This document shows positions 1 to 64,000 of a stretch of DNA of 64,000 bases, piece after piece. The position numbers and the translations under genes are program-made. The notes under the pieces were generated by a model that saw nothing but the letters and a program-made list of their open reading frames with translations, was not told the origin of the DNA and made no database searches. Source of the DNA: Lactifluus volemus (taxonomy: Eukaryota; Basidiomycota; Agaricomycetes; Russulales; Russulaceae); NCBI GenBank assembly GCA_022376515.1, contig WTXI01000137.1, forward strand, positions 34,723 through 98,722, read 5' to 3'. Positions within the stretch are counted from its first letter, which is position 1. Each line of letters begins with the position of its first letter.

Positions 1-1682
1 GCCCTGCCAGCAGTATCAACTGAGGGGGTTAAAGAGGGTTGAGAAATGGGGGTCCCAGTAAAAACCAATGGTGAAAAATCCTGGGAATTTGAGCCAGCCT
101 TATCCTGTAGGCCTAAAGGAGCCTGGGGGGGGCCATGGAGAGAGTGGGAGGGGGAGGAAGCAGAGTTAATGAGTTGTGGGTGGCTTTGAGAGCTACTAGA
201 GCTGCATCAACATCGCCTAAGGTAACCTTATCTAGAGCAGCTTTTGCCACTAGGTAGGTCTCCTGTGTGCTAGGAACATTTGCTTTTGCATGCCAGCAGA
301 CTAGCTTATAGTCATCAAGAGAGAAGACAGGGGATATATCATCATGAGAAAAAAAGACAATGGTGGTAATAAGAGTCCAAGAAGGGATGTATTACTAAAG
401 ATAACAGTTAGAGATGGGAATTGCTTTCAGGCCACAGCAACCTCTGCTGAATCACTAATATAAATGGTCAAAGGTTACTAAATGACACAATTTTTGAATT
501 ATGCACAAGATAGAAACAACTGGTAACAGGTCAAAGCCAGGAGTACCAGGTAGAGAAGAGGGTCAGCATAAACACTTCACTTTTTTTTTTTTGTAAAGTA
601 ATGTATTAGATAGTTAAAGATAGTAACTAGGTTATCTAACAGCACTACCTAATGTACTGGAGCAGGCCATGTTAGTGTTGCCACAGTCTAGCTTAAAGTA
701 GTTTAACTGATAAACCAAACTGCATTTTAGCCAGATTAAGCTAAAAATTTAGCTTATGGTTAAGTCAATTTGCTAACTACAGGAAGTTAGTAAGTGACAG
801 TTTCAAGTGACTTAGACCATGGCTAGTTACCATATGCAGACTACAGTATATTTATTACCTAATAAGGACAATTTTCAACCATCAATTTTCACACTGCTCC
901 CATTAATTTCTACCTGCTCCCATTAATTTCTATACTGCTCCCCTATCAGACACACTATCACTATCTGTTGCACTCCCCCTCTTTATCCTATGCCTTCATG
1001 TCCTTGGTTTCAAGTCCCCTGGTTCCCCCTTCCTGCATGGAACTATTCTTGGGCTGTCTTAACTTGTTGTCTGGTGGCTTTGGGTGGATTATCTGTTGTA
1101 CCCCCACTTGTCTGTCCTATGTCCTCAAGTCCTCGGTTACAAGTTCTTGGTTTCCCCTTCTTGTACTTTGGCATATATCAGGTCTATGTGACACCTACAC
1201 TACAATACATTGCTGGTAAGCTTATCTTCTACCACTGCATCAACCCATCCTTGTGATTTTGTCCATACTATTGTATTTCCAACAGCTTGCATGTCTCTTT
1301 TAAAAATTGTAGTTGTAGCATGTTTAACAGTTTATTAGAACACATTATTTATGGATCCCCCATTTTTGGAGATAATCATTGAATGAATTGTTAGAAAATA
1401 ATCTGGTATGTGATGCCATATGTTTATATTATTCTCTACTTAAACATTACAGCCAATTTATACTATTGAGTCACCACAATTAATTTTAATCCTCAAGATG
1501 CTCAAGTCTAATCTCAAGAACTCTAACATTCCTGGCTGTATGATGTTATATAAGCATATTGATGAAACACTCAAGCACTACTTAGATTCATTAGTAGCTG
1601 AACTCTAGGTATGTTATGTATATCTTGATACAAACCTTTCTGATAGCTTTGTATATAGGGTGCTAAGGGTAAGATCTTGTTT
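1..1682. other. AT-rich stretch without recognisable gene
   Basis: I see no supported gene here. The two overlapping frames near 968-1256 have no recognisable domain. A short tandem duplication of a phrase like 'ctgctcccattaatttcta' lies at about 896-945. The AT-rich, stop-filled character matches the decayed transposon that follows. Confidence 0.4.
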
Positions 1683-3505
1683 ACCATGAACAAGTGGTCT
1701 AATCCAAATAGAGAGCCATTTATGGCTGTGACAGCTCATTGAATTGAAACCAAAGCTCAATTAACTCTCACTAGACCTTAAAATTCACTCAATCTCTAAG
1801 CTAACTTGATAAGATTTATATGTGTTCCTGGACACCATACTGGGGAGCACCTGGCCCATACATGCACTCATCAATATTTTGGATCAGATTGAAATAACAG
1901 AAAAGGTTAGAGATATTTATACCATTTATAATTCAGTTATTAATCTATTTACCCTGACAGTTTACCCCTAAATAACACTTCACAATACTTCAAATAATGA
2001 TGCCCTTATAGACACATTATTTGATGAATTTTCAAGAAATAATATTGATTTTGACCAGAATACACAGTGGATTCAGTGAGTCATGTCTGTCTCCTTTTAA
2101 AAGTGATATTAATTATGTTTTAGATGTTTTTCACATGTCATAAACTTGGCTGGCTATCAAGGCAGTTCTTGTTAACATGACAAGACTTAAACATGCAGAG
2201 GAAGGTGCCCATGACTATAAACCCACTCTTAACCAGCAACACAGTTATCACAAATTCTTGATCAAGATCCCATTTCTATTGTTTGATCCTTTGTAACTTC
2301 TGTGTGTAACCTTGTTTTTTTTTTGACTAGCCTATTTTGACCACTCATGGTTCTACAGGTGTGACAGTTCTCTCTCCTCAATGACAAACTTATAGCCATA
2401 GAAAAGAGACTTACCTCTCAAGAGCTTCAGCTTGTTCAGAATGTCAGAACATAATGGTTATCAGTAAAATGGATGTTAGATTGTTTTTTATTGCTTAAAG
2501 AGGTATGTATAGCTCATTGTTTTAATGTAATCTTGATAATAAATAAATAATAGCCCATTAAGCAATTCCTTGCAAGTGATAATAGAGTGCAGTTGAAAAA
2601 GTATAAGCTAAGCAATGATGAGTGAAAGATATTTGCAGACTTTCAGAAAATTCAAGCAGTACAGTACTTTTCAATTAATATCCATGTTTAGCTAAATTTA
2701 AGACTTAAATAGATTTCTTGTATATTTTAGTAACTGCTATCTGGTGAAAAAACCCTGACTCTTCACCAAGCAGTCTCTGCATATTCAGGTATCATTAGAC
2801 TATGGGAGCAATATGTCACTGACCACCCTTAATACTTCAATATTATTGACCTTGGTCTTAACAAACTGAAAAGCTATGAAAACCATATAACACTTTGTCC
2901 TGCATATGAACTTGCCATGGGTATGTAACAGTATATACTAACTAGAGAGTATTTTATTCTCATGTCTTCTCTAGTCCTGAACCAATCTGTTAAGCTTTGC
3001 TGGCTTACTCTGTATCAGCTACATTGAGTGTCAATTACAAAGAATGAGCTTATGTAGCATGTAGGTGACCACACACTCCTGCTGCTCTCACTCAGTCAAA
3101 TGCACTTGACTTACTTGAGCTATATGACAGTTCCTCAGTTGAATCACAGGGTTTAGTATTTGAGGGTGAGAGTTACTTAAATGACTGGAGCTCAAGCACT
3201 AGTGCACGTAATTTCTGGCAGGTAAGCTCTCAAATTTACACTATTTGTGATCACATTCACATGGTGTGACTACAGGAAAATCATCTTTATTATTCAACAC
3301 TCTTTGTGCTTGCTCTTGATGTGCTTGTGATCTAAGCCTCAGCTATTCCATGTGAGCAAGTATTTTCCTTGGCCAAGGCTACAATGATAACATGGTGTAA
3401 TTAGATTAAGCTGAAGTTAATAGAGACTTTACAGCTGCTCAAGTTTTTATTTTAAAATAGGAGAGGACTGAACTTTACAGAGGGTCTCTTTGTGAAAGAT
3501 GAGAT
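1683..3505 (+). pseudogene. hAT transposase relic 1
   Basis: This is a decayed hAT-superfamily transposase with no open frame. Conceptual translation in shifting frames gives, in order, pieces parallel to the intact transposase at 21,404-29,652: a catalytic-core piece containing 'FMAVTAH' and 'GHHTGEHLA' (about 1,690-1,890), the region around the conserved Cys-x-x-His and 'NLA' (about 2,120-2,180), a 'GEKTPTLHQAV' piece (about 2,735-2,780), and a C-terminal dimerisation piece ending in 'CEQVFSLAK', 'ETLQLLKF' and 'GLNFTEG' (about 3,300-3,490). Order and orientation are those of a real gene on the plus strand. Stops and indels are frequent, so it is dead. I could not find its terminal repeats. 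It belongs to the same broad lineage as the 13.7-kb element but is clearly older. Confidence 0.75.
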
Positions 3506-3756
3506 AAATGAACTTAAGGCTCTGATAGAGTATATTAGTAACATCCCTGATGACATCAATGCCTTTATTACCAGCCTTACTAATGAGATGAGTGCATTAC
3601 AACTGTAAATCATGTTCTTGTGTTATGTAGAATGACTAGTAATTATACTATCAAGTATTGAGTTTTCATATAAAGGGTATTGATAGATAATGCCTTAGTG
3701 AGTGCATATTTGATACTACCCTCCAGCATGACAAGTACACAGAACTTAGATGGGAA

Positions 3757-3928
3757 CATCAGGAAAACCCATTTGGCCTTAAACTATATTAGATGCTCCT
3801 TAAAGCTTACTTAAGATGTTGGTAAGTAGATCCTCAACTTACCAACATTGAGGATCTAATTACCAACATCTTAAGTAAGCTTTAAGGAGCATCTAATACA
3901 GTTTAAGGCCAAATGGGTTTTCCTGATG
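3757..3928. mobile_element. 172-bp hairpin element, copy 1
   Basis: This is a near-perfect palindrome: it starts CATCAGGAAAACCC, ends GGGTTTTCCTGATG, and the two halves pair almost throughout, leaving only a few central bases. It is flanked by AA on both sides (3,755-3,756 and 3,929-3,930), a probable 2-bp target duplication. It is non-coding. Four more loci in the window carry the same sequence. Confidence 0.85.
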
Positions 3929-4010
3929 AAGTCAATGAGACACTGAGAATAAATGAACTTCAAGTTGAAATAGGTTGTATGGAGTCAGCATGCACATTAC
4001 ATATCATGTG

Positions 4011-5455
4011 TAGACTGTCTGGGGGCTGGGCCGGGCTGGGCCAGAGCCACCCCCATTTTGCCTGGCCCTGGCCCTGGCCCTCAAGGGCTGGTCTGCCTGT
4101 GGTTGGCCTGGCCCTCAGAGAGCCAGCATCAGCTGGCCCTGGCCCGACCCCAGGCCAGCCCGGGACCAACCTGGCTCTCCCCCTTAAAAAAAATAATAAG
4201 TTAATTAACTAATTTCAGTAAAAGTTTCCCATACTTGCTCACATAATCAATTCACAGCAACTTCTAACAATTGCACATATCGGGATTTGAACTCTCGACC
4301 AGTGCACACAAAAAATAATACATTTTGTCAATTTACCACTATACCATAAAGGCTCGATAAATTTTTTCTCCATAGCTTATCTTAAACAATTGTCTTGCCT
4401 CAGCCTGTGCACCTGCCACGTCACCAAGTCAACTCAAACTTGGGCCACTTGCCTCCCCTCCCACGTCCCTCTGTTTCCTTGCTTGCTTTCTGCTTCCCTC
4501 TCTGTCTGCTTTCCCACTTTCTGTCACCGCCATCGCCCCACCTTTGCCACTCTCATGCCCTTTCTGTCATCACCATTGCCCACCCTCTGTCTCGCATCCT
4601 TTGTTGCTGTGCATCACCTGTCATCACCTCTTGTGTTTTCTTTGTTGGCGCTACCACTTGCCCTCTGTTGCTGCCACTTCTCTGTTGATTTCCTGTTAGC
4701 ATGGCATATGCTGGTGCATCATGCCTTTTTTTTTTTCTTTGACTACATACACTAATTTTTTGATTTCCTATTTCCCTTCATCGCCCTGTATCCCCTTTGC
4801 TCCCTCACCCACTGGCACTGCAGGGGGTTGTTACACATGGACATTCCATGGCATCATGGTTGCTCAGTCATCACTTTTGCGACCATCCGACACCTGATGC
4901 CTGCTAATGGGGCATTTGCGTGACATCTCCCCAAAGGTTTACCTGCTGTGCTGCCTGCCTTCTCCCCTTGCCACTGCTGCTGTGGTGCTGCTGCCCCAAC
5001 GCTGCTGCTACTGCTCCAACCCCAACCCCACCGCCATTGCCCTACTGTCACTACTGCTACCCTGCTGCCACCACTACCCTGACGCCACCACCACTGCCTT
5101 GCTATCACTGCTGCTTCCCCACCGTTGTTGCTGTATCCCCACTGTTGTTGCTGCTGCCCCAATGCCACCACCACTGCTTCATCACTGCTGCATCCCCACC
5201 ATCGCTTTTGCTGCCCCAATGCCACCGCCACTGCCCCACCACCCCTGCCACTGCCCTGATGCTGCCTTTGTAGCACCACCCTACAGCCTTGCCCTCGCTG
5301 CCTCCCTACGGGTAGGGCCAGCAGGGCCAGCCCAGGGCTGGCCCTAAGGGCCACTCATAAATTTGTCCAGCCCTGGCCCTGGCCCTGGCCCTCAAGGGGC
5401 CGGTTCGGGTCGGCCCTAGGGCTGGGAGGGCCAGGCCAGGCCCGCAGACAGTCTA
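4011..5455. mobile_element. Non-autonomous hAT-like element, GGGCC-rich ends
   Basis: The ends are inverted repeats starting TAGACTGTCTG and then G/C-rich; at the right end the complement CAGACAGTCTA is seen. Both sides carry the 8-bp direct repeat ATCATGTG (4,003-4,010 and 5,456-5,463), the target-duplication length of hAT elements. The first and last 150 or so bases are crowded with the motif GGCCCT/AGGGCC and variants, resembling subterminal transposase-binding arrays. No transposase is encoded. The middle is C-rich low complexity (tandem Ctg/Cca triplets, 4,950-5,280) and a tRNA-like segment. Open frames across it are composition artefacts. Confidence 0.85.
4273..4355 (-). other. tRNA-like (A-box/B-box) segment
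   Basis: On the minus strand the segment begins near GAGCCTTTATGG and contains a TGGTATAGTGG stretch that resembles an A box, followed about 45 bases later by GTTCAAATCCC, which resembles a B box. A complete cloverleaf does not form: the acceptor ends do not pair well and the variable region is A/T-rich. It could be a tRNA pseudogene or a tRNA-derived SINE head carried inside the surrounding hAT-like element. It is not called as a functional tRNA. Confidence 0.4.
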
Positions 5456-6339
5456 ATCATGTGTCATGGTCCATGCAGGAGAGGGGCAACAAATGAAGGT
5501 GCAAACTAGACAGAACTTGAGGGCTATTTGACAGGAATGGGGAGGAAACAGGAAACAGATAACCACACTTGAAGGGGCACTGAAAAGAAGCAAGAAACCA
5601 ATGTAAGACAGAGAGGGGGATGTAGCAAGGGCTCTACCTGAAATAGCCAGACAGTGTGTCAAGGCCATTCATGATAGTACCTGTGCAGGAAAATGGAACT
5701 GAAAAAAGGGACATGGATGAATAGAGACACTGGCTTGCACACTCACAGTGTAAGTAGAGCTGCTAAAAAAAAAGGGTGTTATTAAGGCCCCATTTAGCAA
5801 TGCAAAATTTCTTAAAATTTTCACTTTCAAAATTTCTGGGAGTTTCTGGAAGTGACTCATATGACAAAGTTTTCCAAAAGTGACATGACATAAGGGCAGT
5901 TCAGCAACCATTAGTCATATAGTATTATACAGTACAACTCCCTAATTACAATGTAGAACAAGTAGGATAAGTGGTGTAACGATGGAAGGCTCAGAGAGAG
6001 TCTGAGCAACCATGGCTTGATCTGTAGGTAAGGAGAGGGTTCATCATCAGTAACTCATCACTCATCACCTCTCTGCATAAAAACTAAATAAACTATATTA
6101 AATACAAGAGATGGAATGAAATACTAGTGGAAAACACAGTATCTACCAAGACCTATAGTGTTCTTGTTAGGAGCCTACCATTCTACCTAAATCTAAGAGG
6201 CCTATAACAGCTACCTAGAAGTTAGTCTTCTAGATAGGTGGGATGTGTTTCCTGATGATGTGCCTTCCTGATGCTGACTGATCTTCATTTGGAAGCTGAA
6301 CAGCAGTTTTCTAAGGATTCAGATTTCTGCCATTTCAGA
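5456..6339. other. AT-rich stretch without recognisable gene
   Basis: Apart from the right copy of the 8-bp target duplication at its start, I see nothing supported here. It probably includes the decayed 5' part of the Plavaka-type transposase that becomes recognisable further right. Confidence 0.3.
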
Positions 6340-7595
6340 CAGCAACTCTTTTACACCTCATTAACCCAAATCCTTTTATCTCTGCATGATTGGATGTCCA
6401 CCCCTCAGATTGTTTAGTGTGGCAATGGCAAATTTTATTGTGCAATTCTTGGACTTGGTCCATATATAGCTGATTACCCTGAACAGTGTCTTCTCTCCAG
6501 TGTTGTACAAGGATGGTGCCTCAAGTATGAGCTAGGCTAAGTTATTATTTGCGCTCTGATCAATTCTTGATAGATGTCTTTCACCACCAGAGGACCTTAG
6601 CAGCAATGAAATCACTCCACACATAAAGGACCATACTATTTTTGTTACCAAGAATTATGGTTTGTTGCCTGTGTGGGACAATTTCAGCATGATTAGGGAC
6701 ATTGTAGTATGTGCTTTATACTTAACATCTGATATAGCATTACTTTAAACTCTTCCTTGTAGCCCTTCACAGAGAGCTTCTCTTGTGCCAACATTCATGA
6801 GCTTCTTTTGCCTGATCTATTACATCAACTCATTAAAGGTACATTTAAAGATCATCTCATGACATGAATTGAAGAGTACTTGGAGCTATTCAATTTGAAG
6901 CAAGAAGTCAAGAAAATTGTGAGCCAAATTAACCAACAGTAAGGGTTGTACAGCTTCAAATGACAATTCATGGATCTTGAATGTTGGAAATCACCATTGT
7001 TTCTCCCTTCTCTGGTCTTTGGAGTTTTTGCCAGGATCATGGGTTTAAACAATGGATGGGCAATGACTCTAAAGCTCTGATGAAGGTCTATCTGCTTTAT
7101 TTGTTATGTGGTAGTTGCTGATGCCATTGTTTCAAGGTTTATCTCCTAGCAATCAAAGGATATGTACCTGACAATATGGTCTGCATGCTGTGTGCCTTCC
7201 TTGACTTTTGTTACCTTGCATGGCATAACATTCTCAATTTGGAAAGTCTCAGTCAATTACATGAGGCACTGCATCTCTTCCATCACCACCGCACTGTCTT
7301 CAAAACAACTAGTGTATGCTCTAAGGGACATATTCCCCCCACCAGCACTCTATGGAACACTACCCAAAAGCCATCCATGATTTTATGGCACTCAATGGTC
7401 TGTGCTTGTCAATCTCAGAATTAAAACACATCAAGGCTATTAAGGAACTGTGGTGTCAATCCAATTAATATAATGCATTGGGGCAAATGCTTGCAACAAA
7501 TCAACCATCTGATGGGTTTTGTTCTGCAGATCCCTTGTTTCTGCAGATCCCTTGTTTCTGCACTCATTTTTGTGAAATGGATAACCAAGAGTGTG
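6340..7595 (+). pseudogene. Plavaka-type transposase relic
   Basis: Translation in changing frames gives phrases I recognise from the Plavaka transposases common in Agaricomycetes: 'LGPYIADYPEQ' (about 6,450-6,485), 'HELLLPDLLHQLIKGTFKDH' (about 6,795-6,855), 'FKQWMGNDSKALMKVYL' (about 7,045-7,095), 'GYVPDNMV' (about 7,160) and a 'FLDFCYLA' segment (about 7,200). Their order is that of the family. Several frameshifts and stops interrupt it (for example after 'KDHLMT'), so no protein can be made. The 5' third of the gene is missing or unrecognisable, and I could not define terminal repeats. The family assignment rests on recalled family motifs and not on a search. Confidence 0.65.
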
Positions 7596-8269
7596 GAATG
7601 AGAGGCCTTGGCATTACATGGCTTCAGTTGTTATTTTTCTTCTGTTTCCTTGACACAATTTATCCATATGTGTTCATCAATGACTTTCACATTGTTTTTT
7701 TTTTTTTTGTTGAATTGGTGTTTATTGTCCCTGCAAGGATGCAACAAGACATAATCTACAAGACAAGTACCAACTCATGGAAGGCAGAGTAAGAGATTAG
7801 AGAAAAGAGAAGAGTGTTTGAAGGCATGGGTGAGACAAGGCATATAGTAATAAGATGTAAGAGGCAGAGGAGACAGAGGCAACTTACAGCAGCTGCAGTC
7901 CAATGGCTTCATGTTCAAGGTGGCTCTGGTCTTGGTGGCAGGGGGTGGAGGGTCACCTGTGAAAGGAAGATGAACTTCCCTAGGCAGCATCCTCTGTGTT
8001 TAAATGAGAAGATAGAGTTGGAAGAGTGGTGGGTGATGAAGGTTAAATGCTGCTCTGCATAGAGGGGGCAGGAAAAGAGGATGTGGGAAGACTTTCACGT
8101 TGTTGGTGATCAACCAGACAGGAATACTGGCATGTGGAAGGTCAAGTGCATAGTCAATCATCAAAACAGGCATCCAATCTTGTGTGTCATCCACTTGGCC
8201 AGTATTATCCCTGCAGCACATCTCATATCTGTTTTCAAAGATGCATTGCCCATTGCTGATAATGAAACT
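7596..8269. other. Stretch without recognisable gene
   Basis: I see no domain or RNA here. There are poly-T runs near 7,695-7,710 and purine-rich sequence at 7,800-7,980. It separates the Plavaka relic from the second hAT relic. Confidence 0.3.
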
Positions 8270-8937
8270 CCTGACCTATGCTGGCCCAGCACCATGTGGC
8301 TTTCAATCCTGTGGTCACTAGTACAGATGAAGATAGCAACCTTAGACAGCATAATCTTGAGAGAAGTCAAGAGAATCCATTTCTCAGTACTGCCAGCAGC
8401 ACATCTTCTGATACTCCAGTGCAGACACAACATTCTCTAAAGACCTTCGATCTTAGGACCTCTCTTACTCTAATAGATTCTGAGATTTCTGACTCAGAAG
8501 AGATACCTCAGGCTGAGCCATTAGAACATTCTCATACACAAAGACACCAAAATGCCCCCAGGCCTGTAGACCCATTCCTTATGCAATGACAACCTCAGTA
8601 GGGACCTTGCAAAGTCATTTATTTGTACATAGTACATCCCAAGGACAGGTCTGCTTAGTGTAAAGCTCATGGCATTCCTATCACAGCAAAAAGTGCCCTG
8701 GCAGCTATTGCTGCTTTTCTATGGTGTTGAGCCTGTGTCTTAGGATTGACCTAGGCCTTAATTTTCCCAAGAGCGATTTGTGAATGCCCTGGTAGAATTT
8801 ATTGTTGCTAATGAATGACCTGGTTGGTCTTTTTTTTATCTTTTTAAAACATTTTTTTAATAACCATTTTGTAGCCTATTAGCCTTGTGGAGTCCTGACA
8901 ATTTTGGGACCTTATGCTCTTGCTATGGGAGAATATC
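8270..8937 (+). pseudogene. hAT transposase relic 2 (internally deleted)
   Basis: This aligns closely with exons 2-4 of the intact transposase at 21,404-29,652. Bases 8,278-8,580 match the exon-2 region coding for '[18 protein letters not shown]'. At about 8,580 the copy jumps to the exon-3 region, with a CCTTAT-like microhomology at the junction. Bases 8,830-8,880 still contain the exon-3/exon-4 intron, so this is a genomic and not a cDNA copy. It stops at about 8,937, where the tail of a Copia element begins. Most differences from the intact copy that I could line up are G-to-A or C-to-T. Confidence 0.85.
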
Positions 8938-8984
8938 ATCGACTTCTGATTCACATTAGAACCTGTTGTACTGACATGGGGGAG
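8938..8984 (+). repeat. Orphan 3' tail of a second Copia copy
   Basis: These bases repeat, with few changes, the sequence just before the 3' LTR at about 13,972-14,018: the end of the pol reading frame and the polypurine tract (gggggag). An internal 3' tail directly upstream of a 5' LTR shows that the left LTR was once also the right LTR of another copy, as in a tandem array sharing an LTR. Confidence 0.8.
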
Positions 8985-9227
8985 TGTTATTTGGGCTACT
9001 GTAGTGTCAGCCCAACGCTTCTTTGTATATTTGCCTTCCTTATTTAGTATATGCTTAGTCAGGCTTGCCTTTACTGCAGTGGATGGAATTCTGGGGACTT
9101 CAGTCTCATTCTCTCCACTGCAGGTCAGTTGTTATCATTGTCTTTGGTCAATATAGTCTCATTCTCTCCACTGCAGTCCCCTTGGTCCTCTGTGACTCAA
9201 GGGCCCTTCACAGCTCCAGTTAAAACA
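8985..9227 (+). repeat. Copia 5' LTR
   Basis: It is 243 bp, begins TGTTATTTGG and ends CCAGTTAAAACA. It contains an internal imperfect duplication of a phrase like 'tctcattctctccactgca'. The same LTR is found at 14,019-14,261 and, antisense, at 11,289-11,531 and 18,064-18,306; a shorter version is split around the large hAT element. Confidence 0.95.
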
Positions 9228-9239
9228 GGTTATGGGCCC
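9228..9239 (+). promoter_or_regulatory. Primer binding site matching the anticodon arm of initiator tRNA-Met
   Basis: The twelve bases after the LTR, GGTTATGGGCCC, are the complement of the anticodon region of eukaryotic initiator tRNA-Met (GGGCCCATAACC, with CAT as the anticodon) and not of a tRNA 3' end. Drosophila copia is known to prime from such an internally cleaved half tRNA. Seen: the match. Inferred: the priming mode. Confidence 0.75.
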
Positions 9240-9367
9240 TGCCCTGCATCAATAGACGCCTTTCACTCCCATTTGAACGCTTCCACTCGTTTTTACTCCT
9301 CTCTGCCTCTTACTCTCTCAAAATCACTTAAAAACATCCTTTTCATCCTCCTACACCTTCCTACACC

Positions 9368-9664
9368 ATGTCCTCTACCAAGGAATCCTCCATTTCCTCC
9401 ATTTCTCCCCTCACAAGCGAAAACTATCGACTTTGGGCTGATGACATCAAGTCCTGGCTTCAACTCAATGGTCTCTGGCGTCTTGTTTCAGGCCAGGAGA
9501 AGAAACCAGCTCCAAAACCCGAGGTCAGAGACTCCCAGGGCCAAGTCATCGCCCCTGCTGTTGCTGTGGATGAGGACAAGTTGGAGAGATGGGAGATTAA
9601 GGCTGAGAGGGCTGCTGGTGCGCTGAAGACTGCTATGACTCATGGATGTCAAGGTGCTCATTAG
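9368..9664 (+). pseudogene. Copia gag, N-terminal part before the frameshift
   Basis: The frame starts at the first good ATG after the leader (MSSTKESSISS...). It encodes the N-terminal gag region of fungal and plant Copia elements, with the 'LTSENYRLWADDIKSWL' phrase that opens such gags. It runs into a stop at 9,664. Around 9,645 the reading moves to the next frame ('VKVLIRDCEDDP'); one extra G in the run ACTCATGGATG explains the shift. The downstream ATG at 9,642 is therefore an internal codon and not a real start. Confidence 0.85.
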
Positions 9665-11288
9665 GGACTGTGAGGACGATCCTATCAAGATTTGGGACAT
9701 TCTGAAGGCCTCCTTCATCCAACAGAGGACTGCCCCTCGCTTCAATGCCTACCACACCCTCCTTTCCATCCAGAAAGACGACTCAGAGCCCCTAGACTCC
9801 CTCATCAACAAGGTGGATGAGCACATCAGGGTCATCAAGTCTCTTTCCCCATCTTCCTTCACTCTGGACGACCTCTATGATGAACTGGCAGTCATGGCCA
9901 TCATTAGGGCGCTTCCACACTCCTTTGACGACGTTGTGCGCACTATCTCCGTCCTAGACAAGTTTGACAAGCCATCTGTCATCCAGTCACTCAGAAACAT
10001 GGATCAGACATGTTCAAACCTCTCTGGGACCACCTCTGCCTTCTCTGCATCATCTACTGCGCCCAGATTGTCCTCCAAGACTTCCCAGGTGTCCTCCCTT
10101 CCTTCCCAATCCACCTCTCCTCAAAACTCACAGAATAGGGCCTCCACTCGCCCCAAATGTGACTTCTGCTCTCGCCTTGGCCATGTTGAGGCCAAATGCT
10201 TCCTCAAGGAGAAGTTGACTCGTCAATTTGGCTCTCCCTTGCCCTCTACTGCTGCCCCTGCTTCCACTGACTCTCAGTCTGCTCCTGCTGCGCCTCAGAA
10301 TGGTTCCATTGCCTCTGCAAGTGCTCTCTTCTCTGCCACACCTATTCCTCATTCTCACACCTCCTGGAACGCAGACACTGGCGCCTCAGCTCATATGACA
10401 TTCAACCGTCATTGGCTGCGAAATTTGGTGCCCCACAGGATCCCCATTCACCTAGCTGATGGATCTGTGCTGTATTCTGAAGGTGTTGGGTCGGTTCGCT
10501 TTAATCCTGTGGTGAATGGGCAGGAGATGGCGCCTCTAGAGTTCACAAATGTGCTATATGTTCCCTCCCTCTCCAGTAATCTGTTCTCTGTCCTATATCT
10601 CACAATGCATCACTCTTTCACTATCTCTATTGTGAGGGACACCCTCAACTTCATCAGGGATGGACACACTGTCATTCAGGCAAAGGTGGACACTTCTTCA
10701 AATGCTGCATTTCTGGCTGGGGAAACACTTCCAGTGGAGCAATTTGCGTCCCTCTCATCTTCTACCACTCTCCCTATGGACTGGGACCTCTGGCATCGAC
10801 ACCTCTGTCACCAACACCTTGCTGGGATCAAGAAGCTGCTCTCAGGTAACCTGGTGACTGGATTCAAGCTTGATTCTCAAGCTGATCCTGATCCGGTATG
10901 TGAAGCCTGTAAAGCTGGCAAGATGCACGCAGATCCATTCCCTCCATCGACCTCTAGAGCATCTAGACCCCTCCAACTTGTCCACAGTGATCTCCATGGG
11001 CCTGTGAAGGTGTTAACTCATCAGGGATTTCGCTACTGGGTTACCTTCATTGATGACTTCTCTCGCTTTAAGGCTGTCTATCTGTTGAAGCGCAAATCTG
11101 AGACATTCTCTGCCTTCAAACAGTTCAAGGCATGGGCAGAGAACATCACAGGACAGAGGATTGGGATGCTTAGAGATGACAAGGGAGGGGAGTACATGTC
11201 TAGGGAGTTTGACAACTTCTGCATTGATCATGGCATCCAGAGGCAGCACACAGCTAGGAATCATCCACAGCAGAATGGGGTCGCTGAG
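9642..11288 (+). pseudogene. Copia gag C-terminus, protease and integrase N-terminal half
   Basis: After the frameshift the frame encodes the gag helical region, a CCHC zinc knuckle (CDFCSRLGHVEAKC, about 10,160-10,200), an aspartic protease with the active-site phrase DTGAS (about 10,375), the integrase HHCC zinc site ('HRHLCHQH' followed by 'CEACKAGK'), and two of the three catalytic acids of integrase ('VHSDLHG' and 'RDDKGGEY'). The third acid falls in 'NGVAE', whose Glu codon lies inside the 5-bp target site of an inserted LTR. True coding stops being readable at 11,288; the remaining frame to 11,357 is antisense LTR sequence. Confidence 0.9.
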
Positions 11289-11531
11289 TGTTTTAACTGG
11301 AGCTGTGAAGGGCCCTTGAGTCACAGAGGACCAAGGGGACTGCAGTGGAGAGAATGAGACTATATTGACCAAAGACAATGATAACAACTGACCTGCAGTG
11401 GAGAGAATGAGACTGAAGTCCCCAAAACTCCGTCCACTGCAGTAAAGGCAAGCCTGACTAAGCATATACTAAATAAGGAAGGTAAATAGTCACAGAAACG
11501 TTGGGCTGACACTACAGTAGCCTAAATAACA
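11289..11531 (-). mobile_element. Antisense solo Copia LTR inside integrase
   Basis: This is a complete 243-bp LTR in reverse orientation (TGTTTTAACTGG to AAATAACA). It is flanked by the direct repeat CTGAG (11,284-11,288 and 11,532-11,536), so it is an independent insertion reduced to a solo LTR. LTR plus duplication is 248 bp, which accounts exactly for the frame change between the two halves of integrase. Confidence 0.95.
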
Positions 11532-11536
11532 CTGAG

Positions 11537-13993
11537 AGAGCTAATAGGACGATGGAGGAGGGCATTATCTCTATGCTTCATGAGTCTGGCATGCCACCAT
11601 CTTTCTGGGGAGAGGCCTTGGCTTCATTCATTCATATCAGCAACAGGATCACCACTTCTACTCTCTCTGATTCCACTCCTCACCAGGCATTCCTTGGGTC
11701 CAAGCCAGATGTCTCTAGACTCCGAGTTTGGGGCTGCACAGCTTATGTTCTCATTCAGAGGGACAAGCGTCCACTTGGCAGCCTTGGAGTGCACATGGAG
11801 AAGTGTGTCTTCATTGGATACCCTGATGGCTACAAGGCTTGGAAGTTCTACAATCCAGTGACCAAGAAGGTGATCATCTCAGAGAGAGCTGACTTTGATG
11901 AACGCTTTTTCATGCTTCAGAAGCAATCTACTGCTTTCATCCCACCCCCTCGCCTCAATTCCCTTCTGGAGGCTCCTACCCCTCTTGTTGCGCTTCCTGA
12001 GCTGCTCCCTGACGCCCGTAGTGATTCTGAGCTCTCACAGACGCCAGCTCATGGGGGAGATGCGTCTACTTCATCTGATCTGCCTTCAGTTCGCCCTCAG
12101 ACACCTCCATCTGCTCCCTTCTACACTGCTGAGCCAGACTCCGATCCTTCACCTTCCTCATCACACCATCCATCTCCTAGCACTCCTTTCTCGTCCATTT
12201 CACTTCCAATCAGTCCATCTCCTTCACCAGCACCTTCAGACACTCTTCCCTCACGCCCTCAGCGCCTCAGACGTCCCAGGGAGGAGTGGTTAGCTGAGCA
12301 ATGGACAGTCCCACAGCGCTACAGACAGCACAGAGAGCCTACTCCGACCATTCCATCTAGTGATGAAGAGGAGGAATCATCTGATGATCCCCTTGACCTC
12401 CTGAACGCCCATGGAGCCTCTGTAGCTGAGCCCCCTTCCTATAAGCTCTCTCAGCGACGCTCTGACGCAGATCTGTGGCACAAAGCTTGTGAAGAAGAGA
12501 TGGAGGCCCACAGCGTCAATGGCACTTGGGAAGTTGTCAAGTCGCCCCCTGGGAAGCGTGCAATAGGCTCCAGATGGTTCTTTAAGGTCAAGTACAATGC
12601 TGATGGCTCCCTTGAACGCTACAAGGCGAGATTGGTCGCAAAAGGCTACTCCCAGCGCCCTGGCTTTGACTTCAAGGAGACATTTGCCCCCACTGTTCAC
12701 TATTCCACCATCAGAATCATCCTTGCCATTGCTGCCTTGGAGGACCTTGAGCTCCGTTCTGTGGACATCTCTCACGCTTATCTGAATGGCACTCTTGAGG
12801 AGGAGATCTACATGCAGCAGCCTGAGGGATTTGAGGTTGGTGGACCAGACCATGTGTGTAGGTTGAGGAAGTCATTGTATGGGTTGAAGCAAGCTGGTCG
12901 AGTTTGGAACCAGACCCTCTACTCTGTGCTCAAGTCTATGGGCTTCCAACGCGTCCAGTCCGACCATGGACTGTATATCTACCTCAGAGGCGATGTGCGC
13001 ATCCTAATGCCTGTCTTTGTGGATGATATCACCCTGGCTTGCAAAGATGGTGCCCAGATTGACTCAGTGATTCAGGAGCTGTCTTCTCACTTCAAACTCC
13101 GTGATCTGGGAGCCACTACTCAGCTCCTGGGCATGGAGATTCACAGAGACCACTCCAAACATTCCCTTTCCCTCTCTCAGAGCCAATTCATTGCCAACCT
13201 CCTCCAGGAGCATGGTCTGCATGATTGTAAGCCTGTCTCCACTCCTCTCAACCCTGGATCACGCCTTTCCACCTCCATGTCCCCTCAGAGCGATGCAGAA
13301 GCTGCTGAGATGCGGCAACTCCCCTATATCTCCATTGTCAGGTCCCTCATGTATCTGGCTGTCACAACAAGGCCAGACATTGCCTACTCTGCCGGAGTTC
13401 TTGCCAGATTCAACTCCAATCCTGGTCTTCAGCACTGGCAAGCTGTCAAGCATGTTTTGCGCTATCTCAAGGGCACAATGGACTACAAGCTCGTCTATCA
13501 GCCTTCTGACAGTTCAGAGCCCTTCATCACTTACTCTGATTCGGACCATGGAGGCAATCCTGACAATGGCAAGTCCACTGGCGGGTTTGTGGTCAAGATT
13601 GGCACTGGTGCAGTCTCCTGGAGCTCTAAGCTTCAGGCACTTGCTCTGTCCACCACTGAAGCAGAGCATATTGCTACTGTTGAGGCCGGAAAGGAGATCC
13701 TTTGGATGCATCAGTTCATGGGGGAGCTTGGATACTTGATCTGTGGACCATCATTGCTCAGGATGGACAATCAGAGCACCATTGCTGTGAGCAAGAACCC
13801 AGAGCATCACAGCAAGATGAAGCATCTTTCTCTTCGCTTATTTTGGTTGAGAGATGCTGTTCAGGACGGTTTTATTACACCCACATTTGTTTCTACTTCT
13901 GACATGGCTGCTGATATCTTCACAAAGGCCTTAGATTGCTTCAAAGTACATAGGTGCATTTCTATGCTTGGATTGACTTCTAATTCACATTAG
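11537..13993 (+). pseudogene. Copia integrase C-terminus, reverse transcriptase and RNase H
   Basis: The frame resumes directly after the target duplication with 'RANRTMEEGI', the phrase that normally follows 'NGVAE' in Copia integrases. It continues through the GKGY-like 'GCTAYVLIQRDKR' region, a long Ser/Pro-rich linker (about 12,000-12,350), reverse transcriptase ('KARLVAKGYSQ', 'SLYGLKQAGRVW', catalytic 'VFVDD' at about 13,010-13,030) and RNase H ('TYSDSDHGG', 'ALSTTEAEHIA'). It ends at 13,993. The ATG at 11,552 is an internal Met. It is uninterrupted over about 820 codons, so the copy is recent. Confidence 0.92.
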
Positions 13994-14011
13994 AACCTGT
14001 TGTACTGACAT

Positions 14012-14018
14012 GGGGGAG
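14012..14018 (+). promoter_or_regulatory. Copia polypurine tract
   Basis: The purine run GGGGGAG lies directly before the 3' LTR, where plus-strand DNA synthesis is primed in LTR retrotransposons. The same run precedes the 5' LTR (about 8,978-8,984) as part of the orphan tail. Confidence 0.7.
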
Positions 14019-14261
14019 TGTTATTTGGGCTACTGTAGTGTCAGCCCAACGCTTCTTTGACTGTTTTCCTTCCTTATTTAGTATATGCTTAGTCAGGCTT
14101 GCCTTTACTGCAGTGGACGGAGTTTTGGGGACTTCAGTCTCATTCTCTCCACTGCAGGTCAGTTGTTATCATTGTCTTTGGTCAATATAGTCTCATTCTC
14201 TCCACTGCAGTCCCCTTGGTCCTCTGTGACTCAAGGGCCCTTCACAGCTCCAGTTAAAACA
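14019..14261 (+). repeat. Copia 3' LTR
   Basis: It is 243 bp and nearly identical to the 5' LTR. Bases to its right (GACCC...) belong to Gypsy-1 integrase and pair with the GGGTC at 18,307, not with the left flank of this Copia element. This marks an inversion breakpoint within or at the LTR. Confidence 0.95.
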
Positions 14262-15122
14262 GACCCCTGTTTCACTTTCAACTTCTCTCATACCATTTGT
14301 AAAGACACAGGAATCCACCAAAATCTATCTACCGCATTCCACCCACAAACCGATGGATAGACAGAGTGGATGAACACATGGGTTGAACAGTATTTATGAC
14401 CATGGACCAGTAACCAACCCCACAACTGGGCACAACTACTCCCCATTGCAGAGTTTGCCCATAATTCATGGAAACATGATGTAGCACAAAAATCCCCCCA
14501 TGAACTTCTCACTGGAACACACACCCAAATCAACATACAATTGATCAAGAAAAATGTTTCTGCAGCAATCAATTGACTCCAGGAACTCACAGAAGCCAGA
14601 TGGTCAGCACAAGAATGACTACAAGTGATACAAAAGGCTAAAGATGATAAGATACTGCAAAACCCACAAGGCAAGACAGCAAAAAGGCTTGAACAAGGTG
14701 ACCAAGTATGGCTAGAAGGGAAAAATCTATCAATCAAGGGCACACAAAAACTCATGCCCAAAAGATATGGACCCTTCACAATCACAGAAGAAGTGATGCC
14801 AGTGGTGTTTCATCTAGACCTCCCAGAATCAATGAAAGTTCACAATGTTTTCCATATCGATCTTCTCTCACCCTATAAGGAAACAGATGCTTATGGCACA
14901 CTGTTTACACAACCACCCCTGATCATTGATGAGAGTGAAGAAGAGTATGAGATTGATGCAATCCTGAATGTAAAGAAACAAAAGGGTAGAGGAGGTGGGC
15001 TCCAATACCTTGTTCATTGGAAAGGATACCCAAACTCTGACAACACATGGGTCAAACACAAAGACCTAAATGCCCCTGAACTTCTCAAAGAATACTATCA
15101 TAACTCCACTATGGCTAGATGA
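14262..15122 (+). pseudogene. Gypsy-1 integrase C-terminal half and chromodomain (inverted segment)
   Basis: Conceptual translation gives the end of a Gypsy integrase core ('GIHQNLSTAFHPQTDG', with stop codons following), the 'EFAHNSW' and 'LLTG' phrases, the linker 'GDQVWLEGKNL' and 'KRYGPF', and a chromodomain ('EEYEIDAIL', 'LQYLVHWKGYPNSDNTW', about 14,940-15,060). The last 166 codons (14,625-15,122) are open; the part before is broken by in-frame stops. The rest of Gypsy-1 lies on the opposite strand at 18,307-18,534 and 32,426-38,100, because this block was inverted. Confidence 0.88.
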
Positions 15123-15187
15123 CCAGAAGTATAAATACAACCTCTTTTGCACTGAATATCCCTCATCCCACTTACAACAGAACTACC

Positions 15188-16245
15188 ATGTCTTCTACCT
15201 CTTCTCCTACAACCCCAAATACTCCTCTACACCTCTCACCACCTCCCTTCATCAGTATTGACCTCGAAATAACTGAAGGAGGAACCATTGAACCAATCTA
15301 TCACCAAAGAATGCCAGTAGCTGCCTTCTTGCCACTGATGAACCAAATGGCAACCAATACATAATGATGGCCTATCAAGCAGCAATCATTGGAGCCACTC
15401 AGGAATTCCACAGACTTACCACTCAGTCAGCCATGAGAGTCACCGGTCACCTACCCTATCCCTTAGCTGATCATACTGTAGCTATACACTTTCGATGGGC
15501 CATCGAACACACCATATCTGTCCTGCAAGGAGCAAACATGTGGAACCTACCCCTTCAAGAGGCATTACAATGCCTCGGATGAAATGACCCATGATATAGT
15601 GTTGGGTCTACAAGGATCCCATCCCCTTCACCTCTCATGCTTCGCCCTTGGACAGAAATTATCAACTTGGTACTGCAACACCTGGACAGACCTTCTGTAC
15701 TAATTAGTCTAGCCCCATCTTACCATTTAAACATTTCTCCACCATATTCCCCTTCTTACCATGTTATGACACCCCCAAGCAACACCCCAGATCTCTCCCC
15801 TATGTTCCCAACCTCTGATCACCCCATCTCATCTTCTGACAAAGCAGTAGAAGCCCTCATCACCCACAACTTTGAAATGGCCCTCAAAGAGACAGAAAGA
15901 GAACAGTGGGAATTGTTGCAAACCCCCACACCCGATGGACCACAGTCCAATGTCCACCTTTGTCACAAATTCCTGGCTTACCAAGAAGAGGCCTGGATTA
16001 CCAATGAACACCTTGCCAACACCAACACAGTGAATCAAATCCAATATGTTATTAACAACAAAGTAGGCACCAGCTTTGGCAGAGGCTCCAGACTCTCCTA
16101 TGAAGTCCAACTAGTAGGGATGGATGCACTCAATGACCTATAGTTCAAGGAACCTACATGACACAAGAACTTCTGCGAGTGGTACAGATGTGAGGATCAC
16201 AATACTGGATTGTGCCACTTCTTGCATAAGTGCCAGTTCTGCAAC
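15188..16245 (+). pseudogene. Gypsy-1 extra 3' ORF, part 1
   Basis: This follows the chromodomain by 65 bp, starting near 'MSSTSSPTTPN'. It is broken by frameshifts at about 15,362 and 15,580-15,630. It encodes a Ser/Thr/Pro-rich start, a middle region of unknown function and a final Cys/His-rich stretch ('RCEDHNTGLCHFLHKCQFC') that is cut at 16,245 by a hAT-like element and resumes at 17,470. Gypsy-2 and Gypsy-3 have an ORF in the same place ending in a similar Cys/His stretch. The function is unknown; a nucleic-acid-binding role is only suggested by the zinc-knuckle-like spacing. Confidence 0.7.
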
Positions 16246-17461
16246 TAGTGATCAACAGGGGTATCTCAAACCCCTGGGGTTTGAGGGTAGGGTAACTGTG
16301 GGGTAAGGGTAAGGGTATGTCTTCACATACCCCAACAGACCCCCAGACCCCAGAAGTACCCCAGATGTCATAGCAGGTGGAGACAATAGAGGAGTAACAG
16401 AGGAGATGTCTGAGGATGCAACAGGGGGGGATGTGTTGGTAGGGGCCCAGGCATACCCAGAGAAGCAATCAAAGGAACAGGGGTGGAGGTAGTGGTAGAA
16501 ATGGATGCTGTGATGAGGTGCAGTGATGTGCATATGGCAGGGAGACAAGAAAAACAACAGGAGGGTGGGGGAGGTGAGAATGGATGCTATGGCAATGCAC
16601 AGTGGCATGCACACAGCAAGGAGGTGAGGTGAATAACAGGGTGGCAGAGAAGGAGGGAGTGAACACTATGGCAATGTGTAGTGGTGCATGCATGACAGTG
16701 AGGTGAGGGAAACAGCAGAAGGGCAGAGCTGGCAGGAGTGGATGTTGTGGCAAGGTGCAGTGGTGTGCACGGTAGGGAAGAGGCCAGAAGAGCAGGGTGA
16801 TGAGGAGGCAGCGGAAATGGATGCTTTTATGAGATGCAGTGGTGTGCATGCAGAAGAGAGGTGGGGAAGATAATAGCAGAGTGGATGAGGCAGAAATGGA
16901 CACTGTGGAGAAGCACAGTGGTGCACATGTGGCAGGGAAGTAAGAGGGGCAATAGAATGATAGATGAGGCGGGGTTGGATGATATGGCAAGGCACAGTGG
17001 CATGCATGCAGCAGGGAGTCAATAAGAGAAGCAAGGAGAATGGCAGAGGCAGAAATGGATGCTGTGATGAGGCGCAGTGGCGTGTAGGCAGAATGTAGGT
17101 GAGATGAACAACAGGAGGGTAGGTAGATGAGGTAACAATGGATGTTTTGGCAAAGTGCAGAAGTGCGCATGCAGCAGGAAGACAATAATGGAAGCAAGGA
17201 GACAGGAAGAAGTGGAAACAGATGCTTTAATTAGATGCAGTAGGATGGCAGTGGCAGCAGCAGTAGGTGAAGACAATGGCACACACAGTGACACACTTAC
17301 CTCATAAGAGGTATGACCCCAACACTAACCTCCAGGTCAGGTCTGTGTACCCCTGCCTGTACCCCACAAAAACCCCAGCCCCAGCCTTGGGGTAAGGGTT
17401 TGCTGGGGTAAGGGTAAGGGTATCAATAAAGATACCCCAGGGTTACCCTTGTTGATCACTA
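16246..17461. mobile_element. Non-autonomous hAT-like element, GGGTAA-rich ends
   Basis: The terminal inverted repeat is TAGTGATCAACA(A/G)GGGTA, and the 8-bp target duplication is TCTGCAAC (16,238-16,245 and 17,462-17,469). Just inside each end lie repeats of GGGTAAGGGTA or TACCCC. There is no transposase; the core is a degenerate 79-bp tandem repeat. Removal of the element and one target copy rejoins the Cys/His stretch of the Gypsy-1 3' ORF in frame, so the boundaries are firm. Confidence 0.92.
16497..17265. repeat. Degenerate tandem repeat, about 79-bp unit, 9-10 copies
   Basis: Units begin at roughly 16,500, 16,579, 16,657, 16,737, 16,814, 16,893, 16,972, 17,053, 17,130 and 17,215. Each opens with a form of 'aaatggatgctgtg', followed by 'gcagtggtgtgcatg' and a purine-rich tail. 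Open frames on either strand are by-products of the G/A-rich composition. The array fills the core of the surrounding hAT-like element. Confidence 0.8.
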
Positions 17462-17469
17462 TCTGCAAC

Positions 17470-17610
17470 CACAGTGGACATATCAAGAACAAGTATAACA
17501 ACCCACATAACAACTGTCATCATGGTCTTACATGCAAAGTCCCAATTGACCACTATAACCTTGAGAAAACACAGTGTCCTACTTGTATCCATTACCCTGC
17601 TTGACAAGGC
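17470..17610 (+). pseudogene. Gypsy-1 extra 3' ORF, part 2 (Cys/His tail)
   Basis: This continues the interrupted ORF after the hAT-like element: 'HSGHIKNKYNNPHNNCHHG' follows the 'CQFC' at 16,245, giving C-x2-C-x4-H with further Cys/His residues ('LTC', 'KTQCPTC'). The frame breaks soon after. Confidence 0.65.
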
Positions 17611-17649
17611 AACTGTTTTACTTAATGGGTTTCAGATGTTAATAAGGGG

Positions 17650-17923
17650 CTTAAGCTTGTTCTCCTTTAGAATCAGGCATTCAATACAGCAAGCAATACA
17701 AGTGACTTAGGCCTTCCCTTCTTCTCCTTTCTCTCTGAAAGACTACTTCCTCTTTGAAGTGAAGCTTCTAAAGACTTGTGTGGATCACACCACAGCAAGG
17801 TCTTCTACCTCTGAACTCTTGACTAGACCTGCGGATACTAGTTCTTGCAACCCACTTTGCCATTTCACTTAGTTAGCATAACTCAGAACGACTTCAAAAC
17901 AACATGGTGACCTGACTGTGACA
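17650..17923 (+). repeat. Gypsy-1 3' LTR (inverted segment, 5' end unclear)
   Basis: This matches the reverse complement of 37,863-38,100 and the plus strand of about 41,690-42,004: shared phrases include 'attcaatacag.aagcaatacaag' and 'gacttgtgtggatcacacc', ending GACCTGACTGTGACA. Its 5' boundary is not clear; similarity to the third copy begins near 'ggcttaagct' at 17,652. Confidence 0.7.
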
Positions 17924-18063
17924 GCTGTGCATATGTTAACCCAAACTAGTGCTGACAATTTACATTTGATGTTGGCTTTGGGAAATGCATCCTTCCTACA
18001 AATAATGACACAATACTTCTTAATAGTGGCATCCAAAACCTTCTGTGTCAGTTCATCAAAATC
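17924..18063 (-). other. Original flank of Gypsy-1, possible coding relic
   Basis: Between the Gypsy-1 3' LTR and the next solo LTR, the minus strand reads 'FDELTQKVLDATIKKY' and then 'ICRKDAFP'. This faintly recalls domains of unknown function that accompany Agaricomycete transposons. I cannot assign it with confidence. Confidence 0.25.
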
Positions 18064-18306
18064 TGTTTTAACTGGAGCTGTGAAGGGCCCTTGAGTCACA
18101 GAGGACCAAGGGGACTGCAGTGGAGAGAATGAGACTATATTGACCAAAGACAATGATAACAACTGACCTGCAGTGGAGAGAATGAGACTGAAGTCCCCAA
18201 AACTCCGTCCACTGCAGTAAAGGCAAGCCTGACTAAGTATATACTAAATAAGGAAGGCAAATAGTCACAGAAGCATTGGGCTGACACTATAGTAGCCCAA
18301 ATAACA
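18064..18306 (-). mobile_element. Antisense solo Copia LTR at the right inversion breakpoint
   Basis: This is a complete 243-bp LTR. Its left neighbour (AAATC) and right neighbour (GGGTC, 18,307-18,311) do not match. The GACCC right of the Copia 3' LTR at 14,262-14,266 is the reverse complement of GGGTC. The simplest reading is that this LTR once lay in Gypsy-1 with a GGGTC duplication, and recombination with the LTR at 14,019-14,261 inverted everything between them. Confidence 0.9.
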
Positions 18307-18534
18307 GGGTCTCGATTGGATATGATCCATTGTGGTAGGCCGAATTATAGTACCAGGTATCAGAGATATTCTTTGGCAACCCCTGGTCTGTCAATCTTTT
18401 TTGTGCATGGGATGAACTTCACTGCTTTAGAGCATCCCTGGTTGATGATGGTCAAGATACTATTGTATCCTTCTGACTTTGGGAGGTCCATAATAAGGTC
18501 CATGGATACATATTGAAAAGGGCTCTCTTTCACA
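18307..18534 (-). pseudogene. Gypsy-1 integrase core, central piece
   Basis: The minus strand reads 'FQYVSMDLIMDLPKSEGYN', 'SILTIINQGCSKAVKFIPC' and 'ISNRDP' at the LTR junction. This is the first catalytic Asp and the region leading to the second in Gypsy integrases, homologous to the intact core in Gypsy-2. It is bounded by LTR insertions on both sides and is frame-broken. Confidence 0.85.
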
Positions 18535-18558
18535 TGTTATTTGGGCTACTGTAGTGTT
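18535..18558 (+). repeat. Left piece of a solo Copia LTR split by the large hAT element
   Basis: The first 24 bases of the LTR end with GTAGTGTT, the left copy of the hAT target duplication. The LTR resumes after 32,259 and ends at 32,425. The split LTR has its own 5-bp duplication TCACA (18,530-18,534 and 32,426-32,430), so it was a solo LTR in Gypsy-1 before the hAT element arrived. Confidence 0.93.
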
Positions 18559-18690
18559 TAGTGTTGCCACGGCTCGGCTCGGAGCTGCTCCGGAGCTGCT
18601 CTGAGCCGAGTCGTGAGCCAAGCTGAGCCGATTGATGGCTCAATCAGGAAAACCGCTCACGAGCGGCTCGTGAGCCGGCTCAGAACCCAT
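18559..18690. repeat. Left terminal inverted repeat and GAGCCG array of the large hAT
   Basis: The TIR covers about 18,559-18,582. It is followed by many GAGCC/GGCTC motifs in both orientations up to about 18,690. Such subterminal motif clusters are the usual binding sites of hAT transposases; binding here is inferred. Confidence 0.85.
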
Positions 18691-19259
18691 TTTGGTTGCC
18701 ATATATGGTGCTAAATTACGAGTAGAGTCATTTGCTGGCTGCACGGCGCGCGCTGCCGCCTCATTGCGTTCCTCGGAACTACATCATCATCGTCTGATAG
18801 CTCCGCGTGACCTTCCTTCCCTCATAGTCACCATAGGGTAGGCTCTGTGCTTTCTGGTCCTCACTCTCCCAGTCCCTTCTCGCGAACAGGTCAATCAATA
18901 CCGACCTTCACCGCCACATTAGTACTACTGGCGACACTCTGTTTGCTGTGTACCTGGGTCTTTTTCTGATGAGGAGTGGAGCTTGTGTTCTTGTGAACCA
19001 TCTTCTTTCTCAGTTGTACCCTCCTCGGAGGCACCTTGTGGATCTCTCTTCCAACACTAGACCTGTATGTTGGTTACTCCCTCTTCTACCCTACTGATTT
19101 GATCCCCGCTTTCAGAGAGGACCACCCAATGCTGTGTATACCAAAGTCATTTTCTCAACTCCAAGATCTGAACCATCTCATCAAGAAATATTGCGATATA
19201 TCCTTTCCGCATCCTTATCTCCTATGTCCTCACTTACCTCTTGTAAGTTGTCCCACCCT

Positions 19260-20200
19260 GCCTACGCCCATCGTCAAATGTGAACTGCGGTGCGACATGG
19301 ACACCTGGGCGGCCTCGCTGGACATCGTAGTGGACCCACCTCCCCAATCGATTTTCTGCCTTCGTCGACACCGCTTGTCATCTGGGGGAGGGGGTCTCTG
19401 GCTTACGCTGTTACATGATGCCGTCCTTGCCGGTGAGGGACACCTCATGGCGATCGTACGGCGTGGTCCCGGTCGCGAATGTGGCGTCGTCATGCTCAAC
19501 GGCTCCAAGGTCTCCGTGGATGTCGAGGAACTCCCCGAGGTGGAAATCACGTCACTCAGCAAACAAAAGCGCATCAAGCCGCCACGGATCCCGCTTGATC
19601 AGCCGCCCGTGCTTGGTGCCATTCGTCGGCGGCACAGGGATTGGAACGGAGAGACCGAGGAGCCAAGCGGAGATTCTCGCTCGCCGCTAAGTCCAACCAA
19701 GGTGGTGGATGAGAGCGGTAGGAATTCGACGTGGTTGACGTGATTCCGAGGCTCCGTAGACGATATTTCATGCAGGCGATGGGGCAAGCCGCCACTTTGA
19801 CTCAGCAGGCCGTCGCTGCTATCTCTCCCTCTTCAACCGGGGCCCTTCCTCTGAATTTCCCCTACAATACGCACTCAACGTGTTGCAGTATCTGCAAGCT
19901 GCACTCGCGATCGTCGGATCCCGTCTCGGACAGTTGGACGTTCATCTCCGAAAAGGGCTTCCCGCTGCACCGTAAGCTCGCGCTGGAGATTTCGGCCTCA
20001 TTGCCGGTTTATAGGGGCGAGAGGGTAATCGAGGGTATCTCTGCGGAGGAGATCGTGGTGGTGGTGACGAGCTATGATGCGCGGACCCGATGGGACGAGC
20101 ACTTCGTTGGTGTTCATATGCTCGAGGTCTTTGCAGGTGCGGGAGGAGCCCACATGGCATTCACAATGAGCAAGGTGGGCTTCCCGTTCCGCGACCGTGG
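19260..20200 (+). pseudogene. START-like domain gene fragment (cargo)
   Basis: The plus-strand frame at 19,300-19,740 reads 'DIVVDPPPQSIFCLRRHRL', 'VSVDVEELPEVEITSL' and an 'IRRRHRDWN' tail. After frame slips it continues at 19,930-20,200 with 'WTFISEKGFPLHRKLALEIS', 'ERVIEGISAEEIV', 'YDARTRWDEHF' and 'SKVGFPFRDRGF'. That series fits the start of a START-type lipid-binding fold in fungal proteins. The first half has no domain I recognise. Frames change at about 19,740 and 19,860, and the homology ends abruptly at about 20,200, where TVP38-like sequence begins, so it is a fragment joined to another fragment. Confidence 0.6.
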
Positions 20201-20912
20201 ATTCTGTTCTGCTTTCACTCCTTGATCCTTCTGGTAGCCTTCAAGCACTCTCCTTACCGGGATCGATGTACCTTTCCATCCTCGGCGGTGCCGTCTGGGG
20301 TGTTGCCTGCGCCTTACCATTGGCGTGTGCCTGTGTTGCTACTGGCGCAACGCTGTGTTTTTTTATCTTCGCAGCGCTCGGGCCCGCGCTTCTCACTCTT
20401 CCTTCCTTCCAGTCCCAGCTCCTTCAGGGATCAGCGCGCAACGCACTAACCTCATTCCATTCCTCATCGTCCTTTGCATTGTGCCTCTACCTCCTCACTG
20501 GGTTCTCAATGTCCTCGCGCCCCACCTCGGCATTGGTCTCATCCCTTTTTGGTGTAGCACCTTTCTCGGGATTTTCGGCATCACAGTTATCCACACATCC
20601 ATCGGTGGTGGGTTGGATGAGATGACGTCCGCTGCCGACTTTCACCTCACCTCATGGCGCAACTTTCTCACACTTGCTGCCGTTGTCGTCGGGGCGATGA
20701 TCCCGGTCGGCATCTGATACGTTTTTTCCCGGGAAGTGGCAGACGTAGGGGATGAAGAACCCCTTGTGAGGCTTGATGGTGAGGATGATGTGATTCTAGC
20801 GCAAGGTGCACCATTATCACCGGTGAAGAACAAGCAGGTCCGGAAACCATTGGTAATCAATGAAGGGGACCTTTCTGGCGATGAAACAGGGGATGAATCG
20901 GATAACATGTGA
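20201..20912 (+). pseudogene. TVP38/TMEM64 (VTT-domain) membrane protein fragment (cargo)
   Basis: Translation gives 'LQALSLPGSMYLSILGGAVW', 'VATGATLC' and, in the next frame, 'NLIPFLIVLCIVPLPPHWVL', 'LGIGLIPFW', 'TFLGIFGITVIHTSIGGG' and 'LDEMTSAADFHLTSWRNF'. These are hallmarks of fungal TVP38-like Golgi membrane proteins with the SNARE-associated/VTT domain. There is a frame change at about 20,430-20,460 and a stop at 20,716-20,718 (TGA, probably from CGA), after which the same frame continues with an acidic tail to a stop at 20,910-20,912. It is a recognisable 3' half of a gene, non-functional, joined to the START-like piece on the left. Confidence 0.8.
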
Positions 20913-21403
20913 TCCTTGAGGTGGGCCCTGCGCTGATCATCAAGAACAAGGATGTTGGGCCCCCTTGCAGTCCCTTTCACCACCGCGCAACCTCTGGATC
21001 ATCATCATCAAGAAGAGTCTCGAGATTTGCCCTAATTTTCGTTCACCTTTGCTGATGAGCTATGTATGTAAATCTACGGCCCTTTCGCAGCGCATACGGC
21101 CCTTTGTTTGTTCTGGTACCTGTGGGTTGCCCTTCGGTAATGCAGCCATCGTTGTAAGCCTTTTTGATGCAGCTGCACCTCGCAAGGGAGCTGCAATTGA
21201 GGGAATGGCACTGGCACAAGGATTGCGAGATGTCTTGAGCTTGTCATGTAAGGTTTTATGAGGCTTCAGTTGATTCGCAGCTCAGGCTTGTGTTTGTGAA
21301 CTTGAGTTTATCTGCCAGTGGCCCAAGGGCGAGTATCTCGTTAACCCATTCAGTGGGTGTCAGCCAGTCTGAGGAGTGTGAATCAAAGCTGTGGCAGTCT
21401 TAT
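20913..21403. other. Unassigned sequence between cargo and transposase
   Basis: A plus-strand frame (20,965-21,261) contains 'RKGAAIEGMALAQGLRDV' but no domain I recognise. It probably includes the 3' untranslated region of the transposase, which ends at 21,404 on the minus strand. Confidence 0.3.
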
Positions 21404-24400
21404 TCAATCATACAGATCATGAAAAAACGTATGTAGATCTTCAACAGGATTTCCTTCTTCCCTTTCCTCAAGCTCTGCTAACTCCTCATCTCTATCAAAG
21501 CCACTGGTGAAGTTTAACCCATTGCCTTGCTTCGATGTGAACTTGAGAAGTTGTAAGGCCTCCATCATTCTTGGGCCCAACTTGCTTCTCCTATCAGTGG
21601 TTGTTTCTTTGCTGGAGGAGAAAACCCTTTCACAAGGAACTAAGGAAGCTTGGATTGGAAGTACATCCATGGCAAGCTTGAATAGTGTTGGAAAATTATC
21701 TTCATTCTCCTAATAACAATATAAGTACTTTTAATAAGTGTAAGATAGGGAAAATAAGATACTTACCTGCCAAAAAGCAATAACATCAACATTCTTTCTT
21801 CGTGGAATACCAAGATACTTGTCCACTTCCTCTTCCAAGGTGAGACCTTGTGATTCAAAGTCATCAAAATCATCCATCTCAAGGATCTCATAGGCTCTGT
21901 CAGTATATGAAGTCTGAGCACCATGAGGGGGAGGGGGAGCCCTTGGATCAGATTCTAATTCTGGGGCTTGATAGTAAGGATAAAGCTAGTTATAGGTTAT
22001 AAATTTATAAGGTGGTAGTTATGAAACTAAGAACTTACAGCATCAAGAAGGGTTTGCCTTACTAGCTGCATAGAGCGATGCTGAGGTTTAGACCACCAGC
22101 GCTTTGCCGCTGGATTTAGAACTATACCAAGGGTTAATACTGCTCACAAATAATGATAATGGCTTACATAGAGCTAAGGAATAGGCTGAAATGTCATCAA
22201 TTTCTTCCCTATACTCTTCAAGCTTGTCAATAGCAGCTTGGATAATATTATAGCCATCCAAAGAGGCCTTCTCTTGATGGCTTTCAAGCCTCTTAATCAG
22301 ATACTCAAAAGCTGGAAGGGTTCTCCAGAGTGTCGGAGTCTTCTCAGCAGATAACACCTGCTGAAATGCATGTGGAATCTAGGCAATGAAAAATTAACAT
22401 ACTTTTACAAAGTGATAAAGTGATAAGACTTACTTCAAGGATGTTTTTCACCATAATGAGCTGATTCCAATCTGCAAAGGATAGCTGAAAACTTGATTCA
22501 GCCTCTGTCAGAAACCGAGTGATAGCCTAAATTATTAGTTGAATGGTATTAAAGACAAATAGACATTTGAGATTACTTCTCTTAGTTCCAAGGCCTGGTC
22601 AATCATTAGAAAAGTTGAAGACCACCTTGTTGGAACATCTCGAATAAGCTTTAAGGGTTCCTTCTTGGGGTCCTTCAAGTTGTTCAAGTTATTCAAGGTG
22701 TTCTCAAAGCCATTGCGCCTGAGTGAAGAGGCACGGATCTAAGATGATAAAATGAGCAGTGTTAAAAAAGATAGGAAGAAAGAAAGGAAATGAAATGAAA
22801 AAGCGAAATTTTCAAGAAAGAAAATTGGGGAGAGCATATCAGCAAGCCTGAGGGGTAGTAGGGCACATCCCAGATTTCGAACATTGTGCCCAAGCCCAGC
22901 TCCCAGCCCAAGTGCATCGTCGCTGTGGCAGCAGTGGTGGGGATGGCATGCAAGTGAGCATGCCCGCTGATCGCCACTCGGGCAGAGATGGTGTTTGACA
23001 ACTGTCACAACTCGCAAGAAGACCCATGAAACAATGACCAAGCCAGACATCCTTTGGCGTTAGTGAAGCATTTCGTGCATGGTGTCGCGCTTGGTGTGAA
23101 GACAGGAAGCTGGAGTGTGGTGCTGTGGCTTGTCGTGATCGTGTGTTGCTGAATGCCACAGCCCAGGAGTCGAGAACGCCAAAGATGGTGGCCCAAGGGG
23201 CAATTGCACCGCTCGAGCTTGCAGCTGGTAGTACGCTTCCTGGAATAACCTCCCCGCTACTTGACACCAAAACACGCCAAGTTGCGGCACTGGCGCCCCT
23301 TTGCCAACCTAGCAAGCATATCATATAAAGTGATTGACGAATCCGAGTCACGCCGTTGACCAGACAGCCCATTGCAAGAACGCTGGCAGTTTCCCGGCCT
23401 GCGATTCTGCGATTTCCAGCCAACTGGGCCACTGTGATTCGGAGGGGGCTGACCCCCAGAACTGAAGTGCACGCTCGGGTGACAACACAGGAAAAAGTAT
23501 GCCAATGAAGGGCAATGTCTTTGTGAGGCTCTTGTGTGGTCTCTCTGGTTCTGTACGGGTGGTAGATGAGCGGAAGTGCTGAGACCGGTACTAATGGGTA
23601 CTTGCAAGAATGATATCTTCCTCCTGCTGGAATTTAGGTAGCTCTGACGAGGCATACGAAATAACGGATCATCACATCCGCCTTTCTCCCATCTCCGCAT
23701 GCATCGAGTTTGACCGCACCCTCGAACCTTCAGTGCTGACAACGCCTTCATTATCCACTTTCCCAGTGCAGTGAGCACGGCATTAATGGGATTCGCAACC
23801 GTAGGGTGGGAAGCAGCAGTCTGGAGCTGTGAAACGGCAGGAGCAGTGGCGGCGGGTACTATCATAGCTTATGTCTCATAAACTTTCGCTACACTTGAAT
23901 TGCCCATCTGTGCACATACGACAGACGATCATTTCGGACATGGGCGAGCTACACCTCGAAATTTACGTTGAGTGGATGAAGCGCGAGTACGGTGTCACCT
24001 GCACTACTGGCCACCCACAAGTTGCGTTCCGAGAAACTGTCATGGAGCGTGCCGAGTTTTCGTACACCCATAAGAAGCAGACTGGCGGCGTGGGGCAATA
24101 TGCGCGGGTCATTGGACACATTGAACCGATGGAGACAGACACCAAATCTGGGAAGGATGTCGCATTTGAAAGCGTCGTCATGGGCGGGAATGTGCCGACC
24201 AACTACATTCCGGCGGTCGAGGAGGGCTTCTATGACGAGAAGGGCACGCTGTCCGGTAACCGGATCTCTGGCGTGCGCATGGTGTTGCGTGATGGCACAT
24301 TCCACGCCGTCGATTCATCCGAATTTGCGTTCCGTCTAGCCTCTATCGGTGTGTTCCGCGAGGCATACCTCAAAACGACGCCGGTGATTCTCGAGCCAAT

Positions 24401-27400
24401 CATGACGGTGGAAGTCGTTGCTCCCGTTGAGTTCCAGAGTGCGTCTGCTCTCCCCATCTGTGGTAAATATGCTTGTTGATTGGTAAAAAGGTGCGGTAAT
24501 TGGCAGATTGAATGCTCGTCGGGGGACCATCATCGACAGCGAAGTGCGCGAGGACGAGTTCACGGCTATGGGCGGAGGTCACGCTGAATGACATATTTGG
24601 ATATTCGAGTCAGCTCCGTGGGGCGACACAAGGAAAGGGCGAATTCAGCATCTGGCAGTTGACTTTTATTACACAAGATGGCGCAGCGATTGAAGTTTCG
24701 CAGCAGCTGAAGTGGAGGGCGATGGTGAGAACCGACCTGAGGGTGTTCCCTTCTCCTGGTGGTGGGCGTGATTCCATGAGGCGGGATTTGACAAATGTTC
24801 TTCCACACATTAGACGCCCATTGTTGTGATGCCGTGCTTCTCAATCACCTCGCAGAATTTGACCATGATTAGGGGCACTTCTACACCATCACGGGCCATT
24901 GGTTCCGCAAGGTCGACACTAAACAAGGCGGAGTTGTGAATGACTACTATTAGGGGTGTTCGCATTGTGGGGTACCGGGTTCGTGCGGTCAACATGTTGC
25001 GGTAAGGGAGGTTGCTTGATCATTGTCAGCTTCAACTGTACATGACACAGCATGTGCACAACTTACAAAGCCTTCATATTTGGGTCCTGTGCGGCGGGGA
25101 CCTCTTTGCATCCCGCCATAGGCATACACGTGGTTGTGCATAGACCTTAAAGTTGGAATTGTTATTTTTGGACTCGATGGTAGCTTTGAGCCTGGGTCCT
25201 GCCACACCCAGACAATGTAGAAGCGCTGTGGTCATTTGTGACAGTTTTGCGCAACCGTGTCCCACTTTGGATGGCGCCGAACAGCGCACTGCGATCCCCG
25301 GTAGGAGCTGGAGTAACGAAAACAGGAGCTGGCGGGGCCAACGGAGCTGCAGGAGGAGCAGGAGGAGCCGCGGGGGCAGGTGGCGCAGGTGGCGACGGGG
25401 GTGGTGTGGGCGCAGACATCGCCGTCGGACTGGGAGTTTTAGACGCCACATTAGCACTCGCAGCGGACTGGGAGCGGGGTGGGCCGCCAGGTGGCGGGAG
25501 GATCGACCCGAAGAGCTGTCACGCAAGCCTGTCACGTGTGTCGCGCGAAGAGTTGAGCTCGTCTTCAGAGCTATCGTCGTCATCGTCTCTCTCATATGCC
25601 CACTCATCTTCGCTATCGCCTGGAGAAGTGTGGTACGAAGTCTTGACGGCCGGCGGCACCGGGCTTTTCGATGGAGGCGGGGGGACAGCTGCAGGCAGGG
25701 AAGGCGCTGGTGAAGTATATGGGTGCGGAGTTAGGGTTCAAGGCGGATGCTTCCTGGGGAGTGAGGGATCTTCAAAAGGGACGTGGAGTTACAAACCGGT
25801 ATAAGACGTACCCTTAAAGATACCATACTCTGTTTGATTCTGTCAAGAAAAAGGGGGATCCCGCACTGATAAAAGAGCAGATTGAGAAAAAAAAACAACC
25901 ATGATTGGAGTACGGAACTCACATTAAGTTCACATAGCACTCTGAGTACGCCTCATCAGAGCTAGGTTCCACGATCGCGACTTCGTTTTGGGTGGCAGAC
26001 GTGGCATCTGGCCGCTGAGCGGCAGGTGGTAAATTGTTGCGCCATCGGGCGGTTAGTGAAGGGGAAGGCGTGTTGCTAGGTCAGCTCCGGTGCTAGATCT
26101 AGGGAGAGGAGGAAGACTTGGAAGAAGGAGGGGACGGGGACTACAGTAGAATTTATAGAGGGAGGGGGGTTGGGGGCGAGAGTCATTGGGGAAGAGGTTG
26201 GGGTGGGAATCGGTTCAGAGAGGTGGAAAGTGGAGAAGACCGTGGCATGTCTACTCGTAAATGTGATCGTCGTTGTTGTACTTGCCTGTTCGATGTCGAT
26301 TTGGCAGAGCCCCCTCATGAACGCTGTCCGGAGGACTCTTCCGGCAGCCTCCCTGGCCACACACGAGATGTAGTAATCGTGCCAGCAGGAGGGGGACAAG
26401 GTAGAGGACCAAATGGCAGAGGGGATGGCGCAGGCGCAGATACGCAGGGAGGGGGACCCAGAATGGGTGTAGCCACTCGTGCAGTGACGCCATGGAGAGG
26501 GTGGGACTTATGAGTTGATGGTGGAAGGGGAAATGTCAGAGACGTGCTAAGCCCGGGGAGTCTGGGGATGCACGAGGCAGCGGCCACGGGCGGATCTGGA
26601 AAGCTCATTGTTATACGGAAAGACGTCAAAGATGAACATTTCGAGTTTCATCCCATTCGGCTTGGTCGGTTTGACGGATGTACCATCTGGCAGGGCCACG
26701 TGCGGAATCTTCTTGCGAGCGATGTGAAAGGCGAGGTTGTCCTTGAACGAGGCGACGCTCCGCAAAAATGTGGTGGTGTGAAAGTGGTTCGCAATGTTAC
26801 CCGCGCGGAAGAGGAGCTCGCCCGTGTTGGGGTCGCGCACATCGGCTTGCACGGCAGATATCTCAGAGTATTCGACCACGCTGAATTTGGAGCTGCGTTG
26901 CGCAACGACGCCGACGGATTCGGTAGGGTAGGCTTTGGGGACTACTTTGGCGGCACAGTCGGCTTGCTTGCTGATGCCATAACCGACAAAGACCAGGTCG
27001 GCAACGCGGACGAGACAATTGTCGATGCAATAGGCGTGCACGTAGAGAACCTTGCGTGATTCGAGATCGCTCAGGACCGACCTTGTTTTGTCGGTCAGTG
27101 AGAGAGGGGTGAGAAGAGCCCCTTTTCGTGCCGCGCAAGGAGACTTTCTGGGTAGCCCGGTAGCGTGGGGACTGGTGGGGTAGCTCGGTAGCATGGGGGC
27201 TCGAATGCAGCATAGCGTCTGAGAAGTAGCTCCTGTGTGAGGCTTATCGTACAACGATGAGGCCACGAGAATTACCAGACAGTTAGAGGATACTCACAGA
27301 TAGATATGCCCCACAAGTCACCCTCAGCAATGGCAATACCACATAGTCGAAGATGAGTAGTAGAACCATGACACTACTAGCGTCGGACAACAAACCCGGG

Positions 27401-29652
27401 CCTGCATTGGCACAATGACTTGGAGGTTGTCAAGGTAATTGATCTCATAGAAACGAAGACATTTCACATGCTTCGATTTCGCGCTTATAGGGACAAGGTT
27501 TCCAGCTGAGATATCGCAACAATATAGACAAGGACAAATAGGCTCAGACTCAGAGTGATCTTGTTGAGACGAGTCACGATGGGCTGCAGAACACAAGGCA
27601 ATGCAACACCACAATGCCTCTCAAATTCGAGGTGTTGCCAGTCAAAATTCTCCGAGTACCAGGGAGTAAGATGCCATCTGAGTCTCCATAGAGCCATAGA
27701 AAGCCCACATAGGAAAGAAAATCGAAACAAAAACTGAGAAAAATATGACAAGTAAGATATAACCTACATGCTGAATGGTACCTTGTAACTTTTTGACTGA
27801 GTCTTGATCTGGGCCCAACCCAGCTGCTTGGCCCAATATTTCCTTGCATGCAAGGTTGACAATGTGTGGAAAACATCTATAAGAGTAAATCAGCAACATT
27901 ATGCACAAAAAAATAAGGCTAACCGTATGCGCCGCTGTCTGCTAGAGAACTCAACCCTACGCCCTTCAAGAGCTACTTGCAATGCAGCAACAAATGTGTC
28001 ATTATTTGCTGCATTATCCATGGTAATCCATCCAATCTATATAAGTTATGCAGGTTTTACCATTTCCTGAAAAAATAAGCAAAGGAGATATACCTTGTTA
28101 GCTAGATCTAGGCGATCTATGATGAAGAGAAACTCTTCTGCTAAGCGCTCTCCTGTATGTGATCCTGGAACAAGCAGAAAGCCAACTAGATCAACATGAA
28201 GAGTAAGCTTTCTCTGTCCCTGAGTGAGCTTGCTCTCCAGCCAGTGTGCAGTAACAGCCATATATGGCTTAAGGTCAGGATCAGTCCAGCAGTCCATGGT
28301 AAAGGAAATCTTCCCAGCAGAGCGCTGATAAAAAATGGTTAAGTATAATCAAGTCCTTTCACCAACATTGGTCACATGCCTGCATTTGAGCTGAGAGAAA
28401 TTTAAAGTGCTCAGCATGTAGCTCTAGAATGCGGTTGCTCATTGTTGTACGGTGGGGAATATCACGTTCTTGCATATTCTCCTGCAGCAAGAGCATAAGG
28501 TCCCGAAATTGTCGGGACTCCACAAGGCTAATAGGCTACAAAATGGTTATTAAAAAAATGTTTTAAAAAATATAAAAAAAGACCAACTAGGTCATTAGCA
28601 ACAATAAATTCTACCAGGGCATCCACAAATCGCTCTCGGGAAAATTGAGGCCTAGGTTGATCCTGAGACACAGGCTCAACACCATAGAAAGCAGCAATAG
28701 CTGCCAGGGCACTTTTTGCTGTGATAGGAATGCCACGAGCTTTACACTGAGCAGACCAATCCTTGGGATGTATTGTGTACAAATGCCTTCGCAGGGTCCC
28801 TACTGAGGTTGACATCACATAAGGAATGACCTTGTACTGAGCCTTGGTCACTCTAATGGACCTAATATTTTTAAGCATTTACACAAAAAAAAAAATAGTA
28901 ATCACTCACAAGCAAAATTTACATACTCGGTGTTCTTTCTGCTCGAAAAATGTATAAACATCACGGGCAGTGTGACGTCCTCTCTTATTGCCTGCAGGCC
29001 CAGACTCAGACTCAGAAGCAAGAGGCTCTGCGTGTTGTTGATGCCTACTGTGGGCCCGGGTAGGTGAAGCGGGATAAGGGTCTACAGGCCTGGGGGCATT
29101 TTGGTGTCTTTGTGCATGAGAATGTACTAATGGCTCAGCCTGAGGTGTCTCTTCCGAGTCAGAAATCTCAGAATCTGTTAGAGTAAGAGAGGTCCTAAGA
29201 TCGAAGGTCTCCGGAGAATGTTGTGCCTGTGCTGGAGTACCAGAAGATGTGCCGCTGGCAGTACTGAGAAATGGATCATCTTGACTTCCCTCAAGATTGT
29301 GCTGCCCAAGGTTGCCATCTTCATCTGTACTAGTAACCACAGGATTGAAAGCTACATGGCGCTGGGCCAGCACAGGCCTCTGAGTTGAAGTTGCTGGGAA
29401 AGGCTGGGATGGACCCGATGGCTGACTCGGAGCTGGCAATGTGGACTCAGCCTGAGAAAATTGAGCTAATAAACAATTAATTGGTGACTCGGATTCAATA
29501 TCAAGCTACATACGATCAACCGGAAAACTCGTTTGAAGAGCTCCCCCAGGCAGGTGAACGTCCTTGGGGGTAGATCGTGTTTGCCGGGTTCGTTTTGTGC
29601 CCCGTTTCTTAGGGGAGGGTGTCTTCGGGTGCTGTCTTTTGTTACCTGGCAT
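21404..29652 (-). CDS. hAT-family transposase, 13 exons, apparently intact (883 aa)
   Basis: Exons on the minus strand: 29652-29514, 29465-28910, 28861-28588, 28535-28380, 28324-28094, 28036-27924, 27876-27768, 22738-22577, 22526-22434, 22378-22168, 22121-22039, 21985-21767, 21709-21404. All splice phases agree, giving 2,652 nt and 883 residues without a stop. Introns are 46-57 bp except the seventh (5,029 bp). Intron 4 uses a GC donor. Domains: a disordered Ser/Pro-rich N-terminus, a BED zinc finger (Cys 227 and 230, His 257 and 262), an RNase H-like core with 'MDCWTDP' (Asp 386) and 'MDNAANND' (Asp 459), the 'CFPH' motif (491-494), 'TRWSS' (Trp 565), and the C-terminal dimerisation region with 'CERVFS' (Glu 809). 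It should bind the element's ends and move it by cut and paste. The ATG at 29,652 was chosen because it opens the basic N-terminus; earlier in-frame ATGs exist. Confidence 0.85.
22840..23924. other. GC-rich captured sequence, unassigned
   Basis: This differs in composition from the AT-rich transposase exons to its left, so it is probably captured. A minus-strand frame (22,762-23,001) reads '[20 protein letters not shown]', which I cannot assign to a family. No other coherent domain was found. Confidence 0.35.
23925..24649 (+). pseudogene. MEF1: Mitochondrial elongation factor G fragment (cargo)
   Basis: The translation '[20 protein letters not shown]', '[20 protein letters not shown]' and '[15 protein letters not shown]' is that of mitochondrial EF-G1, the translocase of mitochondrial translation, from late domain III through domain IV. 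It continues into domain V with '[17 protein letters not shown]' and '[18 protein letters not shown]'. A 52-bp intron (GTGCGTCT...AAAAAG, about 24,436-24,487) is retained. One base too many occurs near 24,571 ('atgGgcggaggtc'), breaking the frame, and the GTPase half of the gene is absent. It lies antisense to the transposase, inside its large intron. It is a DNA-level capture and not functional. Confidence 0.88.
24810..24940 (-). pseudogene. RhoGAP-domain fragment (cargo)
   Basis: The minus strand reads '[20 protein letters not shown]' followed by '[18 protein letters not shown]'. That is the opening of a RhoGAP domain as in fungal F-BAR/RhoGAP proteins of the Rgd1 type ('FGVDLAEQ...VP.I..KC..AIE..G', then normally 'YRLSG'). 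Only about 40 residues remain; the catalytic arginine segment is not present. It lies next to the WH2 fragment in the same orientation, but they come from different gene families. Confidence 0.7.
25160..25790 (-). pseudogene. WH2-domain, PAN1/verprolin-like fragment (cargo)
   Basis: The minus strand encodes an acidic stretch ('[20 protein letters not shown]'), a long Pro/Ala-rich run and then '[20 protein letters not shown]', an actin-binding WH2 motif. This order is typical of the C-terminus of the endocytic actin regulator PAN1; verprolin is an alternative. A stop interrupts the frame before the Pro-rich part ('RLA*QLFG', about 25,520). Downstream the homology ends at what looks like an intron boundary. 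The piece is truncated at both sides. Confidence 0.65.
25791..26615. other. Captured sequence, unassigned
   Basis: It lies between the WH2 fragment and the pyrophosphorylase fragment. Frames on both strands are long because of G-rich composition, but none shows a recognisable domain. Part of it may be intronic sequence taken with the pyrophosphorylase gene. Confidence 0.3.
26616..27085 (-). pseudogene. UAP1: UDP-N-acetylglucosamine pyrophosphorylase fragment (cargo)
   Basis: The minus-strand translation includes '[20 protein letters not shown]', '[20 protein letters not shown]', 'ESVGVVAQ', '[13 protein letters not shown]' and '[18 protein letters not shown]'. This is the central catalytic region of the enzyme that makes UDP-GlcNAc for chitin and glycoprotein synthesis. 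The homology ends exactly at a candidate splice donor after 'FDVFP' (GTATAAC), which again points to capture of genomic DNA. The uridyl-binding N-terminus and the C-terminus are missing. The frame itself is open over about 155 codons, so the capture is fairly recent. Confidence 0.88.
27086..27767. other. Right edge of the large intron
   Basis: No recognisable gene. The short repeat 'ggtagcccggtagc' / 'gggtagctcggtagc' occurs near 27,150-27,190. The last 480 bases become AT-rich and lead to the splice donor at 27,767. Confidence 0.3.
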
Positions 29653-29884
29653 TCTCAAAGGTTTCACTGGTATGAATCGACGTTGATGACCTTGAGTGAT
29701 GGTCGTTTTCGAGTGGGGGGCCAACTGCCTTACATCGATCTCGCACTGGCACATGGACATGCCACATCTGATAACACTTTGCGGCGGCATTTGCGCCCTC
29801 TCGCACATTAACAATGTACTCCTACTATTCTAATTTGACATCACTTCTCTGCACACCTCAACACCAAGGAGAAGCAAAGACACC

Positions 29885-29991
29885 AACTTTGCAGGATGCA
29901 CGACATGGGACTCCCCTAGATCTGGCATCGACAACGGGGCACTTCGATATCGTGCACTTACTGGTTGAGCACAGCGTGGAAGTATTGCCCT
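29885..29991 (+). pseudogene. Ankyrin-repeat fragment (cargo)
   Basis: One frame reads 'ARHGTPLDLASTTGHFDIVH' followed by 'LLVEHSVEVLP' and a stop: one ankyrin repeat ('G.TPL..A...GH.DIV..L'). It lies upstream of the transposase start and diverges from it. It is too short to name a parent gene. Confidence 0.7.
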
Positions 29992-31310
29992 AAACAGTGA
30001 TGCGCCTGGGGCCTGGGCTTACCTGGAAACCTAGAAACGATGACCCATTCAACGCAGATGGACGCAATGCCGGTCTGGAATGTCCACCAACGTCAGCTAA
30101 CGTTTGTTTGTTTTTGTTGTCAGCCTATCGGGTAGAGGGGGGTGGTAAGAGTTAGGAGAAATGCTTACATCCAGCAAAGGGCATGCCCGCGATGCCGTTC
30201 GAGACGTGCGCCGTTGCAATAGATCCTGTCTCGGATCATGAGGGAGAAATGTATTATAAAATAATGAGATGACACACCAGTTGACTAGACCACCGAAATC
30301 ATCTCGGCAAGAGAGCTAAACGTTTGAGGAGTGGGCATCGATGACGAGCGTGCAACGTGAGCATCACCAATGACAGGTGGGGGTTGTATGGCGGGTGGTC
30401 AAAGGGTGGGAGGGGTGAGACTGGGTAAGTTTGAGCATGAACCGCTTCAGGGGGGGGGGGGGGGATTGGGTACTCACAACATGAACTTCTCCCATGGGCG
30501 ACGATTGCAGCGAGGTGGTTGCCACTACGGTCGAGAGGCAGCTGATAAGCACTGGTCAGGTGCCGCCAACCAATCAGAGCTGACTGACCGCTATCCACCA
30601 ATCAGAGCTGCCCGACAGCGCCTGCAGCCCACTTTGGAAGTTCAGGGGGCGAGTAGCCTCTCTAAGTCTTCCGACTCACTGGCAGGGTCGACTTGAATGA
30701 CGGATTCGTGGATCTGTATGCTCGGAGTCCGACATTGTAGTACTTGTAAGATGGGCACTGGCAAGGAGCTGAGTGTCTCCTATTTAAGGCCTGGCGACTG
30801 CGACGATCGCCCCCGAGTCGTGACATCATAGAACGTACCCAAGCGGCGAGGCCACGCATCCAAGGCCTGGGTGGCAACGTCGTCATCCACATGCACGAAG
30901 GAACAAACGCAGGGAGACACGTACCAAGACGACGATTCCACGATCCAAGCATCTGTCGTTACGAACGACAAACCAATAAAGAACAAGACGAGAGACCGAG
31001 ACAAAGTCGAGGAAAGAGATGATGCGTGAAAGGATTGTGTAGGTCATTCGTCACTGCAAACGATGAGACGGAAGAAAGAACCGAACCTGAACGGCGATCC
31101 ATCGAGCAAGACACGCCGCACATGCACCAACGACAACGAGAACGTAACTGCGAGGCAAGAAACGAAAGAAGGAACAGTTGGGAATGGAGAACAACGCAGA
31201 CAGGAATGTAGGAAGGGGCATAGTTGGCAGTCGATAAACGAGAACAAGGAGAGGGGGAACATGGAGGTTCTGACGTCGAAGACGAAGTCGCTGGCTTCGA
31301 AGTTCGTCAG
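29992..31310. other. Unassigned element interior with a 15-G run
   Basis: No recognisable gene. There is an uninterrupted run of 15 G at 30,450-30,464 (a candidate quadruplex or an assembly-sensitive homopolymer). Purine-rich sequence with many 'gaacgagaacg'-like repeats lies at about 30,990-31,260. GC content is higher than in the transposase exons. Confidence 0.35.
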
Positions 31311-31900
31311 CTACCTGTGAGGAAGTATGGGGTGACTTAGCGATACCCAGAATGACGTCCGGAGGTTGGGCAGAAGGGGGGTGGATGAGGGCCTTGAAAA
31401 CTGGGGCGCGGCACGGGCTATCCAGCCAGTCCAGTTCCCAGGTTGAGAAGGCTTCGCGGCGTGCGATGTCTCGGAGAGCGGGGACGGAGGGGGCAGAGAG
31501 AGCGACTTGACCCTGGGCGGCCATGACTGCCTCGACGGCAATGTCCGAGCGAAGAGGGTGGAGACATCGAGTCGCAGAGGGCCTGACAGGCAGCGGCATT
31601 AACATGGTGTTCAGTGATCTGGCAATAAGAGAGGACCATGGGGTCAGCAGTGAATATGGAGACGGACGAAGAGGGAGAGTTTGGAAGAGTGTCCTTTGCC
31701 AAGTCTGCTGCCAGGACTAGGGTTTGGAAGGCGGCATCCCGCATTGTGGCGTTGTGACCCAGGACAAGAGAGCGGTGACCAATTTCTTTCCCTTCAAAGA
31801 AAGCCACGCAGGCGCCTGTCCAGGAGGGGTCTAAGCGGGCAGGGCTGGGGCCAAGGGCTCTGCAGTATATTGTGGTGAGGCCTTTGCTAGAGCGGTGGGC
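31311..31900 (-). pseudogene. Possible LINE RNase H/C-terminal relic (cargo)
   Basis: The minus strand encodes 'AFFEGKEIGHRSLVLGHNAT', 'AAFQTLVLAADLA' and 'SSSVSIFTADPMVL', resembling the RNase H part that follows reverse transcriptase in basidiomycete non-LTR retrotransposons. In the next frame come 'LRDIARREAFSTWELDWLDS' and 'FKALIHPPSAQPPD', similar to their C-terminal tails. At least one frameshift separates the two. Family recognition is from recalled motifs. Confidence 0.5.
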
Positions 31901-32129
31901 GCTTCGGCGATGCGATGTTTCCAGTCTGCCGTGGGGCCTGGATCAGGAATAGTGGACAGTCGGTCAGAGTGGGGGCCGCAACGGCGCCACGGGGCCTGGT
32001 TGAGGGTGGGGGGGCAGCGGCTGTCAATTCAGTCCTTCAGGAGGACATCAAGCCAGATTGAAGCCACGCTGCCATGCGGCCAATGCCAGCCATTGTCCAA
32101 ATTTGGTATATTTCCAGATTCGTCATGAA

Positions 32130-32251
32130 ACTGGTGCGAAGCCACGACTCGAGCGGCTCACTAGCAACTCGCTCAGGCTCGGCTCGCCCAAAATGGGTGA
32201 GCCGGTACGAGTCGAGGCGGAACCGAGCCGAGCCGAGCCGTGGCAACACTA
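32130..32251. repeat. Right terminal inverted repeat and GAGCCG array of the large hAT
   Basis: This is the reverse-oriented counterpart of the left end: CCGAGCCGTGGCAACACTA at the extreme right, preceded by repeated GAGCC/GGCTC motifs from about 32,150. The right copy of the target duplication GTAGTGTT follows at 32,252-32,259. Confidence 0.85.
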
Positions 32252-32425
32252 GTAGTGTTAGCCCAATGCTTCTTTGACTGTTTGCCTCCCTTATTTAGTA
32301 TATGCTTAGTCAGGCTTGCCTTTACTGCAGTGGACGGAGTTTTGGGGACTTCAGTCTCATTCTCTCCACTACAGTCCCCATGGTCCTCTGTGACTCAAGG
32401 GCCCTTCACAGCTCCAGTCAAAACA
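32252..32425 (+). repeat. Right piece of the split solo Copia LTR (short variant)
   Basis: The LTR resumes after the hAT target duplication and ends GTCAAAACA, followed by TCACA. Removing hAT and one target copy leaves an LTR of 190 bp and not 243; the missing 53 bp are one copy of the internal imperfect duplication. Confidence 0.9.
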
Positions 32426-32794
32426 TCACATGTGTATCAAAATGTTGGAGGGGTGTTTTTAATCATGGGAGGTTTGTCTTTGATTCCTGACATTTGGCAC
32501 ATCCCTTCACATATTCTTCTACAAATCCACAGAATCGAGGCCCTTCATATGATTGTTTTACCAGTTCCCATGTATTGGCAATTCCTGGGTGACCACCAGT
32601 GGGGCTGTCATATAGTTGTCAAAAGATTGATTGTCATTCTTCTGTTGTTTGTCAGGAAAGTTTTACATAGTGAGTCGTTATGGGGTTCAGAAAAGAGGGT
32701 GTCTGGCAGGAGGATATGTGGTTTGTCAGTATTCACCCCCTTATTAAGGTCTGATCTCCATGATAGGAGGTCAGCAACAGTGTTCTAGTGTCCA
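32426..32794 (-). pseudogene. Gypsy-1 integrase zinc-binding region
   Basis: The minus strand reads 'VADLLSWRSDLNKGVN', 'LLPDTLF' and, in broken frames, 'FVEEYVKGCAKCQ'-like sequence, i.e. the linker after RNase H and the HHCC zinc region of a Gypsy integrase. Across the hAT/LTR insertion it continues directly into 'FQYVSMDLIMDLP' at 18,534. Stops are frequent. Confidence 0.8.
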
Positions 32795-32966
32795 CATCAG
32801 GAAAACCCATTTGGCCTTAAACTGTATTAGATGCTCCTTAAAGCTTACTTAAGATGTTGGTAAGTAGATCCTCAACTTACTAACATTGAGGATCTAATTA
32901 CCAACATCTTAAGTAAGCTTTAAGGAGCATCTAATACAGTTTAAGGCCAAATGGGTTTTCCTGATG
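32795..32966. mobile_element. 172-bp hairpin element, copy 2
   Basis: This has the same CATCAGGAAAACCC palindrome as at 3,757-3,928. It is flanked by CA on both sides (32,793-32,794 and 32,967-32,968). It lies in the Gypsy-1 pol region just after RNase H. Confidence 0.9.
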
Positions 32967-32968
32967 CA

Positions 32969-34406
32969 GGAGTGTGTGAGAGTGTAGTTGAAATCTTGTA
33001 AGAAGGTGAGCCAGCATGCTTGTTATCTGGTGACCTTCTGTGATTCATGGAAGTATTGGAGGTTTTTGTGATCCATCCACACTTCTACTGTGTGTTTGGC
33101 CTCTAGAAAGAATGGACAGCCACATTTGAATCCAAAAATGATGGCAGCTAACTCTTTGTCATGGGTGTCATAATTCCATTCCACATCTAGGAGAGTATGG
33201 CTATGAAAGGTGATATGGTAGATCCCATCATTAAACTCTTGGGCTATGATGGCTCCCAGAGCGAAGCCAGAGGCATCTGTTTTCAATATGAATCTTTGCA
33301 TCCAATTTAGGGCTTATAGTAGTGGTGACTCAGTACAAATGTATTTGAGTTGGTCAAATGCTGATTGCTCTTATCTGACCATGTCTGTTGTCTATTCTTG
33401 CAGGTGAGGTTGTTTAGTGGACATGCAATATTGGAAAAGTGTAGGATGAAGGCACAGTAGAAGTTGCAGAATCCTAGAAAGCTGCAAACTTCTTTTATGG
33501 TGATAGGTGTTGGCCAGCCAGTTGGTAATTCCTTTGACTTTGATGGGGTCCATACAAATTTTGCCATTACCAATGATAACTCCAAGATATTCCACCTCAT
33601 GTTGGTGGAAGTGACATTTCTCTGGTTTGAGGAAGAGGTACTTTTTTGTGAGTTTGTTTAGGATGTGTTTGACCCATAGGCTGTGAAGTACTTCATCATC
33701 TGTAGTTGCGATGACAATGTCATCCATATAGATCTTGACCCATCTTTCTTGAATCTTGTCTCGGAAGATTTCATCCATTATAGTCTGGAAAGTGACTGGG
33801 GAATTGCATAGGCCAAAGAACATTACTGTTGGTTCAAACAGTTCTTCACTGGTTTTGAACACTACTTTTCACTCATTACCTTTCTTGAGTTGAATGTTAT
33901 TATACCCCCAGTGGACGTCAAACTTTATAAACAGTTTTTTTGTCTGCTAGGTCATGAATGAGGTCAGTGATTAGGAGGAGGGGGTATTGGTTTAGTATTG
34001 TCCATTTATTGAGTTTCTGATAGTCTTGCACTGGTCATAATTTTCTGTCCTTTTTGTAACAAAGAAAAAGCCACAGGCATACTGCGACTTGGACCTGCAA
34101 ATTCTTTCTAGTTGTAGGTTGGTGGCAATGAATTCTTTTTATGCTTGCTTCTCTGCTGGGGATAGCAGGTATATGTGACAGTCAAGTGAAGTAGGGGCAT
34201 CTGGTTTCAGGTTAATGGCATGGTCTCATTTTCTTGGACCTAGGAATTGTTTGGAGGTGTCTTCCTAGAAGACCTTCCCATATTGATGGTATTGCTCGGG
34301 GATAATTTAATCCCAGGTTTTCTTGTCTTCTGGGTAGCCATTGTAGTTTTTGCTATTTATGAAAATGGGGTTTCCTCTCTCTTAGTGATGGGACTTCCCT
34401 GCATAG
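32969..34406 (-). pseudogene. Gypsy-1 reverse transcriptase and RNase H
   Basis: In coding order (right to left): 'LWPVQDYQKLNKWTILNQYP'-like sequence in broken frames (about 34,050-33,900), 'FKTSEELFEPTVMFFGLCNS' and the catalytic 'IYMDDIVIAT' (about 33,760-33,710), '[20 protein letters not shown]' (about 33,620), then RNase H 'FILKTDASGFALGAIIAQ' (about 33,290) and 'VEVWMDHKNLQYFHES' (about 33,060). The metal-binding YMDD is preserved, but at least four frame breaks make the gene dead. Confidence 0.88.
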
Positions 34407-34766
34407 TTATCCCTTTTCCCAGTTGATAGTAGGATTAAAGGATTCGATGAAGGGGTACCCCAGGATGGTGTCATCCTCTCCTATGTCCATAACAAAGAAC
34501 AGATGGTCACATGGCTTTCCATCAAGTTTGAGAGTTAATTCAACCCCTGTTATTGTTTTTCCTGCTTGATTAATAGTTCCATCCACATTTTGGACATTTC
34601 GTGGTTGTTGTAGAGGTTGTTCTTTCAGTCCTGATTTATTGACCAATTGTGGGTGTATGAAGCATTCAGTTGCTCCCATATTCAGGAGTGTGTGGTTTTC
34701 AGCTTGTTTCCTTAATGTATGGATCAAGAATCCAGTCTTGATATATTTATTTCTAGCCATATACAA
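34407..34766 (-). pseudogene. Gypsy-1 aspartic protease region with altered active site
   Basis: The segment reads 'HTLLNMGATECFIHPQLVN' where Gypsy-2 has 'LLDSGATENFIDPRMVEN', so the catalytic Asp-Ser-Gly has become Asn-Met-Gly. Later phrases 'NVDGTINQAGKTITG' and 'GEDDTILGYPFIESFNPTIN' match Gypsy-2 closely. The change removes the catalytic aspartate; it fits decay and not a new function. Confidence 0.85.
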
Positions 34767-34843
34767 GGAGTCAGTACTACAACAGGCCCAAATGAGAGCT
34801 GTTGCATTTAGGCTGCTTGAAAACCCACATATTCTCCTAGAGC

Positions 34844-35833
34844 TTAAAGGCTCTTCATGAATTCTTCCCTCTCTTCATCTGAGAATTTCTTTATGAATGC
34901 TACTGCTTCTGCTAGAGTGTAAAATTTCTGGGTGTCAGAAGTGGTCAATTTTTCTATTCTGGCATCAGCAGCCTGAATGTGTGGCTTCCTATTCAGGCAG
35001 TTACATGCTAGATGGCCTTGCTGGCTGCACTCAAAACATTGTCCTTCCTTGTGATGTTGTTCCTTTCCAGCATCAGTGGTGGCTTTCCTGGCAACAGCAG
35101 AAGTATCCATTGCATTTGGATCCTTTGGCTGCCAGCATGAGCAAGAGGGGGAGTTGTTATTTTGATTTCCCTGAGGCCTGTGCCAGAAAAAAGTGTTGCC
35201 ATCTTGATTCCTATTTTGGTTTTGTTGTTGATTGTTTGTACCACTGTAATTCAAATAGATGGCATGTTTCTGCAGCTAGTTTTGATTATGTCTCTGTGCT
35301 GCTTTTGTCCACTGGTCAAATATCTCTGGATTTTCAATATTGATACAGGAGTCAGCTAAGTTTGCAGGGAGGCCAAGGGCAAACAGCTGGAGTGCCATTA
35401 GATCATCTAAATTCATGCCTGCTTGATGGCCCAATCACTCAAAGTCCACAATATACTGATTGACATTCTCATTCGTCATTTTTAATCATTGAATTTCATC
35501 ATGGGCCTTCTCATGTTCTGTATAATCCACAAATGCTAATCTAAAATTGCTTTCAAGTACTTCCCAAGCTGTTGTGTTGAATGGTAGGATGGATGGGTTG
35601 TGTTCAGCACGATCAAGCCAGTCATATAACCACTTGACCCACCCATCTATCCTTATCTCTTCTATAAGTAACAGAAAGAAGGCTGCTCTCTTGTAGAGGT
35701 CTTGGACAATTGCTGCATCCTTGTTCATTAGGATGTATCTTTTAAATTTGGTTAAAAATATGATGGAATGACTTCTATTCCCATCAAATCTTTCTGGGGG
35801 AATCCCCTTAAGTCTGATGTTATTTCTTTCCAT
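34844..35833 (-). pseudogene. Gypsy-1 gag, central and C-terminal parts
   Basis: Right to left: the gag core 'LKGIPPERFDGNRSHSIIFL' to 'HEKAHDEIQ' (35,833-35,486), a frame-broken stretch, then 'MNYSGTNNQQQNQNRNQDGN' to a CCHC zinc knuckle 'CFECSQQGHLACNC' (about 35,030) and an acidic/helical tail (to 34,844). It resembles PEG10/Ty3-type gags in order. The N-terminal part of gag lies at 37,222-37,502, beyond an inserted TIR element. Confidence 0.8.
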
Positions 35834-35854
35834 TGGTTCATTTAGCAGGTCATC

Positions 35855-37221
35855 ATCAGGAAAATCCAGAAAAAACTTAGACAGCTTAACCAGCTTATTT
35901 CATTTTTAAGCCTGTCAAGTTGCTCAAGCTGCTTATTTTTTGCTTAGAAAATGAGTATGTACACAGCTAAGCAAATCAAGGCCAAAGATAAGCACATTAA
36001 GTAATTAAGATGTGTAAGACACTTAAGACAAGCAAACAGAAATAAAAAATTAATTTATGTAATTTAACTAAAGTCCAAAAACAAATATACGAAGTCGCGA
36101 CTCGCAAAATTTTTGCTAAGTCGTTACAGTAGGTGTATTATTTACTACTGTTTGCACAATGTTGATTTTTGACTCGTAGTCTGCTGCTTCTTTCCATTTT
36201 TCCCTCTGTTCCTCTCTGTCCCGTCTCTGTCATCGCTTACTTAACGTGTCTGCCTTCTCCCCTTCTCTGTCTCTGCTTCTGCTTCTGCTTCTGCCTCTGC
36301 CTCTGCCTCTGCCTCTGCCACTGCCTCTGTCTCTTTTGTATCATCATCCACCTCCTGTGCCTGTGCCTCCCCCACTGCTTTTTGCTTCCTCCTGGTCCAC
36401 TGGCACTGTGAGGCCATCTATGTGGTTGCGCTGCCTGCGTCAACATTTTCTCCACCTCTCCCTGGTACGTTGTCGTGCTGCCTGTGCCGCCCTAACGTTT
36501 GCTGACTTTTTTTTTCATTGCCTCTTTCTCCTCTTTCTCCTCCTCCTCCTCCTCCACTGCCTTGACCACCTCCTTCTGTGTCTGCGCCTCCGCACCTCCT
36601 GCACCTCCCATGCCATGTGCATCTCCTGCACGCCTTGCGCCTCCCGTGCTGCTTGCGCCATCACCACCTCCTACGCTTCCTCTGCTTCCCACGCCCTGTG
36701 CCCTCCCTTGCACTTCCCACCCCCCGTGCCCTCTCCTGTGCTTTCCACACCCCGCGTCTCCTCCCACACCCCATGCCTCCTCCCACGCCCTGCGCGTTCT
36801 GCACAAGAATGGGCATTCTCTCACACCTCCATCACTGCCACCACTGCCTCCTCCCCATGGCCATGCAGCCCCCCACCCTTGCCAGGGCTGCCCCACCAAG
36901 GCCAGTAGAACCATTGGATCCTCCTGTACATAGTCTTAGATAGCTATACATGTTGTAGTTTAGCCTCAAATATATAAATTTTATTGCTTAAATTTGTGTG
37001 CCTGAAAACTTTTGGTAAGCATAGATCTAAGCTGCCATTTAAGTGAACTAAGCCCAAAATAAGCATCAATAAGCCCTGGCTAAGTCAAATTAAGGAGAAG
37101 ACCTAGCTTAGCCTAAGCATGGCTAGCTTAGAGACATTTTGCTTAAAAGTGCTTAGAAGTGTTGTCAAGTCATATTAAGCATGCTCAAGTGCTGTTAAGA
37201 AAAACACAGATTTTCCTGATG
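35855..37221. mobile_element. 1.4-kb CATCAGG-TIR element in Gypsy-1 gag
   Basis: The ends CATCAGGAAAATC and GATTTTCCTGATG are inverted repeats. TCAT lies on both sides (35,851-35,854 and 37,222-37,225); taking one copy out restores the gag frame ('GLND' to 'LLNEPMERNN'). Next to each end are repeats of TTAAGCA/TGCTTAA. The interior holds C/T-rich sequence with a (CTCTGC)n run at about 36,270-36,325; the frames there are composition artefacts. No transposase. Confidence 0.8.
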
Positions 37222-37502
37222 TCATTCAGGCCAAATGGGTTGTCACTGGTTCCCTGAGGGCATTGCATTGGATGATGAGGTGGTTTACATGCCATGTCTG
37301 TCAAGTGCCTGATGTGTGCATGCATGTCATCATCCTGTTCTGGTTCTTCTTCTGGCTCTTCCTGTAAGATATTGGAGGGATTGTATGGCATTTCAAATGG
37401 TGTTGGAGCTCGTGAGGGGGGGGCTGTTGTGTCAATCAGTTCTCCCAATTTAATTAATCCACTCATATTGAGCCCCTCACATGGTAGGTATAGTAGTTTC
37501 AA
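37222..37502 (-). pseudogene. Gypsy-1 gag N-terminus
   Basis: The minus-strand frame starting at 37,502 encodes 'MKLLYLPCEGLNMSGL', an acidic 'EEPEEEPEQDDDMH' stretch and 'GTSDNPFGLN', after which the TIR element interrupts. The rest of gag follows at 35,833. About 360 bp of non-coding leader separate it from the LTR. Confidence 0.65.
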
Positions 37503-37862
37503 CCCTTTTCTAGAAACTCATACTGCTACAACATTGTTTCTCATCGCTCAACTTCAAACCAAACACCATAGGCATTTGAGAGTGCCATCAGTGTTTCTAT
37601 ATGGGTTGTGAAATAACCAGTCTAGGGAACACAGTTAGTATGGGCTGTAATGTGCTCTATATTGACCATGTATTTCTTTAGAATTGTGTCTTCTTGCTTC
37701 AATCTCACTGGAAAGGGGCATCATAATTCTGCTAGTCTGGTTAGATGTTCCAAGTGTGTATCATATGTATTTCTCTAATCCTTTGGAGAAGCAGTTGTTG
37801 CTGCTGATGATGAAGCCATGGTTCTTGTTCATTTGGGTGAAGCTCATGTAAGCTCATTCTAA

Positions 37863-38100
37863 TGTCACAGTCAGGTCACTATGTCATTTTGAAGTTGTTC
37901 TGAGTCATGCTGACTAAGCAAAACAGCAAAGCGGTCACAAGGACTAAGATGCACAGGTCTAGTCAAGAGTTTAGAGATAGAAGACCTTGCTGTGGCGTGA
38001 TCCACATAAGTCTTCAGAAGCTTCACTTCAAAGAGAAAGCAGTCTTTCAGAGAGGAAGAGGAAGGGAAGGCCTAAGCCACTTGTATTGCTTACTGTATTG
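37863..38100 (-). repeat. Gypsy-1 5' LTR (partial)
   Basis: This is the reverse complement of the LTR at 17,650-17,923: on the minus strand it contains 'tcaatacagtaagcaatac', 'gacttatgtggatcacgcc' and ends CTGACTGTGACA at 37,863. Similarity stops near 38,098, so the outer part is missing or replaced. It marks the right limit of Gypsy-1. Confidence 0.7.
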
Positions 38101-38596
38101 ACTTGTGCTAGAGGGCCATTACTTCATATGGCATGTCCGAGTTCTCCCATATTTAATTGTGCTAAGCAAAAAACTTAATTTACATAATTTAACTAATCAG
38201 TCTGAAAAAATTTGCAAGTTATGATTCATGAAATTTTCACCAAGTCATGCCAATGCACAAATCATGTGCACATTATTGATGTACTCTCGTTGCCTCAATG
38301 TTATCGACTTGTCATCAGTTTCATCACCTTCTGTGTTGTATCTTCTGCCTTCTGTCACCACTCCATCTCATCCTCTAGATCTGGAACTCTGTGCCTGCTG
38401 CCATGACTGTAACAGCAGTAGCATGTTTCCCATTCCACCACAACACTATTGTCTATAAGCATGACTTGGGTGTGTCACAATTTTTTTTTCTTTTCACTTC
38501 TAACACTAACATTTTTTATAATTCCTCATATTTCTTGCACCCATCTGCCCCTCGCCACTGTCCCTCACCCTTACACTTGCCCTTACCCTCACCCTT

Positions 38597-38650
<54 letters not shown>

Positions 38651-40878
38651 GCCACTGTTGCTACCACCAATAGCACGCTTGAGGAGGTGCCCTTACTACT
38701 GCCACTGCTGCCAGCATAATGTCCTCAAAATAGTGGGCAAGCTGAGGAGAGAGAAGGCCAAGAATTTCGACTTGGTGAGTATGGCTTCTTTGCTTTTTGT
38801 TCTAAATTAATCACCTTTTTTTCATTAACTTCCCAAGTTTGCACATTCAGGGCAGTCTTAAAAGCAGCCCTGCTGCCCTTGCATCGACACCCATGGCATT
38901 GCAGTGGTAATGGCTGTACTGTCGGCTCTGGGAGATCTTGTGTGATCTAGTGCTCAATGCACCCTTTTGAAGGTTCAAAGCCAAGATCAATTGGCACCTT
39001 CATGGTGAGTATAATGACTTGGTGCTTTTAGCATGTCTAACATACATCCACTTATTACATAGGAATATCCTGTTACACATGGCCATGTGCATATCACTCA
39101 CAGCAAGAATGTGTCTGCATGACTCAACTTTGTTTCCAGCTACCTTGAATCATCAGCACACACTCCAAAACTCATGGACAATGTACTGAGACACACTTTT
39201 TTTTTTCTTTGGCAGGATGGCAGATATCAAGCCCTTAATGTGGTGATACAAATTCATGTGCGAGATTGCTCAACACATGCTGCACTTCCACAGTGAGCCC
39301 CCTGCATTTCATCCTGTGTTCTCTCTGGCAGTTCTGCTTTGACTGTCAAGAAAGCTAATGGACCCATTCCATTCAATATGCTGCAGATCATATTTTCGGA
39401 AGCAGAGGAAGCTGCAATCAAAGTGTACACGCATGTGATGAGTGCATATTTTACTTCTATTTAAATGAAAAAACTCATTATCTCCCCCCTTGACATCATC
39501 ATCGTCATTGTCATAATTATTTTAGAAAAACATCCCCAGTGAGCACGATGTGGCATGCAGCCATCATGGCTACATGGCCCATCAACAATCTCAAGTGGCA
39601 TTCATCTTCCAACATGATATCTGCAAGGTGCACATCAATGTCCATTCCAACACTTGTGTCACCACTAACTGCTGGCACATCATTGACAAGATCAAGAACA
39701 GAGAGATCAATATTGAGCCTCATTGCACTTCTACTGCTGCTTTCATTACTACTACTGCTGGCAGCACCAGGAAGCACAAGTCTCTTGATCACCAGTTGGG
39801 TCTGACAAGGGACCAACCACTGAAATGTGATCTCGATGTCTAGCCTGGACATGTACCGGTGATTGACCTCTGCCAGCTCATGTCCTTGCAACAATCACAT
39901 GCTCAATTACAACATTGTATTAATCTGATCACTCTTAGGAAGGACACTTGCCCCACTGACCAAGAGACTTTCAAACTTTCATGTGACTGTTACACCCACA
40001 GACGTGGCTACCACTGGTGACGTGGTGGGCAATAACAACACATCCTGTGGTAATGGTGGTGCTGGTGCTTGTAGTGCACTTTGGGTTTTAATGTCAACTT
40101 CAACTTTGGTCTTGTCACTGTCACCACATTGTTAACACCAATGCTCTTGCCCTCGCCACTGTCCCTCACTCTCACCCTCACCCTTGCCCTTACTATCACC
40201 ACTGTTGCCACCACTAACATAACATTCTCAAAATGGTGGGCAAACTAAGGAGTGAGGAGGCTGAGGATTTCAACCTGGTGCATATGTCTTTGCTTTTGCC
40301 ACCTGTCATTCACAGCATGCTTAACCCAGATTGTGCACTACATCTGACTAGATCTGATTGACCATCATGCATCTTCAGGCAGGTGTTGGACATGTGCAGC
40401 AACAGAATATTTTGATTTCTACCCACTGTTATTATTAATCACATCATGTCCAACTCTCATGCATCTTTGGCCCTCTGCCTTCTTGCACTCCTCTACTGGT
40501 AGAGTTATGAAATTATCTGGTGCTCAAATTTGTTAACATTCTGCTCTAATCCAAGTTAGTTCTAACTCTCACATACAGGGGTTTTCTGCACATGATCCTA
40601 GCATGAACTTGCCATTTATAACAACATTGCATGCCACACACTCCTTGATACTGCAGCCCTCTGTTTACTATTACTGCTACAATGATATTAGCTTGCTTTC
40701 CCATTATCACACAGGCTGTGTTGTCAGTATGTGGCTCTTGGTGGCCAGGCTACTGCCTGACAATTGGGCAATCATGTTACACATGCTGCAGCTCAAACTA
40801 TGACACAGTAAGTGCTTAGTGCTCACGTTGCCTGCTGCAACAGCATCTTCAACATGATTGTCATCAGCATGTTGCCCT
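38101..40878. other. Low-complexity and duplicated sequence, no clear gene
   Basis: There is TTAAGCA-type and 'aatttacataatttaactaat' sequence near 38,160-38,240, shared with the ends of the CATCAG-type elements. A (CCCTCA)n run lies at about 38,586-38,652, with a shorter relative at 40,150-40,195. A coding-like phrase 'VGKLRREKAKNFDLV' at about 38,725-38,780 has a diverged copy 'VGKLRSEEAEDFNLV' at about 40,230-40,280. A minus-strand frame at 39,517-39,894 has no recognisable domain. Probably a decayed transposon of unknown class. Confidence 0.4.
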
Positions 40879-41050
40879 CATCAGGAAAACCCATTTGGCC
40901 TTAAACTATATTAGATGCTCCTTAAAGCTTACTTAAGATGTTGGTAAGTAGATCCTCAACTTACCAACATTGAGGATCTAATTACCAACATCTTAAGTAA
41001 GCTTTAAGGAGCATCTAATACAGTTTAAGACCAAATGGGTTTTCCTGATG
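40879..41050. mobile_element. 172-bp hairpin element, copy 3
   Basis: The CATCAGGAAAACCC palindrome, flanked by CT on both sides (40,877-40,878 and 41,051-41,052). Confidence 0.9.
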
Positions 41051-41376
41051 CTCTGTGGCCAAGCTGCAACCTAACAGTACAGGCTGCAACTCAAACACTA
41101 TGGGTGCTCAATTGCCAGCCTCTTTACTAATGTGACAGCATTATCAGGGCTAACAATGTACAGTATGGAGAAAAAGCTGCATACCCACAATCACATTGCC
41201 ATATGGATGATAAATGTAGCTATGAGCAAGCTAGGTCATTATAACATGATATAACAGTCACTGGTAACTACGACTCACCCATTTCTTTTCTTACTCATCA
41301 ATATGTTGGACAATTCTCCCATACTCCATCAGCTTCTATAATGTTCTGGTCTGTTCTACAACTCTTTATACATTTA

Positions 41377-41659
41377 CATCAGGAAAACCCATCTGGCCTT
41401 AAAGTGTATTAGATACTTCTTAGAGCTTACTTAAGTGTCTTATTGACATTGGTAATTAGATCCTTCTACTTATCACTGTCAATAAGACACTTAAGTAAGC
41501 TTTAAGGAGCATCTAATACACTTTAAGGCCAGATGGGTTTTCCTGATGCTACTTAAGTGTCTTATAATGTTGGTAAATAGAAAGATCTACTTACCAACAT
41601 CTCAAGTAAGCTTTAAGAAGTATCTAATACAGTTTAAGGCCAGATGGGTTTTCCTGATA
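41377..41659. mobile_element. Composite hairpin element, copy 4
   Basis: A full 172-bp diverged palindrome (41,377-41,548; 'cccatctggcc' variant with an 'aagtgtcttattgaca' insert) is followed directly by a second, 5'-truncated unit ending CCTGATA at 41,659. TA lies on both outer sides (41,375-41,376 and 41,660-41,661), suggesting that the pair formed inside one original insertion. Confidence 0.8.
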
Positions 41660-41689
41660 TACAGGTATATCCCTGAACATTCTAGTATG

Positions 41690-42004
41690 ATCTGCAACTC
41701 CAGTATATATATCCCTTGTATCTCTGAGACAGGCCTTAAGCTCATTCTCCTGTAGAATCAGCTATTCAATACAGTGAGCAATACAAGTGGCTTTTTAGCC
41801 TTTCCTTTTCCCTCCTTTCTAAAGACTTCTTTCTCTCTGAGTGAAGCCTTTAAAGACTTGTGTGGATCACACCACAGCAAGGTCTTCTACCTCTAAACTA
41901 TTGGTTGGACCTTTATGTCTCAATCCTTGCAACCACTTTGATGTTTCACTTGGTCAGCATGAACCCAATTGACTTTAACACAACATGGTAACCTGACTGT
42001 GACA
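41690..42004 (+). repeat. Gypsy-1-family LTR, probably solo
   Basis: It shares 'tagaatcag', 'attcaatacagtgagcaata' and 'gacttgtgtggatcacacc' with the Gypsy-1 LTRs and ends AACCTGACTGTGACA. A TATATATA box lies at about 41,704. The left boundary is not certain, and no internal Gypsy sequence adjoins it. Confidence 0.65.
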
Positions 42005-42583
42005 AGCTGTGCTTGCATAGCACACACCACTCTTGTTTCACTGGACAGCTTTTTACCAAAGTGGGCTGTGGTCACTCTTAGCCTGCTCTCATTAGTCACT
42101 ATTATGGCTCCACTGGGGCTGGGTCCCAACAAGGGTTCAGTTGTTCTGGTCTCTCCAAAGACCTAGACTCAGGGTTGCACCAGGGCAACAATGTGCAGAG
42201 TCCTGGGGTGTTATAGCACACCCACCAAGCTTCAAGGGCCTTATTAGGGCATTTAAGAGGATAAGAGAAAGAGAGGAATGAGGAGATAACTGTTCTGGTT
42301 CAGAGGAGAGTGAAACTAGTGAATTCAGGTTAAAGCTAAAGCTGGGGTACAAGCTACCAGCTGAGGCCTACTTGATACAAGCTACACTAATTGTTGTACC
42401 AAACTGGGGTAGACAATAAGCAAGCAATCAGAACAATAACAGTCAAAGACAATAGAGACTCGAGACAATAGCACTGGACTAAACGAGGCGAACAATAGGA
42501 GGGCAGAACAATAGTACAGTCAGCACAATAGAAACATGTGGAAAGGGATGTCATCCAAATGAGTAAGCAGTTAGGGAAGCATA

Positions 42584-44741
42584 CATCAGCAATTGTCTGT
42601 GTTGCTTAATGGTACTTAGTGGTCTTAATAGTCTTAAATTTACCTTTTTTGCTTAATTTTGCTTGATGAAAATTATGTTTAAGCACAATTAAGCAACTTA
42701 AGCAGGCTCAACATGCTCAGCACAATTAAGACTGGCATTAAGCATGCTCAGTATGCTCAGCACAATTAAGACTGATATTAAGCACACTCAAGATATTTAA
42801 GCAAGTAATGAAAATTTAAGTGGTTTCTAATCATGCTAAGCAAACAAATATAATTTACATAATTTGGCTAATCTGAAAATTTTGCGACTTGTGAAAATTT
42901 TGTGAAGTCGTTTGTTTATTCTTGTTGGCACGGATGTTGACTTTCGTGCCTATCCGTTTTCGTGCCTTCAACCACCTGTCGCGTCGCCTCCTGTGTGTCC
43001 TCCCCTTTGTCTCCGTGTCGCGTCTCCGTGTCGTGGCCTCCTCTGTCGCCACCTCTCGCCGTCTGACGCCTCCACAGGTTTCTGTTTTGGCCTGAGGTAC
43101 TTAGCATCAAGTGCAATGTCTCAGCGTCCCCGCCTTCCCCTTGCCGCGGGTGTGTTGTTTTTTTTTATTTTCTTTTGACTTCTCAGACTAATTTTTTTTT
43201 GTAATTTCTTATATTCACCTAATGCCTGGGGCTGGTCCACGCTGTCACGGTGCCTGCCTCAACTGGCCACCGCCCATGCGAAACCTCACCCCAACTCTGC
43301 CTCAGCGACCACCTCCGCTCGAACGCCCCCTGACCCAAGTGTCCGATTTCTCCCGAGAGTTTTATGCTGCGGGTACTACTCCACCTTCCACAACTACAAC
43401 TGGGCATCGTCAGTCTCCTCCTTATCAGCCTCGTTATGCCCCTCCACCTGGTCCTCCTCTGCCTCCCTGTCGTCCTCGCGCTACTTCTACATCTAGCGGT
43501 GCCGGATCTACGGCACCTCCCACGAGCGACGGCCATCCGACGACCAGGCCTACTCCAGGCCATCCCTTGCTACGCAGCGGACAGACGCTGTCCAAAATGT
43601 GTGTCACCTGTCTTATCCTGCTCTGCTCACCCATTCACCTGCCCGCTCGCCGCCCATGTCCTACTCGCACGCATCCGACATCAAGGCCGCAACAAGAACT
43701 TTGATCCGTCTCACCCGTGCCGCGCAGCGCGTCGCATCGGCCTCATTTGATGACATGATCAGCGTGTGGGATGCCATAACGGGAGAGATCGTGGCCGGCC
43801 CATTTTCTGGACACACCGATTCGGTCAATTGCATTGCTTTCTCGCCAGGTGGGCAGCATATCGCATCGGCGTCGGACGATTACACGATTCGCATGTGGGA
43901 CGCAACGACAAGACACATCGTAGCAGACCCCTTTACTGGACACACAACTCTGTGGCATTTTCGCCAGACGGGTGGCACATTGCATCGGCCTCGGATGATC
44001 ACGCAATTCGCGTGTGGAACGCGGCAAGTGCTGGGACCGCTTCGGCAAGCCCTTCACGAACGTGCTCGCTTCGAGCCTGTGTGGTAACCCAGGTGGTTTC
44101 ATCTCCACGTCGAGCCAGAGCCGCTCGTTCCAGTGTCCGTTGCCTGTGTTCAAGCCCACCTGCGAAGCTTGACGCGGTCTGTCTATTCCTTCAAATTCTT
44201 ATTCATGCGCTTGCTGAGTGTCCTACGAAGGAGATGGTACATGTCCTGGTGACCTTCCTACCGCCCCCAGGAACGCCTGAGATTGCGGCCCGCGCCATCG
44301 ATGCCCGGCTCGTATCCCCGAACCCCTGCGCTTGCCCTGCCACCTGGGGCAATGCCCCTGTGCTGCCTCCTGTGTGTGTTGTCTCACTGCCTGCCAGATG
44401 CCCTGGCATTGTCCATCCTGTCATTCAGTATCACAGTGCATAGATAGTCATGTTGTAGTAGTTAGTTGTCTCTGAAATATATTCATTTGATGGCTAAATT
44501 CTTGTGTGATTGAAAATAATGTTTTGAAAGCAATTTAGCACTGTATGAATTGTGCTTAAGTTGTGCTTAACATCACTTAGATCAAGCAGATTGTGCTTAA
44601 TTAAGCACAATTAAGCAGAATGGTGCTTAATCAAGCACCGGGGTGGCGTTAACCTGCTTAATCGTTTTGTGCTTAATTTGTGCTTAACGTGCTTATTAAG
44701 CACGTTAAGCACACATTAAGCAACATGGACAATTGCTGATG
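42584..44741. mobile_element. 2.2-kb CATCAGC-TIR element carrying WD40 fragments
   Basis: The terminal repeats CATCAGCAATTGTC and GACAATTGCTGATG are followed inside by TTAAGCA arrays. The target duplication is TA: the intact LTR sequence 'gaagcaTAgggtcc' is seen in Gypsy-2's orientation as 'ggaccctatgcttcc', so the empty site is known. It has the same end type and array as the 35,855-37,221 element. No transposase, but it carries WD40 coding sequence, so it is a gene-capturing non-autonomous element. Confidence 0.88.
43690..44090 (+). pseudogene. WD40-repeat fragment (cargo of the CATCAGC element)
   Basis: The translation gives 'RVASASFDDMISVWDAITGE', 'GPFSGHTDSVNCIAFSPGGQ', 'HIASASDDYTIRMWDATT' and, one frame over, 'SVAFSPDGWHIASASDDHAI' with 'RVWNA'. 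These are about three WD40 repeats of the high-similarity type found in fungal NACHT-WD40 receptor-like proteins. A frameshift lies at about 43,945. The NTPase part is not present. The captured piece is flanked by G/C-rich sequence with no recognisable domain. Confidence 0.8.
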
Positions 44742-44777
44742 TAGGGTCCAATGTGTCCTGTATTCTGTAACAGTCAC

Positions 44778-45473
44778 TGTGCACCTGACCAATCATCATG
44801 CACCCATAGGGCAGGGCTCCTACAGGTGTCTGATAGTGCATCTGACTATGGGCTGCTCTCCTGTTCTCTGCCCTGTTGTGATTTAATCTTCATTTCTTAA
44901 CCAGCCCTAAAGTGGCTGCACACAGACCACTACCATTGATAATCCTTTGTCTTTGTAGTTTAGACTATTTCACACTCTTGCTACCTTACTCAGTTTTACT
45001 CTGCCCATTTTCATGCCTTTCGAGCACCTTCTGCTCCACACCTTATTTCACATGGCACTCATTGGGCCATCAGTACATAAATGCACACCACATGCCACCT
45101 TTTCCCCTTTCCTTAGCATTTTCTTTTTTCTTTTTGCTGAGGTAAGTAGTATAAGGTCCCTCACTTTTCATTGTAGCACCATTATCTAACCCACAACGTA
45201 ATTTACATGTTATGGACTGACATGTGACTGCTGACTCATATGATACTTTTTCAGACTAATGACTCATTTCTGATGACTCTTTGCTTATATGAATGGACTG
45301 CTAATTACCTTGTTTCAGATTGCTTACTTATTTTTCTCATGACACAGCCTCACACAGCACTGTACAGCTGCAAGTAACAGCCACATGTTCTGAAACATGT
45401 TTCAAGCCCTGAAAGCTGTACAAAGGTCACAGCCCCTATGGCTATGTATATAAACCCTGTACTTTCTACCCTA
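44778..45473. other. AT-rich stretch, no clear gene
   Basis: No gene recognised. A TATA-like 'tatgtatataaa' at about 45,443-45,455 just before hairpin copy 5, and similar non-coding sequence after it, suggest a degenerate LTR promoter region, but I could not find its ends. Confidence 0.3.
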
Positions 45474-45645
45474 CATCAGGAAAACCCATTTGGCCTTAAA
45501 CTGTATTAGATGTTCCTTAAAGCTTACTTAAGATGTTGGTAATTAGATCCTCAACTTACCAACATTGAGGATCTAATTACCAACATCTTAAGTAAGCTTT
45601 AAGGAGCATTTAATACAGTTTAAGGCCAAATGGGTTTTCCTGATG
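45474..45645. mobile_element. 172-bp hairpin element, copy 5
   Basis: The CATCAGGAAAACCC palindrome, flanked by TA on both sides (45,472-45,473 and 45,646-45,647). Confidence 0.9.
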
Positions 45646-45647
45646 TA

Positions 45648-46036
45648 GAGACCTTAAGTCTCAGTTTTGTTTCACAATCCAAGTCTTCTATCCATTAGAA
45701 CCTTGTTTGCTTAGAAGCATCTGACCTGAGAGAACCCTCTTGACATCATACTCTGTGACTTCTCAAACCTTGGTCTTATCCCTGAGCCCAAGCCCTTGAC
45801 CTCTAAAACACTCTTGACTTAGTCGTTTACTAAGTCTCATCTTTATTGAACCTCTGATCTTGACTTGCACATCTTGCAAGTCTCGCTCATGACTCTACGA
45901 ATAAACATACACTTCGTACAAAGGTCCCACTTGGAACCTTAACATTACAATTACAACAGGTTAGATACAAAAAAATACAGCATTTACTTTTTTCTTTTCA
46001 CTGAGTTTACAATTACAACAGATTCTGAGCCCCAAG
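45648..46036. other. Stretch without recognisable gene
   Basis: No gene. The repeated phrase 'ttacaattacaaca' occurs at about 45,947 and 46,007. It may be the remainder of an LTR interrupted by hairpin copy 5. Confidence 0.25.
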
Positions 46037-46540
46037 TGTTAGGAACGAGCAGTTCCTATGATGCTCTTGATAGAGTCAGGTGGTTCAGGTAAACCTTAGC
46101 GACGTCAGTTGATAAGGGTCAGGGTTCAGAAGTACTAAGTCAATGGTCACGTGACAGAGTATCAGCAGTAACTTGTAGCATTACTGATGGTGTGTGAGAC
46201 AAGGATCAGGGGTCTAAGAGTTCAGGAATGAAGTGTGAGGTTCTTAGACAGGTATGCTCGTATTGCAGAGTTAAGTTCAAGCTGGAGAGCTAGGGCCTAA
46301 GTGAGAGTCCTTATGTACATGAGCTACCCTAGTTAGAAGGAGTCGGTATGAGTCGTATAGTAGCAGTCACTGTGACTCATGGTGATGAGTCATAACGAGT
46401 CACCATGAGTTGAAGTCCTTGCGCGAGTCAGTATGAGTCACACAGCTTATGTAATTGTACAGTACTCAGTCCGGATGCGAGAATTGTATATAAGCAATCA
46501 CGTGAGAAATTTTATGTAAGGGGAGGCAGTGACCGTGACA
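46037..46540 (-). repeat. Gypsy-3 3' LTR
   Basis: The minus strand runs from TGTCACGGTCACTGCC to TTCCTAACA, 504 bp, with TG/CA ends. It is preceded on the minus strand by a purine run GGGAGGTAA and by the 3' ORF, the expected position of a 3' LTR. The sequence includes several diverged 'gactcatgagtca'-like blocks (about 46,340-46,440). Confidence 0.75.
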
Positions 46541-46734
46541 TTACCTCCCGTCTTAGGGTGATCGTTCTACCGATCACCTTACTGCAACTCCCAGAAGTTA
46601 GCATCCAGATCGTGGGTATCATCGTCATAATCGTCATTGTCATACCTCCCCCAGCTGGCGTTGTACTCTTTGTTGTCCTTGGCTATCTTGCTCCATGCAT
46701 CTGGGCACTTGGCACGGTTGTAGAATTTGTTGGC

Positions 46735-47757
46735 CTAGCCAATCTTGCAGGGGCCGTGAAGCGGGCACTTGGTGTGGGGGAAGTAGCACCAGTCCTCACT
46801 GTGACCGCTCCTTCCACACAGGACACACGGGTCTGGGTAGTGGCAGTGCTTCCTGGGATTCTTGCGTGCCTTCTTGCTCTGCCTTTCTTGGCTACCTGCG
46901 CCGCCATGGAGCCTTTCATCACGGTTATGCAACCACTTGATGATGGCCCTTCCCCTGGTCTCAGTGTTGGGGATGGTGATGGGCAGTGAGTTGGTTCTGG
47001 AGCACGGTGGGACACAGAGAGAGGGGTCATCGCTGGCTATGAGGGGCATGATGTGGTCGAAGAAACAGGAGCACTGGAGGCGGTGCCTGCAGTCTCTCAT
47101 TTGCTGTGCCTGTACGCTGGTCTCGTGATCCAGCTCACATTCCTGCTCCTGAATGTGGATCAGCTTTCGCTGCAGCACCCTGTACCTCTCTATCTCAGCT
47201 GTCAGCCCCGGGTCCCCGAGATCCTTCAGGGCGTTATCGACTGTCCTCTTAAAGAGGTTGTGGATACTGATGAGTTTTTCATCGTCAAAGGTGGATGACT
47301 TCCCCCAGACCAGGGCACGCACTGTGAGAGGGGCACTATAGGGTCCATCGCTGTGTATGGTGAGTCCTTTGATGATGGGGTCATCGCAGTTGAGATGGTA
47401 TCTGACAAATTCAGCGTGGACCCAGTTTCTGTCGCCGTCTCAGAGGGTGAACGTGTAACTGTTTGGGTTGCACGGGTTATAATGTTCGAAACCTTCGGGG
47501 GTGTTTGTCAGCTCCCTGGCCAGAGGCAGCAGGGAGAGGCATGGAATTTCAGATTCTTTCTGCTTGACTACAGGTTTGGGGAGTGGGGAGTGGACATGGT
47601 AAGCAGGGGATTGCGGTGGCAATGGTGTGAGTGGGGGCAAGCTGCCCAGGATGACTTCCATGGTATCTGGGGATTCGCCAGCTATGCGGAGGATTTCTTC
47701 GTGGATGGGGTCGATGGTGGCAGGCGTGTGATAGGAGATTGTGGAGGAGTCGGACAT
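46735..47757 (-). pseudogene. Gypsy-3 extra 3' ORF with zinc-knuckle-like end
   Basis: It starts with 'MSDSSTISYHTPATIDPIHE' at 47,757, shifts frame at about 47,440, continues with 'VWGKSSTFDDEKLISIHNLF' and a helical, charged middle ('HIQEQECELDHETSVQAQQM'), and ends with 'HCHYPDPCVLCGRSGHSEDW' then 'CYFPHTKCPLHGPC'. The segment C-x2-C-x4-H-x4-C is a textbook zinc knuckle, with further Cys/His on both sides. It is placed right after the chromodomain tail (47,902-47,758) and before the 3' LTR, as in Gypsy-1 and Gypsy-2. No enzyme motif is visible. Confidence 0.75.
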
Positions 47758-47902
47758 TTCTTGTGAGGTGTGGAGAGAAGTGGGAGTGATGAAGGTAGAG
47801 CAGATGCTGACAACTTGAAGCTGGACGTCGTTCGTATTTATGCCTAGTTTGAGCGCTTTGGTTGGGTGTTTTCGGGTGAATTCTTTAATGAGGTTGGGGG
47901 TG
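47758..47902 (-). pseudogene. Gypsy-3 chromodomain tail, cut by Gypsy-2
   Basis: The minus strand reads 'PNLIKEFTRKHPTKALK', equivalent to 'DLVEEFHKQNPTKQGRL' at the end of Gypsy-2 pol. Nothing of Gypsy-3 pol is found on the other side of Gypsy-2, and the flanks of Gypsy-2 do not share a duplication, so sequence was lost here. Confidence 0.6.
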
Positions 47903-48419
47903 TGTTACGGAATGCAGGACACGTTGGACCCTATGCTTTCCGTGACCCGCTTACTCATCCTGATGACGTCCCGTCCACATTGTCTCTATTGTGCTGACTG
48001 TTCTATTGTTCTGATTGTGCTATTGTCTGTCCCGGTTAGTCCAGTGTTATTGTTCCGAGTCTCTATTGTCCTCGCGTTCTATTGTCTTGACTCCTTGCTT
48101 ATTGTCCACCCTAGTTTGGTAGAACAATTAGCGTACATTGTATAAGTAGGCCTCAGCTGGTAGCTTGTACCCCAGCTTCGGCTTTAACTCCAATCGACTC
48201 GTTTCACCCTCTCCTGAGTGAACAAGAACTCCCCTCTATTTTCCCCTTTCTTCTCTTACCCTCCTATACGCCCTAGTAGGGCCATCGAAGCTTGGTGGTT
48301 GTGCTACAACACCACAGGGTTCTGCGCGTCGTCACCCTGAGTGACCCTGAACCTAGATCTTAGGAGAGATCAGAACTCTTGAACCCTAGTTGGGACCCGG
48401 CCCTAGTCGAGCCGTAACA
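47903..48419 (+). repeat. Gypsy-2 5' LTR
   Basis: Begins TGTTACGGAATGCAGG and ends CGAGCCGTAACA, 517 bp. The leader AAAGCCGAAGCTC follows; I could not match it to a tRNA 3' end. Confidence 0.93.
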
Positions 48420-48443
48420 AAAGCCGAAGCTCTTCCTCAGTAG

Positions 48444-50439
48444 ATGTCCACTGGGGACTATCTACAACAACCAACCTATCTGCGGATCAAAGAATTGTTG
48501 ATTGATGCACACTTGAACAAGAACGAGGCGATACAGAAACAGTATAACGCCAAACGAAGATCGGAGCAAAGGTGCTGGAAAGAAGTCAGCATTTCCTGTA
48601 TCCGCACCATTGGACACCTGGAAACAATCTTGGGCGCAGGAACAGAGTTGTTCCAATCTGAACAAGGAAACACGTTGATCCTCTACCTACCGGGGGATCA
48701 CATTGCCTTCCATACGCAAGGCTGGACAGGAATAACGACGGGTCTTTAATCGTTGTCTGGGATACAAACGAAGACGACCTAGGAACGAGGGTCATTCCTA
48801 GAGAGGACGACAACCTAACCATCGAACAGAAAGGAAGCATCAGATTTTTGGAAGAAAGGAGACAAACGCACCAATTATATCAGAAACCGACAACCTATCA
48901 CTCCTATCACGTAGAGGAAGGATCGAGAACCAAGTACAGATCCCCCTGCGAATTCATCAACAACCGGTGGTACAACATCTATTGGTCAAACAGCGAGTAC
49001 TGGACCGATCCCACCATGAAGTTCACCAAATACGACTATATCCTCAATGAATTAGCTCTTCCCCCTTCCTTGCAACCATCAGAAGCCAGCGAAGACGAGA
49101 GTGAGGACGGAGATGAAGCAACATCCCCCCAACAGGACTCGGCGGGAGCAAACTCCTCCTCCGATGACAGCCAAAACAGGGAACCCCCGCCTACGCAAGA
49201 GAACGAAGAACCAAGAATGATCACGCCAGTCACCCCCATAGACCATGCCATGAGTGCCCTTAGCATCACTTCGCCAACCCCCATGTTTACCCGCTCGGCA
49301 ACTTTGACACAGCCGACCCAAACCACGACAATGGCAGGGCCAAGCCAGAGCGGTGGCGGTGGCGGTGGTGGAGGCGGTGGAGGCGGAGGCGGTGGAGGCG
49401 GAGGCGGTGGAGGCGGAGGCGGTGGGGGCGGAGGCGCCGCAGCTGCAGCCGCTGGGGCCCAACCAGTTGCTCCTCCCAGAAATGGGCTAAAGGGGATACC
49501 ACCCACGCCATTCAAGGGAGAGAAGGGCCTTTATGACGTCTTCAAAACCGAGTGGCGCATGTATAAAGCCATCAACCAAAACCACGATGATATGCTGGTC
49601 CCCTATAATCGCGTCATGACAATGCTAGGGATGGTCAAAGGACCGCTGGTGTCGGCATGGGTACAAGATTACCTGGACACCATTGAGCAGGAAGTAGTCC
49701 AGCATGGAGAGAATGCAGAAATCCTGTGGACCAACTTTGAGGATGCCCTAGACGACGCCTTCAAAGACACCAATGAAGAAGATGATGCGATCACAAGGCT
49801 AGAACACTTGGAGATGAAGAAAGGAAACTTGGCCCAGTATACAGCCGAATTCAATTGTCTCAGAAAGAAGGCAGGGTGGGACGCTGACAGCAACGGCACC
49901 ATCAGAATGTACAAGAGGGGACTAGACCTAGGGCTCCTCACCAGCATGCTCAAACAAGTAGGGGCCAACCCAAACACCCTGAAAGGCTGGCAGGAGCTGG
50001 CCACCCAGCACCACGACGCGTACCAACAATTGAAGCATGAAATTAGCTTCAGAAAGGACGTCCCTCGGTGGGCCAGCCAGCTCATGGCCAAGAAAAAGGA
50101 AACCCCCCCTCAGAAAGATCCCTGGGCCATGGACATCGATGTCACCAGAACCGACTCAGCAAAGCGGACGAGAAACAAAGACTGAGAAAGGAGGGACGGT
50201 GCTTCTTCTGCAAAGAGCAAGGACATCTCTCCAGGGATTGCCCTAAAAAGAAAGGGCAAAGCAATCCCAAACCGCCACAGCAGCCCAGGGCTAGAGCTAG
50301 CAAGAAGGAGGATGATGAAACCACGCAAGTCGGTGACGACGAGGACCCCATCCAGATGCTCAGGAGCATCAGAGCCAAAATTGGGAAAGGAGCCTTCAAC
50401 GGTGCCTTGGATGGGCTGGTAGAAGAAGAGGATTTTTGA
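48444..50439 (+). pseudogene. Gypsy-2 gag
   Basis: It begins at 'MSTGDYLQQPTYLRIKELLI' (48,444), changes frame at about 48,735 ('GSLIVVWDTNEDDLG'), and is then open from there to 50,185. It includes a Glu/Ser-rich segment, a run of about 30 glycines with a short alanine run (49,350-49,450), the gag core ('GIPPTPFKGEKGLYDVFKTE', 'AQYTAEFNCLRKKAGW') and, after a further shift at about 50,170, a CCHC zinc knuckle 'CFFCKEQGHLSRDC'. A TGA at 50,437-50,439 ends it. The frame changes are probably damage, though sequencing indels cannot be excluded. Confidence 0.85.
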
Positions 50440-51531
50440 ATGGCTCGACCCGTGCAGCCTGGGTGCGAGCCCGTCTTACTCAAATATGTCGTATCTCGAG
50501 AACCAATACACTGGACATTCCCCTATCGTTCACGAGCGCGACCAAGACGGCTGCCGAAAAAGCACTACTCGACAGTGGTGCTACAGAAAATTTTATCGAC
50601 CCAAGAATGGTGGAGAACTAGGCCTGGGATCCATAAACTCCAGGAACCACGAACGGTGTTCAACGTAGACGGAACGGAGAATCAAGATGGTAAAATTACC
50701 AGCTACTGTCTTCTCAACATTCTCAAAGGACGCAAAGAAGCCGCCCAGATCTTCTATATCACAAACTTAGGCGAAGATCGGATCATCCTGGGATATCCCT
50801 GGCTACGGGAGTTTGACCCTCAGATCAACTGGAAGGAAGGAAAGATTCGAGGGCCACCTATCAAGTTATCCACCACCGGGCGAAGTTGGAAGCTGAAGTG
50901 GGCGGCTCAAAGGATGAAAATGTGTAAAACGAGTTTCAGTCAACAGTGGGCTCAACGAGAGGGAAAAGGGCAAAGCAAGGTAGCCGTGCCAGAGCAGTTC
51001 CAGAAGTACGCCAAGGTCTTCTCAGAAGAAGAGGCAAAACGCTTTCCCCCTTCACGCCCCGAAGACCTCGTTATCACGCTTCTGCCAGATGCCCCGAAGA
51101 CAATCAACTGCAAGACATACAAATTAACGGCGGAAGAAACCAAATCGATGAGGGCGTTTCTCACAGAGCAGCAAGATAAAGGATACATCACAAGGTCGAA
51201 ATCCGCATGGTCCAGCCCTTTCTTCTACATCAAGAAGCAGGATGGGAAGTTGAGACCCGTCTATGACTACCGAAAAGTGAACGAATGGATGGTGAAGGAC
51301 GTGTATCCCCTTCCCCGCATCGACACCATCTTCGACCAAATGGGAGACGCCAAGCTAATGTCCAAGTTTGACATTAGAGATGGATATTACAACATTCGGA
51401 TTCACCCGGACAGCCAGTGGATCACGGCAGTGAAAACGGACGAGGGGCTGTTTGAAGCCAAAGTCATGCCTTTCGGATTGTGTAACGCACCCTGCCGCCT
51501 TCCAACGAATGGCAGACCGCATCTTTGCTAA
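50440..51531 (+). pseudogene. Gypsy-2 protease and reverse transcriptase, first part
   Basis: The protease active site 'ALLDSGATENFIDPRMVEN' (about 50,560-50,620) is in the frame beginning at about 50,436; the continuing part ('FNVDGTENQDGKITSYCLLN', 'GEDRIILGYPWL') is in the next frame. Reverse transcriptase follows with 'RPVYDYRKVNEWMVKDVYPL', 'KFDIRDGYYNIRI' and 'MPFGLCNAP'. At about 51,490 an extra base shifts the frame and creates the stop at 51,531. Catalytic residues of the protease are preserved, unlike in Gypsy-1. Confidence 0.88.
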
Positions 51532-53344
51532 TCTGAAAAAGAAATACCCCCGTTGGGTTCACTGGTACCTGGACGACTTCCTCATCGTGACCCCTGACGA
51601 CCCAGAACTGCACGATCAAATCACCAAAGAATACCTAGAAGTTCTGGAGAAGGAGTCACTCTTTCTGAAGCCGGAAAAATGTCAGTTCGCCAGAAGAGAG
51701 ATCGAGTTTCTGGGGTACGTCATCGACCAGGGCACCATTCGCATCGACCCTAGCAAGAAGCACGGTCTAGCAGAGTGGCCACGACAACTGAAATCAGTAC
51801 GGGAGGTCCGCAGTACGCTCGGAGTCTTGGGCTATCAACGGCAGTTCATCCCAGGATTTGCCAATGTTGCTAGACCTCTGACTAACTTACTGAAGAAGAC
51901 AACCAAGTTTGAGTGGACAGAGGAATGTACGCAAGCAGTGGATCGACTAATCAAGGCAGTCACTAGCGACCCGGTCCTACAGAGACCTAACTTGGCTGAA
52001 CCATTTGTCTTAGAAGTCGACGCGTCACAATACGCTAGTGGAGCAATTCTCCACCAACCGGACAAGGATCAGAAGTTGCGCCCTGTGGGATATTACTCGC
52101 GAACGTTCAACCAAGCAGAGAGGAACTACGATATCCACGACCGGGAACTACTGGCAATGATCCGAGGTTTGGAACACTGGCGGCACCTTCTATTGAGCTC
52201 CCCGCACGTCATCACCGTCGTCAGCGACCACGCTAACCTTCAGTACTACCGGGAAGCGCACAAGATCAGTCGACGGGTGGCGCGCTACATCCCTAAGATG
52301 GCAGAATACAACATGAAGATTGTCCATCGACCGGGGAAGACTAACAAGGCCGACCCATTGTCACGACGACCAGGATGCGACCAGGGGGAGAATGACCACG
52401 AGGATGTGCTAGTCTTACCCCCAGAGCTCTTTGTGCGCCTCTTTACGGAAGAACAGTCATTAGAACAAGAAGTAGAGCGCGCTCAAGAGAAACATCAACA
52501 GCAGTTGGAAGAGTGGACGAAAACAGAAGGAGTGCGAAAGCACCGGACACGCTTTGGGACCAAGTGGTATCACCACGACCGATTGGCGGTTCCAGAAGAC
52601 CCCACAGTGCACCGAAGCATTCTACAAATGTACCACGATCACAAGACGGCGGGGCATCCAGGGATCATGAGGACTTGGTCCACGATCGCTAAAGATTACT
52701 GGTGGCCCACGATGAGAACATTCGTCACCAAATACGTGCAGGGGTGTGCAACTTGTCAAAGCACCAAGAGCGGCACAACCAGACCCAAAGTCCCCTTGGT
52801 ACCCATTCCCCCAAAACAAAGCTACGCCCCATATTCGACGATTGCCCTAGACCTGATCACAGACCTCCCAGAGTCACAAGGCTACGACAGTATTCTGACC
52901 ATCACCGACCACGACTGTAGCAAGGCGGCATTCTTTATCCCTTGCAACAAAACCATCGACAGTGAAGGAGTCGCGAGATGCTATGCCAAAGAGGTGTTCC
53001 CCCATTACGGCCCTCCGAAGCGGGTGATCTCGGATCGCGATCCGCGCTTTGCATCAAAATGGACGAGAGAACTGTGTAGACAATTGGGGATTGACCAGAA
53101 CATCAGTACGGCATACCACCCCCAGACAGATGGCCAATCGGAACGAACGAACCAATGGCTAGAACAATACCTGCGCGTCTATGGAAACTTCCAACAGAAT
53201 GACTGGGTCAGCTGGTTGCCTCTAGCCCAGTTCGTCCACAACTCGTGGATCAATGAAACAACAAAACAAACCCCGTTCGACTTACTCATGGGACACACAC
53301 CCACGGTGTGGCAAACGATAAGGAAGGGAAGATGCCAGCAGTAG
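51492..53344 (+). pseudogene. Gypsy-2 reverse transcriptase (second part), RNase H and integrase
   Basis: It continues in frame with 'AAFQRMADRIFANLKKKYPR', the catalytic 'HWYLDDFLIVT' (about 51,560-51,590), RNase H ('FVLEVDASQYASGAIL', 'DHANLQYYREAHKI'), and integrase with the HHCC zinc site ('HDHKTAGHPG', 'GCATCQ') and catalytic acids in 'ALDLITDLP', 'SDRDPRF' and 'GQSERTNQ'. It reaches 'LLMGHTPTV', then an insertion of two bases at about 53,306 sends it to a stop at 53,344. The open run from 51,452 includes about 40 out-of-frame bases before the shift, so its ATG is not a start. Confidence 0.9.
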
Positions 53345-53919
53345 AACGGCGCAAAGACTATCTGATGGAGAAACGTAACCAAGCGCGTCAAGCGATCCAA
53401 AGGGCGCAAGACCTCCTCCAGAAGCGGAATGTGCGAAAGAAGGGCAGACGGGCATATGAACCCTTCAAGGAAGGAGACCAAGTTTGGCTAGACGGGAAGA
53501 ACCTCAAAACGTCACACCCCTTCGCCAAGTTAGCCCCAAAAAGATACGGCCCATTCCCAGTGGTCCAGGTGATTAACCCGGTAGTTTTCAAACTGAAACT
53601 CCCGGATCAGTGGCGTCAAAAACGTGTCCACCCGGTCTTCCATGCGTCCCTTCTATCACCATACAAGGAGACGGAAGAAAATGGGCAGGCCTTCACGGAA
53701 CCAGCCCCAGACGTAATAGAAGGTGAGGAAGAATACGAAGTCGAACAGGTGTTGGACTCCAGGCGAAAAGGGCGTGGCAAGGGGCGCCTCGAGTACTTCC
53801 TGAAGTGGGAAGGGTACCCCCACGCCCACAACACCTGGGAACCAGCTGACCAGGTGCACGCGGATGACTTGGTGGAAGAATTTCACAAACAAAACCCAAC
53901 AAAGCAAGGAAGATTATAA
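53308..53919 (+). pseudogene. Gypsy-2 integrase C-terminus and chromodomain
   Basis: The frame continues pol with 'ANDKEGKMPAVERRKDYLM', 'GDQVWLDGKNLKT' and 'KRYGPFPVVQV', then a chromodomain 'EEYEVEQVLDSRRKGRG', 'LEYFLKWEGYPHAHNTWEPA'. It ends at 53,919. Chromodomains in this position are known to guide Ty3/Gypsy integration to certain chromatin; here that is an inference from the family. Only the frameshift separates it from the rest of pol. Confidence 0.9.
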
Positions 53920-53932
53920 TAAGACGGGGAGG

Positions 53933-55153
53933 ATGGACAGCAGACAATGCAGCTTCGCTCCCTCTTCCAAGAGCCTAACGAACCCCCCTTCGTTACCCCT
54001 CACTTCCGCGAGTTCTTCCTCAAACGACAGATCCACATCACCTACGCCCATCATAGCCAGCACAAACACTTCTGTCGGGAGGCCATCTGCGCTTCCCATT
54101 ACTAACGCCCCGGTTACCTCGCTCCCTTATACTTGGGAGGAGATTCAATCCGCAAACCTTGACCTCTCCCTCCCGCAAATTTTCCAAGCTTCCCGGGCAG
54201 ACGCAGACTTCTTCGATCCCAAACGAGAACATCGCACCTCCCCCGGCTCCTTCATAGTTGACTACCGCCAAGTCCGTCTCGTGTGTCTGGGGATCCCGTA
54301 TGACTGGCCAGTGGGGCGCGAAAACAACTACGAGTGGCCTTACAATCCCTATAAGTACTACGAGGATACCCGACAGTGTCTTCACTGCCTTTTCGACTTC
54401 AAGTGGAGAAGGGACCACCCCGGAGCTCAGAGACGCACCCGCATCTTCACTGACGGCCGTAGCACCATGGTTGCCCAAAGGCTGGGTGACTTCGCTAGAC
54501 CAGAGACCCCTGAAGAAGAATGGTTTGAAGAAGACGACGAAGGCAGGCTACAGATCAACCTCCTTCGTGCTCCCACGATCCCCGCTGTCGTGGCGGCGCA
54601 GACAGACGGTTGGGTCCCGGATCCGCCCCCTCAGACCCGCAGCGTTGGCACCCAGACGACCCCAGTTAGCACGCAGGACGAAGCCATTCAAGCGTTCCCC
54701 ACCTACGGGACCACCGAATATTGGCTCGACCAGAGGGACGGTAATCCCGGGGGTCCTCAGCAGAGAGATCGGGATATGGAACCACGAGCGCGCCTTACTC
54801 TTCACCCACACGGACTTGATCGCTTGGGACTCGATTCCGGAGGTCTTCAGAGATTCGATTTTCCAAATGACTCTACGCCGCGTAGAGAACTAAAACACTG
54901 CCGCTTCCACGACAGAATGATGACCCACAACAGCGACGGCTGCCCCTTCCCTCACTTCTCCTGTATGCCAGGGCTTGGAGTGTGCCGCGTCCCTGAAGAC
55001 CACATATGGCACGGTGGGGGATGTCTTTTGGATGGCACTGCGAGGAGATCAAGAAGAAGCGCAAGCAGATGGAAGTCCTGGACACTTGTGTCGCCGGCCC
55101 GTCCCAGTCACGACGTAAAACTGACTAAGGTGGCAGGTGGGACTGCCTTCTAG
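53933..55153 (+). CDS. Gypsy-2 extra 3' ORF (406 aa), Cys/His-rich, unknown function
   Basis: The start at 53,933 ('MDSRQCSFAPSSKS') lies 13 bp after the pol stop; the longer reading from 53,864 overlaps pol and is less likely. The N-terminus is Ser/Thr-rich, the middle has 'VRLVCLGIPYDWPVG' and an acidic 'EEEWFEEDDEGR' stretch, and the C-terminus (about residues 320-365) is Cys/His-rich: 'LKHCRFHDRMMTHNSDGC', 'PFPHFSC', 'GLGVCRVPEDHIWHGGGC'. The ORF is intact while gag and pol are not. Equivalent ORFs follow the chromodomain in Gypsy-1 and Gypsy-3. There is no signal peptide or membrane segment, so an envelope role is unlikely. I do not recognise the family. Confidence 0.75.
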   Translation: MDSRQCSFAPSSKSLTNPPSLPLTSASSSSNDRSTSPTPIIASTNTSVGRPSALPITNAPVTSLPYTWEEIQSANLDLSLPQIFQASRADADFFDPKREHRTSPGSFIVDYRQVRLVCLGIPYDWPVGRENNYEWPYNPYKYYEDTRQCLHCLFDFKWRRDHPGAQRRTRIFTDGRSTMVAQRLGDFARPETPEEEWFEEDDEGRLQINLLRAPTIPAVVAAQTDGWVPDPPPQTRSVGTQTTPVSTQDEAIQAFPTYGTTEYWLDQRDGNPGGPQQRDRDMEPRARLTLHPHGLDRLGLDSGGLQRFDFPNDSTPRRELKHCRFHDRMMTHNSDGCPFPHFSCMPGLGVCRVPEDHIWHGGGCLLDGTARRSRRSASRWKSWTLVSPARPSHDVKLTKVAGGTAF

Positions 55154-55164
55154 AGAGGGGGTAT
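55151..55164 (+). promoter_or_regulatory. Gypsy-2 polypurine tract
   Basis: The purine-rich run (agagagggggtat) directly before the 3' LTR overlaps the end of the extra ORF. Confidence 0.65.
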
Positions 55165-55672
55165 TGTTACGGAATGCAGGACACGTTGGACCCTATGCTT
55201 CCGTAACCCGCTTACTCATCCTGATGACGTCCCGTCCACATTGTCTCTATTGTGCTGACTGTTCTATTGTTCTGATGTGCTATTGTCTGTCCCAGTTAGT
55301 CCAGTGTTATTGTTCCGAGTCTCTATTGTCCTCGCGTTCTATTGTCTTGACTCCTTGCTTATTGTCCACCCTAGTTTGGTAGAACAATTAGCGTACATTG
55401 TATAAGTAGGCCTCAGCTGGTAGCTTGTACCCCAGCTTCGGCTTTAACTCAATCGACTTGTTTCCCTCTCCTGAGGACAGAACTCTCCTCTCCTCTTTCC
55501 CTCTCTTCTCTTACCCTCCTATACGCCCTAGTAGGGCATCGAAGCTTGGTGGTTGTGCTACAACACCACAGGGCTCTGCGCGTCGTACCTTGGAGTGACC
55601 CTGAGCCTAGGTCTTAGGAGAGACCAGAACACTGAACCCTAGTTGGGACCCGGCCCTAGTCGAGCCGTAACA
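55165..55672 (+). repeat. Gypsy-2 3' LTR
   Basis: It is 508 bp and begins and ends like the 5' LTR, with several single-base gaps and substitutions relative to it (for example 'gcttccgtaaccc' against 'gctttccgtgaccc'). The divergence argues against a very recent insertion, unless the gaps are sequencing errors. Confidence 0.93.
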
Positions 55673-56322
55673 ATGTCTCGTCGGTTTGCGTGTCTACTCG
55701 CAGGAGCTCATCTACGTCTGGGCTGGAGCCTCTGCTCGCTGATGCTGGGGTGCTACTGGTGTTTTCGTCTGGGGGGGGGGTGATGAGCGTGCTTGGCTTG
55801 GGTTTTGCTTTTGCCGCTCGTGGTGGGGGAACTCAGGTTGGGGGTGTCATTCTACTCGCTTTTATGCGTGCTGGCCTTGTACTTTATGTCTCTGGTTGGT
55901 CTCATGGGTTGAATCTCGCTCTCGTCACCACGTTGCAGGGGCGTGTCCTGCCAGTCGAGTCGTGGTCTGGAGTCAAGAACCCTTGTTCCTGGTTACATCA
56001 TCGGTCTAACTACGTACTCGCGCGCCTATCTCCTAGTCAGGGGTTCTCTCCCCGGCCTGTCTCTCGTCCCCCATTCCAACGGGTCGTCCCTCGCCCCGGG
56101 CTCGCCTAAATTACAGGTGTCCCTCCGAGGTGGTGATGACGGATCCGTACAGCCTGTTGCAATTCTTTTAAACATCTCGGTGGTCAGCGGACAGTGGAAT
56201 GTAGGATCTGGGTCCCTAGCGACCTTTTTTTTTTTGATCCGTTGTCCCAAGTTCCAAATCCCAAGTCCCTGATCCTCCCCCATTAATACCCCCCATTTCA
56301 ACCCGCCCTTCCAAACACATAG
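55673..56322. other. Flank of Gypsy-2, no recognised gene
   Basis: A plus-strand frame (55,690-56,109) has no recognisable domain and is rich in G/T. Sequence close to 56,323 is probably the promoter of the first copy of the small tandem gene. Confidence 0.3.
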
Positions 56323-57122
56323 ATGGCTTATTCTCGGATTCAACAACCCAACGAACCTTTGAAATTACTCCAAGTGCTCGTTCCATTCCGCGCACTCTCC
56401 ACGATCACGTACAAGAGAATCTTAGGGTCTGTGTTCATCTATGATATTCTGACACACCGCTAATTGCAAGTGCCATATCTCTCGTCTTCGTTTAGATCCA
56501 GCCTGCTGCCGGCAATAACCAATTCGGAGACCCCTTGGTGAATATGCTCGGCGAGAATGTTGCTATGCAGGGATACCCACAAGACCCGCACTATATTGAC
56601 GTAGTGCATGATGATAGTGACATGCCAGTGCAAGTGGGGTACCACAACCAGGTGTGAGTAAGACCCATTTAAGCGATTTCTAGCTTCCTTTTCACTGATG
56701 ACCCGCCCTTCCACAGGATTTTGCGGTCCCATATGTGTATCGCGATGCAGGAGTCGCTCAAGATATCCCGGTGCAGCCGCAAGCCATTCAATTTCAAGTT
56801 GCTCCCGTACGTTCCACCTTTTTAAAAATGTATTAGTATGGACCCACAGCATCTCCTGCTACAGGAAATTCAAGGACACAACCACTTTCAGGTTGACTAT
56901 GCTCCTCAGCTTCCAGTTCCAGGGCCTGCCAGAGCTACTTCTTGATCCTTGGCTTATGATGCCCCTGTCCGTGACTGTCCGCCGGCGGATAATTTCAGAC
57001 GCCTTGCTCGCCACTACTTAGACCACCCTGATTCGCAGGTCGATATGGTTCGCATGGAACCAGGTCACGCTGGTCGATTCAAGGTGGTAATTACTCTCGA
57101 AACGGCCGATGATTCTCTCTGA
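56323..57122 (+). pseudogene. Small proline-rich gene, damaged tandem copy A
   Basis: This matches the intact copy at 58,981-59,839 exon by exon: 'MAYSRIQQPNEPL' start, the exon-2 phrase 'NVAMQGYPQDPHYIDVVHDD', exon 3 'VPYVYRDAGVAQDIPVQPQA', and exon 4 'EIQGHNHFQVDYAPQLPVPG' to 'FKVVITLE'. It lost bases in exon 1 and in the exon-2 end, and has a TGA in exon 4 (about 56,944) where copy B reads 'ELPDPWAHNAPVRDY'. Intron positions agree. The damage makes it a pseudogene. Confidence 0.75.
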
Positions 57123-58980
57123 GCTATCGTTTCTCTAATTCTCATCGTAACCTTCCCATTCCCAACTCGAAGTTCTAAATTTTTACCTTACCTGAACGGC
57201 GTGTGCGTCGTGGTGATGGTGTCTACAGTATGTAAGTCTCGTCTTAGCTTTGTGAGGGCTCTTTCCCTCGAATCTGATGACAAACAATCCCTTCCCACGG
57301 GTGCCAACGCTGAAGCGCTGAAGGACAACATGTACAAAGACCATTTTAGGATTCCACAACCACCTCGTTAGCTGGCGTTGTGGGGGGTCGCGGCGCGGGA
57401 TCCAGGGGTGTGTGCATTTTGTCTATGTCCGTTTGACCGCCGGGGCTTCCCACTGAACTCGACGTCATGCGCTAGTCCGTTGCTAGCGGACTGTTACTAA
57501 GAATGAGGGATAGTCGCACTGTAAATCTGAGTACCAACTTGAAGCTGGCTTCTAGCAGACCCAAGTCTCCACCCAGCAAGCCTCGCTCATGGGCACGTAT
57601 CCAAATTCCCAAAACAATGACAGCGCTTTACGATACTAGTAAGCGGTGTTGGGTTTGACATCAAACCAATTGTAGCCTGCGCTGCTCATGGCTCCGTGCA
57701 TTGGCTCCGCATTTCGGTGTCCTGTAATTGTGTGTTGTATTAAGAGTGAATGTAGCTGCAGACACTGTCTGGCATATGCATGGGTGAGAAATGTGAACAT
57801 GGAGTATGGAATAGGGGAAGGTCTTTGAGTCGGCGTAGAATTTGAAGTGGTTGTATGCGATTTACACTGTATTCTATTTGACTGGGATGTCACCCCTACG
57901 CAGGGAAGGAGAAGAGGATCCATAAGACACACACCACTGGGCTAATATGGGTGATTACAATCTGGAGGGTTCTAGGAGGTCAAGCCCAACACAAAGGGCA
58001 CCTACTAGTAGTACGCAGGTGAGGACTGGTTACATTGACACGACTGCAGGTATGAGGTCGTGGTAATCTATAACATCAATATGCCTGTGTGTGATGAGGT
58101 CTATCCGCTGGGGAAATCCCAGCCCGAGCCATTTGATTGATCGTCTGCATGGATTTTGGTGTCGATAGTATTGAGGAGTGAGGAGGGGGAAGGCGATATA
58201 GCTATCGGCCCCGGAATTTGGACTTTGGACTGCAACAATGTGGTGGGGTCGTGGAGGAAGGAAACACACACACGAGCAAACATAGACGCCGTCGAAGAAG
58301 GACGGTGGTGGTGAGTGAGTAGATGAGCGTCTGGGAATGGGAGCAGTAGGATTGAACGGCGTTCATTGTAAAAGCCGTGGGGCATCCGCAGAAGGATGTC
58401 CAAGTAAGGAGGGGGTGAAAGGGTCGGAAATACCCACACGAGTATCACAGCCACTTAATACTGTAATTGGAATCAGTACGGTGATGAGTGAGGAAAACTG
58501 CCAGAGGTGAATAACGAATACCCGAAGTGGAATGCAGGCATCATGATGTCAGCGCCCATACGCCTGGGCGCCTGGGCCTGCATTTTCCTGACAGTTTTCT
58601 GCCAGGTATCCCGGATCCCGTCAGGCGTCTACTAGTAGGTGATTCTCGGAGGATCTTGAAACGCTGAATACGGGCACAGCCTCTTTTTCTACCATCTGTG
58701 CGTCTCCCGTACCGACACAAAGGCTCTATCTTGGTGCGACCACTGGGATTATCCCTTGCCGAACTTCCACTCCGTGTTACTGTGTACCACATTTATGGTC
58801 AAATTTCTGTTATTCTAGGGCCAGCCTGTCGGTCGTAGCAACCCAAGCGCTAGAGCATTTTATTTAAAGCTGGTACAGTATGCGGTAAGCTTACTGAGAT
58901 TACATTACATTGCCCACCCCCCCCCCCCACTAGTGCCCTCCTGCCAGTGCGAAGCAAGGGTAACCTCCAAACACCTGCAG
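57123..58980. other. Spacer of the tandem module, with repeated blocks
   Basis: It contains a post-gene block ('gtgtgcgtcgtggtgatggtg' and 'agtatgtaagtctcgt', about 57,195-57,280) found again after copy B and near 62,860-62,920; a block at 57,720-57,920 found again at 61,960-62,190; and a block at 58,080-58,460 found again at 63,200-63,690. A run of 12 C lies at 58,918-58,929. The bases at 58,820-58,900 are repeated at 63,915-63,993. Confidence 0.6.
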
Positions 58981-59839
58981 ATGGAGTATTCTCAGATACA
59001 ACAAGCCAATGAACCCTTGGAACACGACATTGCTCCGAATCCTCGTCCCATTCCGCGCACTGTCACTCTCCATGATCGTGTACAAGAGAATCTTAGGGTC
59101 TGTGTTCGTCGATCGTATGATACACTCAGGCTACTCATTTCAAGGGCCGTGTCTCTGCGTCGTCATTTAGGTCCAACCTGCTGCCGGCAATAACCAATTC
59201 GCAGGCCCCTTGGCTAATATACCTCCCCCACTAGTAGTTGGCGAGAATGTTGCTATGCAGGGATACCCACAAGACCCGCACTATATTGACGTAGTGCATG
59301 ATGATAGTGACATGCCAGTGCAAGTGGGGTACTATCACCGTCCACAACCAGGTGTGAGTAAGACCCATTTAAGCGATGTCTGGCGTCCTTTTCACTGTTG
59401 ACCCACCCCGGGCTCTCTTCCACAGTATCCTGAAGTCCCATACGTGTATCATGATGCAGGAGTCGCTCAAGGTATCCCGGTGCAGCCGCAAGCCATCCAA
59501 GTTCAAGTTGGCCCTGTACGTTCCATCTTCCTTTTAAAAAAACCTACATACCCACAGCATCTCCTGCAGGAAATTCAAGGACACAACCACTTTCAATTTG
59601 ACTATGGTCCTCAGCTTCTAGTACCAGGTCCCGCCAGAGCTGAACTTCCTGATCCGTGGGCTCATAATGCCCCCGTCCGTGACTATCCACCTGCCGAAAA
59701 TCTCGGGAGCCTTGCTCGGCGTTACTTGGACCACCCCAACTCGGAGGTGACCCAGGTAGATACTATAGTTCGCATAGAGCCGGGTCACGCTCATCGATAC
59801 AAGGTGGTAATTACACTCGAAATGCCTGGTGTTCTCTGA
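58981..59839 (+). CDS. Small proline-rich protein of unknown function, copy B (223 aa, 4 exons)
   Basis: Exons 58981-59097, 59171-59353, 59426-59515 and 59558-59839, each a whole number of codons, with GT/AG introns of 73, 72 and 42 bp. The protein starts 'MEYSQIQQANEPLEHD', has 'VGENVAMQGYPQDPHYIDVV' in exon 2, 'YPEVPYVYHDAGVAQGIPVQ' in exon 3, and ends 'RYKVVITLEMPGVL'. It is rich in Pro, Gln, Asp and His and has no signal peptide, membrane segment or known domain that I can see. Intron 3 could be read through without a stop, but the equivalent stretch in copy A contains a stop, supporting splicing. The tandem copy and repeated flanks suggest local amplification. Confidence 0.65.
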
Positions 59840-62426
59840 GCCTTCAGTTTTCGTCCTAACCTTTCCAAGATACTAAATTTGTATTGTTGTACGTTTACTA
59901 GAACGGTGTGTGCGTCGTGGTGATGGTGTAGGTACCTTTGTCCAGTATGTAAGTCTCGTTTTCGCTTTGTGAAGGTTCTTTCCCTCTTCGTTCCAATTTT
60001 GTTTCGATCGGAATACATGGTTCGGAGATTTTAATTGAGGATAGTCCACTCGAATAAATATTTGTTTTGAAGATATGAGATTACTGTAACCAGTGGGAAG
60101 AAGGAACAAATCACATATAATAGTAACTATCGTGTCTTTGCTAAATTCTCTCGTCGAATTGAAGTGATCCCTGTCGAGTGGTGAAATCCGCAGATAGCAT
60201 TGATAACAGAGTGTCACCGAAGCGAGAACTTGTCTCCGTTATAATAGCGATGCTCAAAGTTGGCTGTAGATGTGCGACCCATATATCTGCGAATGCCCGA
60301 CAAATGGCGAGATCAACGGGGGCCGTAGACTGCCCATGGCCAATATTGATGCGAGTAACATCCCATAGTCACCTCGGAGGAGCGGGGAATGACATTACTA
60401 CAAATGCCTGAGGCCTGATGAATTGGAACTTTATCATGACGGTCTTTCTAGATGCCATTGCACCTATCTGCCAGTGAGAGTGTGAGAAGCGAGAAACAAG
60501 ACGACAAGTGTCGGCACACGGCGGCCCGCTTTGGTCACGCAGCGCGGCATGCTTGACCTTTGCTTATTGTCACGGTATGGTTACCCCGACATGTCCTGCA
60601 TCCTTTAACCGCCAATGTCCAGGTACCAGTCAAACAACATTAGCTCAGGAATGACCAAGCGAAGAGTTGAAATCTCAATATGTCTTCGATCCGGTGCTTG
60701 ACGCGCCACCAAAGATGTCTCGCACCCGTCGCCTCTGCCGCACGGCGGCTTTCGTTCATCAGTATTAGTGACCCAGTTGTCATTTAACAATTCCGTGGAC
60801 GTCTTCTGTTGTTCCCATTCACACATGGCTAGCGGAAGTCATAATATTTCCTATGTGATGATATTAGTATCTACTCGACCGTCACCTCCACATCTATCCA
60901 CCGCACTGCTCGACAGGCAATCTCGCTGGCCAAGGTGGTGGGTCCAGGAAGCTGTTTCAAATCTCGCCCTTCTCGCGTTCAACTATACCTTGGTTGTGGT
61001 GGATGGACACCATGGTAATCGTATGAGGAACGTCGGGATGGACCCGTATATTCACCGATGTAATGACTCGTCGACCTTAGCATAGGTACCTACTATAGTG
61101 GTGTTGGCGGAGGAGCCAGGGCATATTCTCGATAGATGAGAGATGGAACGCATTATCTTCCCCGACTTCTGACTCTCACTTCTTGGTGGGACGTACTCGT
61201 TCCGCCCATTAAATTTTCTAGACCAGGTGACTCGGATGTCTCCGAAACATCCAAGCGCCAAGTCCTCGCACGAAACGCGTTCCGCTCAATTTGACATAAT
61301 GATAATGTAATCTACAACGCATCAGTACACCCTCGCCACGTTTGCTGCCACATCATTCCGAGTCAGGAACTACCTCCCCTTTCGAGCGTTTCGAGCATGG
61401 ATCTAGACTTGGGCAGAGTCACCCACAGCCAATAAAGCTACACTTTTTTTATCAAGTCAGCATTTATATTTTCGCGACACCTATCAACGAGGAAGACGCA
61501 ATATCCGTATTTACAGGATCGACGTACAGCTCATGGAATAAGACTACGCAACAATCAACAGAAGCATAGCGGCAGCAGCCAGTATACACCGCGAATACGT
61601 GCTTGAAGGACCTGTGAGGGCTGGAAGCTCTGAACCGGAGTTCCCTGATCCTATTTATCTTCGAAAACTCTTAATTTGGACAATTTCCCCCACTTGCAAT
61701 GGTCATGTGGAATTTAAGGAGTTGTGAGGGAGATACCCGATTTTACCTCGCACGAGCGTGCATGTGAAAGGGTAATCTGGATCCCAATCGAGTCTTTATA
61801 CCTTGCGGGACTTTTCGGTCAATGAATACAACCTGGACAAGTGCCCGCGCCTTGCGTGAATTAAAGACTGAACTCAACACCATATGCGGATACAGCTTGT
61901 TGGACTGCCTATGACTGCATGCATCAAAGCGCCATCCGACTCGGTGTGACTCGGTAGCCTGTAATTGTATGTTGCAAGAGTAAATGTAGTTTCGGACGCT
62001 GTCTGATGATGGATATACCGTATATGCGTCAGAAATGTGAACATGCAGTATGGGGTGAGACGGGAGTCCTCGAGTCGGAGTGGGAATTGAAGCAGCTATT
62101 TTGTGCATAGTACGAATGCGACATATACAGTATTCTATCTGACTGGAATGTCGCTCCCCACACAGGAAGGAGTAGGGAGGATGCATAGGATGAGCTAAGA
62201 ACACGCACCATTAGGCTACTATGGGTGACTACCATTTGGAGGGTCATTAGAGGTCAAGGCCAACATAAAGGGCATCTACGCAGGCGAGGACTGGCTACAG
62301 TGGCATGACTACATAGTACCTGCCTCAGTGGCACACGCAGAGGTGATTGTAAATCGTTGGTGATGAGGTCGAGGTGAGGTGTAACATCAAGCGCCATTAT
62401 GTAGGCAGTGTGTGGAGGGTACAGTA
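59840..62426. other. Spacer after copy B, no recognised gene
   Basis: It begins with the conserved post-gene block (to about 59,990). From 60,000 to 61,950 I see no domain or RNA. At 61,960-62,190 a repeat of 57,720-57,920 begins. Several short frames lack any recognisable motif. Confidence 0.35.
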
Positions 62427-62702
62427 ATGCTGGCATTGTGTGGAGGGAAATGCCGGCAGTGTTTGGACGGAAATGCCGGCAGTGTGTGGAGAGCAATGCC
62501 GGCAGTGAGTAGAGAGAAATGCCGGCAGTGTGTGGAGAGCAATGCCGGCAGTGAGTAGAGAGAAATGCCGGCAGTGTGTAAAGAGCAATGCCGGCAGTGT
62601 GTAGAGAAAAATGCCGGCAGTGTGTAAAGAGCAATGCCGGCAGTGTGTAGAGAGAAATGCCGACCGTGTGTGGAGAGCAATGCCGGCAGTGTGTGGAGGG
62701 TA
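62427..62702. repeat. 23-bp minisatellite, 12 units
   Basis: There are exactly twelve units of 23 bp with consensus ATGCCGGCAGTGTGTGGAGAG plus two bases. Units alternate between ...AGAGCA and ...AGAGAAA endings in the middle of the array, indicating a 46-bp higher-order unit. The minus-strand frames across it shift reading phase with each unit and are not genes. Confidence 0.93.
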
Positions 62703-63728
62703 AGCCAGAGTAGACTCGGATGATGATTAAGCACGTGATGCACGAAAAATAAACCTGGGCTGCTGGGCAAACGGAGGCCAAGGCGAGCATCGGTCATCTC
62801 CGTGGAGCCACGAGCTTAGCCGATATTGGCACGAGCCGGCGCCTGTACAGTAGTAGGTACCTTCATACAGTATGTAAGTCTCGTCTTAGCTTTGTGAGAG
62901 TTCTTTCCCTCGTCATTCCAGAATGTTTTTTATTCAGAATCCGTGGCTCCTAACTTACTGCTAAAGTATGAAGAGCCGAGAAAGATCTACTGCGAAAACG
63001 AAAACAAAACGCGGCCGGGGGCGAGAACGGAGCGAGGCGTACTACCAAAAAGGATGGAGTGCTTACTAAGCCCCACATGTTGGTGAGGCCGAAACGAAGG
63101 AGTAAGAACCAGAGCGAAAACAACAAAATGGGGAGGGACTCAGGATAAGCCAAGCGATTTGAAGGGGTAAATAATTGGCATTGATGAGGTCGTGGTAACT
63201 GTATCACTATGTCGGATGTGCGTGGAGGGTATGGCAGATGGGAGGAACCCCATTTCAATTGAAGCTCTGCACGGATGTCGGTATCGATAGCATTGAGGGG
63301 GGAGAAGCTATGCCTCGGGGGAAATTGCACTTTGGACTGTGACAATGTGGGGTTGAGGTGAAAGGAAAATGAGGCTCATGAATAAACACAAAGGCCGCCA
63401 AATCCACGCGTCGGGGCGCAGAGACGACCGAGGATGGTGGTGGTGAGTTGGATCCGTGTACTAAGGAGAGTAGATGAACGCCAGGGCATCGGAGTAGGAG
63501 CGAACGGCGTTCATTGCAAAAGACGTGGGGCATCCGCAGGAGGATATGGAAGTAAGGGAAGGGGGCTTGAGGAAATATGAGGGGAAAACACCCCCTCCGT
63601 TGGCTGTCGAGAGGCCCAAAAGCAGGGTCATGATCAGTAGTTCACTTCGCCGGGTCCCAGGGATCATGCTGGAATCACAACCACTTCAAACCAGTATTGT
63701 GATGGCTACGGGGAAAGATTACCGAGAT
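62703..63728. other. Spacer, repeat of the upstream module
   Basis: It carries another post-gene-type block at about 62,855-62,925 and, from about 63,170, a copy of 58,080-58,460. No gene recognised. Confidence 0.45.
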
Positions 63729-63830
63729 GGATACCGGAAGAGGAATGTAGGCAGCGCCTAGCTCGAGAGCCGGCGGGGTATTCCACGCTCTCTCGAGCTA
63801 GGCGCTGCCTACATTCTTCTTCCGGTATCC
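63729..63830. repeat. Long inverted repeat (41-bp arms, 20-bp loop)
   Basis: The left arm 63,729-63,769 and right arm 63,790-63,830 pair with one mismatch; the core is GCGCCTAGCTCGAGAG. There is no T-run after it and no flanking gene end, so it is not called a terminator. Confidence 0.9.
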
Positions 63831-64000
63831 TTCAGTTTCATCATCCACTAATCATCCCTTACCGAACTCCCACTGCGCGTTTTACCACATTTGTGGTCTA
63901 ATTTCTGTTGTTTTCTGGGCCAGACTGTCGGTCGTCGCAGCCCTAGCGCTAGAGAATTTCATTTAAAGCTGGTACAGTATGCGGTAAGTTTACAGAACTT
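63831..64000. promoter_or_regulatory. Putative upstream block of a third gene copy beyond the window
   Basis: The last 90 or so bases repeat 58,810-58,900 ('aaagctggtacagtatgcgg' included), which lies about 80-170 bp before the start of copy B. A third copy of the small gene should begin roughly 80 bp after the window ends. That it is a promoter is inferred from conservation and position. Confidence 0.5.

What the first reader, a model, noticed from the sequence alone, without database searches (positions are those of the whole stretch)
22739..27767. A transposase intron used as a cargo bay
Captured fragments of EF-G, RhoGAP, WH2 and UAP1 genes sit inside one 5,029-bp intron, while the other eleven introns are 46-57 bp. 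Exon phases on both sides match. Placing cargo in an intron would let the element grow without losing its transposase, provided the intron is still spliced.
Basis: partly seen in the sequence, partly recalled or inferred. Interest (0 to 1): 0.9.

Follow-up and report, generated by a model that had tools for sequence, protein, structure and literature searches.

The report
Mushroom transposon hoards genes in intron
A 13.7-kb jumping gene in a milk-cap mushroom carries scraps of host genes, some nested in one another, on both sides of its transposase gene and inside one hugely swollen intron of it, yet the transposase is still fully readable, so a cut-and-paste element may be able to grow and shuffle host genes without giving up its own engine.

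Summary
Window 18559-32251 is a 13,693-bp hAT transposon (24-bp perfect inverted ends, 8-bp target duplication), in a genome that is probably Lactifluus volemus. Thirteen minus-strand exons join into an open 883-codon transposase; eleven introns are 46-57 bp, intron 7 (27767-22739) is 5,029 bp. About 76% of it matches Nup192, EF-G, F-BAR/RhoGAP, WH2, UAP1 and one unnamed gene elsewhere in the genome. Three of these nest like Russian dolls, the innermost closest to its donor, without a target duplication at the edges. A sister element (C130) has a 7,449-bp intron 7 at the same place with a different load (fatty-acid-synthase alpha, MBOAT); 8 of 10 gene-bearing contigs compared are compact there, and four examined closely have an intron of about 49 bp. 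Cargo substitutions spread over codon positions while the transposase has no stop; this suggests that it stayed functional, hence was spliced, after the older cargo arrived. No RNA was available: splicing is inferred.

The parts
18559..32251 (.). hAT element, 13,693 bp
   Evidence: 24-bp perfect TIR TAGTGTTGCCACGGCTCGGCTCGG at both ends
18551..18558 (+). left target-site duplication GTAGTGTT
   Evidence: 40 listed matches of the host repeat run across the joined flanks at 91-99%
32252..32259 (+). right target-site duplication GTAGTGTT
27768..29652 (-). transposase exons 1-7 with introns 1-6 (47-57 bp)
22739..27767 (-). intron 7, 5,029 bp, donor GTAGGT, acceptor TTAG, phase 0
21417..22738 (-). 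transposase exons 8-13 with introns 8-12 (46-57 bp); hAT dimerisation domain at residues 771-838
   Evidence: Dimer_Tnp_hAT 7.7e-17
22937..23670 (-). Nup192-donor fragment, 85% to C607:226733-227482 (sense to the transposase)
   Evidence: donor frames
23867..24651 (+). EF-G fragment with an intron, 94% to C290:41856-42645 (antisense to the transposase)
24745..24805 (-). outer doll, left piece (C331 donor, 86%); strand by the donor's long open frame
24805..25204 (-). middle doll, left piece: F-BAR/RhoGAP donor C190, 86%
25208..25736 (-). inner doll: WH2-protein donor C34, 95.7%
25740..26228 (-). middle doll, right piece: F-BAR/RhoGAP donor C190, 87%
26227..26548 (-). outer doll, right piece (C331 donor, 81%); strand by the donor's long open frame
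26614..27119 (-). UAP1 fragment, 95% to C56 and C28
27587..27767 (-). native donor-side intron sequence shared with C86 (90.6%); about the first 80 nt also with C130
18931..21352 (.). left-flank cargo: C223 (76-83%) enclosing C113/C110 (90-95%) enclosing C190:43 kb (91%)
29896..31975 (.). right-flank mosaic (C423, C416, C73, C155, C174 and other matches)

Best explanation
This is a transposase-encoding hAT element of a family of giant hATs (12-24 kb) in (probably) Lactifluus volemus that keeps picking up copies of host genomic DNA. Shown: ends, TSD, open transposase, mosaic and nested cargo in the left flank and in intron 7 and a mosaic right flank, closest copies of the donors still present in the genome, an EF-G intron retained, no TSD at cargo edges, a sister element with a different load in the same intron. 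Inferred: each piece was copied in during faulty repair of a double-strand break inside the element (gap repair with template switching, or end joining with filler), at any site. Copies with cargo in an exon lose the transposase and are lost; copies with cargo in a flank or an intron survive. Once cargo is in, it is the largest non-coding target, so later cargo tends to land inside earlier cargo, giving the Russian dolls. Intron 7 thus became a second growth zone by chance plus selection for open exons, and the 5-kb intron is (or was until recently) spliced well enough to give transposase.
For: TIR and TSD; 40 listed matches of the host repeat running across the joined flanks; 883-codon open frame; hAT domain; mosaic with donors; nesting order against identity in the intron (outer 81-86%, middle 86-87%, inner 95.7%); nest in the left flank; no flanking direct repeat longer than 4 bases at 8 blocks examined (1,288 of 2,000 random draws give at least 3), while the hAT ends show 8-bp TSD and 24-bp TIR; 3-nt filler or 1-2-base overlap at the nested joins; cargo substitutions spread over codon positions 1/2/3 (EF-G 9/9/13, WH2 9/5/9, C190b 12/16/22, C331b 9/11/18, C331a 2/2/0; UAP1 5/5/16); simulated neutral decay of the transposase gives P(no stop) 0.07 at 3% and 1 of 600 at 9%; dN/dS 0.35 against C130 over 806 codons and 0 stops in the 12 of 13 C130 exons that matched; C130 intron 7 of 7,449 bp, with FAS-alpha and MBOAT; 8 of 10 other paired elements with perfect 8-bp TSD.
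Against: No RNA evidence. Fungi mostly have short introns: a survey gives means of 63 bp for Cryptococcus neoformans and 426-469 bp for its long extremes (PMC8476143, passages). Cargo age rests on divergence from donors in this assembly; if the true donors were diverged alleles or paralogues the time is overstated (UAP1 shows third-position excess, 16 of 26). At the divergence of the youngest cargo an open frame by luck is not excluded (P 0.05-0.07 at 3-4%, 0.21 at 2%, stops only). C130's gene is itself broken by an LTR element in exon 3, so it is no proof of present function. The left-flank nest order is not strictly monotonic (middle 90-95%, inner 91%). The C190 nest has a 6-base inverted run at its edges that 38 of 2,000 draws reach. 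The gap-repair step was not tested.
Confidence: 0.68

Rival explanations
1. Dead on arrival: cargo made the intron unspliceable and the transposase is now defunct; the exons are open only because too little time has passed, and the element moves, if at all, with transposase from compact relatives.
For: Youngest cargo is only 3.0-4.4% diverged at codon positions 1+2, where an open frame by luck has P of 0.05-0.07 counting stops only. Related transposase genes with compact introns exist in the genome.
Against: The oldest cargo in the same intron is 8.6-9.8% diverged at codon positions 1+2, where luck has P of about 1 in 600; two old pieces hold 11 indel events in alignments of 506 and 338 columns, against no break of the 883-codon frame. 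C130, with a 7.4-kb intron 7, also has 0 stops in the 12 of 13 exons that matched.
Confidence: 0.22
2. One nested transposon (a Helitron or another Pack-type element loaded with gene fragments) jumped into intron 7; the hAT itself did not capture anything.
For: Nested transposons occur here: an LTR element with TSD GGCAG in C130 exon 3, a 1.33-kb repeat with a 9-bp overlap inside the C130 intron. [quoted passage not shown]
Against: No flanking duplication beyond chance at 8 blocks examined; the load is a chain of separate and nested blocks of different divergence; host-gene mosaics lie in both flanks as well. Helitron ends (TC...CTRR) were not searched for.
Confidence: 0.08
3. Cargo is functional: sense-strand pieces are exonised into chimeric transposase-host proteins or regulate their donors.
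For: Five of six host donors in the window intron (all but EF-G) and both FAS-alpha and MBOAT in the C130 intron lie in the sense direction of the transposase; cargo of the C130 type recurs in the C501 and C1 elements.
Against: Substitutions in most pieces are spread over codon positions, and changes to stop codons occur in three of six alignments, as in unconstrained DNA; eight donors are too few to call the orientation bias significant.
Confidence: 0.07

Closest known systems
hAT superfamily (Ac/Tam3/hobo; Pfam Dimer_Tnp_hAT)
   Same: 8-bp TSD, short TIRs, transposase with hAT dimerisation domain
   Different: 13.7 kb against 4.6 kb for maize Ac (figure in an abstract seen); host-gene mosaic in both flanks and in an intron
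Maize Ds2 / Ds-l4 with captured gene fragments (PMC3260210, abstract and passages seen)
   Same: hAT ends around genomic gene fragments with introns retained; donors elsewhere in the genome; capture put down to break repair
   Different: Those are non-autonomous (2 Ds2 and 9 Ds-l4 elements with gene fragments); here the element encodes an open transposase, and cargo is nested and partly inside the transposase gene
Fungal hAT carrying histone H3 (Pyrenophora PMC3538342; Pseudocercospora PMC6710886; abstracts and passages seen)
   Same: Fungal hAT that carries a host sequence between its ends (in Pyrenophora together with a full-length transposase gene)
   Different: One gene, captured from a transcript without introns in Pseudocercospora, a separate reading frame in Pyrenophora; here many genes, DNA-level for EF-G (intron kept), nested, also in a transposase intron
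Pack-TYPE / Pack-hAT elements of plants (PMC8903248, passages seen)
   Same: Gene fragments between hAT ends
   Different: Defined as non-autonomous; this one has a transposase gene

Membership tests
hAT superfamily | 8-bp target-site duplication | tested here: met
   GTAGTGTT on both sides; 8 of 10 other paired elements perfect
hAT superfamily | short terminal inverted repeats | tested here: met
   24-bp perfect
hAT superfamily | transposase with C-terminal hAT dimerisation domain | tested here: met
   PF05699, 61.3 bits against cut-off 21.4; 12 homologues listed, most named as hAT or hypothetical proteins
hAT superfamily | catalytic DDE residues and activity | not tested
   no structure or alignment to a characterised transposase was made
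Pack-TYPE (Pack-hAT) | host gene fragments between TIRs | tested here: met
Pack-TYPE (Pack-hAT) | non-autonomous, no transposase gene | tested here: not met
   883-codon open transposase
Nested transposon in intron 7 | TSD/TIR at the edges of the load's blocks | tested here: not met
   8 blocks examined (6 in the intron, 2 in the left flank); no direct repeat over 4 bases; one 6-base inverted run that 38 of 2,000 draws reach
Helitron | 5' TC, 3' CTRR with hairpin, RepHel | not tested
   no Helitron-end search was made
Spliced intron | exon 7-8 junction in RNA | not testable with these tools
   no transcript data

The most novel reading that the evidence does not exclude
Intron 7 of this hAT lineage is a standing, long-lived cargo bay. 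It was already enlarged before the window and C130 lineages split (dS about 0.56) and has been emptied and refilled with different host genes since, while the transposase stayed under selection. The element would be a self-mobile gene shuffler that grows by nested capture inside its own gene, with splicing hiding the load from the protein.
Probability: 0.3. Interest if true: 0.8.

Novelty: new variant of a known kind. Interest (0 to 1): 0.6.

Why it matters
The gene-capturing cut-and-paste elements described in the plant papers that I saw (Pack-TYPE, Ds) are non-autonomous. Here the element with the open transposase carries the load, and the layering of older and younger donors records the order of capture. 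It offers a direct test of whether selection on exons alone decides where cargo can build up, of whether a fungal gene whose other introns are about 50 bp can splice a 5-kb one, and of how cut-and-paste elements duplicate host genes. At family level, nine of eleven elements whose two ends were checked (the window included) carry perfect 8-bp duplications; the eleven are 12-24 kb long, which is large for hAT as far as I recall.

Tried and rejected
Extra transposase exons inside the interval: rejected; the protein runs from exon 7 straight into exon 8 in 11 of 11 relatives' loci examined (four with a short intron there, seven without any). A few weak, scattered rows of that call (E 0.37-0.67) were not counted.

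C130 'intron 2 cargo': first looked like a second bay; the edges show an LTR retrotransposon in exon 3 with a 5-bp duplication GGCAG, so it is an ordinary nested insertion and is not counted as cargo.

Shared cargo between the window and C130 introns: the DNA comparison gave only six short matches (22-60 columns, E 0.009 to 0.38), and the many translated matches fall for the most part in repetitive proline-rich stretches; none is claimed.

Transposon signatures at cargo edges: no duplication beyond chance; one 6-base inverted run, told above.

Acceptor-side homology of the window and C130 introns beyond the last dozen bases: weak (14 of 1,000 Markov-resampled sequences reach it); the donor side is clear (0 of 1,000).

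An allelic empty site was not found: the 40 matches across the joined flanks are other copies of the repeat.

Literature: searches gave 0 papers. Searches (11 of 11 listed; 15 of 288; 11 of 11; 15 of 26; 12 of 118; 12 of 32; 15 of 46) showed no title or abstract start on host-gene cargo inside a transposase intron. That is a statement about those listings only (open-licence full texts).

Full report
WHAT IS THERE. The finding lies inside a hAT transposon, window 18559-32251, 13,693 bp, with a 24-bp perfect terminal inverted repeat and the 8-bp duplication GTAGTGTT. It sits in a copy of a repeat of about 245 bp that begins TG and ends CA and is flanked by TCACA on both sides (read; this copy is shorter inside), a solo LTR by its looks; two more copies bound a retroelement at about 8985-14263 (Copia-like by eye, not tested). 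Forty listed matches of that repeat run across the joined hAT flanks at 91-99% identity: they start 22-28 bases left of the join, because the hAT sits close to the repeat's left end. They are other copies, not the allele. The genome (62.4 Mb, 628 contigs) is most likely Lactifluus volemus: the UAP1 donor protein is 100% identical over 88% to a protein so named, on a contig of 107,593 bases, the length of contig C28 here.

TRANSPOSASE. On the minus strand 13 exons join to an open 883-codon frame with a hAT dimerisation domain (7.7e-17). The 12 homologues listed (7,992 candidates scored) bear names of Mycena, Pleurotus, Candolleomyces, Coprinellus, Tricholomella, Favolaschia and Rhizoctonia, Agaricomycetes as I recall. 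Eleven introns measure 46-57 bp; intron 7 measures 5,029 bp and falls between two codons. Intron 4 is GC-AG.

LOAD OF INTRON 7. Searching the same genome with the intron and realigning to the donors gives, from left to right: a Nup192-donor piece (85%), a short C101 piece (83%), an EF-G piece (94%) whose frame is broken by what reads as its intron, a short C362/C57 piece (80-83%), then a nest: an unnamed gene C331 (86% and 81%) split by an F-BAR/RhoGAP gene C190 (86% and 87%), itself split by a WH2-protein gene C34 (95.7%). Then follow a UAP1 piece (95%), a repeat (79-96%), and 181 bp of native intron (90.6% to C86). The pieces from Nup192, EF-G, C331, C190, C34 and UAP1 sum to 3,826 of 5,029 bp (intervals; a few bases overlap). 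At the nest's joins C190 lacks about 1 kb where C34 sits and C331 lacks 32 bp where C190 sits; joins show 3 nt of filler or a 1-2-base overlap. Eight blocks, six in the intron and two in the left flank, show no flanking direct repeat over 4 bases; one (the C190 nest) has a 6-base inverted run, which 38 of 2,000 random draws reach; the hAT ends themselves score 8 and 24. Closest copies of the donors are still in the genome, so the pieces were copied, not moved. Five of the six donors run in the sense of the transposase, EF-G against it.

FLANKS. The left flank is a nest too: C223 (76-83%) around C113/C110 (90-95%) around C190:43 kb (91%). The right flank is a mosaic of smaller matches. The intron is therefore not unique as a place for cargo.

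RELATIVES. One search listed 74 matches (51 of 254 candidates scored, so a lower bound). Of 10 contigs that I took from it because they have matches on both sides of the exon 7/8 boundary with introns in between, 8 are compact (192-543 bp of non-codon sequence in the whole stretch) and 2, the window and C130, are not. Contigs whose match runs through without an intron were left out of that count. In four relatives (C618, C589, C79, C76) the intron is at the same place, 49 bp in C618; in seven distant ones (C457, C120, C145, C344, C379, C202, C71) the frame runs on without an intron (C618 sequence). In C130 intron 7 is 7,449 bp and holds an MBOAT piece (8.5e-13), FAS-alpha ACP and helical domains (2.5e-56, 2.5e-50) and a further FAS-alpha piece (6.4e-117 to solved FAS alpha), mostly 96-98% identical to a FAS2-like locus on C589, plus a nested 1.33-kb repeat. 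Both run in the sense of the C130 transposase. Parts of that load recur in C501 and C1, inside TIR-bounded elements with their own, different 8-bp duplications, so elements with that load have moved; C501 and C1 gave no transposase exon matches at those places and may have moved in trans. A 20-bp TIR search (up to 2 mismatches) gave 73 places against 0 for the reversed control. Of 10 pairs that I picked from them, 8 have perfect 8-bp duplications, C11 has 7 of 8 bases, C589 has none; lengths are 12.3-24.3 kb. The other places were not examined, apart from one single end (C618).

DID THE TRANSPOSASE STAY FUNCTIONAL? Cargo substitutions against donors fall on codon positions 1/2/3 as 9/9/13 (EF-G), 9/5/9 (WH2), 12/16/22 (C190b), 9/11/18 (C331b), 2/2/0 (C331a) and 5/5/16 (UAP1) (frames are the donors' open frames): near what unconstrained DNA gives, UAP1 least so. 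Counting only positions 1+2 the divergence is 3.0% (UAP1), 4.0% (WH2) and 4.4% (EF-G) for the young pieces and 8.6-9.8% for C190b, C331b and C331a. A simulation with the observed spectrum (CpG sites change three times as often, 0.174 against 0.058) gives P(no stop in the transposase) of 0.21 at 2%, 0.07 at 3%, 0.05 at 4% and 1 of 600 at 9%. Indels are not in that figure and would lower it. Against C130, dN 0.197, dS 0.558, ratio 0.35 over 806 codons, with no stop in the 12 of 13 C130 exons that matched, some of them in part; C130's exon 3 is interrupted by an LTR element. My inference: after the older cargo had arrived the transposase still made protein, so the swollen intron was spliced. After the youngest cargo this is likely but not proven.

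WAS THE BAY OLD? About the first 80 bases of the window and C130 introns are alike (score 42; best of 1,000 Markov-resampled sequences 30). That is longer than the whole 49-bp intron of C618, so intron 7 was probably already longer than usual in their common ancestor, and I see no cargo that the two share today. The acceptor side gives little support (14 of 1,000).

MECHANISM. Best reading: faulty break repair copies host DNA into the element at any site, and selection removes copies hit in exons. The largest non-coding stretches, including earlier cargo, then collect later cargo, hence the nests. The intron needs no special property beyond being removable. The repair step is inferred by analogy with what the Ac/Ds paper mentions (PMC3260210, passages). 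Untested: splicing, transposition, exonisation.

NOVELTY. hAT gene capture is known in maize Ds (PMC3260210), Pack-hAT (PMC8903248) and two fungal histone cases (PMC3538342, PMC6710886), seen as abstracts or passages. A giant-transposon review has no occurrence of 'hAT' in its main text (PMC6431247, term count and passages). I found nothing on host cargo inside a transposase intron in the listings named under Tried and rejected. I therefore rate it a new variant of a known kind.

Noticed in passing
C130:28217-52483 (L050, L051, L046, L078): A 24,267-bp hAT with TSD ACCGAGAC whose exon 3 carries an LTR retrotransposon (TSD GGCAG) and whose intron 7 carries FAS2-like and MBOAT pieces.
   Followed up: partly
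window intron 7 and C130 intron 7: Seven of eight host donors in the two introns run in the sense direction of the transposase, only EF-G against it; too few to tell chance from a rule.
   Followed up: no
C607:735815-755010 and C619:80088-94979: Two further TIR- and TSD-bounded elements (19.2 and 14.9 kb) with a different end variant (TAGTGTTGTCA) also hold stretches matching the C130 FAS2 cargo: repeated capture or exchange of cargo between elements.
   Followed up: no
C612:99351-100274: A 94% match to window 18706-19639 that spans two joins of the left-flank nest, so the nest exists at a second place; no TIR of the list lies on C612.
   Followed up: no
window 8275-8936: Broken piece of the transposase gene (region of exons 2-4, 86-94% to the element in reverse orientation), the remains of a second copy next to the retroelement.
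   Followed up: no
cargo alignments of window intron 7: CpG sites in cargo changed three times as often as other sites (0.174 against 0.058) and the transposase has few CpG sites (98 of 2,652 bases), as expected if the element is methylated.
   Followed up: partly
C13:22671-22916 (L005): A hAT fragment that shares about 120 bp of acceptor-side intron 7 with C130 and then diverges; whether it is a cargo-free form or a truncation is unclear.
   Followed up: no
donor loci C190/C52, C56/C28, C331/C1, C110/C113: Donors often come as pairs with like identity on two contigs, as if both nuclei of a dikaryon or recent duplicates were assembled apart.
   Followed up: no
C86:25301-27300 (L053): A decayed close relative (90.6% in the donor-side intron) with an internal inversion around exons 6-7.
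   Followed up: no
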